From Fimbriiglobus ruber (GTDB lineage Bacteria > Planctomycetota > Planctomycetia > Gemmatales > Gemmataceae): a DNA stretch of 64,000 nucleotides. This document shows, one piece after another, positions 1 to 64,000 of the stretch. How positions within the stretch are numbered: position 1 is the stretch's first letter; the number at the start of each line of letters is the position of its first letter. The DNA is taken from contig NZ_NIDE01000014.1 in the NCBI RefSeq assembly GCF_002197845.1, positions 310,001-374,000 of the forward strand. The letters run 5' to 3'. The translations under genes were made by a program, and so were the position numbers. The notes beneath the pieces were generated by a model. It was not told the DNA's origin. It ran no database searches and worked only from the letters and a program-made list of their open reading frames with translations.

Positions 1-457
1 CCGGGAGGGCCGTGGTCCCCCACGTCGGGTGCGTCACGAGCAACCCGAGGGCGACCCACACGTGCCCGTACACGTACGCCGACCCGGCCGGTCCGGGGGT
101 CGGGTTGTGATGCCCCCCCGCGCCCTGGACGTGCGGCCCGTACCGCGCGGTCGGGGTGTCATCGCGAGCCAGCGTCCGGTGCTCGTCGGCGGCCACCAGG
201 GGCTGGACGACCGCGCTCACCAACCGGGTCGCGCACGCGTCCGTCCGCCGGCCGCCGGCCGCCACGGTCGTGTCACACGACCGGAACTGGTCACCCAACC
301 CGGCCGCCCGAATCCCCCCGGTGACCGTCCGCCGACTCCGAGCCAGAACCGCCCCGACGAGCAACCGGGCCCGTCGGGCGCCGGAACGGCGGTCGAGAGC
401 GGTTCCCACGCGGGAAAACCAGTGGACGGTGGGAGGGGCGATCTGCGACGATGTCAT
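1..457 (-). CDS. IS701/DDE_5-like transposase, N-terminal part (runs off window)
   Basis: Reading the minus strand from an ATG at 457 gives 152 codons without a stop, continuing past the window start. The product begins MTSSQIAPPTVHWFS and carries RDDTPTARYGPHVQGAG followed by HHNPTPGPAG and YVYGHVWVALGLL. This matches what I know of planctomycete IS701-like transposases with a DDE_5-type nuclease fold, where the DDTP aspartate is a candidate first catalytic residue. Only the N-terminal third to half is visible, so intactness cannot be judged. It is divergent from the next transposase at 591. The family is from motif memory; coding is supported by the long open frame and the motif string. Confidence 0.6.
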   Translation of the reverse strand, partial: MTSSQIAPPTVHWFSRVGTALDRRSGARRARLLVGAVLARSRRTVTGGIRAAGLGDQFRSCDTTVAAGGRRTDACATRLVSAVVQPLVAADEHRTLARDDTPTARYGPHVQGAGGHHNPTPGPAGSAYVYGHVWVALGLLVTHPTWGTTALP

Positions 458-590
458 GGCCGAGTCCGTTCGGGCGTGGGTTGGTGTGGTAACCCCCATC
501 GGCCCGGACGGGCCGGCATTCTGTCCACCCGAACTCGCTACCACACGCCGTCACACGATTTCGCGGAAAGTACAGCAAGGAGTGTGACCC

Positions 591-2186
591 ATGGTCAAGA
601 CCGCGAAGTCGGGCGAGCCGACGATCACCCGCCACCTGACCCCGGAGCGGACCGACTGCCCCCACTGCGGGGGGCCGATGCGGGCCGACGACGCGAACCC
701 GCGGACGGTCCACACGCTGGCCGGGATCACCCGTCTGCACCTGACCGTCCGCCGGTGCCACCAGTACGGGTGTGTGGCCCGCCGCCGGCCGTACCGGCCC
801 GAGGCCGGAGGCGCCAGTGTCCTCCCCCGGCACGAGTTCGGGCTCGACGTGATCGCCCTCATCGGGGCTCTCCGGTACACCGAACACCGGTCGATCCCCG
901 AGATCCGAGCCCACCTGGTCGGCCGCGGGGTGACGATCGCCGAGCGGACGGTCACCAACCTGCTCGACCGGTATGACGAGTTGCTGGCTGTGGCTCTGGC
1001 CGACGACCGCCGACTCCGGACCCTCCTGGGTCGCCAGGGGCGGGTTCTCCTCGGGGTGGACGGATGGCAACCCGATGTCGGGCACGAGGTCCTGTGGGTC
1101 ATCCGGGATTGCTTGTCGGGCGAGATCCTGTTGGCCGAGAGCCTCCTGTCGGCCCGCCATCAGGATCTCGGGGAACTCCTGGCGGCGGTGAAGGCGGCGT
1201 GTCCGGTCCCGGTCGCCGGGATCGTGTCGGATGGCCAGGCCTCGATCCGCAAGGCGGTGGCCGCCGTGTTCCCGGACACGCCCTACCAACGGTGCCCGTT
1301 CCACTTCCTGCGGGAGGCGGCCCGCCCGATCTACGAGGCCGACCGGCATGCCAAGAAGGAACTCCAGAAGACGGTCCGAGGTGTTCGCGGGATCGAGCGG
1401 ACGGCCGAGGGGCGGACAGACCCCGCGGCCGACGTGATCCGGGGGTATTGCTCGGCCGTCCGGAGTGCCCTGACGGATGATGGCCGGCCGCCCGTGGAGG
1501 CGTCCGGCCTCCGACTCCACGATCGCCTGACGGCGATCCACGAGAGCCTCGGCCGGGCCGAGGAAAAAGGGGGGTTCCGACCGAACTCCGGAAGCGGAAA
1601 GGCATCCTCGACCGGGGGGTTGGAAGCGACCCTCGACCTGTGGCTCCCCGTTCGGACGGCGTTCGCCTGGGTCCATCAGGCGGCCCACATCCTGGGATTG
1701 GAGGCCCCCCCCGGGACCGTCATCCGGGCGAAGTTGGGGGGCCTCCTGGGGGCCATGCGGCGACACCGGAAGGCGGCCGGTGAACGGGCCAAGGGGGTCG
1801 ATCACTTCGTGAAAGTGAGCCGACGTTATTGGCCCGGGCTGTTCGCGTGTTACGACACCCCGGACCTGCCGCGGACGAACAACGACCTGGAACAGGCGTT
1901 CGGGAGCCACCGGTACCACGAGCGGCGGGCGACCGGCCGGAAGGGAGCGTCGCCGGCATTGGTCCTGCGGGGTTCGGCCCGGTTGGTGGCCGGATTGGCG
2001 ACCCGCCGCCAGAAGGTGACGGCGGCCGACTTGGCAGGCGCGAACCCGGCCCAGTGGAAGCAGTTGCGGGCCGCATTGGAGGAGCGACGGCAGCGGCGGG
2101 TCGAGCGGAAGCGGTTCCGCCGCGATCCCCAGGGATACTTGAAAGACTTGGAAATTAAGCTCAACCAGCTGAGTTTGCCGGCCTAG
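591..2186 (+). CDS. DDE transposase with N-terminal zinc ribbon
   Basis: 531-residue transposase. A zinc ribbon is visible at the N-terminus (C23-x2-C26 and C56-x4-C61). Candidate catalytic acids are D157 (in LLGVDGW), D214 (IVSDG) and E434 (NNDLEQAFG). A C-x2-H pair follows the second Asp (C235, H238), and a long helical insertion separates D214 from the Glu. This is the layout of Mutator/IS256-like and ISL3-like enzymes; I cannot assign the exact IS family. The ATG at 591 lies 8 bases after an AAGGAG sequence. A large perfect palindrome lies 15 bases beyond the stop. No stop or frameshift interrupts the frame, so it may be active. Clear terminal inverted repeats were not found. Confidence 0.8.
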   Translation: MVKTAKSGEPTITRHLTPERTDCPHCGGPMRADDANPRTVHTLAGITRLHLTVRRCHQYGCVARRRPYRPEAGGASVLPRHEFGLDVIALIGALRYTEHRSIPEIRAHLVGRGVTIAERTVTNLLDRYDELLAVALADDRRLRTLLGRQGRVLLGVDGWQPDVGHEVLWVIRDCLSGEILLAESLLSARHQDLGELLAAVKAACPVPVAGIVSDGQASIRKAVAAVFPDTPYQRCPFHFLREAARPIYEADRHAKKELQKTVRGVRGIERTAEGRTDPAADVIRGYCSAVRSALTDDGRPPVEASGLRLHDRLTAIHESLGRAEEKGGFRPNSGSGKASSTGGLEATLDLWLPVRTAFAWVHQAAHILGLEAPPGTVIRAKLGGLLGAMRRHRKAAGERAKGVDHFVKVSRRYWPGLFACYDTPDLPRTNNDLEQAFGSHRYHERRATGRKGASPALVLRGSARLVAGLATRRQKVTAADLAGANPAQWKQLRAALEERRQRRVERKRFRRDPQGYLKDLEIKLNQLSLPA

Positions 2187-2201
2187 AAAAAAAGAAACCC
2201 C

Positions 2202-2239
2202 GGCCCTGACGGCCCCGCAATTGCGGGGCCGTCAGGGCC
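2202..2239 (+). terminator. 38-nt perfect palindrome after transposase gene
   Basis: Two perfect 19-base arms (left arm GGCCCTGACGGCCCCGCAA) meet with no spacer, 15 bases after the transposase stop. The RNA would form a very stable stem. There is no U-tract downstream, so it may be a factor-independent terminator lacking one, or a stem that blocks read-through from flanking genes. Confidence 0.5.
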
Positions 2240-2242
2240 AGC

Positions 2243-2401
2243 CTCTTGGTGGAAGAATGGGAGTACCACACCCAATCGAAGGTCCGCTGGCGTGTGACCC
2301 GTTGGCTCCAACGGACCGAGCGGGCGAGATTCTATTGGCATCGTGCGCGTAAGGTATTGCCTAAGTTAAGGAAAGGGCTGCAGCAACCCGGGAAACAGTA
2401 G
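2243..2401 (+). pseudogene. 3' remnant of an unidentified basic protein gene
   Basis: A 52-codon stretch ends in TAG at 2399-2401 and has no start codon of its own. It reads LLVEEWEYHTQSKVRWRVTR, followed by a tail rich in Trp, Arg and Lys that ends GLQQPGKQ. Its amino-acid composition is protein-like rather than random for GC-rich DNA. It begins right after the palindrome that follows the transposase gene, so the 5' part was probably lost when that element or a neighbour inserted. I do not recognise the family; the aromatic and basic residues would suit a nucleic-acid-binding protein such as another transposase. Confidence 0.35.
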
Positions 2402-2800
2402 AACTAGTAGTTTGGCCGAGAACCCCGTTTGAAACGAGCATTCTCTCCCACCGGCTCGTCTTTGAGGTGACCAAGTTTTGGTCACCTCCCATAAATCAGC
2501 CCGCGAGCAGTCCGCGGCTTCCAGCTATCAAGTTGTCGATACCGGAGTGGACGCGAACGGGAGGGAGTGAAATAGGAGATCCTTCACGGCGTCGGTGACA
2601 AGTTCGCCACCTCTCCTCCTGCGATTCCCTTTCCCACTCTTGATTCTCGCAGCCCGTTGGTCTCTATCGAACTTTCGACGCCTTTTTTCATCGTCGATAC
2701 GCTTGTCCGTCGCAATCGGTATCAACCGCGATCCGTCTGGTTCCTGCCTGTTGCCCGGTGTCCGACCGCCTAACCGAGTTCGCCTCCGAGGATCGATCCC
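2402..2800. other. Intergenic region upstream of the PVC haem protein
   Basis: About 400 bases without a convincing gene. It is less GC-rich than its surroundings and probably carries the promoter of the gene at 2801. I see no clear operator or RNA structure. Confidence 0.4.
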
Positions 2801-5800
2801 ATGACCAAACTCCTCGCCCGATTGCTCGGCGTCGTCGGCGCAGTTGCCGGGCTCGTCGTACCGACCGCGGCACTCTGGTCGCAAGGGTACCCGCCCGACG
2901 TCGCGCCCGCCCGGATGAAACCGGCCGACGGCCTCGCCGTCAACCTCTACGCCGCCGAACCGCACGTTCGCCAGCCGATCCTCGTCAAGTGCGACGACCG
3001 CGGTCGGGTGTGGACCATCCAATACCTGCAATACCCCAACCCCGCCGGCCTTAAACGAATGAAGGTGGACCGCTGGTCGCGCACCGTTTACGACCGCGTG
3101 CCCGAACCGCCGCCGCTCGGCCCAAAAGGGGCCGACCGCATCACCATCTGCGAAGACACCGACGGCGACGGCCGCGCCGACAAGTTCAAGGACTTTGCCG
3201 GCGGTCTGAACCTGTGTACCGGGCTCGCGCTCGGCCACGGCGGCGTTTACGTACTCCAGGTGCCCTATCTCCTGTTCTACCCCGACCGCGACCGCGACGA
3301 CGTGCCCGACGGCAACCCCGACGTGCTGCTGTCCGGTTTCGGCATGGAGGACGCCCAATCGCTCGCGAACCACCTGACCTGGGGACCAGACGGTTGGCTC
3401 TACGGTGTCTCCGGTAGCACCGTTACCAACCGCGTCCGCGGCATCGAGTTTCAACAGGCCGTCTGGCGATACCACCCGCTTACGAAGCGGTTCGAGTTAT
3501 TCTCCGAGGGCGGGGGCAACCTGTTCGGGTTGACCTTCGACGCCGACGGCAACCTGTTCGCGTCTTCCAATGGGACCGACCTCGTGTACCACACCCTCCA
3601 GGGTGCCTACTACCGCAAGAATTTCGGCAAGCACGGTCCGCTGCACAATCCGTACACGTACGGCTTCTTTGAACACCTGACGACCGACAAGCCCGTGGCC
3701 GGGCCGCGGCCGGGCGGTACGATCTACCTCGGAGACACCCTGCCGGACCGCTTTCGGGGTGCGCTCCTCTGCTGCGATTTTCTCCAACACTCCGCGTCGT
3801 CGTGGCGGCTCAGCCCCCGCGGTTCCACGTTCGCCGCGAGCTACGGCGGCCCGCTTATCGACAGCCGCGACACCTGGTTCTGTGCCCCGGACCTTTGTGC
3901 CGGGGCCGACGGCGCTGTTTACGTCTGTGACTTCCACGACCAGCGCACCGCCCATCCCGACCCCGACGCGAACTGGGATCGCAGTAACGGCCGCATCTAC
4001 CGGATCGTCCCGGCCGGGGGGAAAGCGGGCCGTCCCTTCGATCTCACGCGAAAGAGTAGCCTGGAGTTGGTCGAACTGCTCCGGCATCCTAACGGCTGGT
4101 ACGCCGAGCAAACTCGTGTCTTACTTGCCGCCCGTCGCGACCGGGCCGCGTGGCCGGCTCTGGCCGCGCCCGCCCGTCAGGTTGCCGACCCGCGGCTCGC
4201 TCTACAAGGGTTGTGGGGGCTGTACGTCAGCGGCGGCTTCGACGACGCCATTGCGGCCGAATTACTCAGCCACCCCGGCGAATACGTGCGGGCGTGGACG
4301 GTCCGCCTACTGGGGGACGAAAACAAGGTCTCGCCCGCGTTGGCCTCCCAACTCATCGAACTGGCGGGGCGCGACCCGAGTGTGGTCGTCCGCTGTCAAC
4401 TCGCCGCGACCGCCCGCCGATTGCAGGGTGCGGACGGCTTACCAGTTGTCGAGCGATTGCTTACCCGTGGTCTCGATCAAGACGACGCCTGCGTACCCCT
4501 GATGTGTTGGTGGGCGATCGAGGCGAAGGCCATGACTGATGCGGATCGCTTACTGGCATTCTTCGGAACACCGGAACGATGGGCCGACGCGGGAACTCGG
4601 GAGGTCGCGCTTCGTCTGGTCCGCCGATATGGGTCCGAGGGAACAGGTGTCGGATATCGTGCGTGTATCCGTCTCCTGACGGTTGTCTCGACGAGGTTCC
4701 AATCCGACGCGCTCGCGGCCCTGGACCGCGGTCTCGCCGAGCGGGCGGTGACTCTGGGAGGCATGGGCACAGCCGGACTGTACGGCCACGTCGCCACACC
4801 GGAAGCCGGCGCCCCGCAACCGTCCCGGCGATTCGAGCCGCCGACGCCCGAACTGATCAGAGTGATCGCGCGGGCCTGGCGCGCCGAGCCGGCCGATCTG
4901 ACCCGGTTGCGTCTGGCGCTGCGGGTAGGGGTCGTTGGCGCGGAGGCCGCAACGCTGGCGGAGGTTTCCGCCCCAAGGACGGCGGCCGACCGGCGGCGTA
5001 CCCTTTTCGGCCTCCTCGCGGAGTTGGGCAGCGCGGACGCAGTTCCGGTCGCCCTCGACGCTCTGGCGGCCGCGAACGCCGTCGAGGTGCGGGCTGCCGC
5101 ACTCGATGTCCTCGCCCGGCACGCCGACGACCGCATAACGGACCGTCTGCTGACTCTCTACCAGACGATGCCGCCGGACTTACGATTGCGGCTGCGGACG
5201 GTGCTGCTCGGCCGGCCGGCGTCGGCTCGCACATTTCTGAATCGAGTCGACCGTAAGGAGATTCCCGCGGCGGACGTGCCGGTCGCCGAATTGCGTCAGG
5301 TCGCCCTGTATCACGACCCGGCGTTGGATGCCCTCGTGCGTAAGCATTGGGGTAAGATCGGCGCCGGCACGCCCGAGGAGAAGTTGGCCGAAATGAGGCG
5401 GCTCGCGAACGACCTGCGGGCTGGGACCGGCGACCCGGTCCGTGGGCGAGAATTGTTCCGGACCCACTGTGCGACGTGTCACAAACTGTTCAATGAGGGC
5501 GGCGAAGTCGGACCCGACCTGACCGGCGTGGCCCGCAATGACACGACCGCCTTACTGGCGAACATCGTCGACCCCAGCGCGGTGATCCGCGCACAGTACC
5601 TCCAGTACGCCGCGAACACGACGACTGGGCGGGTGGTGACGGGGGTCATTGTCGCCCAGGATAACGCCGGCGTGACGCTCGCCGACGCGCGGGGCCAACG
5701 GACTACCGTGCCGCGCGACCAGATCGAATCGCTACGCGAATTACCGACCTCACTCATGCCGGAGAACCTGTTAAAGCCGTTGCGCCCACAGGAAGTACGA

Positions 5801-5836
5801 GATCTCTTTCAATACATCCAAAGCGCCCCGAAGTAA
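2801..5836 (+). CDS. PVC-type membrane-bound dehydrogenase-like haem protein
   Basis: 1011 residues. A signal peptide or membrane anchor (about residues 1-28) precedes a beta-propeller like that of PVC 'membrane-bound dehydrogenase' proteins, with DTDGDGRADKFKDFAGG and NHLTWGPDGWLYG as typical loops. A helical HEAT-like middle (about 410-860) and a C-terminal cytochrome-c-type domain follow. The haem site is C890-A-T-C893-H894, followed by GGEVGPDLTG, the usual context of this family. The protein should sit outside the cytoplasmic membrane and carry covalent haem c; substrates of this very expanded planctomycete family are mostly unknown. The next gene (isochorismatase-like) starts 59 bases downstream in the same direction, so co-transcription is likely. 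Confidence 0.92.
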   Translation: MTKLLARLLGVVGAVAGLVVPTAALWSQGYPPDVAPARMKPADGLAVNLYAAEPHVRQPILVKCDDRGRVWTIQYLQYPNPAGLKRMKVDRWSRTVYDRVPEPPPLGPKGADRITICEDTDGDGRADKFKDFAGGLNLCTGLALGHGGVYVLQVPYLLFYPDRDRDDVPDGNPDVLLSGFGMEDAQSLANHLTWGPDGWLYGVSGSTVTNRVRGIEFQQAVWRYHPLTKRFELFSEGGGNLFGLTFDADGNLFASSNGTDLVYHTLQGAYYRKNFGKHGPLHNPYTYGFFEHLTTDKPVAGPRPGGTIYLGDTLPDRFRGALLCCDFLQHSASSWRLSPRGSTFAASYGGPLIDSRDTWFCAPDLCAGADGAVYVCDFHDQRTAHPDPDANWDRSNGRIYRIVPAGGKAGRPFDLTRKSSLELVELLRHPNGWYAEQTRVLLAARRDRAAWPALAAPARQVADPRLALQGLWGLYVSGGFDDAIAAELLSHPGEYVRAWTVRLLGDENKVSPALASQLIELAGRDPSVVVRCQLAATARRLQGADGLPVVERLLTRGLDQDDACVPLMCWWAIEAKAMTDADRLLAFFGTPERWADAGTREVALRLVRRYGSEGTGVGYRACIRLLTVVSTRFQSDALAALDRGLAERAVTLGGMGTAGLYGHVATPEAGAPQPSRRFEPPTPELIRVIARAWRAEPADLTRLRLALRVGVVGAEAATLAEVSAPRTAADRRRTLFGLLAELGSADAVPVALDALAAANAVEVRAAALDVLARHADDRITDRLLTLYQTMPPDLRLRLRTVLLGRPASARTFLNRVDRKEIPAADVPVAELRQVALYHDPALDALVRKHWGKIGAGTPEEKLAEMRRLANDLRAGTGDPVRGRELFRTHCATCHKLFNEGGEVGPDLTGVARNDTTALLANIVDPSAVIRAQYLQYAANTTTGRVVTGVIVAQDNAGVTLADARGQRTTVPRDQIESLRELPTSLMPENLLKPLRPQEVRDLFQYIQSAPK

Positions 5837-5895
5837 TTCCCGGCGGCCCAGCCCACCCCGCCCAGGGTCCAATGTCCTTTTCCAACGGAAGCCTC

Positions 5896-6981
5896 ATGAG
5901 AACCTTCAACACCTTACGTTGGCTCGCCGCGACACTCGCCATGTCGCTCGCGGTCCCGTCCCCGGCGCGGGCCGACGACCCGAAGCCGAGGACGTACGAC
6001 AACCGGCTCACACCGGTCGCGGACCCCAAGCCACTCCTCGGCGACTACCCCGAGTTCGTCGAACCGGTGCGGGAGGTGGTTCGTTTCGAGGCGCCGGTTC
6101 TGGTCGACGACGAGGGTGCCGACCTTCACGTCCGGGCCTGGCGGTTCACGTACAACGCCCGCGGCATCATCGAAATGCCCAACCGCCTCCGCGCCGCGGA
6201 GACGGCCCTCATTGTCGTTCACCCGTGGGGCATCGACGACGGCCAGGGCTGGCGGACGCCCGAGCCGAATGGGGTGTGTGACTTCTGTACCCCGGACAAA
6301 AACAAGCTGGCGGCCCGCCATACCCACGAGGTGATTGACCCGTTCCTCAAATCCTTTCGGGGAAAGGTCGGGTTCGTGATGTACAGCCTGATCGGTCCGG
6401 CCGATCCGATCCGCAAAAAGCTGTACCGCACCTTCGATTACAATCCGACGGCTGCCGAGCGCGCGCGGGCCGAAAAGGATCTGCGAGTGAAACTGGCCTC
6501 CTTGCCTTACAAGGGCGGGCCGCTGCCGGATCGGCTGACGCTGTCGGCCGACAAGCCGGTGGCCGACTACTTCCGTCAGTTCCCCGGCCTCGACGCGTCC
6601 GCCAGGTACAACGGTGCCGGATTCTGGGACGTTCCTGTTCCCGTGACGAAAGACCTGACGGTCGCCCCCGACGACGTGCTGATTTTCGACGTGGAAGGGT
6701 ACCCGCTGCTGCGCGACTACCTGAAAAAGCACAAGATCCGCCACGTCCTATTGGCCGGCTACGCGACCGACATGTGCTACTGCCGCACGACGGCGGGGTA
6801 TCAGAACCTGTCGAAGGACTTCAATGTCTTTCTGGTCGGCGACGCCAGTCTGGCGACCTACCCGGCGAACAACACGCCGCGTTTCGCGACGAACGCCCAC
6901 CTATCGTTTGCCGCACTGGAACAACTGATTACCCAGATCTCCTGGGTCAAGTACACGGGAACCCAACCGGCTCCGCGGTAG
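5896..6981 (+). CDS. Exported isochorismatase-like cysteine hydrolase
   Basis: 361 residues. The ATG at 5896 is preferred over one at 5872 because GGAAG lies about 6 bases before it and the product then starts with a clean signal peptide (MRTFNTLRWLAATLAMSLAV, cleavage near ARA-DD). The C-terminal half has the cysteine-hydrolase Rossmann-like pattern: DVLIFDVEG, then HVLLAGYATDMCYC with C294 as likely nucleophile, then FLVGDA. Where classical members have an Asp at the first strand (VIDMQ) this protein has VVHPWGIDD, so the catalytic acid would have to be D114 or D115. The substrate is unknown. It is probably in one operon with the haem protein before it and the deacetylase 58 bases after it. 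Confidence 0.82.
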   Translation: MRTFNTLRWLAATLAMSLAVPSPARADDPKPRTYDNRLTPVADPKPLLGDYPEFVEPVREVVRFEAPVLVDDEGADLHVRAWRFTYNARGIIEMPNRLRAAETALIVVHPWGIDDGQGWRTPEPNGVCDFCTPDKNKLAARHTHEVIDPFLKSFRGKVGFVMYSLIGPADPIRKKLYRTFDYNPTAAERARAEKDLRVKLASLPYKGGPLPDRLTLSADKPVADYFRQFPGLDASARYNGAGFWDVPVPVTKDLTVAPDDVLIFDVEGYPLLRDYLKKHKIRHVLLAGYATDMCYCRTTAGYQNLSKDFNVFLVGDASLATYPANNTPRFATNAHLSFAALEQLITQISWVKYTGTQPAPR

Positions 6982-7039
6982 GACCAGGATAGCGGCGGGC
7001 CATCGCCTGACGCGGTTGACGCCCGGAGGGAGGAGAGCG

Positions 7040-8053
7040 ATGAACCTGACGCGCCGACAGTTCCTGACGGCAGCCCTCGCGGGGACCGGGATGGCCGCGG
7101 CCGCGTGTCGGTCCGCGGCCGAGAGCGACCAAGCGCTCGTCGCGATCACCCTCGACCTGGAAATGAGCCGCAACTTTCCGGCCTGGGATGACACGCACTG
7201 GGACTACGAGAAGGGCAACTTGAACGCCGAGACGAAGCGGTACGCGGTCGAGGCGTGCAAGCGGGTCAAGGCGGCCGGCGGGGTGCTGCACTGCTTCGCC
7301 GTCGGGCAGACGTTCGAGCAGGAAAATGTGGACTGGCTCAAGGAGATCGTCAAAGGCGGTCACCCGGTCGGGAATCACACCTACGACCACGTCAACGTGA
7401 CGGCCACGAAGCCGGCGGACCTGCAATTCCGCTTCCAACGGGCGCCGTGGCTGATCGAGGGCAAACCCGCGGCCGACGTGATCCGCGAGAACGTCCGCCT
7501 GACGACCGCGGCGATGAAGGCCCGCCTTGGCATCGAGCCGGCCGGCTTTCGCACGCCCGGCGGCTTCAGCGCCGGGCTCCGCGACCGGCCCGACTTGCGG
7601 CGGTTGTTCCGCGAGTCGGGCTTCACCTGGGTGAGCAGCCTCTACCCGCCGCACAAGACGACCCAGCCGCGGGAGCAACCGGGTGTCGACGTGTACGACA
7701 GTATTGTTCGGGCCCAGGCGGCGGCCCAGCCGTTTGCTTACCCCGACGGACTCGTGGAAGTTCCGATGAGCCCGATCAGCGACATCGGGGCGTTCCGCGG
7801 CGGCCGTTGGAAACTGGAGTGGTTCCTGAAAGCCGTCCGCCTCGGTGTCGAGTGGGCGATCGAACACCGGGCCACGTTCGACTTCCTGGGCCACCCCTCG
7901 TGTTTGTACGTGACCGACCCGGAATTCCGGACGATTGACTTGATTTGCGATCTGGTACGTAAGGCCGGCGACCGCGCAGCGATCGTCGACCTGGGTACAC
8001 TGGCGGCCCGGGGGCGTTTGAAAAAAGACGGCGGTAGCTCGCCGAAGGAATAG
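7040..8053 (+). CDS. Tat-exported polysaccharide deacetylase (NodB domain)
   Basis: 337 residues. The ATG at 7040 follows a strong GGAGGGAGGAG ribosome site; a TTG at 7016 is in frame but lacks one. The N-terminus MNLTRRQFLTAALAGTGMAA is a twin-arginine signal ending in AAAC, so it may also be lipidated. The NodB fold is shown by AITLDLE (metal or catalytic Asp region), GNHTYDHVNV (H-x3-H metal motif) and FRTPGG. Family members remove acetyl groups from N-acetylhexosamine polymers such as chitin or peptidoglycan; the actual substrate is not shown. It is the last gene of a likely three-gene unit and faces the M16 peptidase gene across a strong hairpin. Confidence 0.88.
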   Translation: MNLTRRQFLTAALAGTGMAAAACRSAAESDQALVAITLDLEMSRNFPAWDDTHWDYEKGNLNAETKRYAVEACKRVKAAGGVLHCFAVGQTFEQENVDWLKEIVKGGHPVGNHTYDHVNVTATKPADLQFRFQRAPWLIEGKPAADVIRENVRLTTAAMKARLGIEPAGFRTPGGFSAGLRDRPDLRRLFRESGFTWVSSLYPPHKTTQPREQPGVDVYDSIVRAQAAAQPFAYPDGLVEVPMSPISDIGAFRGGRWKLEWFLKAVRLGVEWAIEHRATFDFLGHPSCLYVTDPEFRTIDLICDLVRKAGDRAAIVDLGTLAARGRLKKDGGSSPKE

Positions 8054-8105
8054 CCGGGAATGGCAAACGTTCTTTTGCGAAATGGCCGCCGGGGGTTTGG
8101 GAGAA

Positions 8106-8143
8106 TCGTTGGGGGGGCAGAAGCTCGTTCGCCCCCCCAACGA
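8106..8143. terminator. Bidirectional hairpin between convergent genes
   Basis: Perfect 13-bp stem (TCGTTGGGGGGGC with its complement) around a 12-base loop, lying between the stop at 8053 (+) and the stop at 8151 (-). The position suits shared termination of both transcripts. Confidence 0.65.
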
Positions 8144-8150
8144 CCGCATG

Positions 8151-10949
8151 TTACTTCTTCTTCTCGTCAGGTTTCTTCTCGTTAGGCTTCTTCTCGTCAG
8201 GCTTCTTTTGGAAGTCGCCGGCCTCAACGATGACCAGCCGCTTCCGCGAGATCAACTTGTCGAACGCCCCTTTCACGTCGCCGGGCTGGAGGAGTTCGAT
8301 CTGCTTTTCCAGGCTCGCGTAATACTGGAAGGTCCGCTTGGCGTACAGCGACGCGGCCAGTTGGCTAGCCAACGTGGTGTCGTTGGCCCGCTGCTGCCGT
8401 TGGGTCGCGAGGTAGGCCTTCTTCGTCTCTTCCAGTTCCGACGCGCTGACGCCTTCCTTCAGGAATTTCTCGATTTCTTCCCCGACCGCTTCATCGACCT
8501 TGTCGATGTTCTTCGGGTTGGTGATGGCGAAAATCAAGAACCGGCCGGCCTTGTCCAGCGAAGGAACCCCGACCTGCGAGCCGACGCCGTAGCTCAAACC
8601 TTCCTTGCCGCGGACGCGGTTGCTCAACCTGGACGCCAGCGGGGCAGCCCCGAGCATGTAGTTCCCGACCACGAGCGGAGCGTATTCGGGATCGGTGTCG
8701 GTCAGATCGAACGTCGTTCCGGCCAGATAAATGGCGTTGGCCTTGTCGGGCGTGTTGATCTTCTCGACGCTGCCGTTGACCGGCTTGACGGCCTTCTCGA
8801 TCCGCTTGTAGGGCGTCTTCGCGGTCCACCCCTTGAGAATCCCGTCGACCACTTTCAACGCCTCGTCCGGTTCAAAGTCCCCGACGATCGACAATTCGCC
8901 GGCCCCGCTCCCGACCTGTTGGTCGTAGAGAGAGATCACGTCCTCGCGGGTGGCCGCCTTCAGGCGAACGGTCGCCTCGTCGAGCGTGGGAACGTATCGC
9001 ACGTCGTCTTTCGGGTATTGCGACATCTTCCGCTGCAAGGCGTTGACCGCGAGTAGTTGCGGTTCGGTCTTTTGTTTTTCCAGTTGGTCGATCGACTCGC
9101 GCTTGAGAATGTCGAACTCGGCCTGCGGGAACGACGGCTGGCGGAGGACCTCGCCGAGCAGTGCGAGTACGGCCGACAGGTTCGCCCGCTTGGTCTGCAC
9201 GCCGACTTCGATGACCCCGATGTTCCGGTCGCCGTCGGTCGAAATGCTGACGGTCGCGTTCAGTTTGTCGAAGTCGTCCTGGATCTGCTGGCGGGTTTTG
9301 TCCTTCGTCCCGCGGAGCATGAGCGGGCCGAGGAAATCGAACGGCGCGTTACGGCCTTTCAGCGAGTCCTCGTTCCCGACGCGCAGGTTGAGCCGGAGGT
9401 TAACCGTCTCCCCGCGCGTCTTCTTGGCGAGAACCGCGAACTGAATCCCCTCGCCGACGACGCCCCGCTTCACGCGCTGTTCGACGTTCTCCGGCGTCGG
9501 GTCGAAGGCCTCGCCCGCGACGACGGCGGTCCGCCCCTTATACCCCTCCACGAGCGTCGATGCCGACGGGGCGGCGGGGACAGCCGCCCGCTCCGGTTTC
9601 GCGGTCGGGATGTAAACGCCGACCGTCCGATTCGACCGGACGAGGTATTCCGAGGCCACCCGGTTCACGTCGGTGGGGGTCACCTTCTCGATGCGGTCGC
9701 GGTGCAGGAAGAAGAGCCGCCAGTCGCCACACGCGGCCCACTCGCTCAGGTTGATGGCGAACCGCTGGCTATTGGCCAGCAGCCGTTCCCGGGCTTTCAA
9801 GAGCTGCCGACGGGCCCGTTCCACTTCCTCGGCCGTCACCGGCTTTTTCGTCAAGTTTTCGAGCGTGTCGACCAGTGCCACCCGGGCATCTTCGGTCTTC
9901 GCGGGTTCCGTCTGGGCAACGATCTCGAGTATGCCAGGGTCGTGCAGGGCGTAGGAGGAACCGCTCACGCTACTCGCGAGTTTCGCCTCGACCAGCGACT
10001 GGTAAGCCCGCCCGCCCGGTTCGTCGGCCAGCACGTTCGTCAGGATCTCGACGGCCGCGTAGTCCGGGTGAGTGGCGGCCGGGATGTGATAGACCACCCC
10101 GGTCGCACCGACCTTCCCGACCCGGCGAAGTGTGACGAGCCGTTCCCCGTCCTGCGGCGGTTCTTCGGTGTACGTAACGGGAAGCGGGTCGGCTGGATTC
10201 TTGATCCCGCCGAAATACTTGGCGATCAGGGTTAGAGCCTTGGCCTGGTCGAACGAACCGGCGATGAACAGCATCGCGTTGTCCGGCCGGTAATATTTTT
10301 TGTAGAAGGCTTTCAGACTATCGATCGGCACCCGCTCGATGTCCGTCCGGTTGCCGATGGTCGATTTGCCGTAGTTGTGCCATTCAAACGCGGTCGCAAT
10401 CATTCGCTGGGACAGGATGTTCTCGGGGCTGTTTTCGCCGGCCTCGAACTCGTTGCGAACGACCGTGAATTCCTTGAGCAGTTCTTCGCGGGCGATGAAA
10501 CTATTTACCAGACGATCGGCTTCGAGTTCGATACCGAATTCGAGATTCTCGTCATTCGCCGGCATGGTCTCGTAGTAATTCGTGCGGTCCAGTGACGTGG
10601 TGCCGTTGAAGTTGGCCCCGTGATCGCGAAGTGCCTTGGGCACGTCCGGGAATTTCGGGCAGCCCTTGAACACCATGTGTTCGAGCAAGTGGGCCATCCC
10701 CGTCTCCCCATACCCTTCGTGCCGGCTCCCGACGAAAATGGTGCAGTTGACCGTCACCTTCGGCTGGCTCGCGTCGGGCAGCAGCAGGATTCGCAGGCCG
10801 TTATTGAGTTTGTACTCGGTCAACCCCTCGACCGTGATGCCGCGGGTGACCCCCTCGGGCAACGCCGGCCCCCTCGCCTTGGGTGCGTCGGCGGCGGGGG
10901 CGAACGCGCCCAACGTGCCAACGAGAATGAACGCCAACAACGTGCGCAT
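8151..10949 (-). CDS. Secreted M16 family zinc metallopeptidase (insulinase/pitrilysin type)
   Basis: 932 residues from the ATG at 10949. This start has AGGAG upstream and gives a signal peptide (MRTLLAFILVGTLGAFAPAA); the frame stays open further upstream but without a plausible start. Two M16 repeats are present. The first holds the inverted zinc motif H87-L-L-E-H91 with the third ligand at E167 (RNEFEAGE), 76 residues on as usual. The second half is the non-catalytic partner domain, as in two-domain fusions of about 900 residues. The extreme C-terminus is an odd lysine-rich repeat (DEKKPNEKKPDEKKK), possibly for surface or envelope attachment. The likely role is degradation of peptides outside the cytoplasm. 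Confidence 0.93.
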   Translation of the reverse strand: MRTLLAFILVGTLGAFAPAADAPKARGPALPEGVTRGITVEGLTEYKLNNGLRILLLPDASQPKVTVNCTIFVGSRHEGYGETGMAHLLEHMVFKGCPKFPDVPKALRDHGANFNGTTSLDRTNYYETMPANDENLEFGIELEADRLVNSFIAREELLKEFTVVRNEFEAGENSPENILSQRMIATAFEWHNYGKSTIGNRTDIERVPIDSLKAFYKKYYRPDNAMLFIAGSFDQAKALTLIAKYFGGIKNPADPLPVTYTEEPPQDGERLVTLRRVGKVGATGVVYHIPAATHPDYAAVEILTNVLADEPGGRAYQSLVEAKLASSVSGSSYALHDPGILEIVAQTEPAKTEDARVALVDTLENLTKKPVTAEEVERARRQLLKARERLLANSQRFAINLSEWAACGDWRLFFLHRDRIEKVTPTDVNRVASEYLVRSNRTVGVYIPTAKPERAAVPAAPSASTLVEGYKGRTAVVAGEAFDPTPENVEQRVKRGVVGEGIQFAVLAKKTRGETVNLRLNLRVGNEDSLKGRNAPFDFLGPLMLRGTKDKTRQQIQDDFDKLNATVSISTDGDRNIGVIEVGVQTKRANLSAVLALLGEVLRQPSFPQAEFDILKRESIDQLEKQKTEPQLLAVNALQRKMSQYPKDDVRYVPTLDEATVRLKAATREDVISLYDQQVGSGAGELSIVGDFEPDEALKVVDGILKGWTAKTPYKRIEKAVKPVNGSVEKINTPDKANAIYLAGTTFDLTDTDPEYAPLVVGNYMLGAAPLASRLSNRVRGKEGLSYGVGSQVGVPSLDKAGRFLIFAITNPKNIDKVDEAVGEEIEKFLKEGVSASELEETKKAYLATQRQQRANDTTLASQLAASLYAKRTFQYYASLEKQIELLQPGDVKGAFDKLISRKRLVIVEAGDFQKKPDEKKPNEKKPDEKKK

Positions 10950-11175
10950 GGGACTCTCCTTAACCCCCGGACAAGAAACGAGCCGTGTGGCCGGTGTCGG
11001 TATGGTTCGACCCGGAGGCGTAAACGGCAAGTAGGGAACGATTGGCGGGCGACTGGGCAGAAAGGGAAAAAACCCGGACGGGAGAGGACGCGGCCGAGTT
11101 CGGCCCTCCGCGAGCAGAACGAGCCACCTCTCCAATCCTATCCGGAGGCGAGCGAAAAAGGATGCCCGACGTGAC

Positions 11176-11238
11176 GATCAGGGGCCGGAATCGCGTGCGG
11201 TTCCGGCCCCTGATCTGAGCGGCGGATCGCTCAGATCA
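11176..11238 (-). terminator. Double hairpin at the end of the DinB gene
   Basis: Two overlapping inverted repeats: a 15-bp perfect stem (arms 11176-11190 and 11201-11215) and a 10-bp stem (11211-11220 and 11229-11238) that includes the stop codon of the DinB gene. The arms share bases 11211-11215, so the two stems exclude each other. No long U-run follows. Confidence 0.5.
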
Positions 11239-11730
11239 AAACAAAACGGGCTTGCCCAGTTTCCGGCGGATGACGGTGAATTGTCCGGTGTGCATGAGCG
11301 TGTGGTCCGAGGCCATCAGGAACATGTGCCCCAGGGTCGGCGCCCAGGACCGGATTTTTTCCGGCGACGGCGTGTCCAGGTCCGCGTCCGTCAGTTTCTC
11401 CAGGGTGGCGATGGTCGCGTCGCGCACTTCCGTGAACAGCTTCAGGTATTGGTCCTTCGTCAGGAAGCCTTCGGGCCCGTCATTTTTCGCACCTTTGGAC
11501 CCGTGTAGGTCCATAAAGCCGTCCGGCAGTTCCGGGAATTTCGTATCCGGAAAGGCTTCCTTGATGAAGAAAATGTCCCCACCGATCACGTTGCCGATCT
11601 GCCAGGCGGCGTGATTCGCGTTCGGAACCGGCCGCACGAGCAGGTCCGCATCGGAAAAATCACTGACGTACCAAGCGAGCCCTTTTTTGGTCCCTTCCAA
11701 GGCCGTTTTGATCGCTTGAACCCCGTTCAT
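11236..11730 (-). CDS. DinB-like four-helix protein
   Basis: 164 residues from the ATG at 11730 (MNGVQAIKTALEG). An AAGGG sequence about 8 bases upstream supports this start over one 12 codons further up. The pattern ANHAAWQIGNVIGGD near the N-terminus and GHMFLMASDHTLMHTGQF near the C-terminus supplies the three histidines typical of the DinB/YfiT metal-binding four-helix bundle. Members include thiol-dependent transferases and damage-inducible proteins of unknown activity, so no reaction is assigned. The gene stands alone, between a terminator upstream at 11861-11896 and its own hairpins downstream. Confidence 0.8.
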   Translation of the reverse strand: MNGVQAIKTALEGTKKGLAWYVSDFSDADLLVRPVPNANHAAWQIGNVIGGDIFFIKEAFPDTKFPELPDGFMDLHGSKGAKNDGPEGFLTKDQYLKLFTEVRDATIATLEKLTDADLDTPSPEKIRSWAPTLGHMFLMASDHTLMHTGQFTVIRRKLGKPVLF

Positions 11731-11860
11731 GACCACACCCTTTACGCGACAGAAATGGGAAGTCACACCGCGGGTGTTCTATTCATGCGTACACTGCCCG
11801 GCAGCGTGAGGACAACGTAATCGTCAAAGCAAACGAAACGCGGGTGTGGCAATCGTTCCG

Positions 11861-11896
11861 GAAAGAAAAAGCGGCCGCGGATGAATCCGCGACCGC
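11861..11896 (-). terminator. Rho-independent terminator of the TPR gene
   Basis: On the minus strand an imperfect GC-rich stem (GCGGTCGCGGAT with ATCCGCGGCCGC, short loop) is followed directly by TTTTTCTTT. It lies about 60 bases beyond the stop of the TPR protein gene, giving a textbook intrinsic terminator. Confidence 0.75.
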
Positions 11897-11953
11897 CTCG
11901 TAAAGTCCGTTCATTCCCACGACATCTGATTCGTCGGGTGATCGCCCACGATG

Positions 11954-14341
11954 TCACGGCTTTGGCTGCTGACGCTTGGCGATTTGCGTCTTGACCTGCT
12001 CGAACCACGCCGGCCAGAACGCGCGGCGGTATTCGTCGGCCGAGTCGTTGAAGTCCGAGGCGGGAACCTTGCCATAAAGTTCGGTCATCTCGGACAGCGT
12101 GCGCGCGGCCGACTCGGGCCGGTCGGCGGACAGGTACGCCGAGCAGAGCATGCTCTGAACGATCAACTCCTCCACGTGCCCGCGGTAGCGGACCGCGAGC
12201 TTCTCGCTCAAAGCCGGCATGTCGTCGTACTTCTTGAGCAACAGCGTCGTGTGCGCCAGACGGAGGTCGGCCTGGGTTCGGGTGAACGTGTCGGAGGCGC
12301 CGGACAAATCCTGGAACAGCTTCAACGCCTCGGCGAGTTTGCGGTCCGCGTCGGCAGGCGGGCGGCCGCCCGGGCCGTCGCCCCGGGCGATTAACAGCAG
12401 TGTGCTGCCGAGCCAGAGCTTGGATTGCGGGGCCAGCGGGGCGGTCGGATACGTCTGGATGAGTTTGCGGAACTGGGCCTCCGCGTCCGGCAAATTCTGC
12501 TGGGCGACGAGCAGTTTTCCGAACTCGTACAAGGCTTGCTGCTGGGCTTCCCGCTCGGCCTGACTCTCGGCCGGCCCGCTCGCGGCGACCTGGGCGAGCA
12601 GGTTCTGGCCGGTCTCCATCAACTTTTGTGCTTCCGTCTGGGTCGCCGGCGCGGTCGACGTCTTGGCCAGGGCTCGCGCCTGGTCGAGGTACGCGATGGC
12701 AATTTTCACCCGCGCGACCGTGGCCGACGGGCCCGGCGCGGTCAGCGCCTTCTCGAGGGCCGCGATGCCGTCCGCGTACTGGCTGCCGGCGATCAGGGCG
12801 TCGCCCTTTTCGACCCAGGCGGCGGCGGCCACCTCGGCCGGGAGGTCGGGGTATTGCGTGATCTTCTCGATGGCCGAGAGGGCGGCCTTGTCGTCCCCGG
12901 CGAGGCGCTGGCAGGCGGCGGCCCGGTGGTACAAGTCGGCCGCGCCGGTCGCCGTCGGGTGGTTGGTCGCGAGCGCGGAATACTCGGCCGCGGCCTCCTT
13001 GTATTTCGCCACCGCCCGGGCGGCCGTCGCGGGCTTATCCCGCAGGGCGTTGGCCCACGCCAGATTCAACTCGGCCCGCTTCTCGCGGTCCCGCCCGGCC
13101 GTGGCCACTTTGCCGTACCCTTCGATCGCGCGGGCCGCGCCGTCGAAATCGCCGTCCCGCGTGTACGCCTGGATCGTCTCCTCGAACACCGCCTGTAGGT
13201 CGGTGAGGGCGACGTACTGGTTACGGAAGCCCGTCCCGGGAGCCACGTCCCGGGTGGCGACGTCGAGCAGGTCGAGAACTTTCCCGCGGTCACCTTGGGG
13301 AGCCGCGCTGCGGAGAGTCAGTTCGGCCAGGCGGACCGCGGCGGCCGGGCCCAGTTCTTTGTCCTTGAGTACGGCCTCGAAGTGGGGAACGGCGGCGTCC
13401 GGCGTCTTCATCTGAATGCAGTCGATCCCGGTACGGTATTCGGCCATCGCCCGCTGATCGGCCGGGAGGGCCGCCCCCTGCAACGCTTCGCCGTACAACT
13501 TCACCGCTTCCTTCCAGTTATTTTCCTTCTCCATCAACCGCGCGAGGTGGTATTTGGCGGCGCACCGGGTGTCCGCCGCGGCGCTGGCGTCGATGCTCTT
13601 GAGCCACGACTGCGCGAGCGGGTTGTCGAGCGACAGAAACGCCTCGGCGGCTTTGAGCCTGTACCGGGCGAGGTCCGCGGGTTGCAGTTTCGTCGGCCCG
13701 CCGAGGTACGTCGTCAATTCCCGGGCGGCGCTCGCCACGTCGGGCGGGTTCATGCGGAGGAACGTGTCGGCCAGCAACCGGCGGAGTTCGCCCTCCGGTT
13801 CGTCCGCCGACGGCAGGCTCGTGAGCGCGGTGATCAGGGCTTTCGGGTCGCCCGACGCGGTCGCGGCCACCGCCTTGGCCCGCCGGAATAGGAGTCGCTT
13901 GCGTTCGAGGGCGTCGGTCATGGCGACCTCGTCCACTTTGGCGAAATGCTCCTTGGCGCGGGCCCACAGACTGGCGTCCAACGGCGCGGTACTCTCGGCG
14001 AGCGCGACGAAAGCGCTTCCGGCCGCGAAATTGGCCGCCGGATTCTGTTCGGCCTCGGCCGACACTTCCTGGGCCAATTCCGCCAGCGCATTCGTATCGA
14101 GCGGTTTGTGGTCGAGAACGTGTTTTAATTTGGCCTGTGCCCGCGCGGACCGGTCGGCCGGATTTTCCGGCGGCAGCGGGAACTGGGTCCACGCGGCGGC
14201 CGCGGCGGCCACCCCGAGCGCGAACACGGGCAGCTGCCAGTAGTTCCGACGCTTGGCGGGCGGCGTGGAAGCGCCGGGCGTGCCGGAGTCCGTTACGGGA
14301 TAGCCCCCAGCAGTCGATGTGGGGGCCGTGTCCGTGGCCAT
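11954..14341 (-). CDS. Membrane-anchored TPR repeat protein
   Basis: 795 residues from the ATG at 14341, chosen because the product then has a short cytoplasmic N-terminus, a basic stop (KRRNYW) and one membrane helix at about 35-51. The frame upstream is open but low-complexity. The rest is helical tetratricopeptide-like repeats rich in Ala and Leu, for example NNWKEAVKLYGEALQGAALP and QALYEFGKLLVAQQNLPDAE. Such proteins are scaffolds for protein complexes; the C-terminal part resembles tol-pal-associated YbgF-like TPRs in spirit but without a diagnostic motif. It has its own intrinsic terminator and is divergent from the kinase gene at 14860, with about 500 bases between them. Confidence 0.85.
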   Translation of the reverse strand: MATDTAPTSTAGGYPVTDSGTPGASTPPAKRRNYWQLPVFALGVAAAAAAWTQFPLPPENPADRSARAQAKLKHVLDHKPLDTNALAELAQEVSAEAEQNPAANFAAGSAFVALAESTAPLDASLWARAKEHFAKVDEVAMTDALERKRLLFRRAKAVAATASGDPKALITALTSLPSADEPEGELRRLLADTFLRMNPPDVASAARELTTYLGGPTKLQPADLARYRLKAAEAFLSLDNPLAQSWLKSIDASAAADTRCAAKYHLARLMEKENNWKEAVKLYGEALQGAALPADQRAMAEYRTGIDCIQMKTPDAAVPHFEAVLKDKELGPAAAVRLAELTLRSAAPQGDRGKVLDLLDVATRDVAPGTGFRNQYVALTDLQAVFEETIQAYTRDGDFDGAARAIEGYGKVATAGRDREKRAELNLAWANALRDKPATAARAVAKYKEAAAEYSALATNHPTATGAADLYHRAAACQRLAGDDKAALSAIEKITQYPDLPAEVAAAAWVEKGDALIAGSQYADGIAALEKALTAPGPSATVARVKIAIAYLDQARALAKTSTAPATQTEAQKLMETGQNLLAQVAASGPAESQAEREAQQQALYEFGKLLVAQQNLPDAEAQFRKLIQTYPTAPLAPQSKLWLGSTLLLIARGDGPGGRPPADADRKLAEALKLFQDLSGASDTFTRTQADLRLAHTTLLLKKYDDMPALSEKLAVRYRGHVEELIVQSMLCSAYLSADRPESAARTLSEMTELYGKVPASDFNDSADEYRRAFWPAWFEQVKTQIAKRQQPKP

Positions 14342-14377
14342 GGTCGTGGTCCTGTGGGGGCGGTTGCGCAGTCTTGC

Positions 14378-14393
14378 GTCACAGATTTGTGAC
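14378..14393. promoter_or_regulatory. Possible operator upstream of the TPR gene
   Basis: GTCACA-GATT-TGTGAC, a perfect inverted repeat with 6-bp arms and a 4-base spacer, lies 37 bases upstream of the TPR gene start in the divergent promoter region. The layout suits a dimeric regulator, but no regulator is suggested by neighbours. Confidence 0.3.
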
Positions 14394-14859
14394 ACAACTG
14401 CCCCGGGCGGGTCAAGACCAATCGGAAAGTTGTGGCCCCGATCGCCCACGTCTCCCACACTGCGGCGGCGGTGGCACGGTCGGCTGGGTCGGTTTCCCCC
14501 AGCCATCACGACACAGCCTCTTTCCTGCACTCGTGTCCAAATCCATGCTCTTTCCCAAAAACACGGCAGACGGCGCAAAAAAGCGCAAAAAATCACCCCG
14601 GCACTTCCGCCCTGGTATCGCGCGGTCTTCGCCGTTGTGGCGTCTGTGGTACGGGTACGGTTCCAGTCACACCAGGGTTAGTCTCAAATCAGTGAGCCGA
14701 CCTGACCAATCGACGAAAGCCGGTGGCTTTGATCGCCGCTTGTCATTTTAATTGGCTCCTCGTCAGCTCCCGCTTGTGATCTTGGGCGGAATTCGCAAAA
14801 TCCGTGAGACGGAATCGGTCTCGTTTACGCCTATCGGGGAAAGTCCCGGAGGAATCCCC
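14394..14859. other. Divergent promoter region between TPR protein and kinase
   Basis: No convincing gene. It must contain promoters for both divergent genes and holds one copy of a dispersed repeat (14555-14602). The stretch near 14690-14760 is AT-richer and a plausible promoter for the kinase. Confidence 0.4.
14555..14602 (-). repeat. Dispersed CGGCGCAAAAA/GCGCAAAAAATC repeat, single copy
   Basis: About 45 bases match, in the opposite orientation, the core of the two 101-bp units at 53395-53594. The shared core is CGGCGCAAAAA(A)GCGCAAAAAATC followed by a CCCCGG block. By eye roughly four of five bases agree. The function is unknown. Confidence 0.55.
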
Positions 14860-17800
14860 ATGTTTACCGACCCCCGCCGTATCAAAGAGTTGTTTGTCGC
14901 CGCCCTCGATCTCCCGGATGCGGCGGCACGGGCTGCCTATCTTGACCGCGAGTGCGCCTCCGAGCCGGAACTCCGTCACCGGCTCGAAATTCTTCTTCGC
15001 GCACACGACAACCCTGATTCCGCTTTGGCTCAGCCACTCGCAGCGCCGGCGGCGGAGAGCCGCACCGTAACGCACGCGCCCGAGGGTCCACAGACAGCCC
15101 CCTTCGTTGACGCTAAAGCAACGACTGATCACACCACGCAACCCGATGCCGGTGTGATCCTCGGGGGGAAGTACAAACTGGTGGAAGAAATTGGGGAAGG
15201 CGGGATGGGTACGGTCTGGGTAGCCCAACAAACCGAGCCCGTTAAGCGACTCGTCGCGATCAAGCTCATCAAGACCGGGATGGACTCGAAGGCGGTACTC
15301 GCCCGGTTTGAAGCGGAGCGGCAGGCGCTGGCGGTGATGGACCACCCGAACATCGCCCGCGTACTGGATGGCGGGGCGACGGCAGACGGTCGGCCGTACT
15401 TCGTCATGGAACTTGTTAAGGGCGTACCGATCACCCAGTTCTGCGACGAGCGGAAACTCACCCCCCGGCAGCGGCTGGAAATTTTCGTTCCCGTCTGTCA
15501 GGCGATCCAACACGCTCACCAGAAGGGCGTCATCCACCGGGACATCAAGCCGAGCAACGTGTTGATCGCGCTGTACGACGACAAACCGGTCCCGAAGGTC
15601 ATTGATTTCGGGATCGCGAAGGCGACGGGTACGACCCTGACGGACCGAACGCTGGTGACCGGGTTCGGGGCCGTGGTCGGCACGCCGGAGTACATGTCCC
15701 CCGAACAGGCCAGTTTGAACAACCTCGACATCGACACTCGGTCGGACGTCTACAGCCTCGGGGTGCTGCTGTACGAACTGCTCACGGGAACCACTCCCGT
15801 GGACCGAAAGAGCCTCGGAAAAGCGGCCATGCTGGAAGTGTTGCGGATTGTCCGAGAGGTCGATGCCCCACGGCCCAGTGCCCGGCTGAGCGGCTCGGGC
15901 ACCCTGCCGAGCGCGGCGGCGAACCGCGGCACCGAACCCGCCGCCTTGAGCCGACTCCTACGGCGGGATCTCGATTGGGTCGTGCTGCGGGCGATGGAGA
16001 AGGACCGCGTGCGGCGGTACGAGTCGGCGGCCGGGTTCGCGGCCGACGTCCAGCGGTATCTGGCCGGCGAAGCGGTTCAGGCGCACCCGCCCAGCACGGC
16101 CTACAGGCTGAGAACATTCGCGCGCAAGAACCGGGTGGCACTGGCAACGGTGACGGCGTTCGTAGGCCTGCTGATCGGAGCGGTGGTGGTAAGCGGTTGG
16201 TTGGCCATCAAGGCGAAGCGGGCAGAGGAGACGGCCGAGAAGAAGCGGGGCGAGGCGGAAGAGAATGCGAAGGAAGCATCGGAGAATGCGGAGAGAGCCG
16301 ATCGCTTCAGGTGGGAGTCGGCTGGCAAGGCTGCGCAACTCGAGATCTCTTTGCAGAGAAGTGAATTGACAGCCGTGAGCCGCGAGATTGACCTGGACCT
16401 GATCGAATGTCAGTCGAACCCCAGAGTCGGTCTCCTCAGATTGGTGCGTACGCTCCGGACGATCCATGACGCAAAAACCACACCGACGATCAAATCGCAC
16501 TTTAAGATTAATGGCGAACCAATAGATATACCCAGCTACGACTGGGTCGAGCAGACGCAACTCCGCGAGTTCGTCACGGCCGCCGTTCTCGCCACGGGTC
16601 AAGGCTATACTCCACTCTTGCCGCCGATCACCCATGACGGGCATCGGGTGCTCAGGGGAAGTACGAGCCCGGACGGCTTGACGCTTCTGACTCACGGCGA
16701 GGACTCGACGGCGAGACTCTGGGAACTCCGCACCGGGCGGCCCATCGCCACTTTGCGGGAGGCGACTGAACGCGTAATCAATTGCGGTTTCAGCCCTGAT
16801 GGCCGAACCGTGTTCACCGATGACGAATCTGACACGGCCCGGTTTTGGACCGTACCAGACGGGAAGTTCCGAGCGCGGACCGCCCCTCGTCCGTACATGA
16901 TGCCCCGGGCAATCAGCATCAGTCGCACAACCACGATCAGTGACAATCGTTTGTTGAAAGTGCATGTGGTGTACGGGGAGTTTGAGTCAATACCGGGTTT
17001 CGGGTCTCGGGCACGCTACGACATCAGCCCTGCCGAACTGTGGGACACCACAACAGGCAGGCTCGTCGCAAGACTGAGCGGGCATGGCCGAAATGAACCG
17101 GTGTACCGCTTTGGAGGTGGCGGGCGCTGGGTGACGACGATCGAGGGGGAATCGACGGCATTGGTGTTATCGGCCGAAGATGGCCATGTTCTCGCTCGAC
17201 TGGGGCACCAACTAGCAGAAAACGAGCACCTCAGGCTGGTGAGTGAGGCTGATAACCTCATCGCCACGGTTTCCACAAAGCGTGACGGGGGAGAGTGCCT
17301 TCGGCTTTGGGATCCCGCCACCTGGAAGGAACGGGCGCCCCCTGTCTATGCAAGTTCCGCAACATTTAATGATTTGCAGTTCTCAAACGATCAGCTATTC
17401 GGAATTTATCACGACACATCGATGTCATCGTCGTCGGTGTATCGATACGGATCAGTAGATCCGATTATCGGCTGGGTCGTTGGGCTCAACGTCCCTACGC
17501 ACGCGCTATCTCATGCCGCTCAACGGGCAACTCTTGAGAACGGATGGGTGCTCGACACTCGCAATTGGCAACGTCTCCACCCTCCGGCCGGTCGAAAATA
17601 CCACCCGGATCTGGCCCGATTCGCACCCGACGGGCGGTTCATAGGTGGTTTTATCGATAACGCAAACGTCATCATCGACACGGCGACCGAAAAACACTTC
17701 CCATCTTTTGGACCTCTATCTGGTGCTAATAATGCTAGTGACTTTGTGCTTCCTGGATTTAGAGGATGGGTAACGACTCCTCTCATCAACATACCAGATG

Positions 17801-18234
17801 TTGGATTGGTCACAGCCGTATACGGCTATGCCAGCTATGCGGCGGAGATTCGTATGGTCCCGTCGCCACGGGCTTTTCCACCGGACCTCCTCGAACTCTG
17901 GGTGCAGGTCGCTGTGCGGGGTGAACTCAGGGCAGATCGAGAATTCGTGAAGTGGGATGCGCCGACCTGGGAAAGGAAGCGGCAGCAGCTGGCCGCAGTC
18001 CCCACAGTCCAACGGGAGGTTCCTTTCCCGGGATACGTCGCACAGGACAAACTGCATTGGTTGCGAGCCGAGTTCGCCGTAGCAAAAACCGACGCTGATA
18101 AACTTGGCATCGCCAAGGAATTGCTCCGCCGTGCGGAGACGGCCGGGGACCGCAACGAAGCCGTCCGGTGGCGGGCAGAGGTGGAAAGCCGGACGACGGC
18201 CGTTGCTCCCCCACCCAGGGAGGCGAAACCGTGA
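14860..18234 (+). CDS. Transmembrane Hanks-type Ser/Thr protein kinase with WD40-like C-terminus
   Basis: 1124 residues; the ATG at 14860 follows GGAGGAA. A helical N-terminal segment (1-95) typical of planctomycete kinases precedes the kinase domain (about 105-400): glycine loop GEGGMG at 112-117, VAIK lysine K135, HRD 226-228 with D228, DFG 249-251. All catalytic residues are present. A membrane helix (about 427-450), a charged coiled coil (451-520) and a degenerate WD40-like propeller follow (SPDGLTLLTHGEDSTARLWE is the clearest blade). The propeller should face the periplasm as sensor. This C-terminal half is less GC-rich than the kinase half and blades decay toward the end. Its stop overlaps the start of an ECF sigma factor gene, so the two are probably translationally coupled. 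Confidence 0.92.
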   Translation: MFTDPRRIKELFVAALDLPDAAARAAYLDRECASEPELRHRLEILLRAHDNPDSALAQPLAAPAAESRTVTHAPEGPQTAPFVDAKATTDHTTQPDAGVILGGKYKLVEEIGEGGMGTVWVAQQTEPVKRLVAIKLIKTGMDSKAVLARFEAERQALAVMDHPNIARVLDGGATADGRPYFVMELVKGVPITQFCDERKLTPRQRLEIFVPVCQAIQHAHQKGVIHRDIKPSNVLIALYDDKPVPKVIDFGIAKATGTTLTDRTLVTGFGAVVGTPEYMSPEQASLNNLDIDTRSDVYSLGVLLYELLTGTTPVDRKSLGKAAMLEVLRIVREVDAPRPSARLSGSGTLPSAAANRGTEPAALSRLLRRDLDWVVLRAMEKDRVRRYESAAGFAADVQRYLAGEAVQAHPPSTAYRLRTFARKNRVALATVTAFVGLLIGAVVVSGWLAIKAKRAEETAEKKRGEAEENAKEASENAERADRFRWESAGKAAQLEISLQRSELTAVSREIDLDLIECQSNPRVGLLRLVRTLRTIHDAKTTPTIKSHFKINGEPIDIPSYDWVEQTQLREFVTAAVLATGQGYTPLLPPITHDGHRVLRGSTSPDGLTLLTHGEDSTARLWELRTGRPIATLREATERVINCGFSPDGRTVFTDDESDTARFWTVPDGKFRARTAPRPYMMPRAISISRTTTISDNRLLKVHVVYGEFESIPGFGSRARYDISPAELWDTTTGRLVARLSGHGRNEPVYRFGGGGRWVTTIEGESTALVLSAEDGHVLARLGHQLAENEHLRLVSEADNLIATVSTKRDGGECLRLWDPATWKERAPPVYASSATFNDLQFSNDQLFGIYHDTSMSSSSVYRYGSVDPIIGWVVGLNVPTHALSHAAQRATLENGWVLDTRNWQRLHPPAGRKYHPDLARFAPDGRFIGGFIDNANVIIDTATEKHFPSFGPLSGANNASDFVLPGFRGWVTTPLINIPDVGLVTAVYGYASYAAEIRMVPSPRAFPPDLLELWVQVAVRGELRADREFVKWDAPTWERKRQQLAAVPTVQREVPFPGYVAQDKLHWLRAEFAVAKTDADKLGIAKELLRRAETAGDRNEAVRWRAEVESRTTAVAPPPREAKP

Positions 18235-18740
18235 CTTCCGAATCAACCACGGGGCTATTTCCGATCGTCTACGACGAACTCCGGCGGCTCGCTGCCGCGA
18301 ACCTCGCCGACGAACCGGACGGCCACACTCTCGATGCCACCGCTCTTGTCCACGAGGTCTACCTCCGCATGCGGGCGTTATCCTCATTTGAGTCAAAGGC
18401 GGGGTTCTTCAGGGTGGCCGCCGAAGCCATGCGGCACATCCTCATTGACCACGCCAGACGGAAGAGGGCTGAAAAGAGGGGTGGGCTGGGAAAACGGTTC
18501 GCGGTGTGCGAGTCCGACAAGATTATCGTTACCGAATCCGACACCATTCTCATCATCGACGAGGCACTGGAAAAGCTTGCCACAGAGGATGTCGCTTCGG
18601 CGGAGATCGCCCGGCTCAGGCTATTCGCAGGTTTGACAGTGGACGAGGCGGCGGATGCTGTGGGTGTATCACGGGCGACAGCGTATCGCGACTGGGCGTA
18701 TGCAAGGGCGTGTCTTACGGCCGCCTTAGCTGGACAATAA
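18231..18740 (+). CDS. ECF-type RNA polymerase sigma factor
   Basis: 169 residues from a GTG at 18231 that overlaps the kinase stop (GTGA) and has GGGAGG about 8 bases upstream. Sigma region 2 is seen in FPIVYDELRRLAAANLADEP and ATALVHEVYLRM; region 4 in LTVDEAADAVGVSRATAYRD, a helix-turn-helix. The pattern matches the sigma-70 ECF subfamily (PF07638 type) expanded in Planctomycetes and Acidobacteria. No anti-sigma factor is nearby. Linkage to a transmembrane kinase suggests control by phosphorylation, as proposed for kinase-linked ECF groups. The order here (kinase first, sigma second, overlapping) is the reverse of the pair at 27459-29515. Confidence 0.9.
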   Translation: MTSESTTGLFPIVYDELRRLAAANLADEPDGHTLDATALVHEVYLRMRALSSFESKAGFFRVAAEAMRHILIDHARRKRAEKRGGLGKRFAVCESDKIIVTESDTILIIDEALEKLATEDVASAEIARLRLFAGLTVDEAADAVGVSRATAYRDWAYARACLTAALAGQ

Positions 18741-19004
18741 TCACTGTATCAGTAATCAGTCGTTGATAAAGCAAACAGAATTTTAGCATAGTAGGACAGA
18801 ACTCCAATGACAAGAGATGATGGCCCCCGGAGGGGTGAAGTCTCTCTGACGCTGTGAAATGCCGGTTTTTTTTGGCATTCGGGCTGGGAAACTAGCTCTG
18901 AGTCCCTTTTCCGCCCCCGCGCCGATCTCCGGTGGTGCTTGAAAAGGTGCGGCGTTCCGACTCTCGTTGGGTTTACCACGACTCCTCGAGCGAAGGAACG
19001 CCGC

Positions 19005-20528
19005 GTGACCTTTTCTATCCCCCTGACCCTCGCCATGGCCACCTGTGCGGTCCCGTCCGACGCCGATGCGCCCGGCCACCCGGACCGAACCCTCGACGAT
19101 TTGTGCGCCACATCCCGGGATCAACTCCAGGCCCTCGTCAACGCCTTCCTGTCGGAGCCCATCACCCCGGCACGGACCCAGCAATTCGAGCACGACATTC
19201 AGCTCGCACTCCGCGCGCTCGGGCGGGTCGTCGTCCACTATAGCTACAACCGCGTCGAACCGGCGGCCGTCGCCAACCAACCCCGGCACGCCCACTTCGA
19301 GCGCGAGAGGTACACCCGGGTCCGCGGGAAAACCCCACAGCACGTGTGGACCGTGTTCGGCAACTGGTCGTCCGGCGGGTCGGCGACCGGCCGTCCCAGG
19401 CGGGCGAGCCGATGCTCTTCCCGCGGGCCCACCGGCTCGGGTTGATCCACGGGGCGAGCCCAGCCCTGGCCGCCCGGGCGTGCCAGTTGTTGGCCGCGGC
19501 CGGGTCCAACCAGCAGCGGGTCCTGGCCCGGTTGCGGGCGGACCACGGGGTCGGTTGGGGGGGTCAAGAAATTACGCCAGGTGAGCCGAGCCGTGTCGGA
19601 CGAGATGACCGTGTACCGGCACGATGCCCAGGTCGACCAACTCCTGACCTGGCTGGCCGCGGCGGGGGCATCGACCGGCCGCCACAAGCCGGTGGTGTGC
19701 GTCGGTCGGGACGGGATCACCCTCCGCCTGCGGATGAAGCGCGGGAGCCTGTAGGAGGTAGCCAGCACGGGCACGGTCAGCGTGTACGACTGCCGGGGGA
19801 CGCGGTTGGGGACGGTGTACCTGGCGTACGCGCCCGCATCCGGCCAGTCGGCGATGAGCCGGGCGTTGACGGCCGTGATCCGCGACGTGCTGACCCGGTG
19901 GGAGGCCCCGGTACCCTGGTGGTGCTACGTGACCGACGCCGGGGACAACGAGACCGGGTACTACGACCACGTCCTCCGGGGGATGACGCACCCGCGGACC
20001 GGGGCGGAACTGGAATGGGTCCGGGTGGTCGATTACTACCACGCGAGCGAGCGGGTGTGGACGCTGGCGAACGTGTTGTTCGGCGACGACCCGCGGGCCG
20101 CGGGGTGGGCGAAGACGATGCGGAAATGGTTCCTCCGACCGGGTGGGGTCAACTGGGTTCTGCACTCGGCGGCAGCGTTCCGGGTGGCCCGGACGTTGAC
20201 CCGGGCCCAGAAGACGGAGTACGACCGCGCGTACGCCTACCTGCGGAACCGGATGGGCCACATGGACTATGCGACATACCGGCGGGTGGGTGTGCCGCTG
20301 GGCAGTGGGGTCACCGAGGCGGCGTGCAAGACGGTGTTCACCCAGCGATTAAAGCTCAGCGGGATGCGGTGGACGAAGGAGGGCGCGCAGACGATCTTGA
20401 ACCTGCGGGTGGTTCTCCTGAGTGGGGTGTGGGAGGTCGTGTATCAGCGGGTGTTGGCCGCGCGGCCGCAGCCCACGATGGAGGGTTACGGGGCTTCGGA
20501 GCCAAACGAACTGGGAATCGCCGCATAA
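19005..20528 (+). pseudogene. Decayed ISKra4-family transposase
   Basis: Homology runs from a GTG at 19005 (AAGGA upstream) to a TAA at 20528, but the frame is broken three times: a shift near 19380 into the frame reading LVVRRVGDRPSQAGEPMLFP, a shift back at a run of seven G (19557-19563), and an in-frame TAG at 19752-19754. Between breaks the protein is well preserved: GTVYLAYAPASGQ, DYYHASERVW, then PLGSGVTEAACKT and RLKLSGMRWTKEGAQ, the C-terminal signature of ISKra4-type enzymes. The last 248 codons could still be translated from an internal ATG at 19782. A 9-bp inverted match (GTCTCTCTG at 18839-18848, CAGAGAGAC at 20538-20546) may be part of the element ends. Confidence 0.8.
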
Positions 20529-20675
20529 TCGGCGTGCCAGAGAGACGCCATCGCTTCGTAGTGCGTGAGCCCTGCCCACCCCCCAACAAACTCCCGCCGG
20601 TCAAAACTGGCAGGTAGTTCATGAGTGATTTCTCGGACGGCACAGCGTTAGCGCCCGACGAAATCGTGTCGTCTT

Positions 20676-20722
20676 TCAGATCTGGTTTGAGGTGCCCTTG
20701 TTAGTAAAAGATGGCTCATTTA
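20676..20722 (-). pseudogene. 3' piece of the LExRSxP gene split by the IS5 element
   Basis: Removing the outer IS5 copy and one TTA target duplication joins this piece in frame to the minus-strand gene at 22628-23036. It adds the residues NEPSFTNKGTSNQI and a TGA stop at 20676-20678. It is not expected to be translated in the present arrangement. Confidence 0.5.
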
Positions 20723-21524
20723 GAGGCTGTCCGAAAAGTGCCCTTGCTGTAAGTCGTGAGATTCCTTTAAGTTAGTCGCTCCTTCATCATTCAGGAGCGA
20801 GGTCATGGACGCGCCCGTTCGTAAACCGTATCTGACGGATTTGACCGATGTCCAATGGGAGACCATCGAGCCCCTTCTGCCCGCCGCCCGGTTCGGAGGG
20901 CGGCCCCGGTCGGTCGACCTCCGGGAGGTGATGAACGCGATCCTGTACGTGAACCGGACCGGGTGCCAGTGGTCCCTGCTCCCGCACGATTTCCCGGCCA
21001 AGAGTACGGTGTACGAATACTTCGCCCAGTGGCGGGATGACGGCACCTGGCAACACCTCCTGGATGTCCTCCGGGAGGGGTATCGGGAGGTCCATGCTCC
21101 GAGTCACGAGCCGACCCCGAGCGCCGCGAGCATCGATAGTCAGTCGGTCAAGGGGACCGAGCATGCGGGTGGGAACGGGTATGACGCGGGCAAGAAAATC
21201 CAGGGCCGGAAGCGGTCGATCGTGGTCGACACGCTCGGGTTGTTGATGACCGTGGCGGTCACCGCCGGGCACGTCGACGATGCGGCCGCGGCCCCGTCCG
21301 TGCTCGAATCGTTGGACCGTGAGGCGTACCGCGGTTGAAGGTCGTATGGGCCGACGGGAAGTACCACAACCATGCCCTGAACGGGTGGAAGGACGGTCAT
21401 CCGGAACTCAGATGGGAACTCGTCATCGTCCGCCGGCCGGACGGGGCGAAGGGGTTCGTCCTGTTGCCCAAGCGGTGGGTGGTGGAGCGGACCTTCGGGT
21501 GGCTCGGTCGCGCCCGCAGGCTAA

Positions 21525-22475
21525 GAGGCTGTCCGAAAAGTGACCTTGCTGTAAGTTGTGCGTCTCTTGTAAGTTAGTCGCTCCTTCGTACTCGAGGAGC
21601 GAAGTCATGGATGCGACCGTTCGCAAACCGTATCCGACCGATTTGACCGACCTCCAATGGGAGATCATCCAGGTCGTCCTGCCGGCCGCCCGACCCGGAG
21701 GACGCCCCCGGTCGGTGGACCTCCGGGAGGTGCTGAACGCGATCGTGTACGTGAACCGGTCGGGGTGTCAGTGGTCGATGCTCCCGCACGACTTCCCGGC
21801 CAAGAGTACGGTGTACGAATACTTCGCCCAGTGGCGGGACGATGGCACCTGGCAAGAACTCCTGGATGTCCTCCGGGAGGGGTATCGGGAAGTCCACGCC
21901 CCGAGTCACGAGCGGACCCCGAGTGCCGCGAGCATCGACAGCCAGTCGGTCAAAGGGACCGAACACGCGGGCGGGAACGGGTACGATGCGGGCAAGAAAA
22001 TCCAGGGCCGGAAGCGGTCGATCGTGGTCGATACGCTGGGCCTGCTGATGGTCGTGGCGGTGACCGCCGGGCACGTCGACGACGCGGCCGCGGCCCCGAC
22101 CGTACTCGAAGGGTTGGACCGTGACGCGTACCCGCGATTGAAGGTCGTGTGGGCCGACGGGAAGTACCACAACCATGCCCTGAACGGGTGGAAAGACGGC
22201 CACCCGGAACTCGGATGGGAACTCGTCATCGTCCGCCGACCGGACGGGGTCAAGGGGTTCACCCTGTTACCCAAGCGGTGGGTCGTCGAGCGGACGTTCG
22301 GGTGGCTCGGGCGGGCCCGGCGGTTAAGTCGTAATTATGAGCGACTGAATAGTTCCAGCGAATCCATGATTCGTGTGCGGTCAATCCAGCTGATCCTCAA
22401 TCGCATGGATCCACAAGAGCGTTATCCCCCGTTTAAATATAGAGTTGCATCAAAATAGTCTTCCCGGACAGGCTC
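21525..22475 (+). mobile_element. IS5-family element, inner copy B (951 bp, intact)
   Basis: Bounded by GAGGCTGTCC at 21525 and GGACAGGCTC ending at 22475, with a TAA target duplication (21522-21524 and 22476-22478). It is inserted in the same orientation within the transposase gene of copy A. Its transposase frame is complete. Confidence 0.9.
21607..22458 (+). CDS. IS5-family transposase (copy B, intact)
   Basis: 283 residues from the ATG at 21607, which has GGAGCGAAG upstream; the frame is open 17 codons further up but those lie in the element's leader. The N-terminal DUF4096-type domain (LTDLQWEIIQVVLPAARPGG, then STVYEYFAQWRDDG) is followed by the DDE_Tnp_1-like nuclease: ASIDSQSVKG (first Asp), [11 protein letters not shown] (second Asp) and [13 protein letters not shown] (Glu). 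The tail SRNYERLNSSSESMIRVRSI is the usual C-terminus of this group. All three acids are present, so it is probably functional. Confidence 0.92.
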   Translation: MDATVRKPYPTDLTDLQWEIIQVVLPAARPGGRPRSVDLREVLNAIVYVNRSGCQWSMLPHDFPAKSTVYEYFAQWRDDGTWQELLDVLREGYREVHAPSHERTPSAASIDSQSVKGTEHAGGNGYDAGKKIQGRKRSIVVDTLGLLMVVAVTAGHVDDAAAAPTVLEGLDRDAYPRLKVVWADGKYHNHALNGWKDGHPELGWELVIVRRPDGVKGFTLLPKRWVVERTFGWLGRARRLSRNYERLNSSSESMIRVRSIQLILNRMDPQERYPPFKYRVASK

Positions 22476-22627
22476 TAAGTCGGGACTACGAACGAAATAC
22501 TAGTTCTAGTGAATCTATGGTTAAAGTGCGGTCGATTCAATTGATCCTCAATCGCATGGACCCCAAAAAGTGTTATCCCCCATTTAAATATAGAGTTGCA
22601 TCAAAATAGTACTTCCCAGACAGGCTC

Positions 22628-23036
22628 TTAGAGGGACTGCGAACAAAATGATCTGTGAGGTCCGCCCGCCAAAACTGTCCGAGCTGAAATGGTCGGCGGC
22701 GGTAACTGTGCCGGTGCTTCCGGAGGTTCCTGGGCCGGACGAAGTGGGTAGGGCGGTGCCGTCCTTGGTTGCGGCGACGTTCGCGCCCGGAATGGCAATT
22801 CCGGCGCCGGCCTCGGTGGCCCATGAAACATTGATCTGGTTGGTAGAGGCCGGCGTCAGAGTGAACGCCGGGGTCGCGACGCTCGGCAGGCTCCGTGCTT
22901 CCAGCACTTCGAAGACCAGTGAAGCCAGCCGCGGTTTCTTCAGACCGAGCGGTTGCGTAGAGACCACGTCGCGCCGCCGGAGGAGATTTTGCACGCCGTA
23001 AGATAATCGTGCCAAGTGGTGTCGTACCATTCGCAT
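22628..23036 (-). pseudogene. Small LExRSxP-motif protein gene truncated by IS5
   Basis: From an ATG at 23036 the minus strand encodes MRMVRHHLARLSYGVQNLLR, then FEVLEARSLPS, a variant of the LExRSxP motif seen at the N-termini of the three large proteins at 54-62.7 kb. A short region with a fibronectin III-like opening (PAFTLTPASTNQINVSW) follows. The frame runs into the outer IS5 copy at 22627. In-frame continuation past the element suggests an original protein of about 150 residues. The motif is thought to mark cell-surface or exported planctomycete proteins; the function of this one is unknown. Confidence 0.55.
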
Positions 23037-23287
23037 GGCAGTTCTCGTCGCGTAGGGGTCTTACTTTCCTGAGCGTGAATACGGAACAAGCGAAGGCAGA
23101 CCCTGTGCTCTCCCGGGGGGAACCGGCACAGATCGCAGCCGCCTCTACTCCGTAAAGCGTTGTCTCGGTGATTTGAGTCTCAACGAATCCTAAATTCTTC
23201 AGATCGGGTTCTTCATCACAACAGAACGGGGAAATGCAACTGTCGCCACCTATGTGAGAATGCACCGGACGTGGCGGTCGTGAACGC
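23037..23287. other. Intergenic, between the truncated minus-strand gene and the DUF1559 array
   Basis: Divergent promoter region for the split gene (minus) and the first DUF1559 gene (plus). No gene or clear regulatory motif is seen. Confidence 0.35.
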
Positions 23288-23396
23288 GAATTCGGGACAT
23301 TTCGGAGACACGAAAGATGGTTTTCACGCACTGATAGGTAGACGGCTTGGATCACCCAAACCGACACACCGCGGCTAATAACCCGTGAGACGCCCT
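23288..23396 (+). repeat. Conserved leader of DUF1559 gene a
   Basis: About 110 bases that recur in front of all three DUF1559 genes: GAATTC, a CACGCACTGA block, GGCTTGGATCACCCAAACCG and an ACCG..GTGAG..CCCTATG start region. This marks the duplicated unit and probably includes promoter and ribosome site. Confidence 0.7.
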
Positions 23397-24434
23397 ATGT
23401 CCTCGACTGATAATCGGTTGCGAGCGATTGCCCCTATCTCGTTGCGTTCGAAACGAATCGGGTTTACGCTCATCGAGTTATTGGTCGTGATCGCGATTAT
23501 CGCAATTCTGATCGGCTTACTTCTGTCGGCCGTGCAGAAAGTCCGCGAAGCGGCTTCCCGCGCACGCTGTACGAACAACGTCCGTCAGATCGGACTCGCC
23601 GTCCATAATTTCGAGAGCACGAACGGACGAGTGCCGCCTGCGGTGGGGAACTTCAACCGGCTGGGCAACCCCTTCACCGGGGGGCCGACCAACAACCCGG
23701 ACGGGAACGCGGGAACGATCTTCTTCTATCTGCTCCCGTACCTGGAGCAGGTCAATCTGTACCAGATGGCAGCCGGCAACTCGATGAACCTCACCGGGCA
23801 GGTTGTCAGCGGGTTCGTCTGCCCGTCCGATTCGTCGGCCAGCGCGGCCGACCCCGGTTTCGCGGCGTGCACGATGCTCGGGCCGAGCGTCGGCCGGGAT
23901 GGATATGGGGCCACTTCGTACCTGGCGAACGTCATGGCGTTCGACCCGCGAGGGGGGGCGCCGCTCACGCTCGCCATGCCGGACGGGACATCGAATACGG
24001 TCTGTTTCGCGGAACACCTCCAGGACTGCTGCGGATGGGGCAGTAATACGCCGGAGTGGGCCCTCAACATGGCCGTTCAATTCCCCAACGTCAGAGATGG
24101 CCAGAGCAATCCGATTTTCGGAGGAGCCAATGCGTTTAACAGCACGGGGCTCTCCAACACGGGGTATTTTGGTTCGAACGGCGGCGGCTCGGCCAATTTC
24201 ACCAACCCGGTCGCGGCGAGCGTTTCGGCCCTTCCGACGAATGCCGTCGCCCTCCAGGTCGGCTCCACGGTCTGGAAGTGCGACACCCGCGTGACCTCGT
24301 CCGCGCACCCCGGGGTGATGGTCGTGGGTTTGGGTGACGCGAGTGTCCGCCTGGTCTCCGGCAGCCTCTCCGCCGCTACCTGGATGAACGCCTGCACCCC
24401 GAACGACGGCAACGTCCTCGGCAGCGATTGGTAG
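23397..24434 (+). CDS. DUF1559 pilin-like protein a
   Basis: 345 residues from the ATG at 23397, the start shared by all three array members (a GTG four codons earlier is not conserved). A short leader precedes the type IV pilin-type cleavage and methylation motif [20 protein letters not shown]; then comes [20 protein letters not shown] and the globular DUF1559 domain with Cys pairs, ending near [17 protein letters not shown]. Such proteins are processed like pseudopilins and are hugely expanded in Planctomycetes; the precise role is unknown. This copy is the most divergent of the array (LLLSAVQ where the others have LLLPAVQ) and has no lipoprotein gene after it. Confidence 0.92.
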
Positions 24435-24461
24435 GCAACTTCAAATGCTAACCGCGACCCG

Positions 24462-24566
24462 GAATTCCCGAGACACAATCGGCGGATTCCACGCACTGAA
24501 CTGATGAGTAGGCGGCTGGGATCATTCAAACCGATACACCGCGGCTGATGGCCAGCGAGGCACCCT
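24462..24566 (+). repeat. Conserved leader of DUF1559 gene b
   Basis: Second copy of the array leader; closest to the third copy (25751-25855), with which it also shares the preceding TAACCGCG.CCCG bases. This supports a recent duplication of the b and c units. Confidence 0.7.
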
Positions 24567-25562
24567 ATGTCCCCGACTGATATTAGGTTACGAGCGATTG
24601 TCCCGGTCCCGCTGCGTCCGCGACGAGTCGGGTTTACGCTCATCGAGTTACTGGTCGTGATCGCGATCATCGCAATCCTTATCGGGTTACTTCTGCCGGC
24701 CGTGCAGAAGGTCCGCGAAGCCGCCAACCAAGCCAAGTGTCGCAACAACTTGAAGCAGTTGGGTCTGGCCCTGCACAACTTCAACGACACCTACGGGTCA
24801 TTCCCCCAGGGCGTCCAATGGGGGGTGCCAATGGCTTCGTACGCGCCGCCGAGAATGAGCTACATCCTGTACGTCTACCCGTTCATTGAACAAAACAACG
24901 CCTATCAGCTCTTTAACGTCAACGCCCCCAACAACGGCGTCGGACCGTGGCACGGTAACGCCAACTCCCTCGGCTCCGGCGCGCCGACGGCGGTCATTGT
25001 GCCGGTATTCATTTGCCCGAGCGATAGCGGCGTCACGTCGATTACCAACAATTTCGGCTCGTACGGCCTTGGCAATTACATGCCGTTTATGCCGGGCAAT
25101 TGCGTGGGGGGAGCACTGACAACGAGTACCCGGACCGCCATGTGCGTGAATTCCGGGGCCCGGTTCGCGGACATTACCGATGGCACCAGCGGCACAATGG
25201 TGTTGGGCGAGTACGTGCGGAGCGTTGGCGATCCCATCGATTACCGCGGCTTTGTCTGGTCGGACCAGGCCGGGTACAGCCAGGTCTATACGCAAAACAC
25301 GCCGAATTCGAGTTCGCCCGACCTGCTGACGCCGGGTTGGTGTGTCAACCTCCCGGCTCAAAACCGACCGTGCGGTAATGCCTCGGGGACGTACACAACG
25401 AGCGATACCAATTCCGCCGCGTCGCGGAGCATGCACCTCGGGGGCGTGAACGTGGTGATGGCCGACGGCGCGGTGCGGTTCGCGTCGAACGCCGTCAGCC
25501 TCTCCACGTGGCAGGCCCTCGCCACCATCTCCGGCGGCGAAATACCCGGCAGTGACTTCTGA
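24567..25562 (+). CDS. DUF1559 pilin-like protein b
   Basis: 331 residues. The pseudopilin motif [20 protein letters not shown] is at about residues 23-42, followed by [20 protein letters not shown] and the DUF1559 domain. The C-terminal region [20 protein letters not shown] is the standard H-x-G/DG-VRF signature, and the protein ends near [11 protein letters not shown]. It is a close paralogue of protein c (25856), sharing most of its sequence, including the [17 protein letters not shown] stretch. A truncated lipoprotein gene begins 10 bases after its stop. Confidence 0.93.
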
Positions 25563-25572
25563 GGCTGAACCG

Positions 25573-25725
25573 ATGAAGACAAGACTGTTGGCGTTGTCGC
25601 TCGTCGTATTGGCGGCGGCGGGGTGCGGCGACGAGCCGGCCCGGGTGCCAGTGGCGGGCAAAGTTTCGTTCGACGGTCAACCCATTACCGATGGCGCCAT
25701 CACCCTTGTCGCTCCTACACCATGA
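25573..25725 (+). pseudogene. Truncated carboxypeptidase-regulatory-like lipoprotein gene
   Basis: A 50-codon frame starts MKTRLLALSLVVLAAAGCGD, a lipoprotein signal with the lipobox Cys at residue 18, and runs through VPVAGKVSFDGQPITDGAIT to a premature TGA. It matches the first 44 codons of the intact lipoprotein at 26872 and then stops where the leader of the next DUF1559 unit begins, so its 3' two thirds were lost in the tandem duplication. A short lipopeptide could still be made. Confidence 0.75.
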
Positions 25726-25750
25726 CAACTTCCCGTGTTAACCGCGGCCC

Positions 25751-25855
25751 GAATTCCTGAGACACGATCAGCAGATTCCACGCACTGAACTGATAGGTAG
25801 ACGGCTTGGATCACCCAAACCGACAGACCGTGGGTTATAGCCCGTGAGGCGCCCT
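25751..25855 (+). repeat. Conserved leader of DUF1559 gene c
   Basis: Third copy of the array leader, replacing the missing 3' part of the truncated lipoprotein gene before it. Confidence 0.7.
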
Positions 25856-26860
25856 ATGTCCGCGACTGATAATAAGTTGCGAGCGATTGCCCCGACCTCG
25901 TTGCGTTCAAAACGGATCGGGTTTACGCTCATCGAGTTACTGGTCGTGATCGCGATCCTCGCGATCCTCATCGGGTTACTTCTGCCGGCCGTCCAGAAAG
26001 TCCGCGAAGCCGCCAACCAAGCCAAGTGTCGCAACAACTTGAAGCAGTTGGGTTTGGCCCTGCACAACTACAGTGACACCTACGGGGCATTCCCCATGGG
26101 CGTTCAGTGGGGAACGTCAACAACCTCAAGGATCTCGTACTTGGCACCGAGAATGAGCTACATCCTGTCTGTCTGTCCATTCATCGAACAAAACAATGTC
26201 TATCAGCTTTTTAACGTCAACGCCCCCGGCGGTATCGTCGGGCCGTGGTACGGCAACTCCAACTCCATCGGCCCCGGGGCGCCGACATCCGTGATAGTCA
26301 CCACATTCCTTTGTCCGAGCGATGTCGGCGTCACGTTGAGCACCAACAGTTTCGGATCGTATGGTCTTGGAAATTACATGCCGTTTATGCCGGGCAATAC
26401 CGTCGGGGGAACACTGACAACGAGCGCCCGGTCCGCCATGTGCGTGAATTACGGAGCCCGTTTTACGGACATTACCGATGGCACCAGCGGCACAATGGTG
26501 TTGGGCGAGTACGTGCGGAGCACCGGTGCCCCCATCGATTACCGTGGCTTAGTTTGGTCGGACCAGGCCGGGTACAGCCAGATCTATACGCAAAACACGC
26601 CGAATTCGAGTTCGCCCGACTTGCTGACGCCGGGCTATTGTGTCGACCTTCCGGCTCAGAACAGGCCGTGCGGCAATGCCTCGGGGACGGGCACAACTAG
26701 CGATACCAATTCCGCCGCGTCGCGGAGTATGCACCCCGGGGGCGTGAATGTGGTGATGGCCGACGGTTCGGTGCGGTTCGCGGCGAACGCCGTTAGTCTC
26801 TTCACCTGGCAGGCCCTCGCCACCATCTCCGGTGGCGAAATACCCGGCAACGACTTCTAG
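25856..26860 (+). CDS. DUF1559 pilin-like protein c
   Basis: 334 residues from the conserved ATG at 25856. The motif [20 protein letters not shown] is followed by [20 protein letters not shown], then the DUF1559 domain with the C-terminal [20 protein letters not shown]. It is nearly collinear with protein b, the main differences being in the 30 residues around [15 protein letters not shown]. It is followed after 11 bases by the intact lipoprotein, so the pair is the complete version of the duplicated unit. Confidence 0.93.
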
Positions 26861-26871
26861 AGGTCGAACCG

Positions 26872-27282
26872 ATGAAGACGAGATTGTTGGCGGCGGCGCT
26901 CGTCGGACTGGCGGCGGCGGGGTGCGGCGACGGGCCAACCCGGGTGCCGGTCGAGGGCACGGTTTCGTTCGACGGTCGACCCGTTGCCGATGGCGCCATC
27001 ACCTTTATCCCAGCCGATAATCGCGGCCCGACCGCGGGGGCGCGGATCGTCGACGGACGGTACGCGATACCCCGGGCCACCGGAATCGGCGTGGGTGAAT
27101 ACCGGGTGGAGATTGTCGGCAACCGCGAGACCGGAAAGACGGTCCGCGACCCCTCAGATCCCTCTCGAAGAACGACGCTGACGGAACAATACGTCCCCGA
27201 AAAATATAACCGCAATACGACTCTCAAAGCAAAAATCGATGCAAAAACAACCGTAATTAACTATGAACTCACGCGCCAGTAA
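26872..27282 (+). CDS. Carboxypeptidase-regulatory-like lipoprotein
   Basis: 136 residues. MKTRLLAAALVGLAAAGC is a lipoprotein signal with the acylated Cys at 18. The mature part (VPVEGTVSFDGRPVADGAIT, later ATGIGVGEYRVEIVG) has the transthyretin-like beta-sandwich pattern of planctomycete proteins that commonly sit next to DUF1559 genes. It should be anchored to a membrane on the non-cytoplasmic side. A functional link with the DUF1559 partner is inferred from conserved adjacency, repeated here in the truncated copy at 25573. Confidence 0.88.
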   Translation: MKTRLLAAALVGLAAAGCGDGPTRVPVEGTVSFDGRPVADGAITFIPADNRGPTAGARIVDGRYAIPRATGIGVGEYRVEIVGNRETGKTVRDPSDPSRRTTLTEQYVPEKYNRNTTLKAKIDAKTTVINYELTRQ

Positions 27283-27300
27283 AAGATGCACGTTTTTTAT

Positions 27301-27363
27301 GCCGCCACATGGATGAGCGGTTACCCCCCGAACGACGGCAACGTGTTCGGGGGAGTTTGGTAG
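27301..27363 (+). pseudogene. C-terminal remnant of a fourth DUF1559 gene
   Basis: Twenty codons and a TAG encode AATWMSGYPPNDGNVFGGVW. This matches the very end of DUF1559 protein a, which ends [20 protein letters not shown]. No other part of the gene remains: the intact lipoprotein stops 18 bases before it. It shows the array was once longer. Confidence 0.75.
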
Positions 27364-27458
27364 ACGCCATGCCAGCTCCGCGCCGTATTGGGGCAGCCGG
27401 AAAAGTGCTGTTAACAACGCACTTTCGGTCATCCCAAACAGATATACCAACAATCAAT

Positions 27459-28031
27459 ATGACGAATGTTACCGCCCTTCTCTCCGCCGCGTCGGCCGGC
27501 GATCCCAAAGCTGCGGCCGATCTGCTACCGCTGGTCTACGACGAGCTGCGCAAACTCGCGGCGGCTCGGATGGCCGCGGAGTCGCCCGACCACACACTCC
27601 AACCGACCGCCCTGGTCCACGAGGCGTACGTGCGGTTGGTCGGGGCGTCCGCCCCGGCGACGTGGAACGGACGCAGCCACTTCTTCGCCGCCGCGGCCGA
27701 AGCGATGCGCCGGGTGCTTATTGAGGCAGCCCGACGGAAGAGTACCCGCAAACGGGGCGAGCGGCCGCTGCGCACTGCTCTCGACCCGGAGGAACTGTCG
27801 AGCCCGGCCGCCGACGCCGACCAGTGGCTCGACCTCAACGACGCCCTGACCCGATTCGAGGCGGTCGACGCGGCCGCCGCCGGATTGGCCAAACTGCGGC
27901 TGTTCGGCGGCCTGTCGGTGGAGGAGGCCGGGGAAGCGCTGGGTCTGTCCCGGGCCAGCGCGTTCCGGCTGTGGACCTACGCCCGCGCCTGGCTCTCGGC
28001 CGACCTGGCCGAAGCGCCGAAAGATTCTTGA
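27459..28031 (+). CDS. ECF-type RNA polymerase sigma factor
   Basis: 190 residues from the ATG at 27459 (MTNVTALLSAASAGDPKAAA); the frame is open upstream but there overlaps the DUF1559 remnant. Region 2 is seen in LLPLVYDELRKLAAARMAAE and TALVHEAYVRL, with FFAAAAEAMRRVLIEAARRK after it; region 4 in LSVEEAGEALGLSRASAFRL. It is the same PF07638-like subfamily as the sigma factor at 18231. It lies 51 bases before a kinase gene in the same direction, the usual order for kinase-linked ECF sigma factors, but that kinase is broken. Confidence 0.92.
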   Translation: MTNVTALLSAASAGDPKAAADLLPLVYDELRKLAAARMAAESPDHTLQPTALVHEAYVRLVGASAPATWNGRSHFFAAAAEAMRRVLIEAARRKSTRKRGERPLRTALDPEELSSPAADADQWLDLNDALTRFEAVDAAAAGLAKLRLFGGLSVEEAGEALGLSRASAFRLWTYARAWLSADLAEAPKDS

Positions 28032-28082
28032 GACGCGGGCCGCCGTTTCGACGCATTAATAGGTGTGCCCCGGAGACCCACC

Positions 28083-29515
28083 ATGCCGGCCGACTCCGAC
28101 CGCGCCCGAGACGTGTTCTTGTCCCCCATTACGGGATCCGCCTTCGACAGTACCGAGGATCTCGACCGCGCCTGGACCCTCCCGGATCTGCGCGCCCTCG
28201 TTGGCCGACCGTTGTCCGCCCGCACACCGGCCGGCCCGCCCGGCGACACCCGTCCGTACCCGCCACGTACCGATGTCGGAACGACACTGTCCGGCCGGTA
28301 TAAATTGCTCGAGTTGATCGGGGAGGGCGGGACGAGTACCGTTTGGGTGGCCCACCAGACCGACCCGGTCAAGCGCGCCGTCGCGGTCAAACTGATCAAA
28401 GCGGGGATGGATTCCCGCGCCGTACTCGCCCGGTTTGAGGCGGAGCGGGGGCCCTGGCGTTGATGGATCACCCGAACATCGCCAGGGTACTCGACGCCGG
28501 GACCGATGCCGACGGGCGGCCGTTTTTCGTGACGGAACTGATCAAGGGGGTGCCGATCACCCAGTTCTGCGACGCCCGCAAGCTCACCCCGCGGGAACGG
28601 CTGGAATTGTTCGTGCCGGTTTGCGAGGCAATCCAATACGCGCACCAGAAGGGGGTGATCCACCGGGACATCAAACCGAGTAACGTGTTGGTGGCCTTGT
28701 ACGACGACAGGATGGTCCCGAAAGTACTCGATTTCGGTGTTGCCAGGGCCGTCGGCCGGCCGTTGGCCGACCGGCCGTTAGACACGGGACCGGGTTCGGT
28801 CGTCGGGGTTCCGGCGTACATGTCGCCCGAGCAAGCCGCGTTCAACAACCCCGACATCGATACCCGATCCGACCTGTACTCTCTGGGGGCCTTGTTGTAC
28901 GAGTTGTTGACCGGCAGTCCGCCCTTCACTCCGATGGAATTGGAGGGGGCGAGACCGTCGGAGGTTCTCCGGGCGGTCCGGGAGATCGAACCGACCCGAC
29001 CGAGTACCAGGTTGAGTACCTCGGCCGCCCTCCCGACGATCGCCGCCGACAGGCGTACCGAGCCGAAGACGCTGACCGCGCTGTTGCGAAACGAACTCGA
29101 TTGGGTGGTGATGAAGGCGCTGGAGAAGGACCGCGGCCGCCGGTACGCCACGGCCGCCGCCTTCGCCGCCGACATCCGACGACACCTGACAAACCGGCCG
29201 GTACTGGCGGTACCGCCGAGCGCCGCCTACCGCCTACGAACGTTCGTCCGCCGACACAACGCCCGGGTGGCGGTGACGACGGTCCTCTTCCTGGCTCTGA
29301 TCGGGACCGCGGGCGGGACGATGTCCGGGGCGATCAAGGCGCGGAATGAGCAACTCACCGATTCGCCCCGCCGACAGGCGGAGGAAGCCCGCGACGCGGC
29401 GGAACGGGTCCGCGCGGGGGAAGAGACAGCCCGGCAGAGTGCCGAATCGGCCCGGCGGGAGGCCGCGCGGGCACGGGACGGAGAAACGGAGGCCCCGACG
29501 GCGGGCGCGCGGTGA
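28083..29515 (+). pseudogene. Ser/Thr protein kinase, frameshifted and truncated
   Basis: The frame from the ATG at 28083 covers the N-terminal helical segment and the kinase N-lobe (LIGEGGTSTVWVAHQTDPVK, then VAVKLIKAGMDS) and runs off at 28463. Against the paralogue at 29698 one base is missing in CGGGGGCCCTGG (28446-28457). The rest continues in another frame to 29515: VIHRDIKPSNVLVALYDD, a VLDFGVA Mg-binding loop, a membrane helix (VAVTTVLFLALIGTAGGT) and part of a coiled coil, ending without a WD40 domain. The glycine loop also departs from the paralogues (GEGGTS for GEGGMG). Either a pseudogene or a kinase with a sequencing error plus a real truncation. Confidence 0.8.
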
Positions 29516-29616
29516 CCGGGTGTCGCGAGTTCACCGCGCAGATCGTCGCGTCACACGACGGCACTCTGCGGACTTGGTCCGCCGGTGAATGCGTGTGCAA
29601 AGGTCACGACGAATGA
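29512..29616 (+). pseudogene. Single WD40 blade left from the truncated kinase
   Basis: In a different frame immediately after the kinase stop, about 33 codons read FTAQIVASHDGTLRTWSAGE followed by CVCKGHDE and a TGA. This has the SHDGTLRTW core of a WD40 repeat. It indicates the kinase once continued into a propeller like its neighbour, most of which has been deleted. Confidence 0.5.
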
Positions 29617-29697
29617 ACGACATACTATTCATAACACGATATTGACATCGGAATCGCCGCCCGGCCTCGCGTGCGGAACGTAAACCCCGAGATCGCT

Positions 29698-32600
29698 ATG
29701 CCGGCTAACCCCGACTCCGTCCGCGACGTATTCTTGTCCGCCGTCGCGTTGCCCGCCCCCGACCGCCCCGGCTACCTCGCCCGCGCCTGCGCGGGTGACC
29801 CCGAGCTGCGCGCCGCCGTCGATCGGCTCCTGGCCGGCGACGCCGCCCCGGCCGGGTTGCTCCAAGATAATAGCCCGGGCCTGCCGCGGACCGGCGATTA
29901 CCATCCCGCCCCCGACGACACCGGCGCCGTGCTGGCCGGCCGGTACAAGTTGCTCGAACAGATCGGGGAGGGCGGGATGGGAACCGTCTGGGTGGCCCAC
30001 CAGACCGAGCCGGTCAAGCGGACCGTCGCCATCAAACTCATCAAACGGGGGATGGACTCCCACGCCGTCCTCGCCCGGTTCGAGGCGGAGCGGCAGGCGC
30101 TGGCGCTAATGGACCACCCGAACATTGCCAAAGTTCTGGACGCCGGGGCCACACCCGACGGCCGGCCGTTCTTCGTCATGGAACTGGTCCGGGGGATGCC
30201 GATCACGAAGTTCTGCGACACCCGCCGGCTCACGCCCCGCGAGCGGCTGGAGATGTTCGTGCCGGTGTGCCACGCGGTGCAACACGCGCACCAGAAGGGG
30301 GTGATCCACCGGGACATCAAGCCGGGCAACGTGCTGGTGGCCGTGTACGACGACCGGCCGGTGCCCAAGATTATCGATTTCGGGGTGGCCAAGGCGACCA
30401 CCCGGCCGCTCACCGAGCAGACGCTCCACACCGCCTTCGGCACGGTCATCGGCACGCCGCAGTACATGTCCCCGGAGCAGGCCACGTTCAACAACCTGGA
30501 CGTCGACACCCGATCGGATTTGTACTCGCTGGGGGTGCTGCTGTACGAACTGCTCACCGGCAGTCCGCCATTCACCTCGGCCGAACTACAACGTGCCGGA
30601 ATCGACGAGATGTTGCGCGTGGTCCGCGAGAAGGAGCCGCCCCGCCCCAGCGAGAAGCTGAGTACGGCCGCCGCCCTGCCGAGTCTGGCCGCCAGCCGCA
30701 GCACCGAGCCGAAGAAGCTGACGGGCATGCTGCGGAGCGAACTGGACTGGGTGGTGATGAAGGCACTGGAGAAGGACCGGACCCGGCGGTACGAGACGGC
30801 CAACGGGTTCGCCGCCGACGTTCTGCGGTACCTCTCCGGCGAGCCGGTCGAAGCCGTGCCGCCGAGCCCGGTCTACCGGCTGCGTAAGCTTTACCGCCGG
30901 AACAAGGCCGCCGCCAGGGTCATGCTCCTCGTCTTCGCGATTTTGACGGCAGGCATTGTGGGTACGACCGGCGGTATGTTCCGGGCGGAGCAGGCGCGCC
31001 GCCTCGCGGACGCGCTGCACGAGACCGCCGAGGAGGCGAAGGCCGATGCCCAGACCCAGGCCGCCCTCGCCCGGCAGGAAGCGGCGAACGCCCAGGCGAG
31101 TGCGACCGCGGCCCGGGCCGAGTCGCTCAAAGTCCAGCACCTGCTCGCGCTGCGGCACGCGCGCGACGGGGTGAAACTGGCCGACGAGGGCCGACTCGGG
31201 ATGGGGGCACTGGCGATGGCGCACGCCCTCGTCGTGGCTCCGGACGCCCCCGGCGCGGCGGCCGCGGCCCGCGTCCGCCTCGGCCTGTACCGGCGCTACA
31301 TGCCCGCGTCGTACAGAACCGGCCTGTTCTTGCCGCAAGGGTACGTGGGGCCCGCGCTCTACTCGCCGGACGGGACGCGCATTTTGACCGCCGAACTGAG
31401 TTACCGTCCGGCACTCAGCGCGAGGCTCTGGGACGCGGAATCCGGAGCCTTGTTGAAAGAGCTCCCGCACCCGGCCGGGGTTCTGTCCGCCGCGTTCGCG
31501 CCAGACGGGCGGTCGGTGGTCACGGGGTGTCTCGACGGGGTCGTTCGGATCTGGGATGTCCGCTCCGGTCTCCCGCTCGTAACGTTGCCGGCCGCGGGCG
31601 GGCGGGTGGTCGCGTTCTCGCCGGACGGGCGCCAACTACTAACAGTGTCCGACGACCTCCCGGCCCGTCTTTGGGACGTGGGTAAATGGGACGCGCCCCG
31701 GTTCCAACTCCAACACCCCGGGCAGATCTGGGCGGCGAAGTTCGCGCCGGACGGCCGACACGTGCTGACCGCCGGGTGGGACCGCGTCCCGCGCCTCTGG
31801 GACACGAGTGCCGGAAAAGAGCCCTTCCAACTGCCGCCTCAATCGGCCGCAGTCCTGACGGTCGCTTTCTCGCCGGACGGCCAGATGTTCGCGACCGGGT
31901 GCGCCGACGGAGCGACGTCCGTGTGGGACGCGGGAACGGGGCGCCGGGTGTCCAAGTTCCCGTTTCATACCGGAAGCGTTCAGGCGATCGCGTTTTCACC
32001 CGACGGCAACCGGATCGTGACCGGAAGCGACGACCACACCGCCCACGTCTGGAACCCGCATACGGGTGAACGGGTGTTCGCGCCCCTGGTCCACGGCGAT
32101 CTGGTGTGGGGCGTGGCGTTCGCGCCGGACGGGCGGCGCGTGGCCACCGGTTGCCGGGAGGGCACCGCGCGGGTGTGGGACGCCCGAACCGGCGACCCGG
32201 TGAGCGCGTGGCTCCAACACGCCGACCACCTCGGCTCGGTGTCGTTCGCCCGCGACGGGCGCCGGCTCCTGACCGGCGCCGCCGACACCCGCGTGTGGGA
32301 AGTCACCGGGAACGAGTACCGTCCCGCGCCCGCCACACCGGTTATCCCGCCCGGCCGTCCGAACATGGACTTCCCGGACCCGACAGTCCTGTCCGCCGAC
32401 GGTCGGTGGGCGGCACTCGGAAGTCGCGACGGTACGGTACAAGTGATCGAAGTCGCATCGGGAAAGGTACTCGGGAAGTCGCTTTCCCTCGCGGATCAGC
32501 CCCTCGCGCTCGCGCTTTCCGCGGACGGGCGCCGGGTGTTAATCGGTTGTCGGAGCGGATTGTTCGCGATCTGGGAACCGGCGAACGGGAAACCGCCCGT

Positions 32601-33627
32601 CTTCTTAAAACGGTTTCCCGGCTCGGTCACGGGCGTCGCGCTCTCGCCGGACGGGCGGACCGCACTCACGTGCGGGTGGCCGGGGCCGGACAACGCCCGG
32701 CTATGGGACGCCGAAACCGGCCAACCGCTGGGGCCCCCACTGTCCGCAGCCCGAGATGCCACGGCCGCCGCGTTCTCCGCGGACGGCAGGCGGTTCGCCC
32801 TCGGTTCGTCGGCGAAAAGCGGGACAACCCTCTGGGACGCACCGACGCGCACAGTAATCGCGACGATCGCACACGATACGCCGGTCTTGTTCGTGCTCTT
32901 TTCGCCCGACAGCCGGCGACTCTTCGTCGCGACCGAGGGCAAACGTTCCGACATCGCCGACGCCGAAACCGGTCGGCCACTCAGTACGATCCGGCACGAC
33001 GCGTGGCTGTTGAATGGTGCCGCGTTTTCGCCCGACGGCTCACGCCTCGCCACCGCGCACGGGGGCGAAATCGCACGAGTCTGGGACGTACCGACGGGGG
33101 CGGCGGTCACACCGCCCCTGTTGCACGTCGGTGCCGTGACCACGGTGTCATTCTCACCGGACGGCCGCTGGGTTCTCGCGGGTAGTTCCGACCACACGGC
33201 CCGCCTATGGGACGCGGCGACCGGCATCCCGGTGTCGCCTCACTTCTTCCACGCCGACGGGGTTCAATTCGCGGGGTTCGCGGCAGACGGTCGGACGGCA
33301 CTGACGCGCGCCGCGCGCCCCGAAATCGTGAAATGGGATCTGACGCCGGACGAGAGACCGGTATCGGAAATCATCGAGTCGGTGCAGGCCCTGAGCGGCC
33401 ACCGGATCGACGACACGGGGGCGACCGTCGCCATTCTGCCGTCCGACTACGCCGCGGTGTGGTCGCGGGTTCGGGTGCGTGAATCGGAGCCGCCGGTTCG
33501 CCCCGAAACGATCTACAAATGGCGCGAGCGCGAGATCCGGGACAGCCTGACCGAGGGTAATCTGCGAGCGGTGCGATTCCACTGCTCGGAGATGTTCCGT
33601 GAGGTGGTGTCGGAAAAGGCGAAATAA
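29698..33627 (+). CDS. Transmembrane Hanks-type Ser/Thr kinase with WD40 propellers
   Basis: 1309 residues from the ATG at 29698, the position matching the paralogue's MPADSD start. Kinase domain about 82-380: GEGGMG loop at 91-96, VAIK lysine K113, HRD 204-206, DFG 227-229, APE-like SPEQ. The membrane helix is about 405-425, followed by an Ala/Glu-rich coiled coil (430-490). From about 540 to 1240 there are about 15 WD40-like blades, each with SPDGR or APDGR and ending in RLWD or RVWD, enough for two seven-bladed propellers. The kinase would be cytoplasmic and the propellers extracytoplasmic, probably binding a signal or partner. It is the intact member of the sigma-kinase cluster starting at 27459. 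Confidence 0.93.
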   Translation: MPANPDSVRDVFLSAVALPAPDRPGYLARACAGDPELRAAVDRLLAGDAAPAGLLQDNSPGLPRTGDYHPAPDDTGAVLAGRYKLLEQIGEGGMGTVWVAHQTEPVKRTVAIKLIKRGMDSHAVLARFEAERQALALMDHPNIAKVLDAGATPDGRPFFVMELVRGMPITKFCDTRRLTPRERLEMFVPVCHAVQHAHQKGVIHRDIKPGNVLVAVYDDRPVPKIIDFGVAKATTRPLTEQTLHTAFGTVIGTPQYMSPEQATFNNLDVDTRSDLYSLGVLLYELLTGSPPFTSAELQRAGIDEMLRVVREKEPPRPSEKLSTAAALPSLAASRSTEPKKLTGMLRSELDWVVMKALEKDRTRRYETANGFAADVLRYLSGEPVEAVPPSPVYRLRKLYRRNKAAARVMLLVFAILTAGIVGTTGGMFRAEQARRLADALHETAEEAKADAQTQAALARQEAANAQASATAARAESLKVQHLLALRHARDGVKLADEGRLGMGALAMAHALVVAPDAPGAAAAARVRLGLYRRYMPASYRTGLFLPQGYVGPALYSPDGTRILTAELSYRPALSARLWDAESGALLKELPHPAGVLSAAFAPDGRSVVTGCLDGVVRIWDVRSGLPLVTLPAAGGRVVAFSPDGRQLLTVSDDLPARLWDVGKWDAPRFQLQHPGQIWAAKFAPDGRHVLTAGWDRVPRLWDTSAGKEPFQLPPQSAAVLTVAFSPDGQMFATGCADGATSVWDAGTGRRVSKFPFHTGSVQAIAFSPDGNRIVTGSDDHTAHVWNPHTGERVFAPLVHGDLVWGVAFAPDGRRVATGCREGTARVWDARTGDPVSAWLQHADHLGSVSFARDGRRLLTGAADTRVWEVTGNEYRPAPATPVIPPGRPNMDFPDPTVLSADGRWAALGSRDGTVQVIEVASGKVLGKSLSLADQPLALALSADGRRVLIGCRSGLFAIWEPANGKPPVFLKRFPGSVTGVALSPDGRTALTCGWPGPDNARLWDAETGQPLGPPLSAARDATAAAFSADGRRFALGSSAKSGTTLWDAPTRTVIATIAHDTPVLFVLFSPDSRRLFVATEGKRSDIADAETGRPLSTIRHDAWLLNGAAFSPDGSRLATAHGGEIARVWDVPTGAAVTPPLLHVGAVTTVSFSPDGRWVLAGSSDHTARLWDAATGIPVSPHFFHADGVQFAGFAADGRTALTRAARPEIVKWDLTPDERPVSEIIESVQALSGHRIDDTGATVAILPSDYAAVWSRVRVRESEPPVRPETIYKWREREIRDSLTEGNLRAVRFHCSEMFREVVSEKAK

Positions 33628-33673
33628 CCCGACCGAACCCGTTGTCGATTGCAATTCCAAATCGGGTAACCCA

Positions 33674-34060
33674 TCAGCCCGCTGAAGTTGGTTTGTCGGG
33701 GAGTTTGGGAAGGGTGCCGGTTTTCGCCAGCGTTTCCAGAGCCCCCCGCGTTTCGGCCAGCGGGTCCAGGCCACGCGTTTTCAGCGTGCGATAAATGCTC
33801 ATCAGGATCGCCCGGGTCTCCGCGCCCTGTGCGCTCCCGTTGCCGTAGCTTGCTTTCCGCATCAACACGGCCGGACGAATCTCCCGCTCGGCCCGGTTGT
33901 TCGTCGCCGGCACCCCGGGGATCTCGGCAAACGTCAGCAGGTCGGCCCCGTCCTTGACCAACCGCTTGGCCAGGCGGCGGGCGTCCGGGTGCGTCCACGT
34001 CCCGCACGGCCAGGCCGGTCATCCGCGCGTGCAGACGGCAGACCTTCGCGTCCCGTTCGG
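33674..34060 (-). pseudogene. IS66-family transposase, C-terminal remnant
   Basis: The minus strand up to the TGA at 33674 encodes TWTHPDARRLAKRLVKDGAD, then GVPATNNRAEREIRPAVLMR and KASYGNGSAQGAETRAILMS, the C-terminal signature of IS66 transposases, including the catalytic Glu in NNRAER. Near 34003 the frame shifts; upstream homology (RLHARMTGLAVR) continues in another frame to about 34060 and then fades. Most of the N-terminal half is gone, so it is inactive debris. Confidence 0.75.
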
Positions 34061-34560
34061 GCGCGGGCATGGCGTCACCGGCCGCCGCCGGTTCGCGGCA
34101 CGTTGGACCGCGTTCGCCGTCGTCGGAGGGGTCGATGTCGGGGGCGGCGGCTCGACGGGCCAATGTCCGAGTCCACAGTTCTCGTGAGATCGCGCGGCCC
34201 AGTTGGACAGCGAGTTCTTCGAGATCGAGGAACTTGGCGCCTCGGGGTGGCCCATTGGGGCCGTAGCGTTTGTCGGCCAGATATTTGGCCACCATCGAGG
34301 TAAGGCCGCTGGGCGGCGACTTCGGGCCGCGCGACGAGTGTGCGAGCCATCCGTGACGCTGGTAAGAGGTTCGGGCTGTTGACGAGAAGTCGTTTCCGCG
34401 ATGACCATGCTGATAAGCAAGGTCAACTCGCAAACCATGTCGTGCGCCCAAGTACGTGCGCCAGGACGTTCACCCGGGGACAGACGGTCGTGGACCCCGC
34501 GGGCGACGATAGCTGAAAATGATGAGAATTTCAACGCAATTCATCTGCGGCAAATACGGA
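34061..34560. other. Probable further transposase debris
   Basis: On the minus strand a run from an ATG at 34295 (MVAKYLADKRYGPNGPPRGA, then FLDLEELAVQLGRAISREL) looks protein-like for about 80 codons but joins the IS66 remnant out of phase and lacks a ribosome site. I cannot name it. The rest is unassigned. Confidence 0.3.
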
Positions 34561-34635
34561 CGGGCCGACGTCAACGCCCAGGAAGTCCATCACGGTCTTG
34601 GCCGCGCCCGTGTCCCCGAACCCGACCAGTTGGAC
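34561..34635 (-). pseudogene. Fragment of a dihydrodipicolinate synthase-family gene
   Basis: About 25 minus-strand codons read VQLVGFGDTGAAKTVMDFLG followed by VDVGP. They align with LLAGFGYMGAAKAVMGFLGV followed by DVGPP in the intact aldolase gene at 38633-39565 (DNA about 80% alike by eye). Homology ends abruptly on both sides. It is a scrap of a second, diverged copy, now on the far side of the RND permease gene. Confidence 0.65.
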
Positions 34636-35074
34636 GCCGGGTGAAAGGCACCCCCCATTCGTCGGGAAGGCATCCCGCGCCCGGCCGTTCCCTCCTCCCG
34701 CCGGACGCCTTGCCGCAACACCCGATGCCGACCCGGGCGCGCGGCCCCTCGTGCGGAGGGGTCGTGTGTACTGGGCGCGTCACGATCCTTATGACAGCCT
34801 CCCGACCATTCAAAATGAGCGGGTGACGATCGGAGCGCATCCTCTGTCTCGGTTCCGGACTGACGGGATCCGTGTGTTCGACTCCGACCGACCGCCGGCA
34901 CCCCGATTGCTATTTCCAACCCGTCAGTGATCCGCGCTTTCCACGTGAGCGGGAAGCGTTCATCTCATTCGCCGGCGAAGCCTGTCTTCGTTTCGGCTCT
35001 CGTCTGTCGTCGCCCGGCGGCTCGCGCCGCCTCGATTCTTCATCTCAGAGATCCACACAAACCGGGGGGCTCCA
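34636..35074. other. Intergenic, upstream of the RND permease
   Basis: About 440 bases with no supported gene. It should contain the permease promoter; no operator is evident. Confidence 0.35.
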
Positions 35075-38000
35075 ATGCTCCAGCGCGTCATCGGTTGGGC
35101 CGTCAACAATTCGCTCGTCGTTCTCCTCCTGGCTGCCCTCCTCGCGGGGTTCGGGGGGCTGGCGTTCGTCCGGGTCAACGTCGAGGCGTACCCCGACCCG
35201 GCCCCGGCGATTATCGAGGTGATCGCCCAATACCCGGGGGCGTCGGCCGAGGAGGTCGAGCGGCAAGTCACCATCCCCCTGGAAGTCACCCTCGCCGGGA
35301 TGCCGGGGCTGAAGACGACGCGGACGCGCTCCCTGTTCGGGCTCTCGCACCTCCGCTGCCAGTTCGAGTACGGCGTCCCGTACGAGAAGGCCCAGCAGGC
35401 CGTCATTAACCGGCTCCAGTTCACACAGGCCCTCCCCTCGGGCGTGATCCCGGTCCTGTCGCCGACCAGCCCGACGGGCGAGATCTATCGGTACACCCTG
35501 GCCGTCCCGAAGGACACGTCCGGGGCGGACCTATACACACTTAACGACATCAAGGCCCTCCAGGACTGGACCCTCGAGCGCGAGTTCCGGCGGGTCCCCC
35601 GCGTCATCGACGTGACCAGCGCGGGCGGGACCGTGAAGCGGTACGAGATCCGCCCGGACCCGGACCGGCTGCGGCGGTACGGGATCACCCTCGGCCAGTT
35701 CCAATCGGCCCTGACGAACGCCAACCAGAACACCGGCGGGGACGTACTCGACCAGGGCGGGAACGCCGTGAACGTCCGGGGGATCGGACTGTATGGGGGC
35801 GGACTCGACCCGATGCAGTCGAAGGACGTCCTCGGCGCGACCGACCCGAAGGCGGCCGCCGACTTCTTGCGGGCCGCGGACGACCGCCGCACCCACGCGA
35901 TCCGCGACACGGTCGTGACCACGATCAACAACACGCCGGTCCGGGTCGAAGACCTCGTCGAGGGCGGGCCGCTCACCTACGAGATGGAAATCGGCATGCG
36001 CGGGGTCGTGGTCGGGCACCAGACCCGACTCGGGCGGGTCAGCCTGAGTACCCCGAAAAAGGACGCCAGCGGAAACGTCCTGAAGGACGCGGACGGGAAC
36101 GTCGTCTGGAACGACGCGGAGGAAAAGGTCCAGTGCATCGTCCTGCTCCGCAAAGGGGAGGACTCGCTGCCGGCCCTCGCCGGGGTCCACGCCAAGGTGG
36201 ACGAGTTGAACGGCCCGGCCGGCGGCCGACTGCTCCCGGGCGTCAAGATCGAGCCGTACTACGACCGGACCGAACTCATCAACCTTACCACCGAGACGGT
36301 CCGCGAAAACCTCGTGGTCGGGATCGCGCTGGTGTCTCTCATCCTGCTCGTGTTCCTGGGGAACGTCCGGGTCGCCGTGATCGTGGCGATCAACATCCCA
36401 CTCGCCCTGCTGTTCGCGTTCGCCGTCCTGTACGTCCGCGGGCGGTCGGCCAACCTGCTATCGATCGGGGCGGTCGACTTCGGCATCATCGTCGACTCGT
36501 CCGTCATCATGGCCGAGAACATTTACCGCAAGCTGACGTCCGGCGAACACACGGACGAAAGCCTGAAGGACCGCATTTTGCACTCCAGCGGAGAGATCCA
36601 ACGGGCCTTACTGTTCTCGACCATGATTATGGTCTGCGCGTTCATCCCGCTGTTCGCCATGCAGGGGGCCGAGGGCCAACTCTTTGGGCCGATGGCCGAT
36701 ACCTACGCGTTCGCGCTCGCCGGCGGGTTGATGCTGGCCGTCGTCCTCACCCCGGTCTTGTGTCGCCTGTTCCTCGGGAACGTCAAGCCGACCCGGGACA
36801 ACTTCGTTGTTCGGACCATGAAGCGGCGGTACCTGCACAATCTCGACCGGTGTTTGCGGTTCCGCTGGGTTTTTCTTCTCCTCATGGGCGGGCTCATCGG
36901 GTTCACCGTGTGGTCGCTGAAGGATCTGGGCCGGGAGTTCATGCCGGAGTTGGAGGAAGGGAACCTGTGGGTCCGCGGGATGTACCCGCGGAACGCCTCG
37001 CTGGACAACGTGGCCGACGGCTCTCGGGCGGCCCGGGCGGTGATGCAGAAATTCCCCGAGGTCGACGCGGTCGCGAACCAGATGGGCCGCCCGGACGACG
37101 GGACCGACCCCGAGGGGTTCTACAAGTCCGAGTTCTTCGTCCCCCTCAAGGACCGCGGGCAGTGGCCGGCGGCCAAGCCGGCGACCGGGTGGTACAAGTG
37201 GTTCGGGGACAAGCGGCCGCGGACCAAGTACGAGCTGATTGCCGAAATGACGGCCGATCTCCGCGCCGCGACCCCGGGCGTGGATTGGAACTTCTCCCAA
37301 AATATCCGGGACAACGTGATGGAATCGATCTCGGGCGTGAAGGGGGACAACTCGATCAAGATCTACGGGCCGGATCTGAACGACCTCCAGCGGTTGGCCG
37401 AACTCGTGGAAGCCCGCCTGCGGGCGGTCCCGGGCGTCGAGGACGTCGGGGTGCTGGACGTGATGGGCCAGCCGAACCTGGAAATCCCCTGGGACCCGGA
37501 CAAGTGCAAACAGTGGGGGGTCAGTGTCGCCGACCTCCAGAACGTAATCCAGACCGCCGTCGGGGGGCAGGCCGCGACCCAGATGCGGGAAGGGGAGAAG
37601 ACCTTCGACATCACCTTCCGATGGCCTCAAGCCCTGCGGGACAACGAGCGGGCGATCCTGGACATCCCGGTCGACATCGTGAACCACCAGGTCTCCGGCG
37701 GCTACCAGGCGGGCACCGGCTCGACCCGGGCGACCGGCGCGGCGGTCGGGCTGACGACTTACGGGACCACGAACGCCCCGCCGTCGCTCTGGGGGAGTCA
37801 GTTCAACGCGGTCGGGAACTACCTGGGGGGAACCCCCCGGCGGCGCCTGGGCGACCTGGTCACGCCGTACAGCCCGGACGGCAAGCAGACGGCCGACGGG
37901 TCGTTCGTCCGGCCCGGGGCGTCGATGATCTTCCGCGAGCAGGGCCGGCGGATGATCGCGATCAAGTTCAGTGTCCGCGGCCGCGACCTGGCGGGCGCCG

Positions 38001-38653
38001 TCGAGGACGCGAAGAAGGCGACCGCCGACCTGATCGTCCTACCCTACCGGACCGAGTGGGGCGGGGAGTTCGAGCAGATGCAGGACTCCGAGGGCCGACT
38101 GGTCCTCATCATCCCGGTCGCCCTGGCGCTCATTTTCGTGCTGCTCTACCTGGCGTTCGGATCGCTCCTGGACGCCGTCGTGGTACTCTCGAACGTCCTC
38201 GCCTTGTCGGTCGGCGGGATCTGGGCCCTCCTCCTCACCGGGACCCACTTTAGCACATCGGCGGCGGTCGGGTTCGTCTCCCTGTTCGGGGTCGCGATCA
38301 TGGACGGGCTGTTGATGGTGTCGTACTTCAACCAGCTCCGCGCCGCGGGAATGCCGGTCCGGGAGGCCATCCTCCACGGGGCCGAGAAGCGGGTCCGGCC
38401 GGTCGTGATGACCGCGATGACGGCCATCCTCGGGCTGCTCCCGGCCGCACTGGCCCTACGGCCGGACCGAGACCTGACGGGACACTTCCGGCTGATCGAG
38501 CCGATCGGCGTCCAAACCCAGCGGCCGCTCGCGATCGTGGTCGTCGGCGGGATGATCACCACCCTTTTCCTGACCCGCTACCTGATGCCGGTCCTGTACA
38601 GCTTCTACGGCCACCGGGAGCCGCCGGCCGGGTCAGGAAGCATGGCTCACTAA
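35075..38653 (+). CDS. RND-type efflux permease (CusA/CzcA-like, HME group)
   Basis: 1192 residues. Typical RND order: first membrane helix (NNSLVVLLLAALLAGFGGLA), porter domain (EAYPDPAPAIIEVIAQYPGA, EEVERQVTIPLE), a central helix group with VDFGIIVDSSVIMAENIYRK (the TM4 proton-relay Asp region of heavy-metal efflux members), a second porter half and a closing helix group (FVSLFGVAIMDGLLMVSYFN). It is about 150 residues longer than usual CusA-like proteins; extra loops include a DASGNVLKDADGNVVW stretch and a Gly/Thr-rich stretch near residues 870-920. It would pump ions or small molecules across the envelope. No membrane-fusion or outer-membrane partner is adjacent, so the complex must be completed elsewhere or the substrate differs. 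Its last 21 bases overlap the convergent aldolase gene. Confidence 0.9.
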   Translation: MLQRVIGWAVNNSLVVLLLAALLAGFGGLAFVRVNVEAYPDPAPAIIEVIAQYPGASAEEVERQVTIPLEVTLAGMPGLKTTRTRSLFGLSHLRCQFEYGVPYEKAQQAVINRLQFTQALPSGVIPVLSPTSPTGEIYRYTLAVPKDTSGADLYTLNDIKALQDWTLEREFRRVPRVIDVTSAGGTVKRYEIRPDPDRLRRYGITLGQFQSALTNANQNTGGDVLDQGGNAVNVRGIGLYGGGLDPMQSKDVLGATDPKAAADFLRAADDRRTHAIRDTVVTTINNTPVRVEDLVEGGPLTYEMEIGMRGVVVGHQTRLGRVSLSTPKKDASGNVLKDADGNVVWNDAEEKVQCIVLLRKGEDSLPALAGVHAKVDELNGPAGGRLLPGVKIEPYYDRTELINLTTETVRENLVVGIALVSLILLVFLGNVRVAVIVAINIPLALLFAFAVLYVRGRSANLLSIGAVDFGIIVDSSVIMAENIYRKLTSGEHTDESLKDRILHSSGEIQRALLFSTMIMVCAFIPLFAMQGAEGQLFGPMADTYAFALAGGLMLAVVLTPVLCRLFLGNVKPTRDNFVVRTMKRRYLHNLDRCLRFRWVFLLLMGGLIGFTVWSLKDLGREFMPELEEGNLWVRGMYPRNASLDNVADGSRAARAVMQKFPEVDAVANQMGRPDDGTDPEGFYKSEFFVPLKDRGQWPAAKPATGWYKWFGDKRPRTKYELIAEMTADLRAATPGVDWNFSQNIRDNVMESISGVKGDNSIKIYGPDLNDLQRLAELVEARLRAVPGVEDVGVLDVMGQPNLEIPWDPDKCKQWGVSVADLQNVIQTAVGGQAATQMREGEKTFDITFRWPQALRDNERAILDIPVDIVNHQVSGGYQAGTGSTRATGAAVGLTTYGTTNAPPSLWGSQFNAVGNYLGGTPRRRLGDLVTPYSPDGKQTADGSFVRPGASMIFREQGRRMIAIKFSVRGRDLAGAVEDAKKATADLIVLPYRTEWGGEFEQMQDSEGRLVLIIPVALALIFVLLYLAFGSLLDAVVVLSNVLALSVGGIWALLLTGTHFSTSAAVGFVSLFGVAIMDGLLMVSYFNQLRAAGMPVREAILHGAEKRVRPVVMTAMTAILGLLPAALALRPDRDLTGHFRLIEPIGVQTQRPLAIVVVGGMITTLFLTRYLMPVLYSFYGHREPPAGSGSMAH

Positions 38654-39565
38654 CGGCCGGCTCCACTCGAAGAAGCCGATGCGTTCGAGACCAGCCCGCA
38701 GGCGAGCATGCTGGTCGGGAGCCAGACTCGTATTGGGTAGACGGGGCGGCCCGACGTCGACGCCCAGGAAGCCCATCACGGCCTTGGCTGCTCCCATGTA
38801 GCCGAACCCGGCCAGGAGGTCGATGACCTCGACCGAGCGGTATTGTTCGGCTCGGGCGGTGGTCAGGTCGCCCTTGGCGAAGGCGGCCATCATCCGCAGG
38901 TAGACCGGGGCCGCGAAGTTGTAGCTGCTGCCGACGCCGCCTTGTCCACCGACGGCCAGCGCCGCGAGCAAGTATTCGTCCATCCCCCACGGCATGTCGA
39001 ACCGGCCGCCGTGGCTGCGGAGGCAGCGCTGGTAGGCCATCAGGTCGGGGTTCGAGAATTTGATGCCCGTCAGCGTGGGAATGCGCTCGGCCGCCGCGGA
39101 CAGGAAATCGGGCATGGAGAGCTGCACGCCGGTCATCGGCGGGATGTCGTAGTAGTAAAACGGCGTGCCCGGCGCCGCGGCCGCGACGTCGGCGCAGCAG
39201 GCGACGAGTACGTCCAGGGATTTCGGCTTGAAGTAACTCGGCGCGAGCGCCGCAATCGCAGCCACTCCCAACGACTGGCTATGGGCGGCCAGCGCCCGGG
39301 CGTCTGCGAGGCAGTTCGAGCCGACGTGAACGACCACGCGGAGGTCCGTCCCGCGGGCGACTTCGCACCACCGGCGGGCGAGGGCGAGCCGTTCCTCGAC
39401 GGTCAACGAGTGGCTCTCGCCGGTGCTGCCGCAGATGAAGACGGTATTCACGCCGCTGCCAAGCAGGTGGCCGGCTTGCTTCTCGACGGCCGTCAGGTTT
39501 AATTGGCCGTCCGCATCGAACGGCGTATGGGTGGCGGCGACGAGGCCGTGAAGCTTGATCGTCAT
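38633..39565 (-). CDS. nanA: N-acetylneuraminate lyase-like class I aldolase (DHDPS family)
   Basis: 310 residues from the ATG at 39565, which overlaps the stop of the transporter gene (ATGA). DHDPS/NAL barrel features: GSTGES at 46-51 (substrate carboxylate loop), the tyrosine cluster YYYDIP at 137-142 and the Schiff-base lysine K169 in GIKFS. YYY-x-IP with TG following is more like neuraminate lyase than DHDPS. In this operon the likely reaction is sialic acid to N-acetylmannosamine plus pyruvate. It is the last gene of the operon; its 3' end overlaps the convergent RND gene by 21 bases. Sequence alone cannot exclude another 2-keto-3-deoxy acid substrate; the neighbours make sialic acid most likely. 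Confidence 0.85.
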   Translation of the reverse strand: MTIKLHGLVAATHTPFDADGQLNLTAVEKQAGHLLGSGVNTVFICGSTGESHSLTVEERLALARRWCEVARGTDLRVVVHVGSNCLADARALAAHSQSLGVAAIAALAPSYFKPKSLDVLVACCADVAAAAPGTPFYYYDIPPMTGVQLSMPDFLSAAAERIPTLTGIKFSNPDLMAYQRCLRSHGGRFDMPWGMDEYLLAALAVGGQGGVGSSYNFAAPVYLRMMAAFAKGDLTTARAEQYRSVEVIDLLAGFGYMGAAKAVMGFLGVDVGPPRLPNTSLAPDQHARLRAGLERIGFFEWSRPLVSHAS

Positions 39566-40812
39566 TTGGGTGGGCCCTCGGCGGACAGGTCTCGGTTCGG
39601 TCGGATCAGTAACACCAGGAATACGGAAATCACCGCGGTACTCGCGAACGCGCCGAAGATCACGTTGAGCGGAACGTGCCGGTCGCGGAGTAAGCCGAAG
39701 CCCCAGTCCGCGAACCCGCCGCAACTAATGCTGACCAGATTCATGACGCCGTAGCCCGTGGCGCGCAGTTCGGGTCGGACGATCTGGGAAAGAATCGGCA
39801 TGTTGTTGCAATCGAAGAAGCCCCAGCCCAACCCGAACAAGATCAGGAACGCGATGGCGACCACGAGCATGTCGGCGTTGCCGACGCCGAAGAGGGCGGG
39901 GATCAGCATGACCATGCCCGCGGCGCCGGCGTAGATGCGGCCCCGGATGGTGCGCCGCGTCAGGCGGTCGGCGACCCACCCGCCGGCGAACGCCCCGACC
40001 AGCGCGGCGAGGTTCACGAACAAGGTGGCCGAGACGCCCGCCCGGCCCTGGCCGATCTGGAACTGCTCCTTGAGGATGGCCGGCATCCAGTCGCGGACGA
40101 CCCACCCGGCGAGGGCCGGCAGGGTGAAGTAAAGCACCAGCAGGATGAACGAGGCGTTCGCGAGGAGTTCCTTCGCGGCCGTGCCCGGGCCGGGCTTGAC
40201 CGCAACTACGCTCGCCGCGTTGCGGGGCGGGTCTCTCAGGAACGCGAGCAACGGCAGCGCATAGAGGACGCCCGCGAAGCCGACGACGTCGAACGCGGTC
40301 CGCCAGCCCAGGTCGGGGGCGTCCGCGACGTACCCGCTAAAGCCACCGGCGATCACGCCGCAGTAGATCGCCGTCTGGTGGACACCGACCGCCCGCGAGC
40401 GGGTTCGTCCGGCGTGGTAGTCCGCGATCAGGGCAAGGGCTGCGGGAATGTAAAACGCCTCGCTGATCCCCATGAGCGTCCGGGTCCAGAGGAGGCCGTC
40501 GTAAGTCTCCGCGTGCCCGGTGGCCCACGTCACCGCCGACCAGACGAACAGGCTCGCGCAAATCGTGTACCGCCGGCCGAAGCGGTCGGCGATGTACCCG
40601 CCGACCGGGCTGAGGACCGCGTACACCCACTTGAACTGGCCGAGCATGTACCCCCAATTGGCCTCCGACCCGAGGCCGGGGATGTCCGCCGTCACGGAGA
40701 ACTTCATCGAGGCGAGCATCTGCCGGTCGAGGTAGTTCAACAGCGCGACCGGCCAGAGCAGGGCGACGACGAGCCACGCGGTACGGGCGAGTGTCGGAAC
40801 GACGGTTGTCAC
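39562..40812 (-). CDS. MFS transporter, probable sialic acid importer
   Basis: 416 residues with 12 predicted membrane helices and no signal peptide. Classical MFS signatures are present: DRFGRR in the loop after helix 2 (GGYIADRFGRRYTICASLFV) and a repeat of it in the second half (GGWVADRLTRRTIRG). NYLDRQ in helix 1 is typical of the anion:cation/sugar-acid branch of the superfamily that includes sugar acid carriers. Start ATG at 40812 lies 16 bases after the mutarotase gene stop, and its stop overlaps the aldolase start. The sialic acid substrate is inferred from the operon. Confidence 0.85.
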   Translation of the reverse strand: MTTVVPTLARTAWLVVALLWPVALLNYLDRQMLASMKFSVTADIPGLGSEANWGYMLGQFKWVYAVLSPVGGYIADRFGRRYTICASLFVWSAVTWATGHAETYDGLLWTRTLMGISEAFYIPAALALIADYHAGRTRSRAVGVHQTAIYCGVIAGGFSGYVADAPDLGWRTAFDVVGFAGVLYALPLLAFLRDPPRNAASVVAVKPGPGTAAKELLANASFILLVLYFTLPALAGWVVRDWMPAILKEQFQIGQGRAGVSATLFVNLAALVGAFAGGWVADRLTRRTIRGRIYAGAAGMVMLIPALFGVGNADMLVVAIAFLILFGLGWGFFDCNNMPILSQIVRPELRATGYGVMNLVSISCGGFADWGFGLLRDRHVPLNVIFGAFASTAVISVFLVLLIRPNRDLSAEGPPK

Positions 40813-40828
40813 GGGGCGACTCCCAGGC

Positions 40829-41854
40829 TCACTTCACGGGATGGTCAACCGACCACACTTCCGGCGAGCGGACACCAGGCCGCGCTTCGCCGCTCGGGAT
40901 CACCCACCGGCCGCCCCACTGGACGAACGGAACAGTTACCCGGGCGACCGACAGATCACCCGCCTCGATCCACTTCCCGCCCGCGCCGTCGAAGCGAAGA
41001 ATCGTTTTTCGGAAGCCAGGATGTCGATCCGGCGGGCGACCGACGTTGGTGCCGTCGTCGCCGCCGAGGACGTAAAAGCCCGTCGCGTCGGCCGGACACG
41101 GCGACGGGGCGGCCGCGAGCGGGCATGGCAGGTCGGCGGCACGTTGCCAGCCGCGGTTGGCGTCGTGACGGTAGACATCTTTCCGATAGCGACGGTCGAT
41201 TTTCCCACCCGGCCCGGCGACAAGATCCACACCGCCCGCCACCCAGAACGCCCCGTCGAACGCCGCAGCGACGGCGAGCATGCGGCCACCGCCCGGGCAC
41301 GGGGCGATCTCGCTCCAGGCTGGTTTTGTAGCTGCCAGGTCGAGCCGTAGGGTCGTTTTCGAGGCGTCCGCCGCGTCAGGCTTGTCCAACCCACCTGAAA
41401 TGTACAAGACTTCCCCGACGATCGCCCCGCAGGCGTTGGCGACCGGACACGGCAACGGTGGGAGGGGCGTGGTGAGGAGTCGCTCGTCCTTCCAGTCCAG
41501 CCGGAAAACGTCGGCATAATGTCGGTCCGCGTCACTGCCGCCGACACAGATTACACCTGTGCCGTGAGTCACAGAGACGCCGTAGCCCAACGGCCGCGGG
41601 AGTTTGCCGACAACCTTCCAGGTTCCGTCCGGCCGGTCCAATACGTAGACGTCGGCGTACCAGACCTTCCGGCCGCCGTCCCACGGCTTCTTGCCCGGGA
41701 AGTTCGCCCCACCCGCGACGAGTAACGCGCCGCGGCTGACGCCCGCGAACGGGCCGGCAAAGCCTTCCTTGTCCGGGAGAAGTGGCAATTGCTTCCAGCT
41801 CCCGGCTGCTTGACTGGCGGCGAGCGCGACGAGCATTCCGGTCAGTGTCAGCAT
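40829..41854 (-). CDS. Exported kelch-repeat mutarotase (NanM/YjhT-like)
   Basis: 341 residues from the ATG at 41854, seven bases inside the 3' end of the epimerase gene. A signal peptide (MLTLTGMLVALAASQAAG) leads a six-bladed kelch propeller: LLVAGGANFPGKKPWDGGRK, VWYADVYVLD, ICVGGSDADRHYADVFRLDW, LYISGGLDKPDAAD and FYVLGGDDGTN. The GANFP..PW.GG.KVWY signature is that of cyclically permuted mutarotases related to E. coli NanM, which speeds interconversion of sialic acid anomers in the periplasm. The export signal and its place between epimerase and transporter fit this role. Other kelch enzymes cannot be fully ruled out. Confidence 0.85.
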   Translation of the reverse strand: MLTLTGMLVALAASQAAGSWKQLPLLPDKEGFAGPFAGVSRGALLVAGGANFPGKKPWDGGRKVWYADVYVLDRPDGTWKVVGKLPRPLGYGVSVTHGTGVICVGGSDADRHYADVFRLDWKDERLLTTPLPPLPCPVANACGAIVGEVLYISGGLDKPDAADASKTTLRLDLAATKPAWSEIAPCPGGGRMLAVAAAFDGAFWVAGGVDLVAGPGGKIDRRYRKDVYRHDANRGWQRAADLPCPLAAAPSPCPADATGFYVLGGDDGTNVGRPPDRHPGFRKTILRFDGAGGKWIEAGDLSVARVTVPFVQWGGRWVIPSGEARPGVRSPEVWSVDHPVK

Positions 41855-43071
41855 GGCGGCCCTGCCGGCTCGGAGTGTTGATCGAGCAACCGCCAGCAGT
41901 ACCAGAGCATGCGGGGGAGGTGGAACGGCCCCTTCCACATGTTCCCTTTCAGCGTGACCGAGACGCGGCCGTCCCGGTGGAGGTAGCCGTACCACTCGCC
42001 GAACTCGCGGTCCGCGAAATGGCGGAAGCTCCAGTCGTGAACCTGCCGGTGCCAGCGGGCGTACCTGGCGTCGCCCGTCAGGCTCCAGGCGAGTTGAGTC
42101 GCGATGATCGCCTCGCAGTGGGGCCACCAGAACTTCATATCGTGCCAGTATTCCTGCACGGGTAAGCCGAGCAGGTCGCGGAAGTAGTAGAGGCCGCCGT
42201 ACTCCTCGTCCCAGCCGCGATCCCACATCCAGTCGAGCATCGTCAGGCCGAGTTGGATCAGACGGCGGTCCCGTCTGAACTTCCCCTCGTGCATGATGAA
42301 CCAGGCCGCTTCCAGCGTGTGGCCCGGGTTTAGCAACCGGCCGTCGAAGTGGTCGAGGATCTCGCCGTTCGGGCCGGCCGTCTCCAAAACGACCTGAAGT
42401 TCCGGCCGGACGAACAGCCGCTCGATGCGGTCGATGAACCAGTCGATCCACTCCGTACAGGTCCGGCCGCGGGCGGTCACGTCGCCGAGGTTTTCGCGCA
42501 ACTCTTGGGCCGTCGCCAGGCCGATCATGAACGACCCAATGCCGACCGTCGGGCGCGTTTCGGGGGAGACCTTCGGCGGAATCTTACCGGGCGCGAAGGA
42601 GTATTGCAGGTACGTCTCGAAATGCCGGACGGCGTCACCGGCCGCCCGGCCGTCCGCGGCCGCCCGCGCGTAAGCGGCGTTAGCGATACTCGCGAACGAC
42701 TCGCTGTAGACGTACCGCCGCATCCGCAACGGGCGGCCGTCCCGGGTCACGGTGAAGTACATCTTCCCGTTCGAGGCGGTCCCGTGCCGGCGCAAGAATT
42801 CGATACCCGTTTTCGCCGCGTCGAGCCACCGCGGCTCGCGACCGGCGGTGTTGTAGAGCGTGGCAAACGTCCACGCCCCGCGGCCCTGGAACCAGACGGA
42901 CTTGTCCGTATCGATGACGCGGCCGTCCCGGGCGAGGGCCGTCAGGTAGCCCCCGTGTTGGGAATCCAGGCCGTGCCGGAGCCAGAACGGGATCACGTCC
43001 CCGAGCAGCGTTTCGCGGTAGACGGCGGCGAGCGCGGTCCGGCCGTCAGGTGTCGTCAGGTCTGGGGTCAT
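41848..43071 (-). CDS. N-acylglucosamine 2-epimerase (AGE/RnBP family)
   Basis: 407 residues from the ATG at 43071, overlapping the esterase stop (ATGA). It is an alpha/alpha-barrel AGE protein of usual length: WFQGRGAWTFATLYN near the N-terminus, NPGHTLEAAWFIMHEG and YWHDMKFWWPHCEAI holding the active-site histidines, and LKGNMWKGPFHLPRM near the end. It has no signal peptide, so it is cytoplasmic. The family interconverts N-acetylmannosamine and N-acetylglucosamine. In this operon it would take ManNAc from the lyase to GlcNAc, replacing the NanK/NanE route of E. coli. Its 3' end overlaps the mutarotase start. Confidence 0.9.
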   Translation of the reverse strand: MTPDLTTPDGRTALAAVYRETLLGDVIPFWLRHGLDSQHGGYLTALARDGRVIDTDKSVWFQGRGAWTFATLYNTAGREPRWLDAAKTGIEFLRRHGTASNGKMYFTVTRDGRPLRMRRYVYSESFASIANAAYARAAADGRAAGDAVRHFETYLQYSFAPGKIPPKVSPETRPTVGIGSFMIGLATAQELRENLGDVTARGRTCTEWIDWFIDRIERLFVRPELQVVLETAGPNGEILDHFDGRLLNPGHTLEAAWFIMHEGKFRRDRRLIQLGLTMLDWMWDRGWDEEYGGLYYFRDLLGLPVQEYWHDMKFWWPHCEAIIATQLAWSLTGDARYARWHRQVHDWSFRHFADREFGEWYGYLHRDGRVSVTLKGNMWKGPFHLPRMLWYCWRLLDQHSEPAGPPC

Positions 43072-44606
43072 TTTGGGGCCGCCGTCGTGACGAACGTCGA
43101 CGCGGGGAGCCCGGCCCCGTTCGTCAGGTTCCCGCGCGAGTACGGTTGCCACCCGTACCGGGCGGCGGTGGGGGCGTCCAAACCGCCGACCGAGAGCGAC
43201 ACGGTATCGCCCGCGAGGGCGACTTCCGCGGGGCGAAAAGCCCCGTCCGGACCCGCGACCTCGAACCCGGTAGCGGGCTCGTCCGCCCGCGTCTTCAGAC
43301 CGCCGTCCGCGTGATCGAAGGTCACGACGAGTGTCGACCGCTCGCGCCGGGCGGATTTGACGAGCGGGCCACTGAACGGGATTTTCTTCCCGTACACTTG
43401 CGCCGCCGCGCAGAGAGTTAGGCGGTGCCCCACGTCCCTTTTGTTGCGGGGGTGAACGTCGGTCGGGTGCCCCAGGTCACTGGTCACGACCATACCGGCG
43501 TTCGGAATGTCCGCGAGTGCCCGCCGCTGGGCGTCCCGAAATTCCGGCCAGTAGTGCGACTTGTACCCGCCGCCGGTGCCGACGCTGGAGAGCTGGCAAA
43601 ACAGGAACGGGAAGTCGCCCAGACCCCACTGCCGCCGCCAGTCGGCCACGAGTATGCGGAACAGGCGGTCGTGTTGGCGGACGCGGTCGGCGTCCAGCGC
43701 GTTGCTTTCCCCCTGATACCAGAGAACGCCCCGGACCGGGAACGGGATCAGGCGGGCGACCCCGGCGTCCCACAGGAACCCCGGCTTGAACGGGTGGTTC
43801 GGCCCGGTCGCGTCCGCCCCCCCGCCCCCCGGCGCCGGACCCAAGTTCTCCAGCGCCCGCTGCCGACACCAGCCGGCGAGTGCCTTGTTTTCCAGCCAGT
43901 TGCCGGCCAACAGCGGGCGCAAGGTGTCGTCCCCGGCCAGCGCGCCCGGGCGAACCCAAGCCTCCGTCGGACTCCCCCCGACGGCCAGATGGATGACGCC
44001 GACGGGCACGCCGACGGTCTTCTGGACTTCTTTGGCGAAGTAATACCCGATTGCGGAAAATTCGCCGGCGGAGGCGGGCGAACACGGGCGCCACGCCCCG
44101 CGAAAATAGCCGCCCGGCGTGAGGCGACTCAGCACGTCGCGGTCGAACGGCTTCGCGAAAAAATTCTGCCCGGCGTAGGCGAGGTTCAGCAGTCGGACGG
44201 CGGGCAGGTCGGCCCGCGGCAGTTCCGCCGCCGCGTGGGCCTCTTTCGCCAGCGGCCATTCCATGTTCGACTGACCGGCCGCCACCCAGACCTCCCCGAC
44301 CACCACGTCGCGCAAACGGACCGGGCGGCCCGCGGTGATCGTCAAATCGCGCCCCTCGGCCGCCGCCGCGAGCGGGTCGAGTTTCACGGCCCAATTCCCT
44401 TTGGCGTCGGACCGGCCCACTTTCCGTTGCCCGGCGAACTCGACCGCGACCTCTTCCCCCGGGGCGGCCGTGCCCCAGACGGGTACCGGGACGCTCCTCT
44501 GGAGGACCATCGCGTCTTGGAAGACCGCTGCGGGCTCCGGCCGGCCGAAACCGGGAGCGGAATGGGCGAGCAATCCCACCAAGGCCAAGAAGAAGAGGCG
44601 GCCCAC
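43068..44606 (-). CDS. Exported sialate O-acetylesterase (SGNH/SASA)
   Basis: 512 residues from a GTG at 44606, chosen because AGGAGA lies 9 bases upstream and the product starts with a signal peptide (VGRLFFLALVGLLAHSAPGF); it begins two bases after the sialidase stop. SGNH features: WVAAGQSNMEW with nucleophile S113, GVIHLAVGGSPTEAW (Gly block), VLWYQGESNA (Asn block) and DLGHPTDVHPRNK with the catalytic Asp-x2-His. The domain order (beta-sandwich, SASA, C-terminal beta-sandwich) is that of bacterial sialate O-acetylesterases, which remove O-acetyl groups so that sialidases and lyases can act. Its position right after the sialidase supports that substrate. Confidence 0.9.
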   Translation of the reverse strand: MGRLFFLALVGLLAHSAPGFGRPEPAAVFQDAMVLQRSVPVPVWGTAAPGEEVAVEFAGQRKVGRSDAKGNWAVKLDPLAAAAEGRDLTITAGRPVRLRDVVVGEVWVAAGQSNMEWPLAKEAHAAAELPRADLPAVRLLNLAYAGQNFFAKPFDRDVLSRLTPGGYFRGAWRPCSPASAGEFSAIGYYFAKEVQKTVGVPVGVIHLAVGGSPTEAWVRPGALAGDDTLRPLLAGNWLENKALAGWCRQRALENLGPAPGGGGADATGPNHPFKPGFLWDAGVARLIPFPVRGVLWYQGESNALDADRVRQHDRLFRILVADWRRQWGLGDFPFLFCQLSSVGTGGGYKSHYWPEFRDAQRRALADIPNAGMVVTSDLGHPTDVHPRNKRDVGHRLTLCAAAQVYGKKIPFSGPLVKSARRERSTLVVTFDHADGGLKTRADEPATGFEVAGPDGAFRPAEVALAGDTVSLSVGGLDAPTAARYGWQPYSRGNLTNGAGLPASTFVTTAAPK

Positions 44607-44608
44607 CG

Positions 44609-45790
44609 TTATTTCTCCTGCTTCGCGGCCGGCCCGACGGCCCCCGGCGCGACCTTCCGGGCCGCTTCGTCCAGTTCCTTCAGCGTGAAGCGCTCGCTCA
44701 GAATGTACGCGGGCTCCTTGGCCGTCCAGTGGCCGTAGGTCGTGACGACGAACGTGCCGTCCGGCAGCTGCTCCACGCCCGGGTAGGCACAGTCCCAGCG
44801 GTCGTAGTTCTTCTTGAAGCGGACGCGGTATTGGCCGTCGCGGTTTTTGACGATGTCGTCGTAGGTGCCGACCCACCCGACCCAGTCGCCTTCCGTCGGG
44901 CTCTTAACGCCCTTGCGGGGGATGTCACGGAAGGAGATGAACAAGCGGCCGTCCGGCCCGTACTTAGCCACGTGCCGGTCGCCGGTGAGCGAGCCCGGGA
45001 GCTCCCGCGGCTCGGTCCACGTCTTGCCCTCGTCGTCCGAGAAGATCACGTGCGAATTCTTCACCCGCTTGTTCTCGCGCAGGAGCACGGCGATCTGCTT
45101 GCCGTCCGGCGACCGCACGGCCCCCGGCTCGCAGAGGTGTACCTGATTCGAGACGAACACGGCTTCCGGCTTCGACCACGTCAGGCCGCCGTCGGCCGAG
45201 AACGTTTTGTAAAGCGTGAACGTGCCGGCCGCTTTGCCGCCCTTGGCGATGTACCGACCGTCGTCGTGGAACAGGGCCAGGTAATGGCCGGCCGTCTTCA
45301 ACTCGATCACCGAGGCCATCGCCACGATGCCGCCCCAGTCGCCGACCGTTTTCAGCTCGGTCCACGTCGCCCCGTCGTCCTCGCTGCTGGCGAGCCGGAC
45401 CGGGTAGAGCCCGCTGAAGACGATGAGCCGCTTCTTACCGGCCGCGTCCACGACCCGGTGGATCGTCGGCGTTTCCAGGGAGGTCTCCCACGACTTCGGC
45501 GTCGGCAGCCGGGCCGACCAGGTTTTGCCACCGTCCTCGCTTTTCTTGTAAACAATGGCTCCCTTCCCGTGCCCCTTGGGGTAGACGCAGAGAATCGTCT
45601 TGCCGTCTTCGAGCAGCACCGTGGTCGGGTGCCCGAGGTATTGGCCCGGTTGCCGGTCGACAATGACCTGACGCTCGGTCTGGTCGTTCAAGTCGACCGT
45701 GGGCAGGGAAAACGCTGGCGTCGGGTCGGCCCCCGCGGCCGGGAGCGCGAGCGTCAGGACGAGCAGAAGACTCCAACGGTAACCGCGCAT
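44609..45790 (-). CDS. Exported sialidase (GH33-like six-bladed propeller)
   Basis: 393 residues from the ATG at 45790 with GAGG upstream. Signal peptide MRGYRWSLLLVLTLALPAAG. Four Asp-box repeats (S-x-D-x-G-x-T-W) are visible: SEDGGKTWS, SEDDGATWT, SADGGLTWS and SDDEGKTWT, placing it in the sialidase superfamily. The mature protein is a bare propeller without lectin or carbohydrate-binding modules. It would release sialic acid from glycans outside the cell or in the periplasm. Arg-triad and Tyr/Glu catalytic residues cannot be assigned safely by eye; a BNR-repeat protein with another glycan substrate remains possible, but the esterase, lyase and epimerase genes strongly favour sialidase. Confidence 0.85.
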   Translation of the reverse strand: MRGYRWSLLLVLTLALPAAGADPTPAFSLPTVDLNDQTERQVIVDRQPGQYLGHPTTVLLEDGKTILCVYPKGHGKGAIVYKKSEDGGKTWSARLPTPKSWETSLETPTIHRVVDAAGKKRLIVFSGLYPVRLASSEDDGATWTELKTVGDWGGIVAMASVIELKTAGHYLALFHDDGRYIAKGGKAAGTFTLYKTFSADGGLTWSKPEAVFVSNQVHLCEPGAVRSPDGKQIAVLLRENKRVKNSHVIFSDDEGKTWTEPRELPGSLTGDRHVAKYGPDGRLFISFRDIPRKGVKSPTEGDWVGWVGTYDDIVKNRDGQYRVRFKKNYDRWDCAYPGVEQLPDGTFVVTTYGHWTAKEPAYILSERFTLKELDEAARKVAPGAVGPAAKQEK

Positions 45791-45820
45791 GTCGAATCCT
45801 CGCTGGGTGAGAGAAAAGAA

Positions 45821-46525
45821 TCAGTCGCCTTGGCCGGCCGGCGTGTTCGAGGAAAAGTGGCCCAGAACCGTGTCCCGCCCCGAGCGGATATGGGCGGCCA
45901 TCCACGCGCGGGCTTTGTCCGCGTCGCGGTTCGTCAAGATGTCCAAAAAGGCTTCGTGATTGAGCAGGGTCGAGTCGGCAAGGACTCGGGTGAGTAGCCG
46001 GGGGACCGTGCGGTGGGCGGAGAACACCTGGGCGATCACGCGGATTTCGTTGACCACCTTGACGAGCCAGCGGTTCCGCGCCGCCGCCACGACCCGCGTG
46101 TGGAACTGCTCCTCGCATTCGAGCCAGCGGTCGAACTGGGTCCGCGTCGCGTGCTTGCCGGCCGGGATGGCGGTCGCGATTTGCCGGAAGCGGTCGCAGA
46201 CGCCCCGCAGTTCGGTCACGAGGTGTTCGGTGGCAAACCGGGCCGCCTCGGCAGCGGCGAGGACTTCCAGGGCTTCGCGCACGTCGTACAACTCGCCCAG
46301 TTCGTTCGGGTCCGGCGACCGCACGAACGCCCCGGCGCTGGGCGTCGACTCCAGCAACCCCTCGCTCACGAGCCGGCTGATGGCCTCGCGGACGGGAATC
46401 GTGCTCGTCCCGAGTTCGGCAGCCACCGTCCGGTTGACCAGCCTGGTCCCCGGCCGCAGATCGCCCGATCGCAGCCGGCGGTGGAGCTGGTCGTACACGT
46501 GCTGCGAAAGTGTTTTCGGGTCCAT
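45821..46525 (-). CDS. GntR/FadR-type regulator, probable NanR
   Basis: 234 residues. The N-terminal winged helix-turn-helix (LSQHVYDQLHRRLRSGDLRP, then GTSTIPVREAISRLVSEGLL) and the all-helical FCD ligand domain (ELYDVREALEVLAAAEAARF onward, with EEQFHTRVVAAARN supplying metal or ligand His) define the FadR subgroup, to which E. coli NanR belongs. It is the first gene of the sialic acid operon, 30 bases before the sialidase start. Three GATATA/GGTATA-like repeats lie about 30-55 bases upstream of its ATG, so it probably represses itself and the operon until a sialic acid-derived ligand binds. Confidence 0.88.
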   Translation of the reverse strand: MDPKTLSQHVYDQLHRRLRSGDLRPGTRLVNRTVAAELGTSTIPVREAISRLVSEGLLESTPSAGAFVRSPDPNELGELYDVREALEVLAAAEAARFATEHLVTELRGVCDRFRQIATAIPAGKHATRTQFDRWLECEEQFHTRVVAAARNRWLVKVVNEIRVIAQVFSAHRTVPRLLTRVLADSTLLNHEAFLDILTNRDADKARAWMAAHIRSGRDTVLGHFSSNTPAGQGD

Positions 46526-46554
46526 GCGGGCTCCGGGCGGAGTCGGCGGCGGCG

Positions 46555-46580
46555 TGATATATCATGGTATATCAGGATAT
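46555..46580 (-). promoter_or_regulatory. NanR-like operator (three direct hexamer repeats)
   Basis: Hexamers GATATA (46556-46561), GGTATA (46566-46571) and GGATAT (46575-46580) are spaced 9-10 bases apart; TGATATATCA at 46555-46564 is also a perfect palindrome. E. coli NanR is known to bind direct GGTATA repeats. The site lies 30 bases upstream of the regulator start codon, where it could cover the operon promoter. Confidence 0.65.
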
Positions 46581-46910
46581 TTTGTCCCGTCAAGGCGTCG
46601 TAACTCTCATTATCGGGGCCGGAATGGCACCGAGAATTGAGGCGACCCGCGACTCGTACCCGTGGGGTGACTGGCGGGTTCCGTTCCGGCGAAAGTTTGG
46701 CCCGGTCCGAAACCCCTTTTTCGGCTCTCGACGTTTTCGTCGGGGGAAAACGTATGTCCCGGGTCTGGTTCGATAAAATGCTTGCGTTAGACAGCTTCCT
46801 GCTTCGGAAGTTCAGCTCCGGCCCGTAAAATTAGTACCAATGTTTTCGCCTCCCCGTGACTCGGTCCTCTTAAATTCCGCGCTCGGTCGTTACACAGGAC
46901 GTCCACCTCG
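46581..46910. other. Intergenic between the sialic acid operon and the split hybrid kinase
   Basis: 330 bases without a supported gene; divergent promoter space. No repeat or RNA structure was recognised. Confidence 0.35.
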
Positions 46911-46996
46911 ATGAGCTCGACCCTGTCGAACGGACCCCCCGAAGACGCTTCCCTGTCCGGCGATATCGGCGATCCCCACTTCCGCACCTTGGGCGA
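46911..46996 (+). pseudogene. 5' piece of the hybrid histidine kinase, cut off by ISAzo13
   Basis: An ATG at 46911 opens 28 codons (MSSTLSNGPPEDASLSGDIG, then DPHFRTLG) that run into the ISAzo13 element. Deleting the element (outer ends of its inverted repeats, 1365 bp) joins this frame to the kinase gene beyond as FRTLGDRPLIERSLDAVVL, a natural PAS-domain start. It is therefore probably the original N-terminus of that kinase. Confidence 0.6.
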
Positions 46997-48361
46997 CCGG
47001 AACAATTACTTCACCCTTTGGCCGCACCCGAAACTCCTTGGCGTGGCCGGATGGTATAGTTCCAACTCGGACAGGTCTTATGCCGTCGCAAGCGCAACTT
47101 CCTCATCTCGTGATCCGTGACCTTCAGGCCCCTCTCATAGTTTCCCCGCAACAACACGGCTTTCACCTGCAAGCCTGTTTCGGTTCTCGTGTCCTGAATA
47201 TAGCCCAACAAGATCAACCACGAACGCAAGGGCTTGCCGGCCCAGTTGATGCTGATAAAGCTGAACAGCCGATGCTCAATCGGGTTCCACTTGGAGCCAC
47301 CGCGGGGGTAGTGGCACACCGTCACCTCCAGGTTGAAGGCGTCAGCCAGCCGTTCCTGCAACTGACGCTTCCACATCCGAGGCCGACAGCCATTACTGCC
47401 ACCCGAGTCCGCCAGGATCAGGAGTTTGGTAGCGTCCGGGAAACGACGGCGACCGTGGCTCTTCCACCACGAGACAATCGCATCGACCGCAAACTCCGGC
47501 GTGTCGGCCGATTCGCCCACGTACACGTAACCGCGGTCGTGTTGTACCAGGTAGATGCCATACGGGGTGGCCCGGCCCTCGGCGTCACTGAGGAAGTCAT
47601 AAGCGTTGACCTCGTCCGCCTCGTGGCACCAGGTCTGCCCATCCTGCTGGAAGTTGCCGATCAACTCTTTTTTCTTGGTATCCACGCTGATGACCGGCCT
47701 GCCCGCTTTCAGGAACCGCCGCTTCTGGTGGGCGATGTAGCGGAACTGACGATCCCGATCGGGGTGCGGTGGGCCGGTAAACCGTTTCCGATTCGCCTTC
47801 AACGAGTACTTGAGTTTGTGGAGCAAACGCCGGACGGTCTTGGGGTCGATGGCATGGCCTCGTTGGGCCAGCAGTTGGCCCAGTCGCTTCAGGCTCAGAC
47901 GCACCCACCGCTGTTTCGTCATCGGGTCGCCGCCGGTGTCATCGACCAGCAGGGCTACCAGGTCTCGCTCCAGGACCGGATCTTTTTTTCCAAGGGCGGG
48001 CGGCCCGCTCCAGGGCGGCGGACCCGTCCCGGCGGGAGGTTGGCAAAAGCCGACCCTAACTCTTGGCGTCCCCGGCGAATGGTCTGGACGTGGAGGCCTG
48101 TGATGGAGGATACCAGGCGGTCACCGCCGTGGCCGATGCGCTGGGCTTCCCAGGCCGCCAGCCAGCGTCGCTGTTGCTCGTTGAGCCGACTGAGGAGCAA
48201 GTTGAGTTGTCGGTGGACCTCCTTGTTGGGATGGTCTGTCGCCTGGAGGCAATCAGGACATCGACATTGGTGAAGCGGGGTAGGGTGCATGATGTGGTCT
48301 CCAGCTGACGCAACAAGCCATGCAAGTGATTGTAGGGACAAGGGTGAAGTAATTGTTCCGG
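46997..48361 (-). mobile_element. ISAzo13-family insertion sequence
   Basis: Perfect 22-bp terminal inverted repeats (CCGGAACAATTACTTCACCC plus TT at 46997-47018, complement at 48340-48361) enclose one transposase gene pair on the minus strand. No target duplication is evident. It separates 28 N-terminal codons from the rest of a hybrid histidine kinase gene. Confidence 0.88.
47011..48290 (-). CDS. ISAzo13 transposase made by probable -1 frameshifting
   Basis: Two overlapping frames. ORF A (ATG at 48290 to a TAG at 47955, 111 codons) holds the helix-turn-helix part: LNEQQRRWLAAWEAQRIGHG, ITGLHVQTIRRGRQEL, GRVRRPGAGRPPLEKK. ORF B, in the -1 frame, carries on as DPVLERDLVALLVDDTGGDP, MTKQRWVRLSLKRLGQLL and the nuclease domain (VISVDTKKKELIGNF, ILADSGGSNGCR, HYPRGGSKWNPIEHRL with candidate D, D, E), ending WNYTIRP. 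At the junction, codons GAA AAA AAG contain the slippery heptamer A-AAA-AAG (47988-47982), and slipping back one base there gives exactly ...LEKKDPVLE. The fused product would be about 425 residues, the family's usual size. A chance indel in the A-run is the alternative. Confidence 0.85.
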
Positions 48362-48368
48362 CCGCCCC

Positions 48369-51008
48369 TTGATCGAGCGGAGCCTGGACGCCGTCGTTTT
48401 GATCGAGCCGGACGGCCGGGTCCGGTACGCCAGCCCGTCCAGCGCGCGGCTCATGGGCTACACCCCCGGCGAACTGCACGGTCGGGACGGCTTCGAACTG
48501 GTCCACCCGGACGACGTTGGCCGCCTTCGCGCGATCTTCGCGGACCTCGTCGGGGACCCCAACGGCGCCCGGCTCGAGACGTACCGCGCCCGCCACAGGG
48601 ACGGGTCGTGGCGGTGGCTCGAAGGGCGGGGCACCAACCTGCTCGCGGACCCGGGGCTCCGGGCCGTGGCCGTCACCTACCGCGACGTGACCGACCAGCG
48701 GGCGGCGGAAGAGGCGCAGGCCCGGCTCGCGGCGATCGTCGAGTCCGCGGAAGACGCCATCATCAGCTTCGGTGCGGACGGGTGCATCGCCACGTGGAAC
48801 CCGGCCGCCGAGCGGCTGTTCGGGTATCGGGCGGCTGAAATCGTTGGCCGCCCAATCTCCTTACTCGCCCCGCCCGAATTACTCGGTGAACAGCGGGCGC
48901 TGCTCGACCGCGCGGTCCGCGGGGAGACCGTGCCGCCGTACCGGACGACCCGCCTGCGGGCGGACGGACGAACCGTCGACGTGTCCGTGTCTCTCGGGAG
49001 TGTCCGCGACACCGGCGGTCAGCTCCTGGGGTTTTCCAGTATCTACCGGGACGTCGGCCACGAACTGGCGGCCGAGCGGGCGCTGCGGGAGAGCGAGGCC
49101 CGGTTCCGGCACACGGCCGACAACGCCCCGATCCTCATGTGGATCAGTGACACCGACAAGCTGTGTACGTGGTTCAACAAGCCGTGGCTCGAATTCACCG
49201 GCCGGACATTCGAGCAGGAGGCCGGGTTCGGCTGGGCGGACGGGATTCACCCGGACGACCGGGACCGCTGCCTGGCCGCGTTCGTGGAGAATTTCGACGC
49301 CCGGCGGCCGTTCGCGCTGGAGTGCCGCCTCCGCCGGGCGGACGGCCGGTGGGCGTGGGTCCACGGGAACGAGAGCCCGCTCTACGACCCGGACGGCCGG
49401 TTCACCGGGTACATCGGGTCGTGCGTGGACATCACCGCCCGGCACGAGGCGGAGGCCGAGCGGGAGCGGTTGGCCCGGCACCTGGCCCTGCTGCTGGACT
49501 CGACCGGCGAGGGCATCTACGGGATCGACACGACCGGCCGCTGCACGTTCGTCAACCGGGCCGCCGCGGCCATGCTCGGGTACGAGCCCGCCGACCTGCT
49601 CGGGCGGGACATGCACCCCCTGGTCCACCACTCGCGGGCGCACGGCGCGGCGTACCCGGCCAACGAGTGCCCGATCTACCGGACCGCGGTCACCGGCCAG
49701 GGGTCCCGCGTCCGGGGGGAAGTGTTCTGGCGCAAGGACGGGACGGCGTTCCCGGCCGAGTACTCGGCGTACCCGATCCGGGACGACGCGGGCGTCCGCG
49801 GCGCGGTGGTGGCGTTCACCGACGTGACCGACCGCCAGCGGTTGGAAGAGCAGTACCGGCACTCGCAGAAGATGGAAGCCGTCGGCCGGCTGGCCGGCGG
49901 GGTGGCCCACGACTTCAACAACCTGCTCACGGTCATCAACGGGTACGCGGAAATGCTCCTGGCCGGCACCGGGCCGGACGAACCGAACCACGCGGTCGTC
50001 GGCGAGATCCACCGGGCCGGCGAGCGGGCGGCCGCGCTGACCCGGCAGCTCCTGGCGTTCAGCCGCAAGCAGTTCCTCAAGCCGGAGGTGTTCGACCTCG
50101 GGGAGCGGGTGGCCGACCTCGCGTCGCTCTTGCGGCGGGTGATCGGGGAGGACGTCGAACTCGTCGTCGCCCGCGGGCCGACCCCGGTGTTCGTCCGGGC
50201 CGACGTGGGCCAGACCGAGCAGGTGATCGTGAACCTGGCGGTGAACGCCCGGGACGCGATGCCGACGGGCGGCGTCCTGGTCATCCGAACAGAGGTCGTC
50301 GCCCGCCCGCGCGGGCGCGGCGACGACCGCGCGGGCGGCGGGGCCGACGGCCCCGAGCCGTTCGCCCTGCTGTCCGTCGCCGACACCGGGACCGGGATGA
50401 CGGACGACGTCCGCGCCCACGCGTTCGAGCCGTTCTTCACCACCAAACCGTCCGGCGAAGGGACCGGGCTGGGCCTGTCGATGGTGTACGGGGTCGTCGC
50501 GCAATCGGGCGGGCACATCGAAGTCGATTCGGCGGTCGACCGGGGCACGACGTTCCGCATCTATCTGCCGGCCGCCGCGGGGGCTAACCCGCCCCGCCGG
50601 TCGTCGACCCCGGCGGGGGAAGACGCCCCGCCGGGCACCGAGACCGTTCTGCTGGTCGAAGACGAGGACGGCGTCCGGAAGTTGGTGCGGGCGGCGCTCC
50701 ACCGGCTCGGGTACACGGTCCTCGAAGCCCGGGACGGCGAGGCCGCGCTCGACACCGCCCGCCGGGCCGGCCGGCCGATCGACCTGTTGTTGACCGACGT
50801 CGTCATGCCCCGCATCGGCGGCCCGCAACTGGCCGAACAGTTGTGCCGCGAGTACCCGGGCCTCAAGGTTCTGTACCTGTCCGGGTACACCGACGACGCG
50901 GTCGTCCGCCACGGCATCCAGTCCGCCGTCGTTCACTTCCTGCAAAAGCCCTTCACGGCGCCCGCCCTCGCCCGGATGGTCCGCCGGGTTCTCGACGCGA
51001 CCGAATAA
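48369..51008 (+). CDS. Multi-PAS hybrid histidine kinase (5'-truncated by IS)
   Basis: 879 residues from a TTG at 48369, the first codon available after the IS end; the native start was probably at 46911. Four PAS domains with PAC motifs follow one another (about 1-120, 120-235, 240-365, 370-495), e.g. RYRDGS-like RARHRDGSWRWLEGRG and FRHTADNAPILMWISDTDKL. Then come a HisKA-type dimerisation helix with the phospho-acceptor in GGVAHDFNNLLTVINGYAEM, a HATPase (VNLAVNARDAM, VADTGTGM, GTGLGLSMVYG) and a C-terminal receiver (VLLVEDEDG, LLLTDVVMPRIGG with the phospho-Asp, and a conserved FLQKPF Lys). No signal peptide or membrane helix is visible, suggesting a soluble kinase. No output regulator is adjacent. 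Expression may have been lost with the promoter. Confidence 0.88.
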   Translation: MIERSLDAVVLIEPDGRVRYASPSSARLMGYTPGELHGRDGFELVHPDDVGRLRAIFADLVGDPNGARLETYRARHRDGSWRWLEGRGTNLLADPGLRAVAVTYRDVTDQRAAEEAQARLAAIVESAEDAIISFGADGCIATWNPAAERLFGYRAAEIVGRPISLLAPPELLGEQRALLDRAVRGETVPPYRTTRLRADGRTVDVSVSLGSVRDTGGQLLGFSSIYRDVGHELAAERALRESEARFRHTADNAPILMWISDTDKLCTWFNKPWLEFTGRTFEQEAGFGWADGIHPDDRDRCLAAFVENFDARRPFALECRLRRADGRWAWVHGNESPLYDPDGRFTGYIGSCVDITARHEAEAERERLARHLALLLDSTGEGIYGIDTTGRCTFVNRAAAAMLGYEPADLLGRDMHPLVHHSRAHGAAYPANECPIYRTAVTGQGSRVRGEVFWRKDGTAFPAEYSAYPIRDDAGVRGAVVAFTDVTDRQRLEEQYRHSQKMEAVGRLAGGVAHDFNNLLTVINGYAEMLLAGTGPDEPNHAVVGEIHRAGERAAALTRQLLAFSRKQFLKPEVFDLGERVADLASLLRRVIGEDVELVVARGPTPVFVRADVGQTEQVIVNLAVNARDAMPTGGVLVIRTEVVARPRGRGDDRAGGGADGPEPFALLSVADTGTGMTDDVRAHAFEPFFTTKPSGEGTGLGLSMVYGVVAQSGGHIEVDSAVDRGTTFRIYLPAAAGANPPRRSSTPAGEDAPPGTETVLLVEDEDGVRKLVRAALHRLGYTVLEARDGEAALDTARRAGRPIDLLLTDVVMPRIGGPQLAEQLCREYPGLKVLYLSGYTDDAVVRHGIQSAVVHFLQKPFTAPALARMVRRVLDATE

Positions 51009-51059
51009 GCGACCGCCGGGCTGCCCGCGAATTCCCCGGACGCCGCCCGGCCCGTCGCC

Positions 51060-53110
51060 TCAGCGCGCGGCCGCCGCGCTGACGGAATTCAGCAGCGTTT
51101 GAAGGGCGGCGTATTCCGCCGGCTTGACGAAGTGGTGCGCGAAGCCGGCGTCGCGGGACAGCCGGTGGTCCTCGTCGCGGCCGTACCCGCTCACCGCGAC
51201 CAGCACGATCTCTTTCGTCTCCGGCGCGTCCCGCAGCCGGCGGGCGACCTCGAACCCGTCCATCCCCGGTAGGCCGATGTCGAGGAACATCAGGTGCGGG
51301 CGGAACTCCCGCGCCGTGGCGATCGCCGCCGGCCCGTCGTGCGCGATCCGCACGTCGTGCCCCGAGAGCCGGACCAGCGTGGCGAGCGTCTCCGCGCCGT
51401 CCGCGACGTCGTCCACCACCATGACCCGCAGGGCGGCGCCGCCGGCGGCCGCGGCGGACTGCGGGGTGGCCGCCGTGGCGGGTTGGTCCGGCGCGACCGG
51501 CAGGCGGACGACGAACTCGCTCCCGCGGCCCGGCCCCTCGCTCGCCACCCCGATCGACCCGCCGTGCAATTCGACCAGCCGGCGGACCAACGTCAGGCCG
51601 ACGCCGAGCCCGCCCTGCGACCGGTCGAGCGACCGCTCGGCCTGCGTGAACAGGTCGAAGACCGCGGGCAGCAGGTCGGCCGCGATACCCACCCCGGTGT
51701 CCCGCACGCGGACGACCGCGTCGCCGTTCTCCCGGGCGACGGCGAGCCAGATCCGCCCGCCCTCTTCGGTGTACTTGGCCGCGTTGTTCAGAAGGTTGGT
51801 GACGACCTGGCTCAGGCGGACGCCGTCGCCGGTCACCCAGACCGGCTGCGGCGGGAGGGACACGTCGAGGGCGTGCCGGGCCCGGTCGATCAGCGGGCGG
51901 CTGGCCTCGACGGCGTGCCCGACCACGACCCCCAGGTCGACCGGCTCGACCGCCAGCCGGATCTTCCCCATCGTCAGGCGGGACACGTCGAGCAGGTCGT
52001 CGACCAGCCGGACCATGTGGGTCACCTGGCGATCGATCACGTCCCGCGCCCACCGGACCGGGGCTGGTCCGACCCCAGTCGACGGAGTACCTCGGACGCG
52101 TTGCGGATCGGAGCGAGCGGGTTCCGCAGCTCGTGTGCGAGCATCGACAGGAACTCGTTCTTCTGCCGGTCGGCCTGCTGAACGTCGTGGTAGAGGCCGG
52201 CGTTGTCGAGCGCCACCGCCGCCCGCGACGCCAGGGCCTCGGCGACGGCCACGTCGGACGGAGGCAGCGTCCGCCCGGACGGCTCGCAGGAGAGCCCCAA
52301 CACCGCGAACGTTCGCCCCCGGGCGCGGAGCGGCAGCGCCACGACCGAGCCGGCGGGCGACTTCACGTGGACCGTGGCCCCGCCGGTCGTCCGGTCGATG
52401 GCCGCCCGGACGGCCGCCGGCAGCGCGGCAGCAGCCACCTTGTCGTCGACGACCGGGCCGCTCTCGCCCGCACGACCGACGACGGTCCGGGCGACGGAGC
52501 CGTCCGCCTTGAGGATGACGATCGCGGCCACATCGGCCAGTAGCGGGATCGGCAAAGTGACCACGTCGCGGACGGTGATGTCCTGGTCGAGCGACAGGCC
52601 GAGGACTTCCCCGGCCCGGGTGAGGAAGGCGAGCCTCCGGTTCGCGTCCTCGGCCGCTTCCCGCCGGGTCCGCTCTTCGACCAGGGCGATCCGCTCCTCG
52701 GCCTGCCGCTTGACCTGCTGGGTCATACGGTACAGCTCGACGAAAACATTCACCTTGGCCCGCAGGATGGCCGGGACGACCGGCATCGGGATGTAATCGA
52801 CCGCCCCCTGCGCGTACCCCTCGGCCGCGCGGACCTCGTCCGCAAACGACGTTAAAAAGATGATCGGGGTGTGCGCCGACCGCTTGCGGCTGCGGATCAG
52901 GCCGGCCGTTTCCAGACCGCCCATGCCGGGCATGTTGACGTCGAGGAGGATGACCGCGAAATCGGACCGGAGGACTTCCCGGAGAGCTTCCTCGCCCGAC
53001 CGCGCGCTGACGAGTTCCTGGCCCAATTCTTCCAGAATGGTCCGGTAGACCAGCAATTTTTCCGGCAGGTCGTCGACCACGAGGATCTTGGTCTTCAAGT
53101 CGTCCGCCAT
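51060..53110 (-). pseudogene. Hybrid histidine kinase (REC-GAF-HisKA-HATPase-REC) with a frameshift
   Basis: From the ATG at 53110 one frame encodes a receiver (ILVVDDLPEKLLVYRTILEE, VILLDVNMPGMGGLE), a linker coiled coil, a GAF domain and the HisKA start (EFLSMLAHELRNPLAPIRNA), then runs out of frame at about 52066 and stops at 52037. The other frame continues without loss: RWARDVIDRQVTHMVRLVDD, LLDVSRLTMGK, a HATPase (VVTNLLNNAAKYTEEGG, VRDTGVGI, GLGVGLTLVRRLVELHGGSI) and a second receiver (VMVVDDVADGAETLATLVRL, MFLDIGLPGMDGFEVARRL), ending at 51060. One missing base explains the break; no slippery site is there. It may be a sequencing error in a working gene of about 683 residues. It faces the other hybrid kinase, with 51 bases between stops. 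Confidence 0.82.
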
Positions 53111-54044
53111 GCGCGTCTTCCGGGTCGGGACTTGGGGCCGGGGGGCGCACTATGAACTGGGGCCGGTCGATGCTCTGAACCAATTCTCAAGCGTGGTCGC
53201 CACCGCGACGGGTGCAGGTCGGATCGGGAGAGGGCGGATCTCCCGCCTCGCCGCCTGAGTAGCCCGTTGCGGGCATCATAATCCACACCAAGACGAAGTC
53301 CATACCGGGATCGGCCCGGACACTGTCCACCTTCTGACTATAAGGCTGACACCAGGTGCGACCGGGAACCTCGTCTGATCGCGGTCGACCGTCCGCTGAG
53401 AAAACGTTCGGGCTCAAGGCGCGACTCCCGGGGAGGATTTTTTGCGCTTTTTGCGCCGATCACCGCGTTTTCGCGATCACGGATGGGCAGAGACAGCTGA
53501 GAAAATCGCGCGGGCTCAGGACGCGACTCCGGGGGAGGATTTTTTGCGCTTTTTGCGCCGTTTACCGCGTTTTCGCGATCGCAGATGGGCAATGGCACAC
53601 ATGCAAGAGGGGAGAGAAACGCCTGGTGCCCGTGTTTCGTGACCGAGTACGGACAAGGATCTGTCGGCTGATTTCGATGGATCTCAACTTGACCCGATCG
53701 ATTTCGCGAGTGGAAAGGTGTAATAAGCGAAATGAGCCCGGTGTTTAAGAAAAGGGGCGAGAGCCGGCTAATATACTAATTATTGTAATATTTTTATAAT
53801 TACGTGACGATTTCGACTCTCGAAAACGCTTCTCACACGGAAAAGCGGTCTCACGATGTAGCCGCGCCCAACTGCTCTCGCCACGAACTGTTTCCCACTC
53901 GCGCAACCCAAACGATTTTCGTCACCCGATTCGCTGTCGTTGCGGGACGGCAAAACGAAAAACGGTTCCCGCGCGGCTCTATTTGCTCCCATTTGGTGCC
54001 TGTTCGTTAATGGGCTGTGTCGTTCCTCACTCCGGAATACTGCA
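53111..54044. other. Long noncoding region upstream of the surface-protein genes
   Basis: More than 900 bases with no supported gene, holding the two 101-bp direct repeats (53395-53594) and an AT-rich stretch near 53770-53810 that may be the promoter of the gene at 54045. Short open frames here merely reflect the repeats. Confidence 0.45.
53395..53594 (+). repeat. Two tandem 101-bp direct repeats
   Basis: Units start at 53395 and 53496 with GCTGAGAAAA and share CGCGACTCC, GGGGAGGATTTTTTGCGC, TTTTTGCGCCG and ACCGCGTTTTCGCGATC. The last block is itself a near-palindrome (CGCGTTTTCGCG). A third, inverted, partial copy is at 14555-14602, so the unit is dispersed in the genome. Confidence 0.8.
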
Positions 54045-57000
54045 ATGTCTCACCGCACGACCCTCCGATCTCTTCGCGCCGAACCGCTGGAAGACCGCTC
54101 GGTGCCGGCTGCCGGCGGAGCCCTCGACCCTTCCTTCGGCACCGGGGGTACGTTCGCCTCGTCGTACCTCGACTCCGCCGAAGTCGCCGTTCAGCCCGAC
54201 GGCAAAATCGTCATCGCCGGCACAATCGCTACCGGCGCGACCGCAGGCGACGTAGGGCTGGTGCGGCTGAACACGGACGGCTCGCTCGACCAGTCGTTCG
54301 GAAGTGGTGGGTATGCTGTCAGTACGGCCCGTTCTAACGTTACCGTCCGCGCAGTCGCGATCGAGCCGGACGGACAGATTCTGGTCGGCACACAGGACCA
54401 GCAAGCGGTCGTTACCTCTAATCCACAGCAGAACGACGGCACGTATCCGAACGGTCTGATCCGCTTCAACGCGAACGGAACCGCTGACACGGCTTTCGGT
54501 TTCCTGCCACTCCCGCAATCCGTCGACGCAATTTCGATAAACGGTACCGGCCAAGTGCTTGTCTCGGGAAAATCGACGCCGGGGTACTCGCAGGTGGTAG
54601 AAGCGGACGTGGTGTCGTTCGATAATGCCAACAACCTGCCGACCACTCATGACACCGGGGATACCGGAACATACGTCACGCGACTCACCTCGTCTGGGGC
54701 CATTGACACCTCGTTCGGTACGAACGGTACGTTTTCCAACCCTAACCAGACAACCCTGTTCACGACAGGCAACGGTACGTCGATCATCAACTCGGACGGC
54801 GAGCTGTACGAAATCATCACCCCTACAGGCTCAACAACGCCGTCCCAACTGGTCCGAGTCAACACGGACCTGACGCCGGACGCCACGTTCGGCGCGAACG
54901 GGACCGTGTCCCTGACGGGCGTCAACGCCGAGTTGGTTACAGTTCTGCCGAGTGGCAAAATCGACGTGGCCGGTCAGCCCGGCGTCACCGAGCAGCTGCT
55001 GGCGAACGGCACTCCCGACACGTCCTACGGGACGAATGGGATCGCGCAATCAGTCGACCCCGCGACCCTCTCGCTCCTCAACAACACCGGCTCGGTCGAA
55101 ACGCCGGGAGGCAACGTCGTCGCCCCGTCGGTCGTGAGTGGCACGCCGGCATCGATCAAGGTTTCTCAGTATCTGACCGCCAGCGCGAGTATTCCCTCCC
55201 CGGACGCGAGCGGGCTGGACCCGTGGTTCGGGACGAACGGCACGGCGGTGCTCCCGTCACTTACCGCCCCGGTTTCCGCCGTGCAATCGGACGGTAAGAC
55301 TGTTGTTGCTGGCGTCGACAACGGAGTTTTGACTCTGTACCGGCTCAACACCGACGGGACGCTTGATACGACGTTTGGGACCGGCGGGACAGTCGTCGGC
55401 ACGGGAGTCTATCAGCAGAGCGTCGGGGCAATCACGATCGAGCAGAACGGCCAGATCCTGATCGGCGTGAACGTCGACACGACGAATACCGGTTCTCACC
55501 TGACGTCGACATACACCTATACCACCTCAAATAGTGGGCTGCTTCGATTCAACTCAGACGGCTCTATCGACACGACATTCGGGACAACTGGAGGCGCATT
55601 CTCCGTACCTGTAGACCACTACATCCAGAACATTCTAGAGCAACCGAACGGCGATGTTCTGGTGGGGGGAGGGCCCGATTTGGACGACGGGCCGTACCGC
55701 GTTATGGCCTTGGGTTGCACCGTAACAAGATTCACACCCGCAGGTGTCGTCGACACCACGTTCGGAACGAACGGGGAAATTTCGGCACCGGGCCCCTACT
55801 CTTCGCTGAGCGGATCAATTGCTACCGGGAACGGCACAACACTGACCGACTCGGACGGCAATTTCTATGAGGTGTTACTCGGGACACAACCCGGAACAGA
55901 CGGATTGCTGGGAAGTTATTTTTTGACTCTCCAGCGGTTTAACAGTGACGGCTCGCCCGACACGACCTTTTCTTCATTCAACACGACCTTTTCTGCGATC
56001 AATTTGCCGCCCATCGTAAGTACGGACACAATACCAGCTCAAACGAACGCTGCGGTTCAAGAATTACCTGACGGCAATATGCTCGTCGCGGGAACAACGG
56101 GCGTTAATTCCGATACCATTCTCGTCGAGCAAATCACTCCGAACGGTGCCCTCGACCCGTCGTTCGGCACCGGCGGAAAAGTATCCGATTCTGTCCCAGC
56201 CGCGCTTGCGCAAAATTCTTCGGACGTCGTACTTCAGTTGCAACCGCTCATCGCGGCGGACGGGTCGGTCATCGCGGTCGCGAATTACGGAGTTCAGACA
56301 TCCCCCCAGCCACCGAGCAACGCGGCTCCCGAGGTTTTGGTTCAGCGATTTACGCCAACCGGCCAACTCGACACCACATTCGGGGCGAACGGGACCGCCA
56401 CTCTCGCCTATTCCCAGGCAGCCGATAGCAGCGCTAGTCTCACCACCAACGCCGTTTTGACTTCGTCGGACGACGTTTTTGTCACGACATCCATCAACGG
56501 TGGAACACCTGCCACGATATTGACCCACTTACTCGGCACGCCCATTACGTTGCCCGCCCCCGGCAACCCGTTACTCGTCGGGGATTCTCAAATCGTGGTC
56601 GGGGCCGACGCCGGCGGCGGGCCTGTCGTCCAGTCGTTCAACGTGGACAGATCCCAACCGCTCGGGCCGACGTTCGCGGCCAGCGCCGCGTTCACCGGCG
56701 GGGTCCGCGTGGCCAGCGCGGACTTCAACCACGACGGCGTGGCAGACATCGTCACCGGGACCGGGCCGGGGACGTCGGCCGTGGTCCAGCTCCTCGACGG
56801 TCAGACGGGCGGCGTCCTGGCCACCATCGACCCATTCGAGTCGACGTTCACGGGCGGGGTGTTTGTGGCCGCCGGTGACCTGAACGGGGACGGCATCCCG
56901 GACGTCGTCGTCACCCCCGACCAGGGCGGCGGACCGGTCGTGGCCGTGTACGACGGGGCCGCCCTGGCCCAGGGAAACGTCGTCCAGATCGCCCGCTTCT

Positions 57001-57569
57001 TCGGCATCCAGGACCCGAACTTCCGGGGCGGCGACCGGGCCGCCGTCGGCGACCTGGACGGGACCGCCGGCGGGGGCGATCTGATCGTGGCCGCCGGGTT
57101 CGGCGGCGGGCCCCGGGTCGCCGGGTACGTCGGCTCGTCCCTGGCGTCCGGTACCCCGGTCAAGCTGTTCGCCGACTTCTTCGCGTTCGAGCCGTCCGTC
57201 CAGAACGGGGCGTACGTGGCCGTCGGGGACGTGAACGGGGACGGCAAGGCGGATCTCATCGCCGGGGCCGGTCCGGGCGGCGGGCCGCGGGTGACGGTGT
57301 TCGACGGGGCCAATCTGCTGGACAACCAACAGACGACGGTCGCCGACTTCTTTGCTGGCGACCCGTCGAACCGTGGGGGCGTGCGGGTGGCGGCCAAGGA
57401 TCTAGACGGGAGCGATCAGGCGGGCGTGGTGGTCGGGTCGGGGACCGGGGCCGGGGCGACGGTGACCGCGTACACCGGGGCTGCCCTGACGGCCGACCCG
57501 GGATCGCCAGCATCGCTGTTCGACTTCGACGCCATCCCCGGGTTCACCGGCGGTGTGTTCGTCGGGTAA
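54045..57569 (+). CDS. LExRSxP surface protein with delta-60 repeats and FG-GAP/VCBS tail
   Basis: 1174 residues from the ATG at 54045; longer in-frame starts give no signal-like N-terminus. MSHRTTLRSLRAEPLEDRSV carries the planctomycete LExRSxP motif. Residues about 27-820 contain delta-60-type beta repeats, e.g. LDPSFGTGG...AVQPDGKIVIAG...LVRLNTDGSLDQSFG, cycling about every 55-60 residues. The last 300 residues are FG-GAP/VCBS blades with Ca-binding-like DxNxDGxxD loops (AGDLNGDGIPDVVV, VGDVNGDGKADLIAG), ending GFTGGVFVG. The tail is nearly identical to that of the next two proteins. It is probably exported and surface-associated; no enzyme domain is seen. Confidence 0.85.
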   Translation: MSHRTTLRSLRAEPLEDRSVPAAGGALDPSFGTGGTFASSYLDSAEVAVQPDGKIVIAGTIATGATAGDVGLVRLNTDGSLDQSFGSGGYAVSTARSNVTVRAVAIEPDGQILVGTQDQQAVVTSNPQQNDGTYPNGLIRFNANGTADTAFGFLPLPQSVDAISINGTGQVLVSGKSTPGYSQVVEADVVSFDNANNLPTTHDTGDTGTYVTRLTSSGAIDTSFGTNGTFSNPNQTTLFTTGNGTSIINSDGELYEIITPTGSTTPSQLVRVNTDLTPDATFGANGTVSLTGVNAELVTVLPSGKIDVAGQPGVTEQLLANGTPDTSYGTNGIAQSVDPATLSLLNNTGSVETPGGNVVAPSVVSGTPASIKVSQYLTASASIPSPDASGLDPWFGTNGTAVLPSLTAPVSAVQSDGKTVVAGVDNGVLTLYRLNTDGTLDTTFGTGGTVVGTGVYQQSVGAITIEQNGQILIGVNVDTTNTGSHLTSTYTYTTSNSGLLRFNSDGSIDTTFGTTGGAFSVPVDHYIQNILEQPNGDVLVGGGPDLDDGPYRVMALGCTVTRFTPAGVVDTTFGTNGEISAPGPYSSLSGSIATGNGTTLTDSDGNFYEVLLGTQPGTDGLLGSYFLTLQRFNSDGSPDTTFSSFNTTFSAINLPPIVSTDTIPAQTNAAVQELPDGNMLVAGTTGVNSDTILVEQITPNGALDPSFGTGGKVSDSVPAALAQNSSDVVLQLQPLIAADGSVIAVANYGVQTSPQPPSNAAPEVLVQRFTPTGQLDTTFGANGTATLAYSQAADSSASLTTNAVLTSSDDVFVTTSINGGTPATILTHLLGTPITLPAPGNPLLVGDSQIVVGADAGGGPVVQSFNVDRSQPLGPTFAASAAFTGGVRVASADFNHDGVADIVTGTGPGTSAVVQLLDGQTGGVLATIDPFESTFTGGVFVAAGDLNGDGIPDVVVTPDQGGGPVVAVYDGAALAQGNVVQIARFFGIQDPNFRGGDRAAVGDLDGTAGGGDLIVAAGFGGGPRVAGYVGSSLASGTPVKLFADFFAFEPSVQNGAYVAVGDVNGDGKADLIAGAGPGGGPRVTVFDGANLLDNQQTTVADFFAGDPSNRGGVRVAAKDLDGSDQAGVVVGSGTGAGATVTAYTGAALTADPGSPASLFDFDAIPGFTGGVFVG
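56826..57569 (+). repeat. C-terminal cassette, copy 1 of 3
   Basis: 744 bases from ATCGACCC to the stop, almost identical at DNA level to 59791-60531 and 61962-62705, while the sequences upstream of the cassette differ. This points to gene conversion or recent segmental duplication. Confidence 0.85.
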
Positions 57570-57651
57570 AGGTGGTTAGCACTCCGAATTGTCGTGAAAG
57601 TAGTGGGTCCGGAACGCTCTTATAGGCACTCAATATTCCCGAGGTATTCCG

Positions 57652-60531
57652 ATGTCCAAGATCATCACCCGTCGCTCGCTTCACGTCGAAGCGCTGGAAG
57701 ACCGCTCGGTGCCCGCCTCGACCGCTCTCCCCGGCCAGACCTTCGGGACGATTACCGTCGCCGGGAACGGATCTTCCGGCCTGCCGGAAGTCAGCGGTGC
57801 GGCGACCGCTGTTCCGATCGGAACACCGAAAAACATTGCGGTGGATAGTGCCGGCGACCTGTTCTTCAACGACGGAAATGGGAACCTGCGGGAAGTAGTG
57901 GCCGGCAGCACGGACATCACCAACGTGACCGGACCCGGGGCCAAGGCAGTCGTTGTCAACGGGACCGGGGACCAGTTTCTGATCACCGACAACGGCGCCC
58001 AACTTCAGAAGTATAACCCCGGAACCGGCACGCTCACGGTCGTGGCCGGGACTGGGACGGTCGGGAATTCTGGGGACGGCGGCCCGGCTACCGCCGCGCA
58101 ACTCGGTTCGGTCATATCGCTAGCCGAGGACGGCGCCGGGAATTTGTTCATCGGCGACAGCTACAACGGTGACGTCCGACGCGTGGACGCCGCGACGGGT
58201 CGCATTTCCACAGTCATCGCAAGAGGGGGGCCACCGAACGGAGGGACTTTTACCGTTGATACACTCGCCGTGGACAAATCCGGAAATCTGTTCGTAGCTG
58301 GCGAAACGTTTAACGGGTCCACGTACGTCCCTGACGCGTTCCGCGTGGACGCCGGAACCGGAGCCATTTCTGTCATCGTTCTCGCGTCGAATCCTTACGG
58401 TATGGCCGTAGACGGGTCTGGTAATCTGTACACCAGTCAAGCCGGTTCGATCGATCGGATCAACATATCGTCTGGGCAAGTGACGAGTATCGCCGGGACG
58501 GGAACCCCCGGATTTTCCGGGGACGGTGGGCCGGCTTCGGGCGCACAGGTGAATGTGGGATCTGATGGCCCATCGCCCTCCGCGCTGATACTGGATGGGA
58601 CCGGAGACCTGTATTTTAGCGATGCGCTCAACAACGCGGTCCGGCGAATCGATGCGGCTACCGGCGTCATAACAACGGTAGCCGGTAACGGAACCCTGGG
58701 ACTTGTGGGAACCTCCGGCCCCGCCCTCGGGCCTTCCTTGATCAATTCGATTGCCACCGATTCGGCCGGCGACTTGTTTATCGCCGACACGGACGACCAT
58801 GTAATTCGCGAGGTCGTGTCGGGCTCGGGCGTCATCAAGACCGTGGCGGGGACCGGCTTTACGGGTACGACCGGCGACAACGGTCCGGCGACGGCCGCAC
58901 AGCTCACCGACCCAACACAAGTCGCGGTCGACGCCTCCGGGGACGTGTTCATTCTTGATTCCGGTACCGTGCGAAAGGTCTCGGCATCGACCGGCGTGAT
59001 TTCGACCATTTCCGGCTTGAACGAGACCCCCGATTTCATTGCCGTCGACCCGGCTGGAAATCTGTATGTCACTCCCACCTTTCCTGAAACTGCCGGCCCC
59101 CTTAAGAGGATTGACGCCCAGACGGGTTCCGTCACTTCCATCGCGACGGATTCGAGCAGCGCGATCACGTCAATGGCGGTGGACGCGGCCGGGGACATCT
59201 ACCTTGGCGAAGAGCAAATACCCGACGCGATCCACGATACCACCGCCAACGACGGCTCTAGCCAAATTGTGAAACTGTCAACCAGCGAACCTGACGGGTC
59301 GCCGTCCGTCGTCCCAGGATTCGGGGCTACCGGGTCCACCAATCCACCGAACCCCGTCGAGCTGGCGATTGACCAGACGGGCAATCTCATCATTGCAGAC
59401 TACACATCAGAAACGATTCTTCGGTTGAATCCGAATACGGGTGTTTCGACCCCCATCCTTTCAAATACCACGGCGAACGGGTTGGGCGTCGACGCTTCTG
59501 GCAACCTTTATTATTCCAACGGCACCACCGTCAGTGAACTCCTGCAGTCTCTTCCCACCTCGCTCGCCGTCGGGGCGGATACCGGTAGTGGCCAGGTCCA
59601 GGTCTACACCAAGGGCGCCTCAACCAGTACCACCCTCACCCCCTTCGGCTCGTCGTACACAGCCGGCGTCCGCGTGGCCGACGCCGACCTGAATGGCGAC
59701 GGGGTGGCGGACGTGATCGCTGGGACCGGTCCCGGTGTCCCCACCCAAGTCCAGGTGTTGGACGGTAAGACCGGGGCCGTCCTGGCGACGATCGACCCGT
59801 TCGAGTCGACGTTCACGGGCGGGGTGTTCGTGGCCGCCGGGGATCTGAACGGGGACGGCGTCCCGGACGTCGTGGTCACCCCCGATCAGGGCGGCGGGCC
59901 GGTCGTCGCCGTGTACGACGGGGCCGCCCTCGCCCAAGGCAACGTCGTCCAGATCGCCCGCTTCTTCGGCATCCAGGACCCGAACTTCCGGGGCGGCGAC
60001 CGGGCCGCCGTCGGCGACCTGACGGGGACCGGCGGGGGCGACCTGATCGTGGCCGCCGGGTTCGGCGGCGGGCCCCGGATCGCCGGGTACGTCGGCTCGT
60101 CCCTGGCGTCCGGCACCCCGGTCAAGCTGTTCGCCGACTTCTTCGCGTTCGAGCCGTCCGTCCAGAACGGGGCCTATGTTGCCGTCGGGGACGTGAACGG
60201 GGACGGCAAGGCAGACCTGATCGCTGGGGCCGGGCCGGGCGGCGGCCCGCGGGTGACGGTGTTCGACGGGGCCAGCCTGCTGGACAACCAACAGACGACG
60301 ATCGCCGACTTCTTCGCCGGCGATCCGTCGAACCGGGGCGGCATTCGGGTGGCGGCCAAGGACCTGGACGGGAGCAATCAGGCGGGCGTGGTGGTCGGGT
60401 CGGGGAGTGGGGCCGGGGCGACGGTGACGGCGTACACCGGGGCCGCGCTGACGGCCAGCCCGGGGTCGCCCGCGAGCCTGTTCGATTTCGACGCCCTCCC
60501 CGGATTCACCGGCGGCGTCTTCGTCGGGTAA
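57652..60531 (+). CDS. LExRSxP surface protein with NHL propeller and FG-GAP/VCBS tail
   Basis: 959 residues. The N-terminal MSKIITRRSLHVEALEDRSV again shows the LExRSxP motif. Residues about 30-640 are NHL-type blades with PKNIAVDSAGDLFFNDGNGN, GNSGDGGPATAAQL, IAVDPAGNLYV and similar repeats, forming one or two propellers, as in planctomycete and acidobacterial NHL proteins. The C-terminal 300 residues are the shared FG-GAP/VCBS cassette (one codon shorter than in the neighbours: GDLTGTGGGDL). It lies 82 bases after the previous gene and 80 before the next, so the three may be co-transcribed. Confidence 0.87.
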   Translation: MSKIITRRSLHVEALEDRSVPASTALPGQTFGTITVAGNGSSGLPEVSGAATAVPIGTPKNIAVDSAGDLFFNDGNGNLREVVAGSTDITNVTGPGAKAVVVNGTGDQFLITDNGAQLQKYNPGTGTLTVVAGTGTVGNSGDGGPATAAQLGSVISLAEDGAGNLFIGDSYNGDVRRVDAATGRISTVIARGGPPNGGTFTVDTLAVDKSGNLFVAGETFNGSTYVPDAFRVDAGTGAISVIVLASNPYGMAVDGSGNLYTSQAGSIDRINISSGQVTSIAGTGTPGFSGDGGPASGAQVNVGSDGPSPSALILDGTGDLYFSDALNNAVRRIDAATGVITTVAGNGTLGLVGTSGPALGPSLINSIATDSAGDLFIADTDDHVIREVVSGSGVIKTVAGTGFTGTTGDNGPATAAQLTDPTQVAVDASGDVFILDSGTVRKVSASTGVISTISGLNETPDFIAVDPAGNLYVTPTFPETAGPLKRIDAQTGSVTSIATDSSSAITSMAVDAAGDIYLGEEQIPDAIHDTTANDGSSQIVKLSTSEPDGSPSVVPGFGATGSTNPPNPVELAIDQTGNLIIADYTSETILRLNPNTGVSTPILSNTTANGLGVDASGNLYYSNGTTVSELLQSLPTSLAVGADTGSGQVQVYTKGASTSTTLTPFGSSYTAGVRVADADLNGDGVADVIAGTGPGVPTQVQVLDGKTGAVLATIDPFESTFTGGVFVAAGDLNGDGVPDVVVTPDQGGGPVVAVYDGAALAQGNVVQIARFFGIQDPNFRGGDRAAVGDLTGTGGGDLIVAAGFGGGPRIAGYVGSSLASGTPVKLFADFFAFEPSVQNGAYVAVGDVNGDGKADLIAGAGPGGGPRVTVFDGASLLDNQQTTIADFFAGDPSNRGGIRVAAKDLDGSNQAGVVVGSGSGAGATVTAYTGAALTASPGSPASLFDFDALPGFTGGVFVG
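59791..60531 (+). repeat. C-terminal cassette, copy 2 of 3
   Basis: 741 bases; one codon shorter than copies 1 and 3 at the GDLTGTGGGD position, otherwise close to identical. Confidence 0.85.
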
Positions 60532-60611
60532 GAGCGAAAGCAAGCAACGAGTTGTGGTCCGAACGTGTTCGAGGCGATGTTTCACAGACCTGTGTTCTGA
60601 AAGGGCAACCG

Positions 60612-62705
60612 ATGTCTACGATCAGCCGCCGCCGATTTCTCCGTGTCGAACAAATGGAAGATCGCGCAGTGCCGGATGCCTCCTCGACCGTGCCGTTCGG
60701 CACGATTACCGTTGCCGGAGGCGGAACTGCCGCCCTGGTCCCCAACCAATCCAACCCGACAACCGTTTCAATCCAACCGTCATCGATCGCGGTCGACCAG
60801 GCGGGGGATGTGTTCATCTCCGACTCGGCCAATCACACCGTAGACAAGGTCGCATCGGGGTCCGGCGTCCTCACCACGGTCGCGGGAACAGGAGTCGCAG
60901 GGACAGCCGGGGACGGTGGCCCGGCCACCGCCGCCCAGCTCACGGGGCCGAGCCAAGTTGCCGTTGATGCCGCCGGGGACGTGTTCATTCTCGACGGGGA
61001 GCTGGTACGAAAAGTCACGGCAGCAACCGGTGTTATCTCGACTGTCTCGACTCTCTCGGGAACACTGGGGATACCTAAACTACTCGCAGTAGATCCGGGT
61101 GGGGATGTCTTCGTATACATCCAAATGGAGCCTGCCGGATCAACCGGATCGGTAACGACTGAGTTCGGAATGGTTCAGCGGATCGATGCAGCGAGTGGCG
61201 CCGTCACTGATCTTCAGGAGCCGTTTAGCGGACAGACTAGCGGATTCGTCGCGTCGATGACGGCCGACGCGTCAGGGAACCTGTACTTGGGGCTATATAC
61301 CGCGCCGACGTTTAAATTCGTACAAGAGCCGTTATTTGGTGGTGGCACGACATCGGTCCAAATGGTCGCCACACCGGGTGCCAGCAAAATCATAAAGTGG
61401 ACTCCAGGTGTCAACTCAATTTCTACTGTTGCGGGGTCCGATAGCACGACGGTCAGTGGCTATGACCCCATCGCTTTGGCAATCGATGGGTCAGGGAATT
61501 TACGGATTTTTGCCAGCTATATTCCCTCCACAAATCCCAGTCTTAATCCGACGGTATTCCAGTTAAACCCGGCCACAGGCACGTTGACTACACTTATCTC
61601 CAATATCGCCACCTCGATTGCTCCCTCTGAGATTGACTCCGGCTCGATCACATCGGATTTTGGCGTCGATGCGGCTGGGAACATTTTTTATTTCAACGGC
61701 AACACGGTTAGTGAAATCCCGGCTGCTGCCTCGGCCGCTCTCGTCGTCGGAGGGGATACCGGCGGGCAAGTTGTGGTCTACCCCAAAGGCTCGAACAGTA
61801 TTCCTCTGATGCCGTTTGGTTCGTCCTATACGGCCGGCGTCCGCGTGGCCGACGCCGACCTGAACGGGGACGGCGTGGCGGACGTGATCGCCGGGACCGG
61901 CCCGGGCGTCGCCAGCCAGGTTCAGGTCATTGACGGGGCGTCTGGAAAAGTCCTAGCGACCATCAACCCGTTCGAATCGACGTTTACGGGCGGGGTGTTC
62001 GTGGCCGCCGGGGACCTGAACGGGGACGGGGTGCCGGACGTCGTCGTCACCCCCGACCAGGGCGGCGGGCCGGTCGTGGCCGTGTACGACGGGGCCGCCC
62101 TGGCCCAGGGAAACGTCGTCCAGATCGCCCGCTTCTTCGGCATCCAGGACCCCAACTTCCGGGGCGGCGACCGGGCCGCCGTCGGCGACCTGAACGGGAC
62201 GGCCGGCGGGGGTGACCTGATCGTGGCCGCGGGGTTCGGCGGCGGGCCCCGGGTGGCTGGGTACGTCGGGTCGTCCTTGGCGTCCGGCACCCCGGTCAAG
62301 TTGTTCCCCGATTTCTTCGCGTTCGAGCCGTCCGTCCAGAACGGGGCGTACGTGGCCGTCGGGGACGTCAACGGGGACGGCAAGGCGGATCTCATCGCCG
62401 GGGCCGGGCCGGGTGGCGGCCCGCGGGTGACGGTGTTCGACGGGGCCAGCCTACTGGACAACCAACAGACGACGATCGCCGACTTCTTCGCCGGCGACCC
62501 GTCGAACCGGAATGGGGTACGGGTGGCCGCCAAGAACCTGGACGGGAGCGATCAAGCCGGGGTGGTGGTCGGGCCGGGGAGTGGAGCCGGGACCACGGTC
62601 ACGGCATACACCGGGCAGGCGCTGACCACCAGTCCGAACTCACCAGCATCGCTGTTCGACTTCACCCCGTCTGGCATTGCCAGTGACGGCGTCTTCGTTG
62701 GGTAA
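60612..62705 (+). CDS. LExRSxP surface protein with NHL repeats and FG-GAP/VCBS tail
   Basis: 697 residues from the ATG at 60612; an in-frame start at 60552 is possible but would put 20 atypical residues before the conserved MSTISRRRFLRVEQMEDRAV motif. The NHL-like part (about 25-400) is shorter than in the previous protein and shares GDGGPATAAQLTGPSQVAVD with it, so the two are related over the whole length. The FG-GAP/VCBS cassette follows, ending SLFDFTPSGIASDGVFVG, the most diverged of the three tails. Its stop is 7 bases from the stop of the convergent acetyltransferase gene. Confidence 0.86.
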   Translation: MSTISRRRFLRVEQMEDRAVPDASSTVPFGTITVAGGGTAALVPNQSNPTTVSIQPSSIAVDQAGDVFISDSANHTVDKVASGSGVLTTVAGTGVAGTAGDGGPATAAQLTGPSQVAVDAAGDVFILDGELVRKVTAATGVISTVSTLSGTLGIPKLLAVDPGGDVFVYIQMEPAGSTGSVTTEFGMVQRIDAASGAVTDLQEPFSGQTSGFVASMTADASGNLYLGLYTAPTFKFVQEPLFGGGTTSVQMVATPGASKIIKWTPGVNSISTVAGSDSTTVSGYDPIALAIDGSGNLRIFASYIPSTNPSLNPTVFQLNPATGTLTTLISNIATSIAPSEIDSGSITSDFGVDAAGNIFYFNGNTVSEIPAAASAALVVGGDTGGQVVVYPKGSNSIPLMPFGSSYTAGVRVADADLNGDGVADVIAGTGPGVASQVQVIDGASGKVLATINPFESTFTGGVFVAAGDLNGDGVPDVVVTPDQGGGPVVAVYDGAALAQGNVVQIARFFGIQDPNFRGGDRAAVGDLNGTAGGGDLIVAAGFGGGPRVAGYVGSSLASGTPVKLFPDFFAFEPSVQNGAYVAVGDVNGDGKADLIAGAGPGGGPRVTVFDGASLLDNQQTTIADFFAGDPSNRNGVRVAAKNLDGSDQAGVVVGPGSGAGTTVTAYTGQALTTSPNSPASLFDFTPSGIASDGVFVG
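61962..62705 (+). repeat. C-terminal cassette, copy 3 of 3
   Basis: 744 bases; the last 60 differ most from copies 1 and 2, while the central part is nearly identical. Confidence 0.85.
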
Positions 62706-62712
62706 GAAAGCG

Positions 62713-63438
62713 TTAGCCGTGGCTCTTGAGCAGTAGGTCCGTCAGGGCCGACAGCGCGACCCGCTGTCGGCCCTCGGCGTCGAAGTTGGACGGGGCGAGC
62801 CACTGTTCAAACGCGGCCCGGAGGGCGGGCCATTCGGAATCGATGATGGAATACCAGGCCGTGTCGCGGCTCCGCTGTTTGACGACGGTCGCCTGGCGGA
62901 ACACGCCCTCGAACGAGAAGCCGAGCCGCTGGGCGGACCGCCGGGACGGGGCATTTAGCGCGTTGCACTTCCACTCGTACCGCCGGTAGCCGAGCGCGAA
63001 CGCCCGCTCCATCATCAGGGTCATCGCCTCAGTAGCTGCCGGCGTTTGCTGGAGGAGCGGCGAAAAGTGCAGGTGGCCGACCTCGATCGACCCGTGCCGC
63101 GGGTCGATCCGGAGGTAACTCGCGATGCCGACCGCCCGGCCGGAGGATCGGTCGACGATCGCGAAGAACTGCGGGTCGTTACTCACGGCCGATGCGACTG
63201 CCCAGGCGCGGTACGCCTCGAAGTCGGCGAACGGGCCGTAGCCCAGGTAGGTCCAGGTCCGGCCGTCGGTGTCGAGCTGGTTGGCCGCGTGGAGCGATTC
63301 CGCGTGGGCGTCCGGGTTCAGCGGCTCGACCCGGCAGAAGCGGCCCTCCATCGGCTCGCGGGGCGGCAACGGCGGCGGAGCCCAATCGGGTACGAGCGGG
63401 CCGACCGGTTGGCCGAGGTGGTTGGTTTCGTGCGACAT
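62713..63438 (-). CDS. GNAT family N-acetyltransferase (RimJ/RimL-like)
   Basis: 241 residues from the ATG at 63438. GNAT elements: MEGRFCRVEPLNPDAHAESL at the N-terminus, FFAIVDRSSGRAVGIASYLR (beta 2-3), IEVGHLHFSPLLQQTPAATE (beta 4 and the acetyl-CoA loop, with a non-standard sequence) and NAPSRRSAQRLGFSFEGVFR (helix 4 to beta 6). This arrangement is close to the RimJ/RimL branch acting on protein N-termini or small molecules; the substrate is unknown. It is convergent with the surface-protein gene and 93 bases downstream of pyrB in the same direction. Confidence 0.88.
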   Translation of the reverse strand: MSHETNHLGQPVGPLVPDWAPPPLPPREPMEGRFCRVEPLNPDAHAESLHAANQLDTDGRTWTYLGYGPFADFEAYRAWAVASAVSNDPQFFAIVDRSSGRAVGIASYLRIDPRHGSIEVGHLHFSPLLQQTPAATEAMTLMMERAFALGYRRYEWKCNALNAPSRRSAQRLGFSFEGVFRQATVVKQRSRDTAWYSIIDSEWPALRAAFEQWLAPSNFDAEGRQRVALSALTDLLLKSHG

Positions 63439-63531
63439 GTGGGGATTCCGATCGGCCGGGCCGTGGGTTTTCGGGTGACGGTGTGCCCGACAGAACCGAC
63501 GCGGCAGCCCGCGTCGAGGTTCGGCCCGGCG

Positions 63532-64000
63532 TCAGCCGTCCGGCCGGGCGCACAGGAGGGCCAGGACGGCCATCCGGACGGCGAGGCCGTTCGTCACCTG
63601 GTCGAGGATCACGGAGTTCGGCCCGTCGGCCACGTCCGGCGTGAGTTCGACGCCGCGGTTGATCGGGCCGGGGCGAGGATGAGCAGGCCCGGCTTGGCCC
63701 GTTTCATGCGGTCGCCGTTCAGGCCGAACAGGGCGGCGTACTCGCGGACGGACGGGAACAGCCCGGTCCGCTGCCGCTCGATCTGGAGGCGGAGCAGGTT
63801 CACCACGTCGCACTCGGCCAGGACGCGGTCGAGGTCGTCCGCGATCTCGACGCCGAGGGAGGCCACTTCCCGCGGGACGAGGGTGGTCGGCCCGCAGGCG
63901 ATCACCCGCGCGCCGAGCTTCACCAGCCCGTGGATGTTGCTCCGGGCGACCCGGCTGTGGGCGATGTCGCCGACGATCGCGACCGTCAGCCCGGCGATCT
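63532..64000 (-). pseudogene. pyrB: Aspartate carbamoyltransferase catalytic subunit, 3' part, one-base frameshift
   Basis: The minus strand from the window edge reads [40 protein letters not shown], the carbamoyl-phosphate/aspartate fold of ATCase, then [20 protein letters not shown]. At 63672 one G is missing (CCCCGGCCCG for CCCCGGGCCCG): one frame gives [10 protein letters not shown] and stops, the next gives [20 protein letters not shown], the conserved P-x-P-x-N-R-G-x-E-x loop, and runs to the TGA at 63532. The enzyme makes carbamoyl aspartate in pyrimidine synthesis and is normally essential, so a sequence error is likelier than true loss unless a second copy exists. The 5' part is outside the window. 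Confidence 0.85.

What the first reader, a model, noticed from the sequence alone, without database searches (positions are those of the whole stretch)
38633..46580. Compact seven-gene sialic acid scavenging operon in a planctomycete
All seven genes are on the minus strand with overlaps or gaps of 30 bases or less: regulator, exported sialidase, exported sialate O-acetylesterase, AGE epimerase, exported kelch mutarotase, MFS carrier and neuraminate lyase-like aldolase. Each step from glycan to GlcNAc has a candidate protein with the right location. The AGE route replaces NanK/NanE. nan-type genes are known in Planctomycetes; the complete single-transcript arrangement with esterase, mutarotase and regulator is worth documenting.
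Basis: partly seen in the sequence, partly recalled or inferred. Interest (0 to 1): 0.85.

Follow-up and report, generated by a model that had tools for sequence, protein, structure and literature searches.

The report
Sialic acid operon lacking standard sialidase
A planctomycete carries one compact gene set for taking up and breaking down sialic acid by the Bacteroides-style route, but its supposed sialidase is a related and highly conserved protein whose active site has been rebuilt, so what it cuts is an open and testable question.

Summary
In detail: seven minus-strand genes, 38633-46525, with gaps of 30, 2, -4, -7, 16 and -4 bases. A sialic-acid operon is well supported. The lyase carries the N-acetylneuraminate lyase signatures and its nearest solved relatives are lyases. 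The epimerase is AGE-type. The kelch protein is a cyclically permuted NanM relative. The genome lacks NanE but has NagB, NagA-like and ROK genes. The same genes cluster in several other Gemmatales.

One key assignment fails. The "exported sialidase" is not a canonical GH33. It keeps the Tyr/Glu pair and one Arg but lacks the RIP arginine and the acid/base Asp, and no canonical GH33 was found in the genome. It belongs to a 60-70% identical family spread over several phyla. In two relatives of this operon it is fused behind a true GH33. It lies beside NAL/AGE genes at several separate points of its tree. It predicts as a six-bladed sialidase-like propeller (VIA-align Z about 29).

The regulator has a tandem 10-bp operator over its promoter, unique in the genome; the layout recurs upstream of six related regulators and resembles the repeat operator of E. 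coli NanR.

Verdict: a new variant of a known kind; the noncanonical propeller is the interesting part.

The parts
46555..46574 (-). Predicted operator: TGATATACCA TGATATATCA, two tandem 10-bp repeats, also an inverted repeat TGATATA-N6-TATATCA
   Evidence: none expected in shuffles of the window; same layout upstream of six other related regulators; only site in the 12.36-Mb genome with up to 3 mismatches
46564..46593 (-). Promoter-like site TTGACG-N18-TACCAT overlapping the operator
   Evidence: 2 found in 9.1 kb, 0.7 expected; sequence read
45821..46525 (-). GntR/FCD-family regulator, NanR-like
   Evidence: GntR 64 bits, FCD 73 bits; NanR model 44 bits, cut-off 260 not met; relatives 45-48% identical beside the same genes
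44609..45790 (-). Exported six-bladed BNR propeller, noncanonical GH33-clan protein (the 'sialidase')
   Evidence: BNR_2 64 bits; AF2 pLDDT 89.8, pTM 0.87; VIA-align Z 28-30 to GH33 sialidases and 32 to 5hx0; alignments A1, A2
43068..44606 (-). Exported SASA-type carbohydrate O-acetylesterase (GTG start)
   Evidence: PF03629 72 bits; GQSN, GGSP, WYQGE and DVHP motifs
41848..43071 (-). N-acylglucosamine 2-epimerase (AGE, NanE-II type), cytoplasmic
   Evidence: PF07221 150 bits; 8bry AGE 500 bits, E 3.4e-149
40829..41854 (-). Exported kelch propeller, cyclically permuted NanM-type mutarotase
   Evidence: NANM PF24996 134 bits over cut-off 45; TIGR03548 126 bits below cut-off 243; permuted match to 2uvk YjhT
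39562..40812 (-). MFS carrier of the anion:cation symporter / D-galactonate type (GTG start), probable sialate carrier
   Evidence: MFS_1 140.6 bits; TIGR00893 135 bits; mfs-nal pairs in relatives mostly at 66-75% identity
38633..39565 (-). N-acetylneuraminate lyase
   Evidence: 5afd and 6h4e lyases 253 and 244 bits, 6arh lyase 200, best DHDPS 107; GSTGE, YYDIPPMTG, GIK, GMDE, GGVGS

Best explanation
This is a sialic-acid-inducible catabolic operon of the Bacteroides (NanL / AGE) type. A GntR/FCD regulator sits on tandem 10-bp repeats over its own promoter and most likely represses until sialic acid (or a derivative) arrives. Outside the cytoplasmic membrane, the SASA esterase removes O-acetyl groups, the BNR propeller acts on a sialoside or sialic-acid variant, and the permuted NanM-type propeller speeds anomer conversion. 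The MFS protein imports the acid, the lyase splits it to pyruvate and ManNAc, and AGE turns ManNAc into GlcNAc. GlcNAc is then phosphorylated and processed by ROK kinase, NagA-like and NagB proteins encoded elsewhere. The propeller stands where relatives carry, or fuse it to, a canonical GH33; I think it is a GH33-clan glycosidase with a remodelled active site. Shown here: gene order, families, motifs, the operator sequence and its recurrence, no GH33 or NanE found, conservation. Inferred: transport, induction, all activities, and above all the propeller's reaction.
For: Families and motifs. Conserved clusters in relatives. NanE absent; NagB 258 bits above its cut-off 237; NagA-like 208 bits just below its cut-off 226; five ROK matches. 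Operator unique in the genome and its layout shared. Propeller: GH33 fusions in L074 and L077, and in reverse order in L061; NAL within 10 kb in 11 of 80 loci, where chance would give about 0.3 by my rough estimate; at least 4 separate label changes forced on the tree; GH33-like fold. Among 62 NAL-positive Gemmatales genomes, GH33 is present in 6 of 18 with the propeller and 35 of 44 without it, p = 0.0009.
Against: No activity or induction data. Most propeller homologues (about 60 of 80 loci) lie in unrelated surroundings. The GH33-versus-propeller exclusion is between genera only; within genera it vanishes. GH93 arabinanases match the fold nearly as well (Z 28). NCBIfam cut-offs for NAL, AGE, NanT and NanR are not reached.
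Confidence: 0.7

Rival explanations
1. One reading: the BNR protein is an ordinary retaining GH33 sialidase and the operon is a complete standard scavenging system.
For: BNR_2 domain and four Asp boxes; sialidase fold; Tyr336, Glu221 and Arg238 align with the GH33 nucleophile Tyr, its Glu and one triad Arg (read; Tyr also).
Against: The RIP arginine aligns with Gly53 (LGHP), the loop that bears the acid/base Asp is about 6 residues shorter and holds invariant His74, and the third arginine position is not Arg. Relatives carry a separate canonical GH33 fused to it.
Confidence: 0.1
2. The propeller is not a sialidase: it is a binding protein or a glycosidase for another sugar, and this strain lives on free sialic acid or on acid released by neighbours.
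For: Two of three triad arginines and the catalytic Asp are gone. Most homologues stand alone in varied contexts. GH93 is nearly as close in fold. A BNR protein of Akkermansia, Amuc_0623, showed no sialidase activity (PMC10067855; not known to be the same family).
Against: Repeated separate association with NAL/AGE/GH33 and fusions in both orders. About 80 invariant columns in 64 sequences, including several His, Arg, Asp and Trp, fit catalysis better than simple binding.
Confidence: 0.35
3. The whole operon serves another nonulosonic or 2-keto-3-deoxy acid (Kdn, legionaminate, KDG-type) rather than Neu5Ac.
For: Carrier nearest to the D-galactonate subfamily; remodelled propeller; DHDPS-family aldolases are versatile.
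Against: The aldolase has the GxDE sugar-binding block and matches true lyases better than KDG aldolases (blocks described in PMC4016182). AGE needs an N-acyl hexosamine, the expected product from Neu5Ac, and a NanM-type protein is present.
Confidence: 0.1

Closest known systems
Bacteroides fragilis NanL / NanE-II (AGE) / RokA pathway
   Same: Lyase plus AGE-type epimerase acting on unphosphorylated ManNAc, kinase after the epimerase, NagA/NagB afterwards (PMC10017367)
   Different: Here with a noncanonical BNR propeller, GntR/FCD regulator and an MFS of the D-galactonate type in one unit; kinase outside the operon
E. coli nan / nanCMS system
   Same: NanM-type mutarotase and O-acetylesterase in one unit; GntR-family NanR on a tandem-repeat operator (PMC10017367, PMC8012715)
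   Different: NanE not found in this genome and no NanK/NanE in the operon, no NanC in the operon, mutarotase cyclically permuted, repeats are 10-bp TGATATAYCA rather than GGTATA, carrier not of the NanT subfamily
GH33 exo-sialidases
   Same: Six-bladed propeller with Asp boxes; Tyr, Glu and one Arg of the active site aligned
   Different: First and third Arg and the acid/base Asp missing; invariant His54 and His74 nearby instead
GH181 (Akkermansia Amuc_1547)
   Same: Precedent for a GH33-related propeller sialidase with an altered catalytic set (PMC10067855)
   Different: GH181 replaces the Tyr by Gln and keeps two Arg; the present family keeps the Tyr and shows no CBM-like domain in the window's protein
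Published planctomycete nan clusters (e.g. Thermoguttaceae SKZ5.6)
   Same: Planctomycete with sialidases, NanT and NanA (PMC11929135); NanA in three planctomycete genera (PMC2693436)
   Different: The published cluster is described with NanK; here AGE stands in the operon instead of NanE/NanK and no GH33 was found

Membership tests
N-acetylneuraminate lyase (NAL) | PF00701 barrel with Schiff-base Lys, Tyr, GS[ST]GE carboxylate block and GxDE sugar block | tested here: met
   blocks as in PMC4016182
N-acetylneuraminate lyase (NAL) | Nearest solved relatives are lyases rather than DHDPS or KDG aldolases | tested here: met
   253, 244, 200 bits for NALs; best DHDPS 107
N-acetylneuraminate lyase (NAL) | NCBIfam NAL equivalog cut-offs (281 and 382 bits) | tested here: not met
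   141 and 119 bits; PRK04147 NAL is still the best-scoring model
N-acetylneuraminate lyase (NAL) | Lyase activity on Neu5Ac | not testable with these tools
   Needs purified protein
AGE / NanE-II epimerase | PF07221 and closest solved relative an AGE | tested here: met
   (8bry 500 bits; cellobiose epimerases at most about 80)
AGE / NanE-II epimerase | NCBIfam equivalog cut-off 600 bits | tested here: not met
   367 bits, far above any other model
GH33 exo-sialidase | Six-bladed propeller with Asp boxes | tested here: met
GH33 exo-sialidase | Tyr nucleophile with Glu partner | tested here: met
   Y336 and E221 align with Y346 and E240 of the L077 GH33 (hhalign aligns the Tyr but shifts the Glu by two columns); by alignment only
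GH33 exo-sialidase | Arginine triad including the RIP arginine | tested here: not met
   LGHP in place of (F/Y/I)RIP; R238 matches the second Arg; no Arg at the third position
GH33 exo-sialidase | Acid/base Asp in the first blade | tested here: not met
   Loop shortened; invariant His74
GH181 | Gln in place of the catalytic Tyr, CBM-like domain | tested here: not met
   Tyr336 present; single 393-aa propeller
GH156 | GH156 sequence family | not tested
   No GH156 model or sequence was searched, so a GH156 elsewhere in the genome is not excluded
NanM-type mutarotase | PF24996 (NANM) above cut-off | tested here: met
   134 bits, cut-off 45
Permuted mutarotase TIGR03548 | Permuted order relative to NanM | tested here: met
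   query 19-125 matches 230-344 and query 131-211 matches 3-76 of 2uvk
Permuted mutarotase TIGR03548 | Subfamily cut-off 243 bits | tested here: not met
   125.9 bits
SASA esterase | PF03629 with SGNH-type motifs | tested here: met
SASA esterase | Acts on O-acetyl sialic acid | not testable with these tools
   The Pfam family covers other carbohydrate esterases too
NanT (sialate:H+ symporter) | TIGR00891 cut-off 553 bits | tested here: not met
   53.7 bits
NanR (E. coli type) | GntR + FCD domains | tested here: met
NanR (E. coli type) | NCBIfam NanR cut-off 260 bits | tested here: not met
   44 bits
NanR (E. coli type) | Tandem-repeat operator at the promoter | tested here: met
   same kind of layout, different repeat sequence and length; binding itself not tested

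The most novel reading that the evidence does not exclude
The BNR propeller founds a new glycoside hydrolase family of clan GH-E. It would be a widespread, deeply conserved sialic-acid enzyme with Tyr/Glu but without the full arginine triad and acid/base Asp, acting on a sialoside, an anhydro form or a related nonulosonate, and replacing or complementing GH33 in environmental bacteria of several phyla.
Probability: 0.35. Interest if true: 0.75.

Novelty: new variant of a known kind. Interest (0 to 1): 0.5.

Why it matters
It extends AGE-type sialic acid catabolism to a large-genome planctomycete and to other Gemmatales. It also shows that 'sialidase' labels drawn from BNR domains can hide a distinct and very conserved protein family with a changed active site. 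That family occurs in at least 80 loci over several phyla and repeatedly sits with sialic acid genes, so testing one member would annotate many genomes. The tandem 10-bp operator gives a directly testable regulator-DNA pair parallel to NanR.

Tried and rejected
Circular permutation of the BNR propeller against GH33: some HMM matches pair blade 3 with GH33 blade 1, but the structural matches run collinearly from end to end (model 40-376 to 52-404 of 1eus) and the six blades line up in order, so I kept the collinear reading. A MAFFT alignment of three sequences misplaced the first blade and was not used. Exclusion of GH33 and propeller as a within-genus rule: not supported (in which G404, a NAL-negative genome, was included by mistake; one search is the clean count). 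A recurring non-sialic neighbour of the propeller: none found. Remnant of a GH33 between regulator and propeller in the window: the gap is 30 bases, so there is none. GH177 papers gave no residue-level information that I used. No member of the propeller family was found among solved structures by sequence; the best matches are weak GH33 hits.
Full report
Observation. The seven genes are there as described, on the minus strand between 38633 and 46525, with gaps of 30, 2, -4, -7, 16 and -4 bases. The window lies in a 12.36-Mb genome. Its family is the one that holds a contig deposited as Gemmata sp. (G422 contig 106 and L128 have the same length and match), so it is most likely a Gemmataceae member.

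The core pathway. The aldolase is a true N-acetylneuraminate lyase by sequence. The three best solved relatives are lyases at 253, 244 and 200 bits, against 107 for the best dihydrodipicolinate synthase. It has the GSTGE, YxxIP, GIK and GMDE blocks that correspond to the lyase active-site blocks named in PMC4016182. The epimerase matches the AGE structure 8bry at 500 bits. The kelch protein passes the Pfam NANM cut-off and is cyclically permuted relative to E. coli YjhT/NanM, though it falls short of the TIGR03548 cut-off. In the genome NanE was not found, one NagB is above cut-off, a NagA-like protein is just below cut-off and there are five ROK matches. This is the route known from Bacteroides fragilis (PMC10017367). 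NCBIfam cut-offs for lyase, epimerase, NanT and NanR are not met, as may be expected for distant members, so these names stay predictions.

The sialidase problem. The BNR protein is not a canonical GH33. In an alignment of 19 orthologues the RIP arginine is replaced by an LGHP-type stretch (Gly53 and His54 invariant), the loop that carries the acid/base aspartate in GH33 is shorter and carries invariant His74, and no arginine aligns with the third of the triad. Tyr336, Glu221 and Arg238 are kept. In two relatives with this operon (L074, L077) the same gene is longer: a canonical GH33 domain comes first and this module second. In L061 the order is reversed, and in L080 the module follows a SASA-like domain. 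No canonical GH33 was found in the window's genome, which is 97% complete, although 57 of 101 Gemmatales genomes have one.

What the module is. A scan of species genomes returned at least 80 loci at 58-77% identity from Planctomycetota, Verrucomicrobiota, Acidobacteriota, Bacteroidales and others. About 80 columns are invariant in 64 sequences. The AlphaFold2 model is confident (pLDDT 89.8, pTM 0.87). It matches 5hx0, a protein of unknown function, at Z 32, GH33 sialidases at Z 28-30, and GH93 arabinanases at Z 28. Fold alone therefore does not give the substrate.

Genomic evidence for a sialic acid role. Eleven of the 80 loci have a NAL (39% identity or more) within 10 kb, one more has AGE only, and seven more have GH33 without NAL or AGE; about 0.3 NAL neighbours would be expected by chance, from one NAL in 6 Mb (my estimate). 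On a tree of 87 modules the NAL/AGE-linked ones need 10 changes, at least 4 of them forced by well-supported branches, so the link arose or was kept several times. The window's module groups with those of the two fused operons (support 82). Among 62 NAL-positive Gemmatales genomes, GH33 is present in 6 of 18 that have the module and 35 of 44 that lack it (p = 0.0009). The pattern is between genera only, so shared ancestry may account for part of it. Against a sialic role, about 60 loci show no sialic acid neighbours, but no other recurring partner either.

Regulation. A sigma-70-like TTGACG-N18-TACCAT site is overlapped by TGATATACCATGATATATCA at 46555-46574: two tandem decamers that also form an inverted repeat. 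No such site appears in shuffles of the window, and it is the only one in the genome with up to three mismatches. Six other regulators of this group have tandem 10-bp repeats at the same place (four with TGATCGAACA-type repeats, one TGATTGATCA/TGATCGATCA, one TGCTATAACA/TGCTATAGCA); two do not. E. coli NanR, also of the GntR family, binds a (GGTATA)3 repeat and is released by Neu5Ac (PMC8012715). The parallel in architecture supports local repression and induction by sialic acid or a derivative; it is not a binding test.

Relation to what is known. NanA in Planctomycetes was reported in 2009 (PMC2693436), and a nan cluster in a mucin-grown Thermoguttaceae isolate in 2025 (PMC11929135). GH181 shows that GH33-related propellers can be active sialidases with altered catalytic residues, while another BNR protein of the same bacterium, Amuc_0623, was inactive in that study (PMC10067855). 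GH156 sialidases are common in the PVC group (PMC6254351) and were not searched here.

Conclusion. The operon is real and by all sequence evidence sialic-acid-directed. The claim of a complete pathway with an ordinary sialidase is not supported. The interest lies in the conserved noncanonical propeller and in the tandem-decamer operator.

Noticed in passing
47011-48596: ISAzo13-type transposase (PF07592, 364 bits) just upstream of the operon. Its N-terminal part seems to lie in a separate frame at 47955-48596, so the element looks split.
   Followed up: partly
38633-38653: The end of the lyase gene overlaps by 21 bases the end of a convergent RND efflux gene (35075-38653, ACR_tran 664 bits).
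   Followed up: no
L110 3716-5358: In genome G436 an intact GH33 is followed by short remnants of the module (88 aa) and of the SASA gene (76 aa), which looks like an internal deletion.
   Followed up: no
L061 7417-9768: One 784-aa open frame (not trimmed to a start codon) joins a module-like propeller (43% identity) and a canonical GH33 in the reverse order, next to NAL and a second GH33.
   Followed up: partly
L080 9875-11812: A SASA-like domain is fused in front of the module, and another BNR-type frame overlaps the same stretch in a second reading frame list.
   Followed up: no
L001 1435-2364: The only other BNR_2 protein found in the genome (254 bits). It also lacks the RIP arginine (PSCHAS), so it too is not a canonical GH33.
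   Followed up: partly
L074 11711-12691 and L077 12692-13597: In two relatives a prepilin-like protein and, in L077, a further small protein sit between the regulator and the GH33-module gene.
   Followed up: no
53940-60531: Two very large adjacent proteins rich in propeller and FG-GAP repeats.
   Followed up: no
29671-33627: Ser/Thr kinase with a WD40 propeller, 1318 aa.
   Followed up: no
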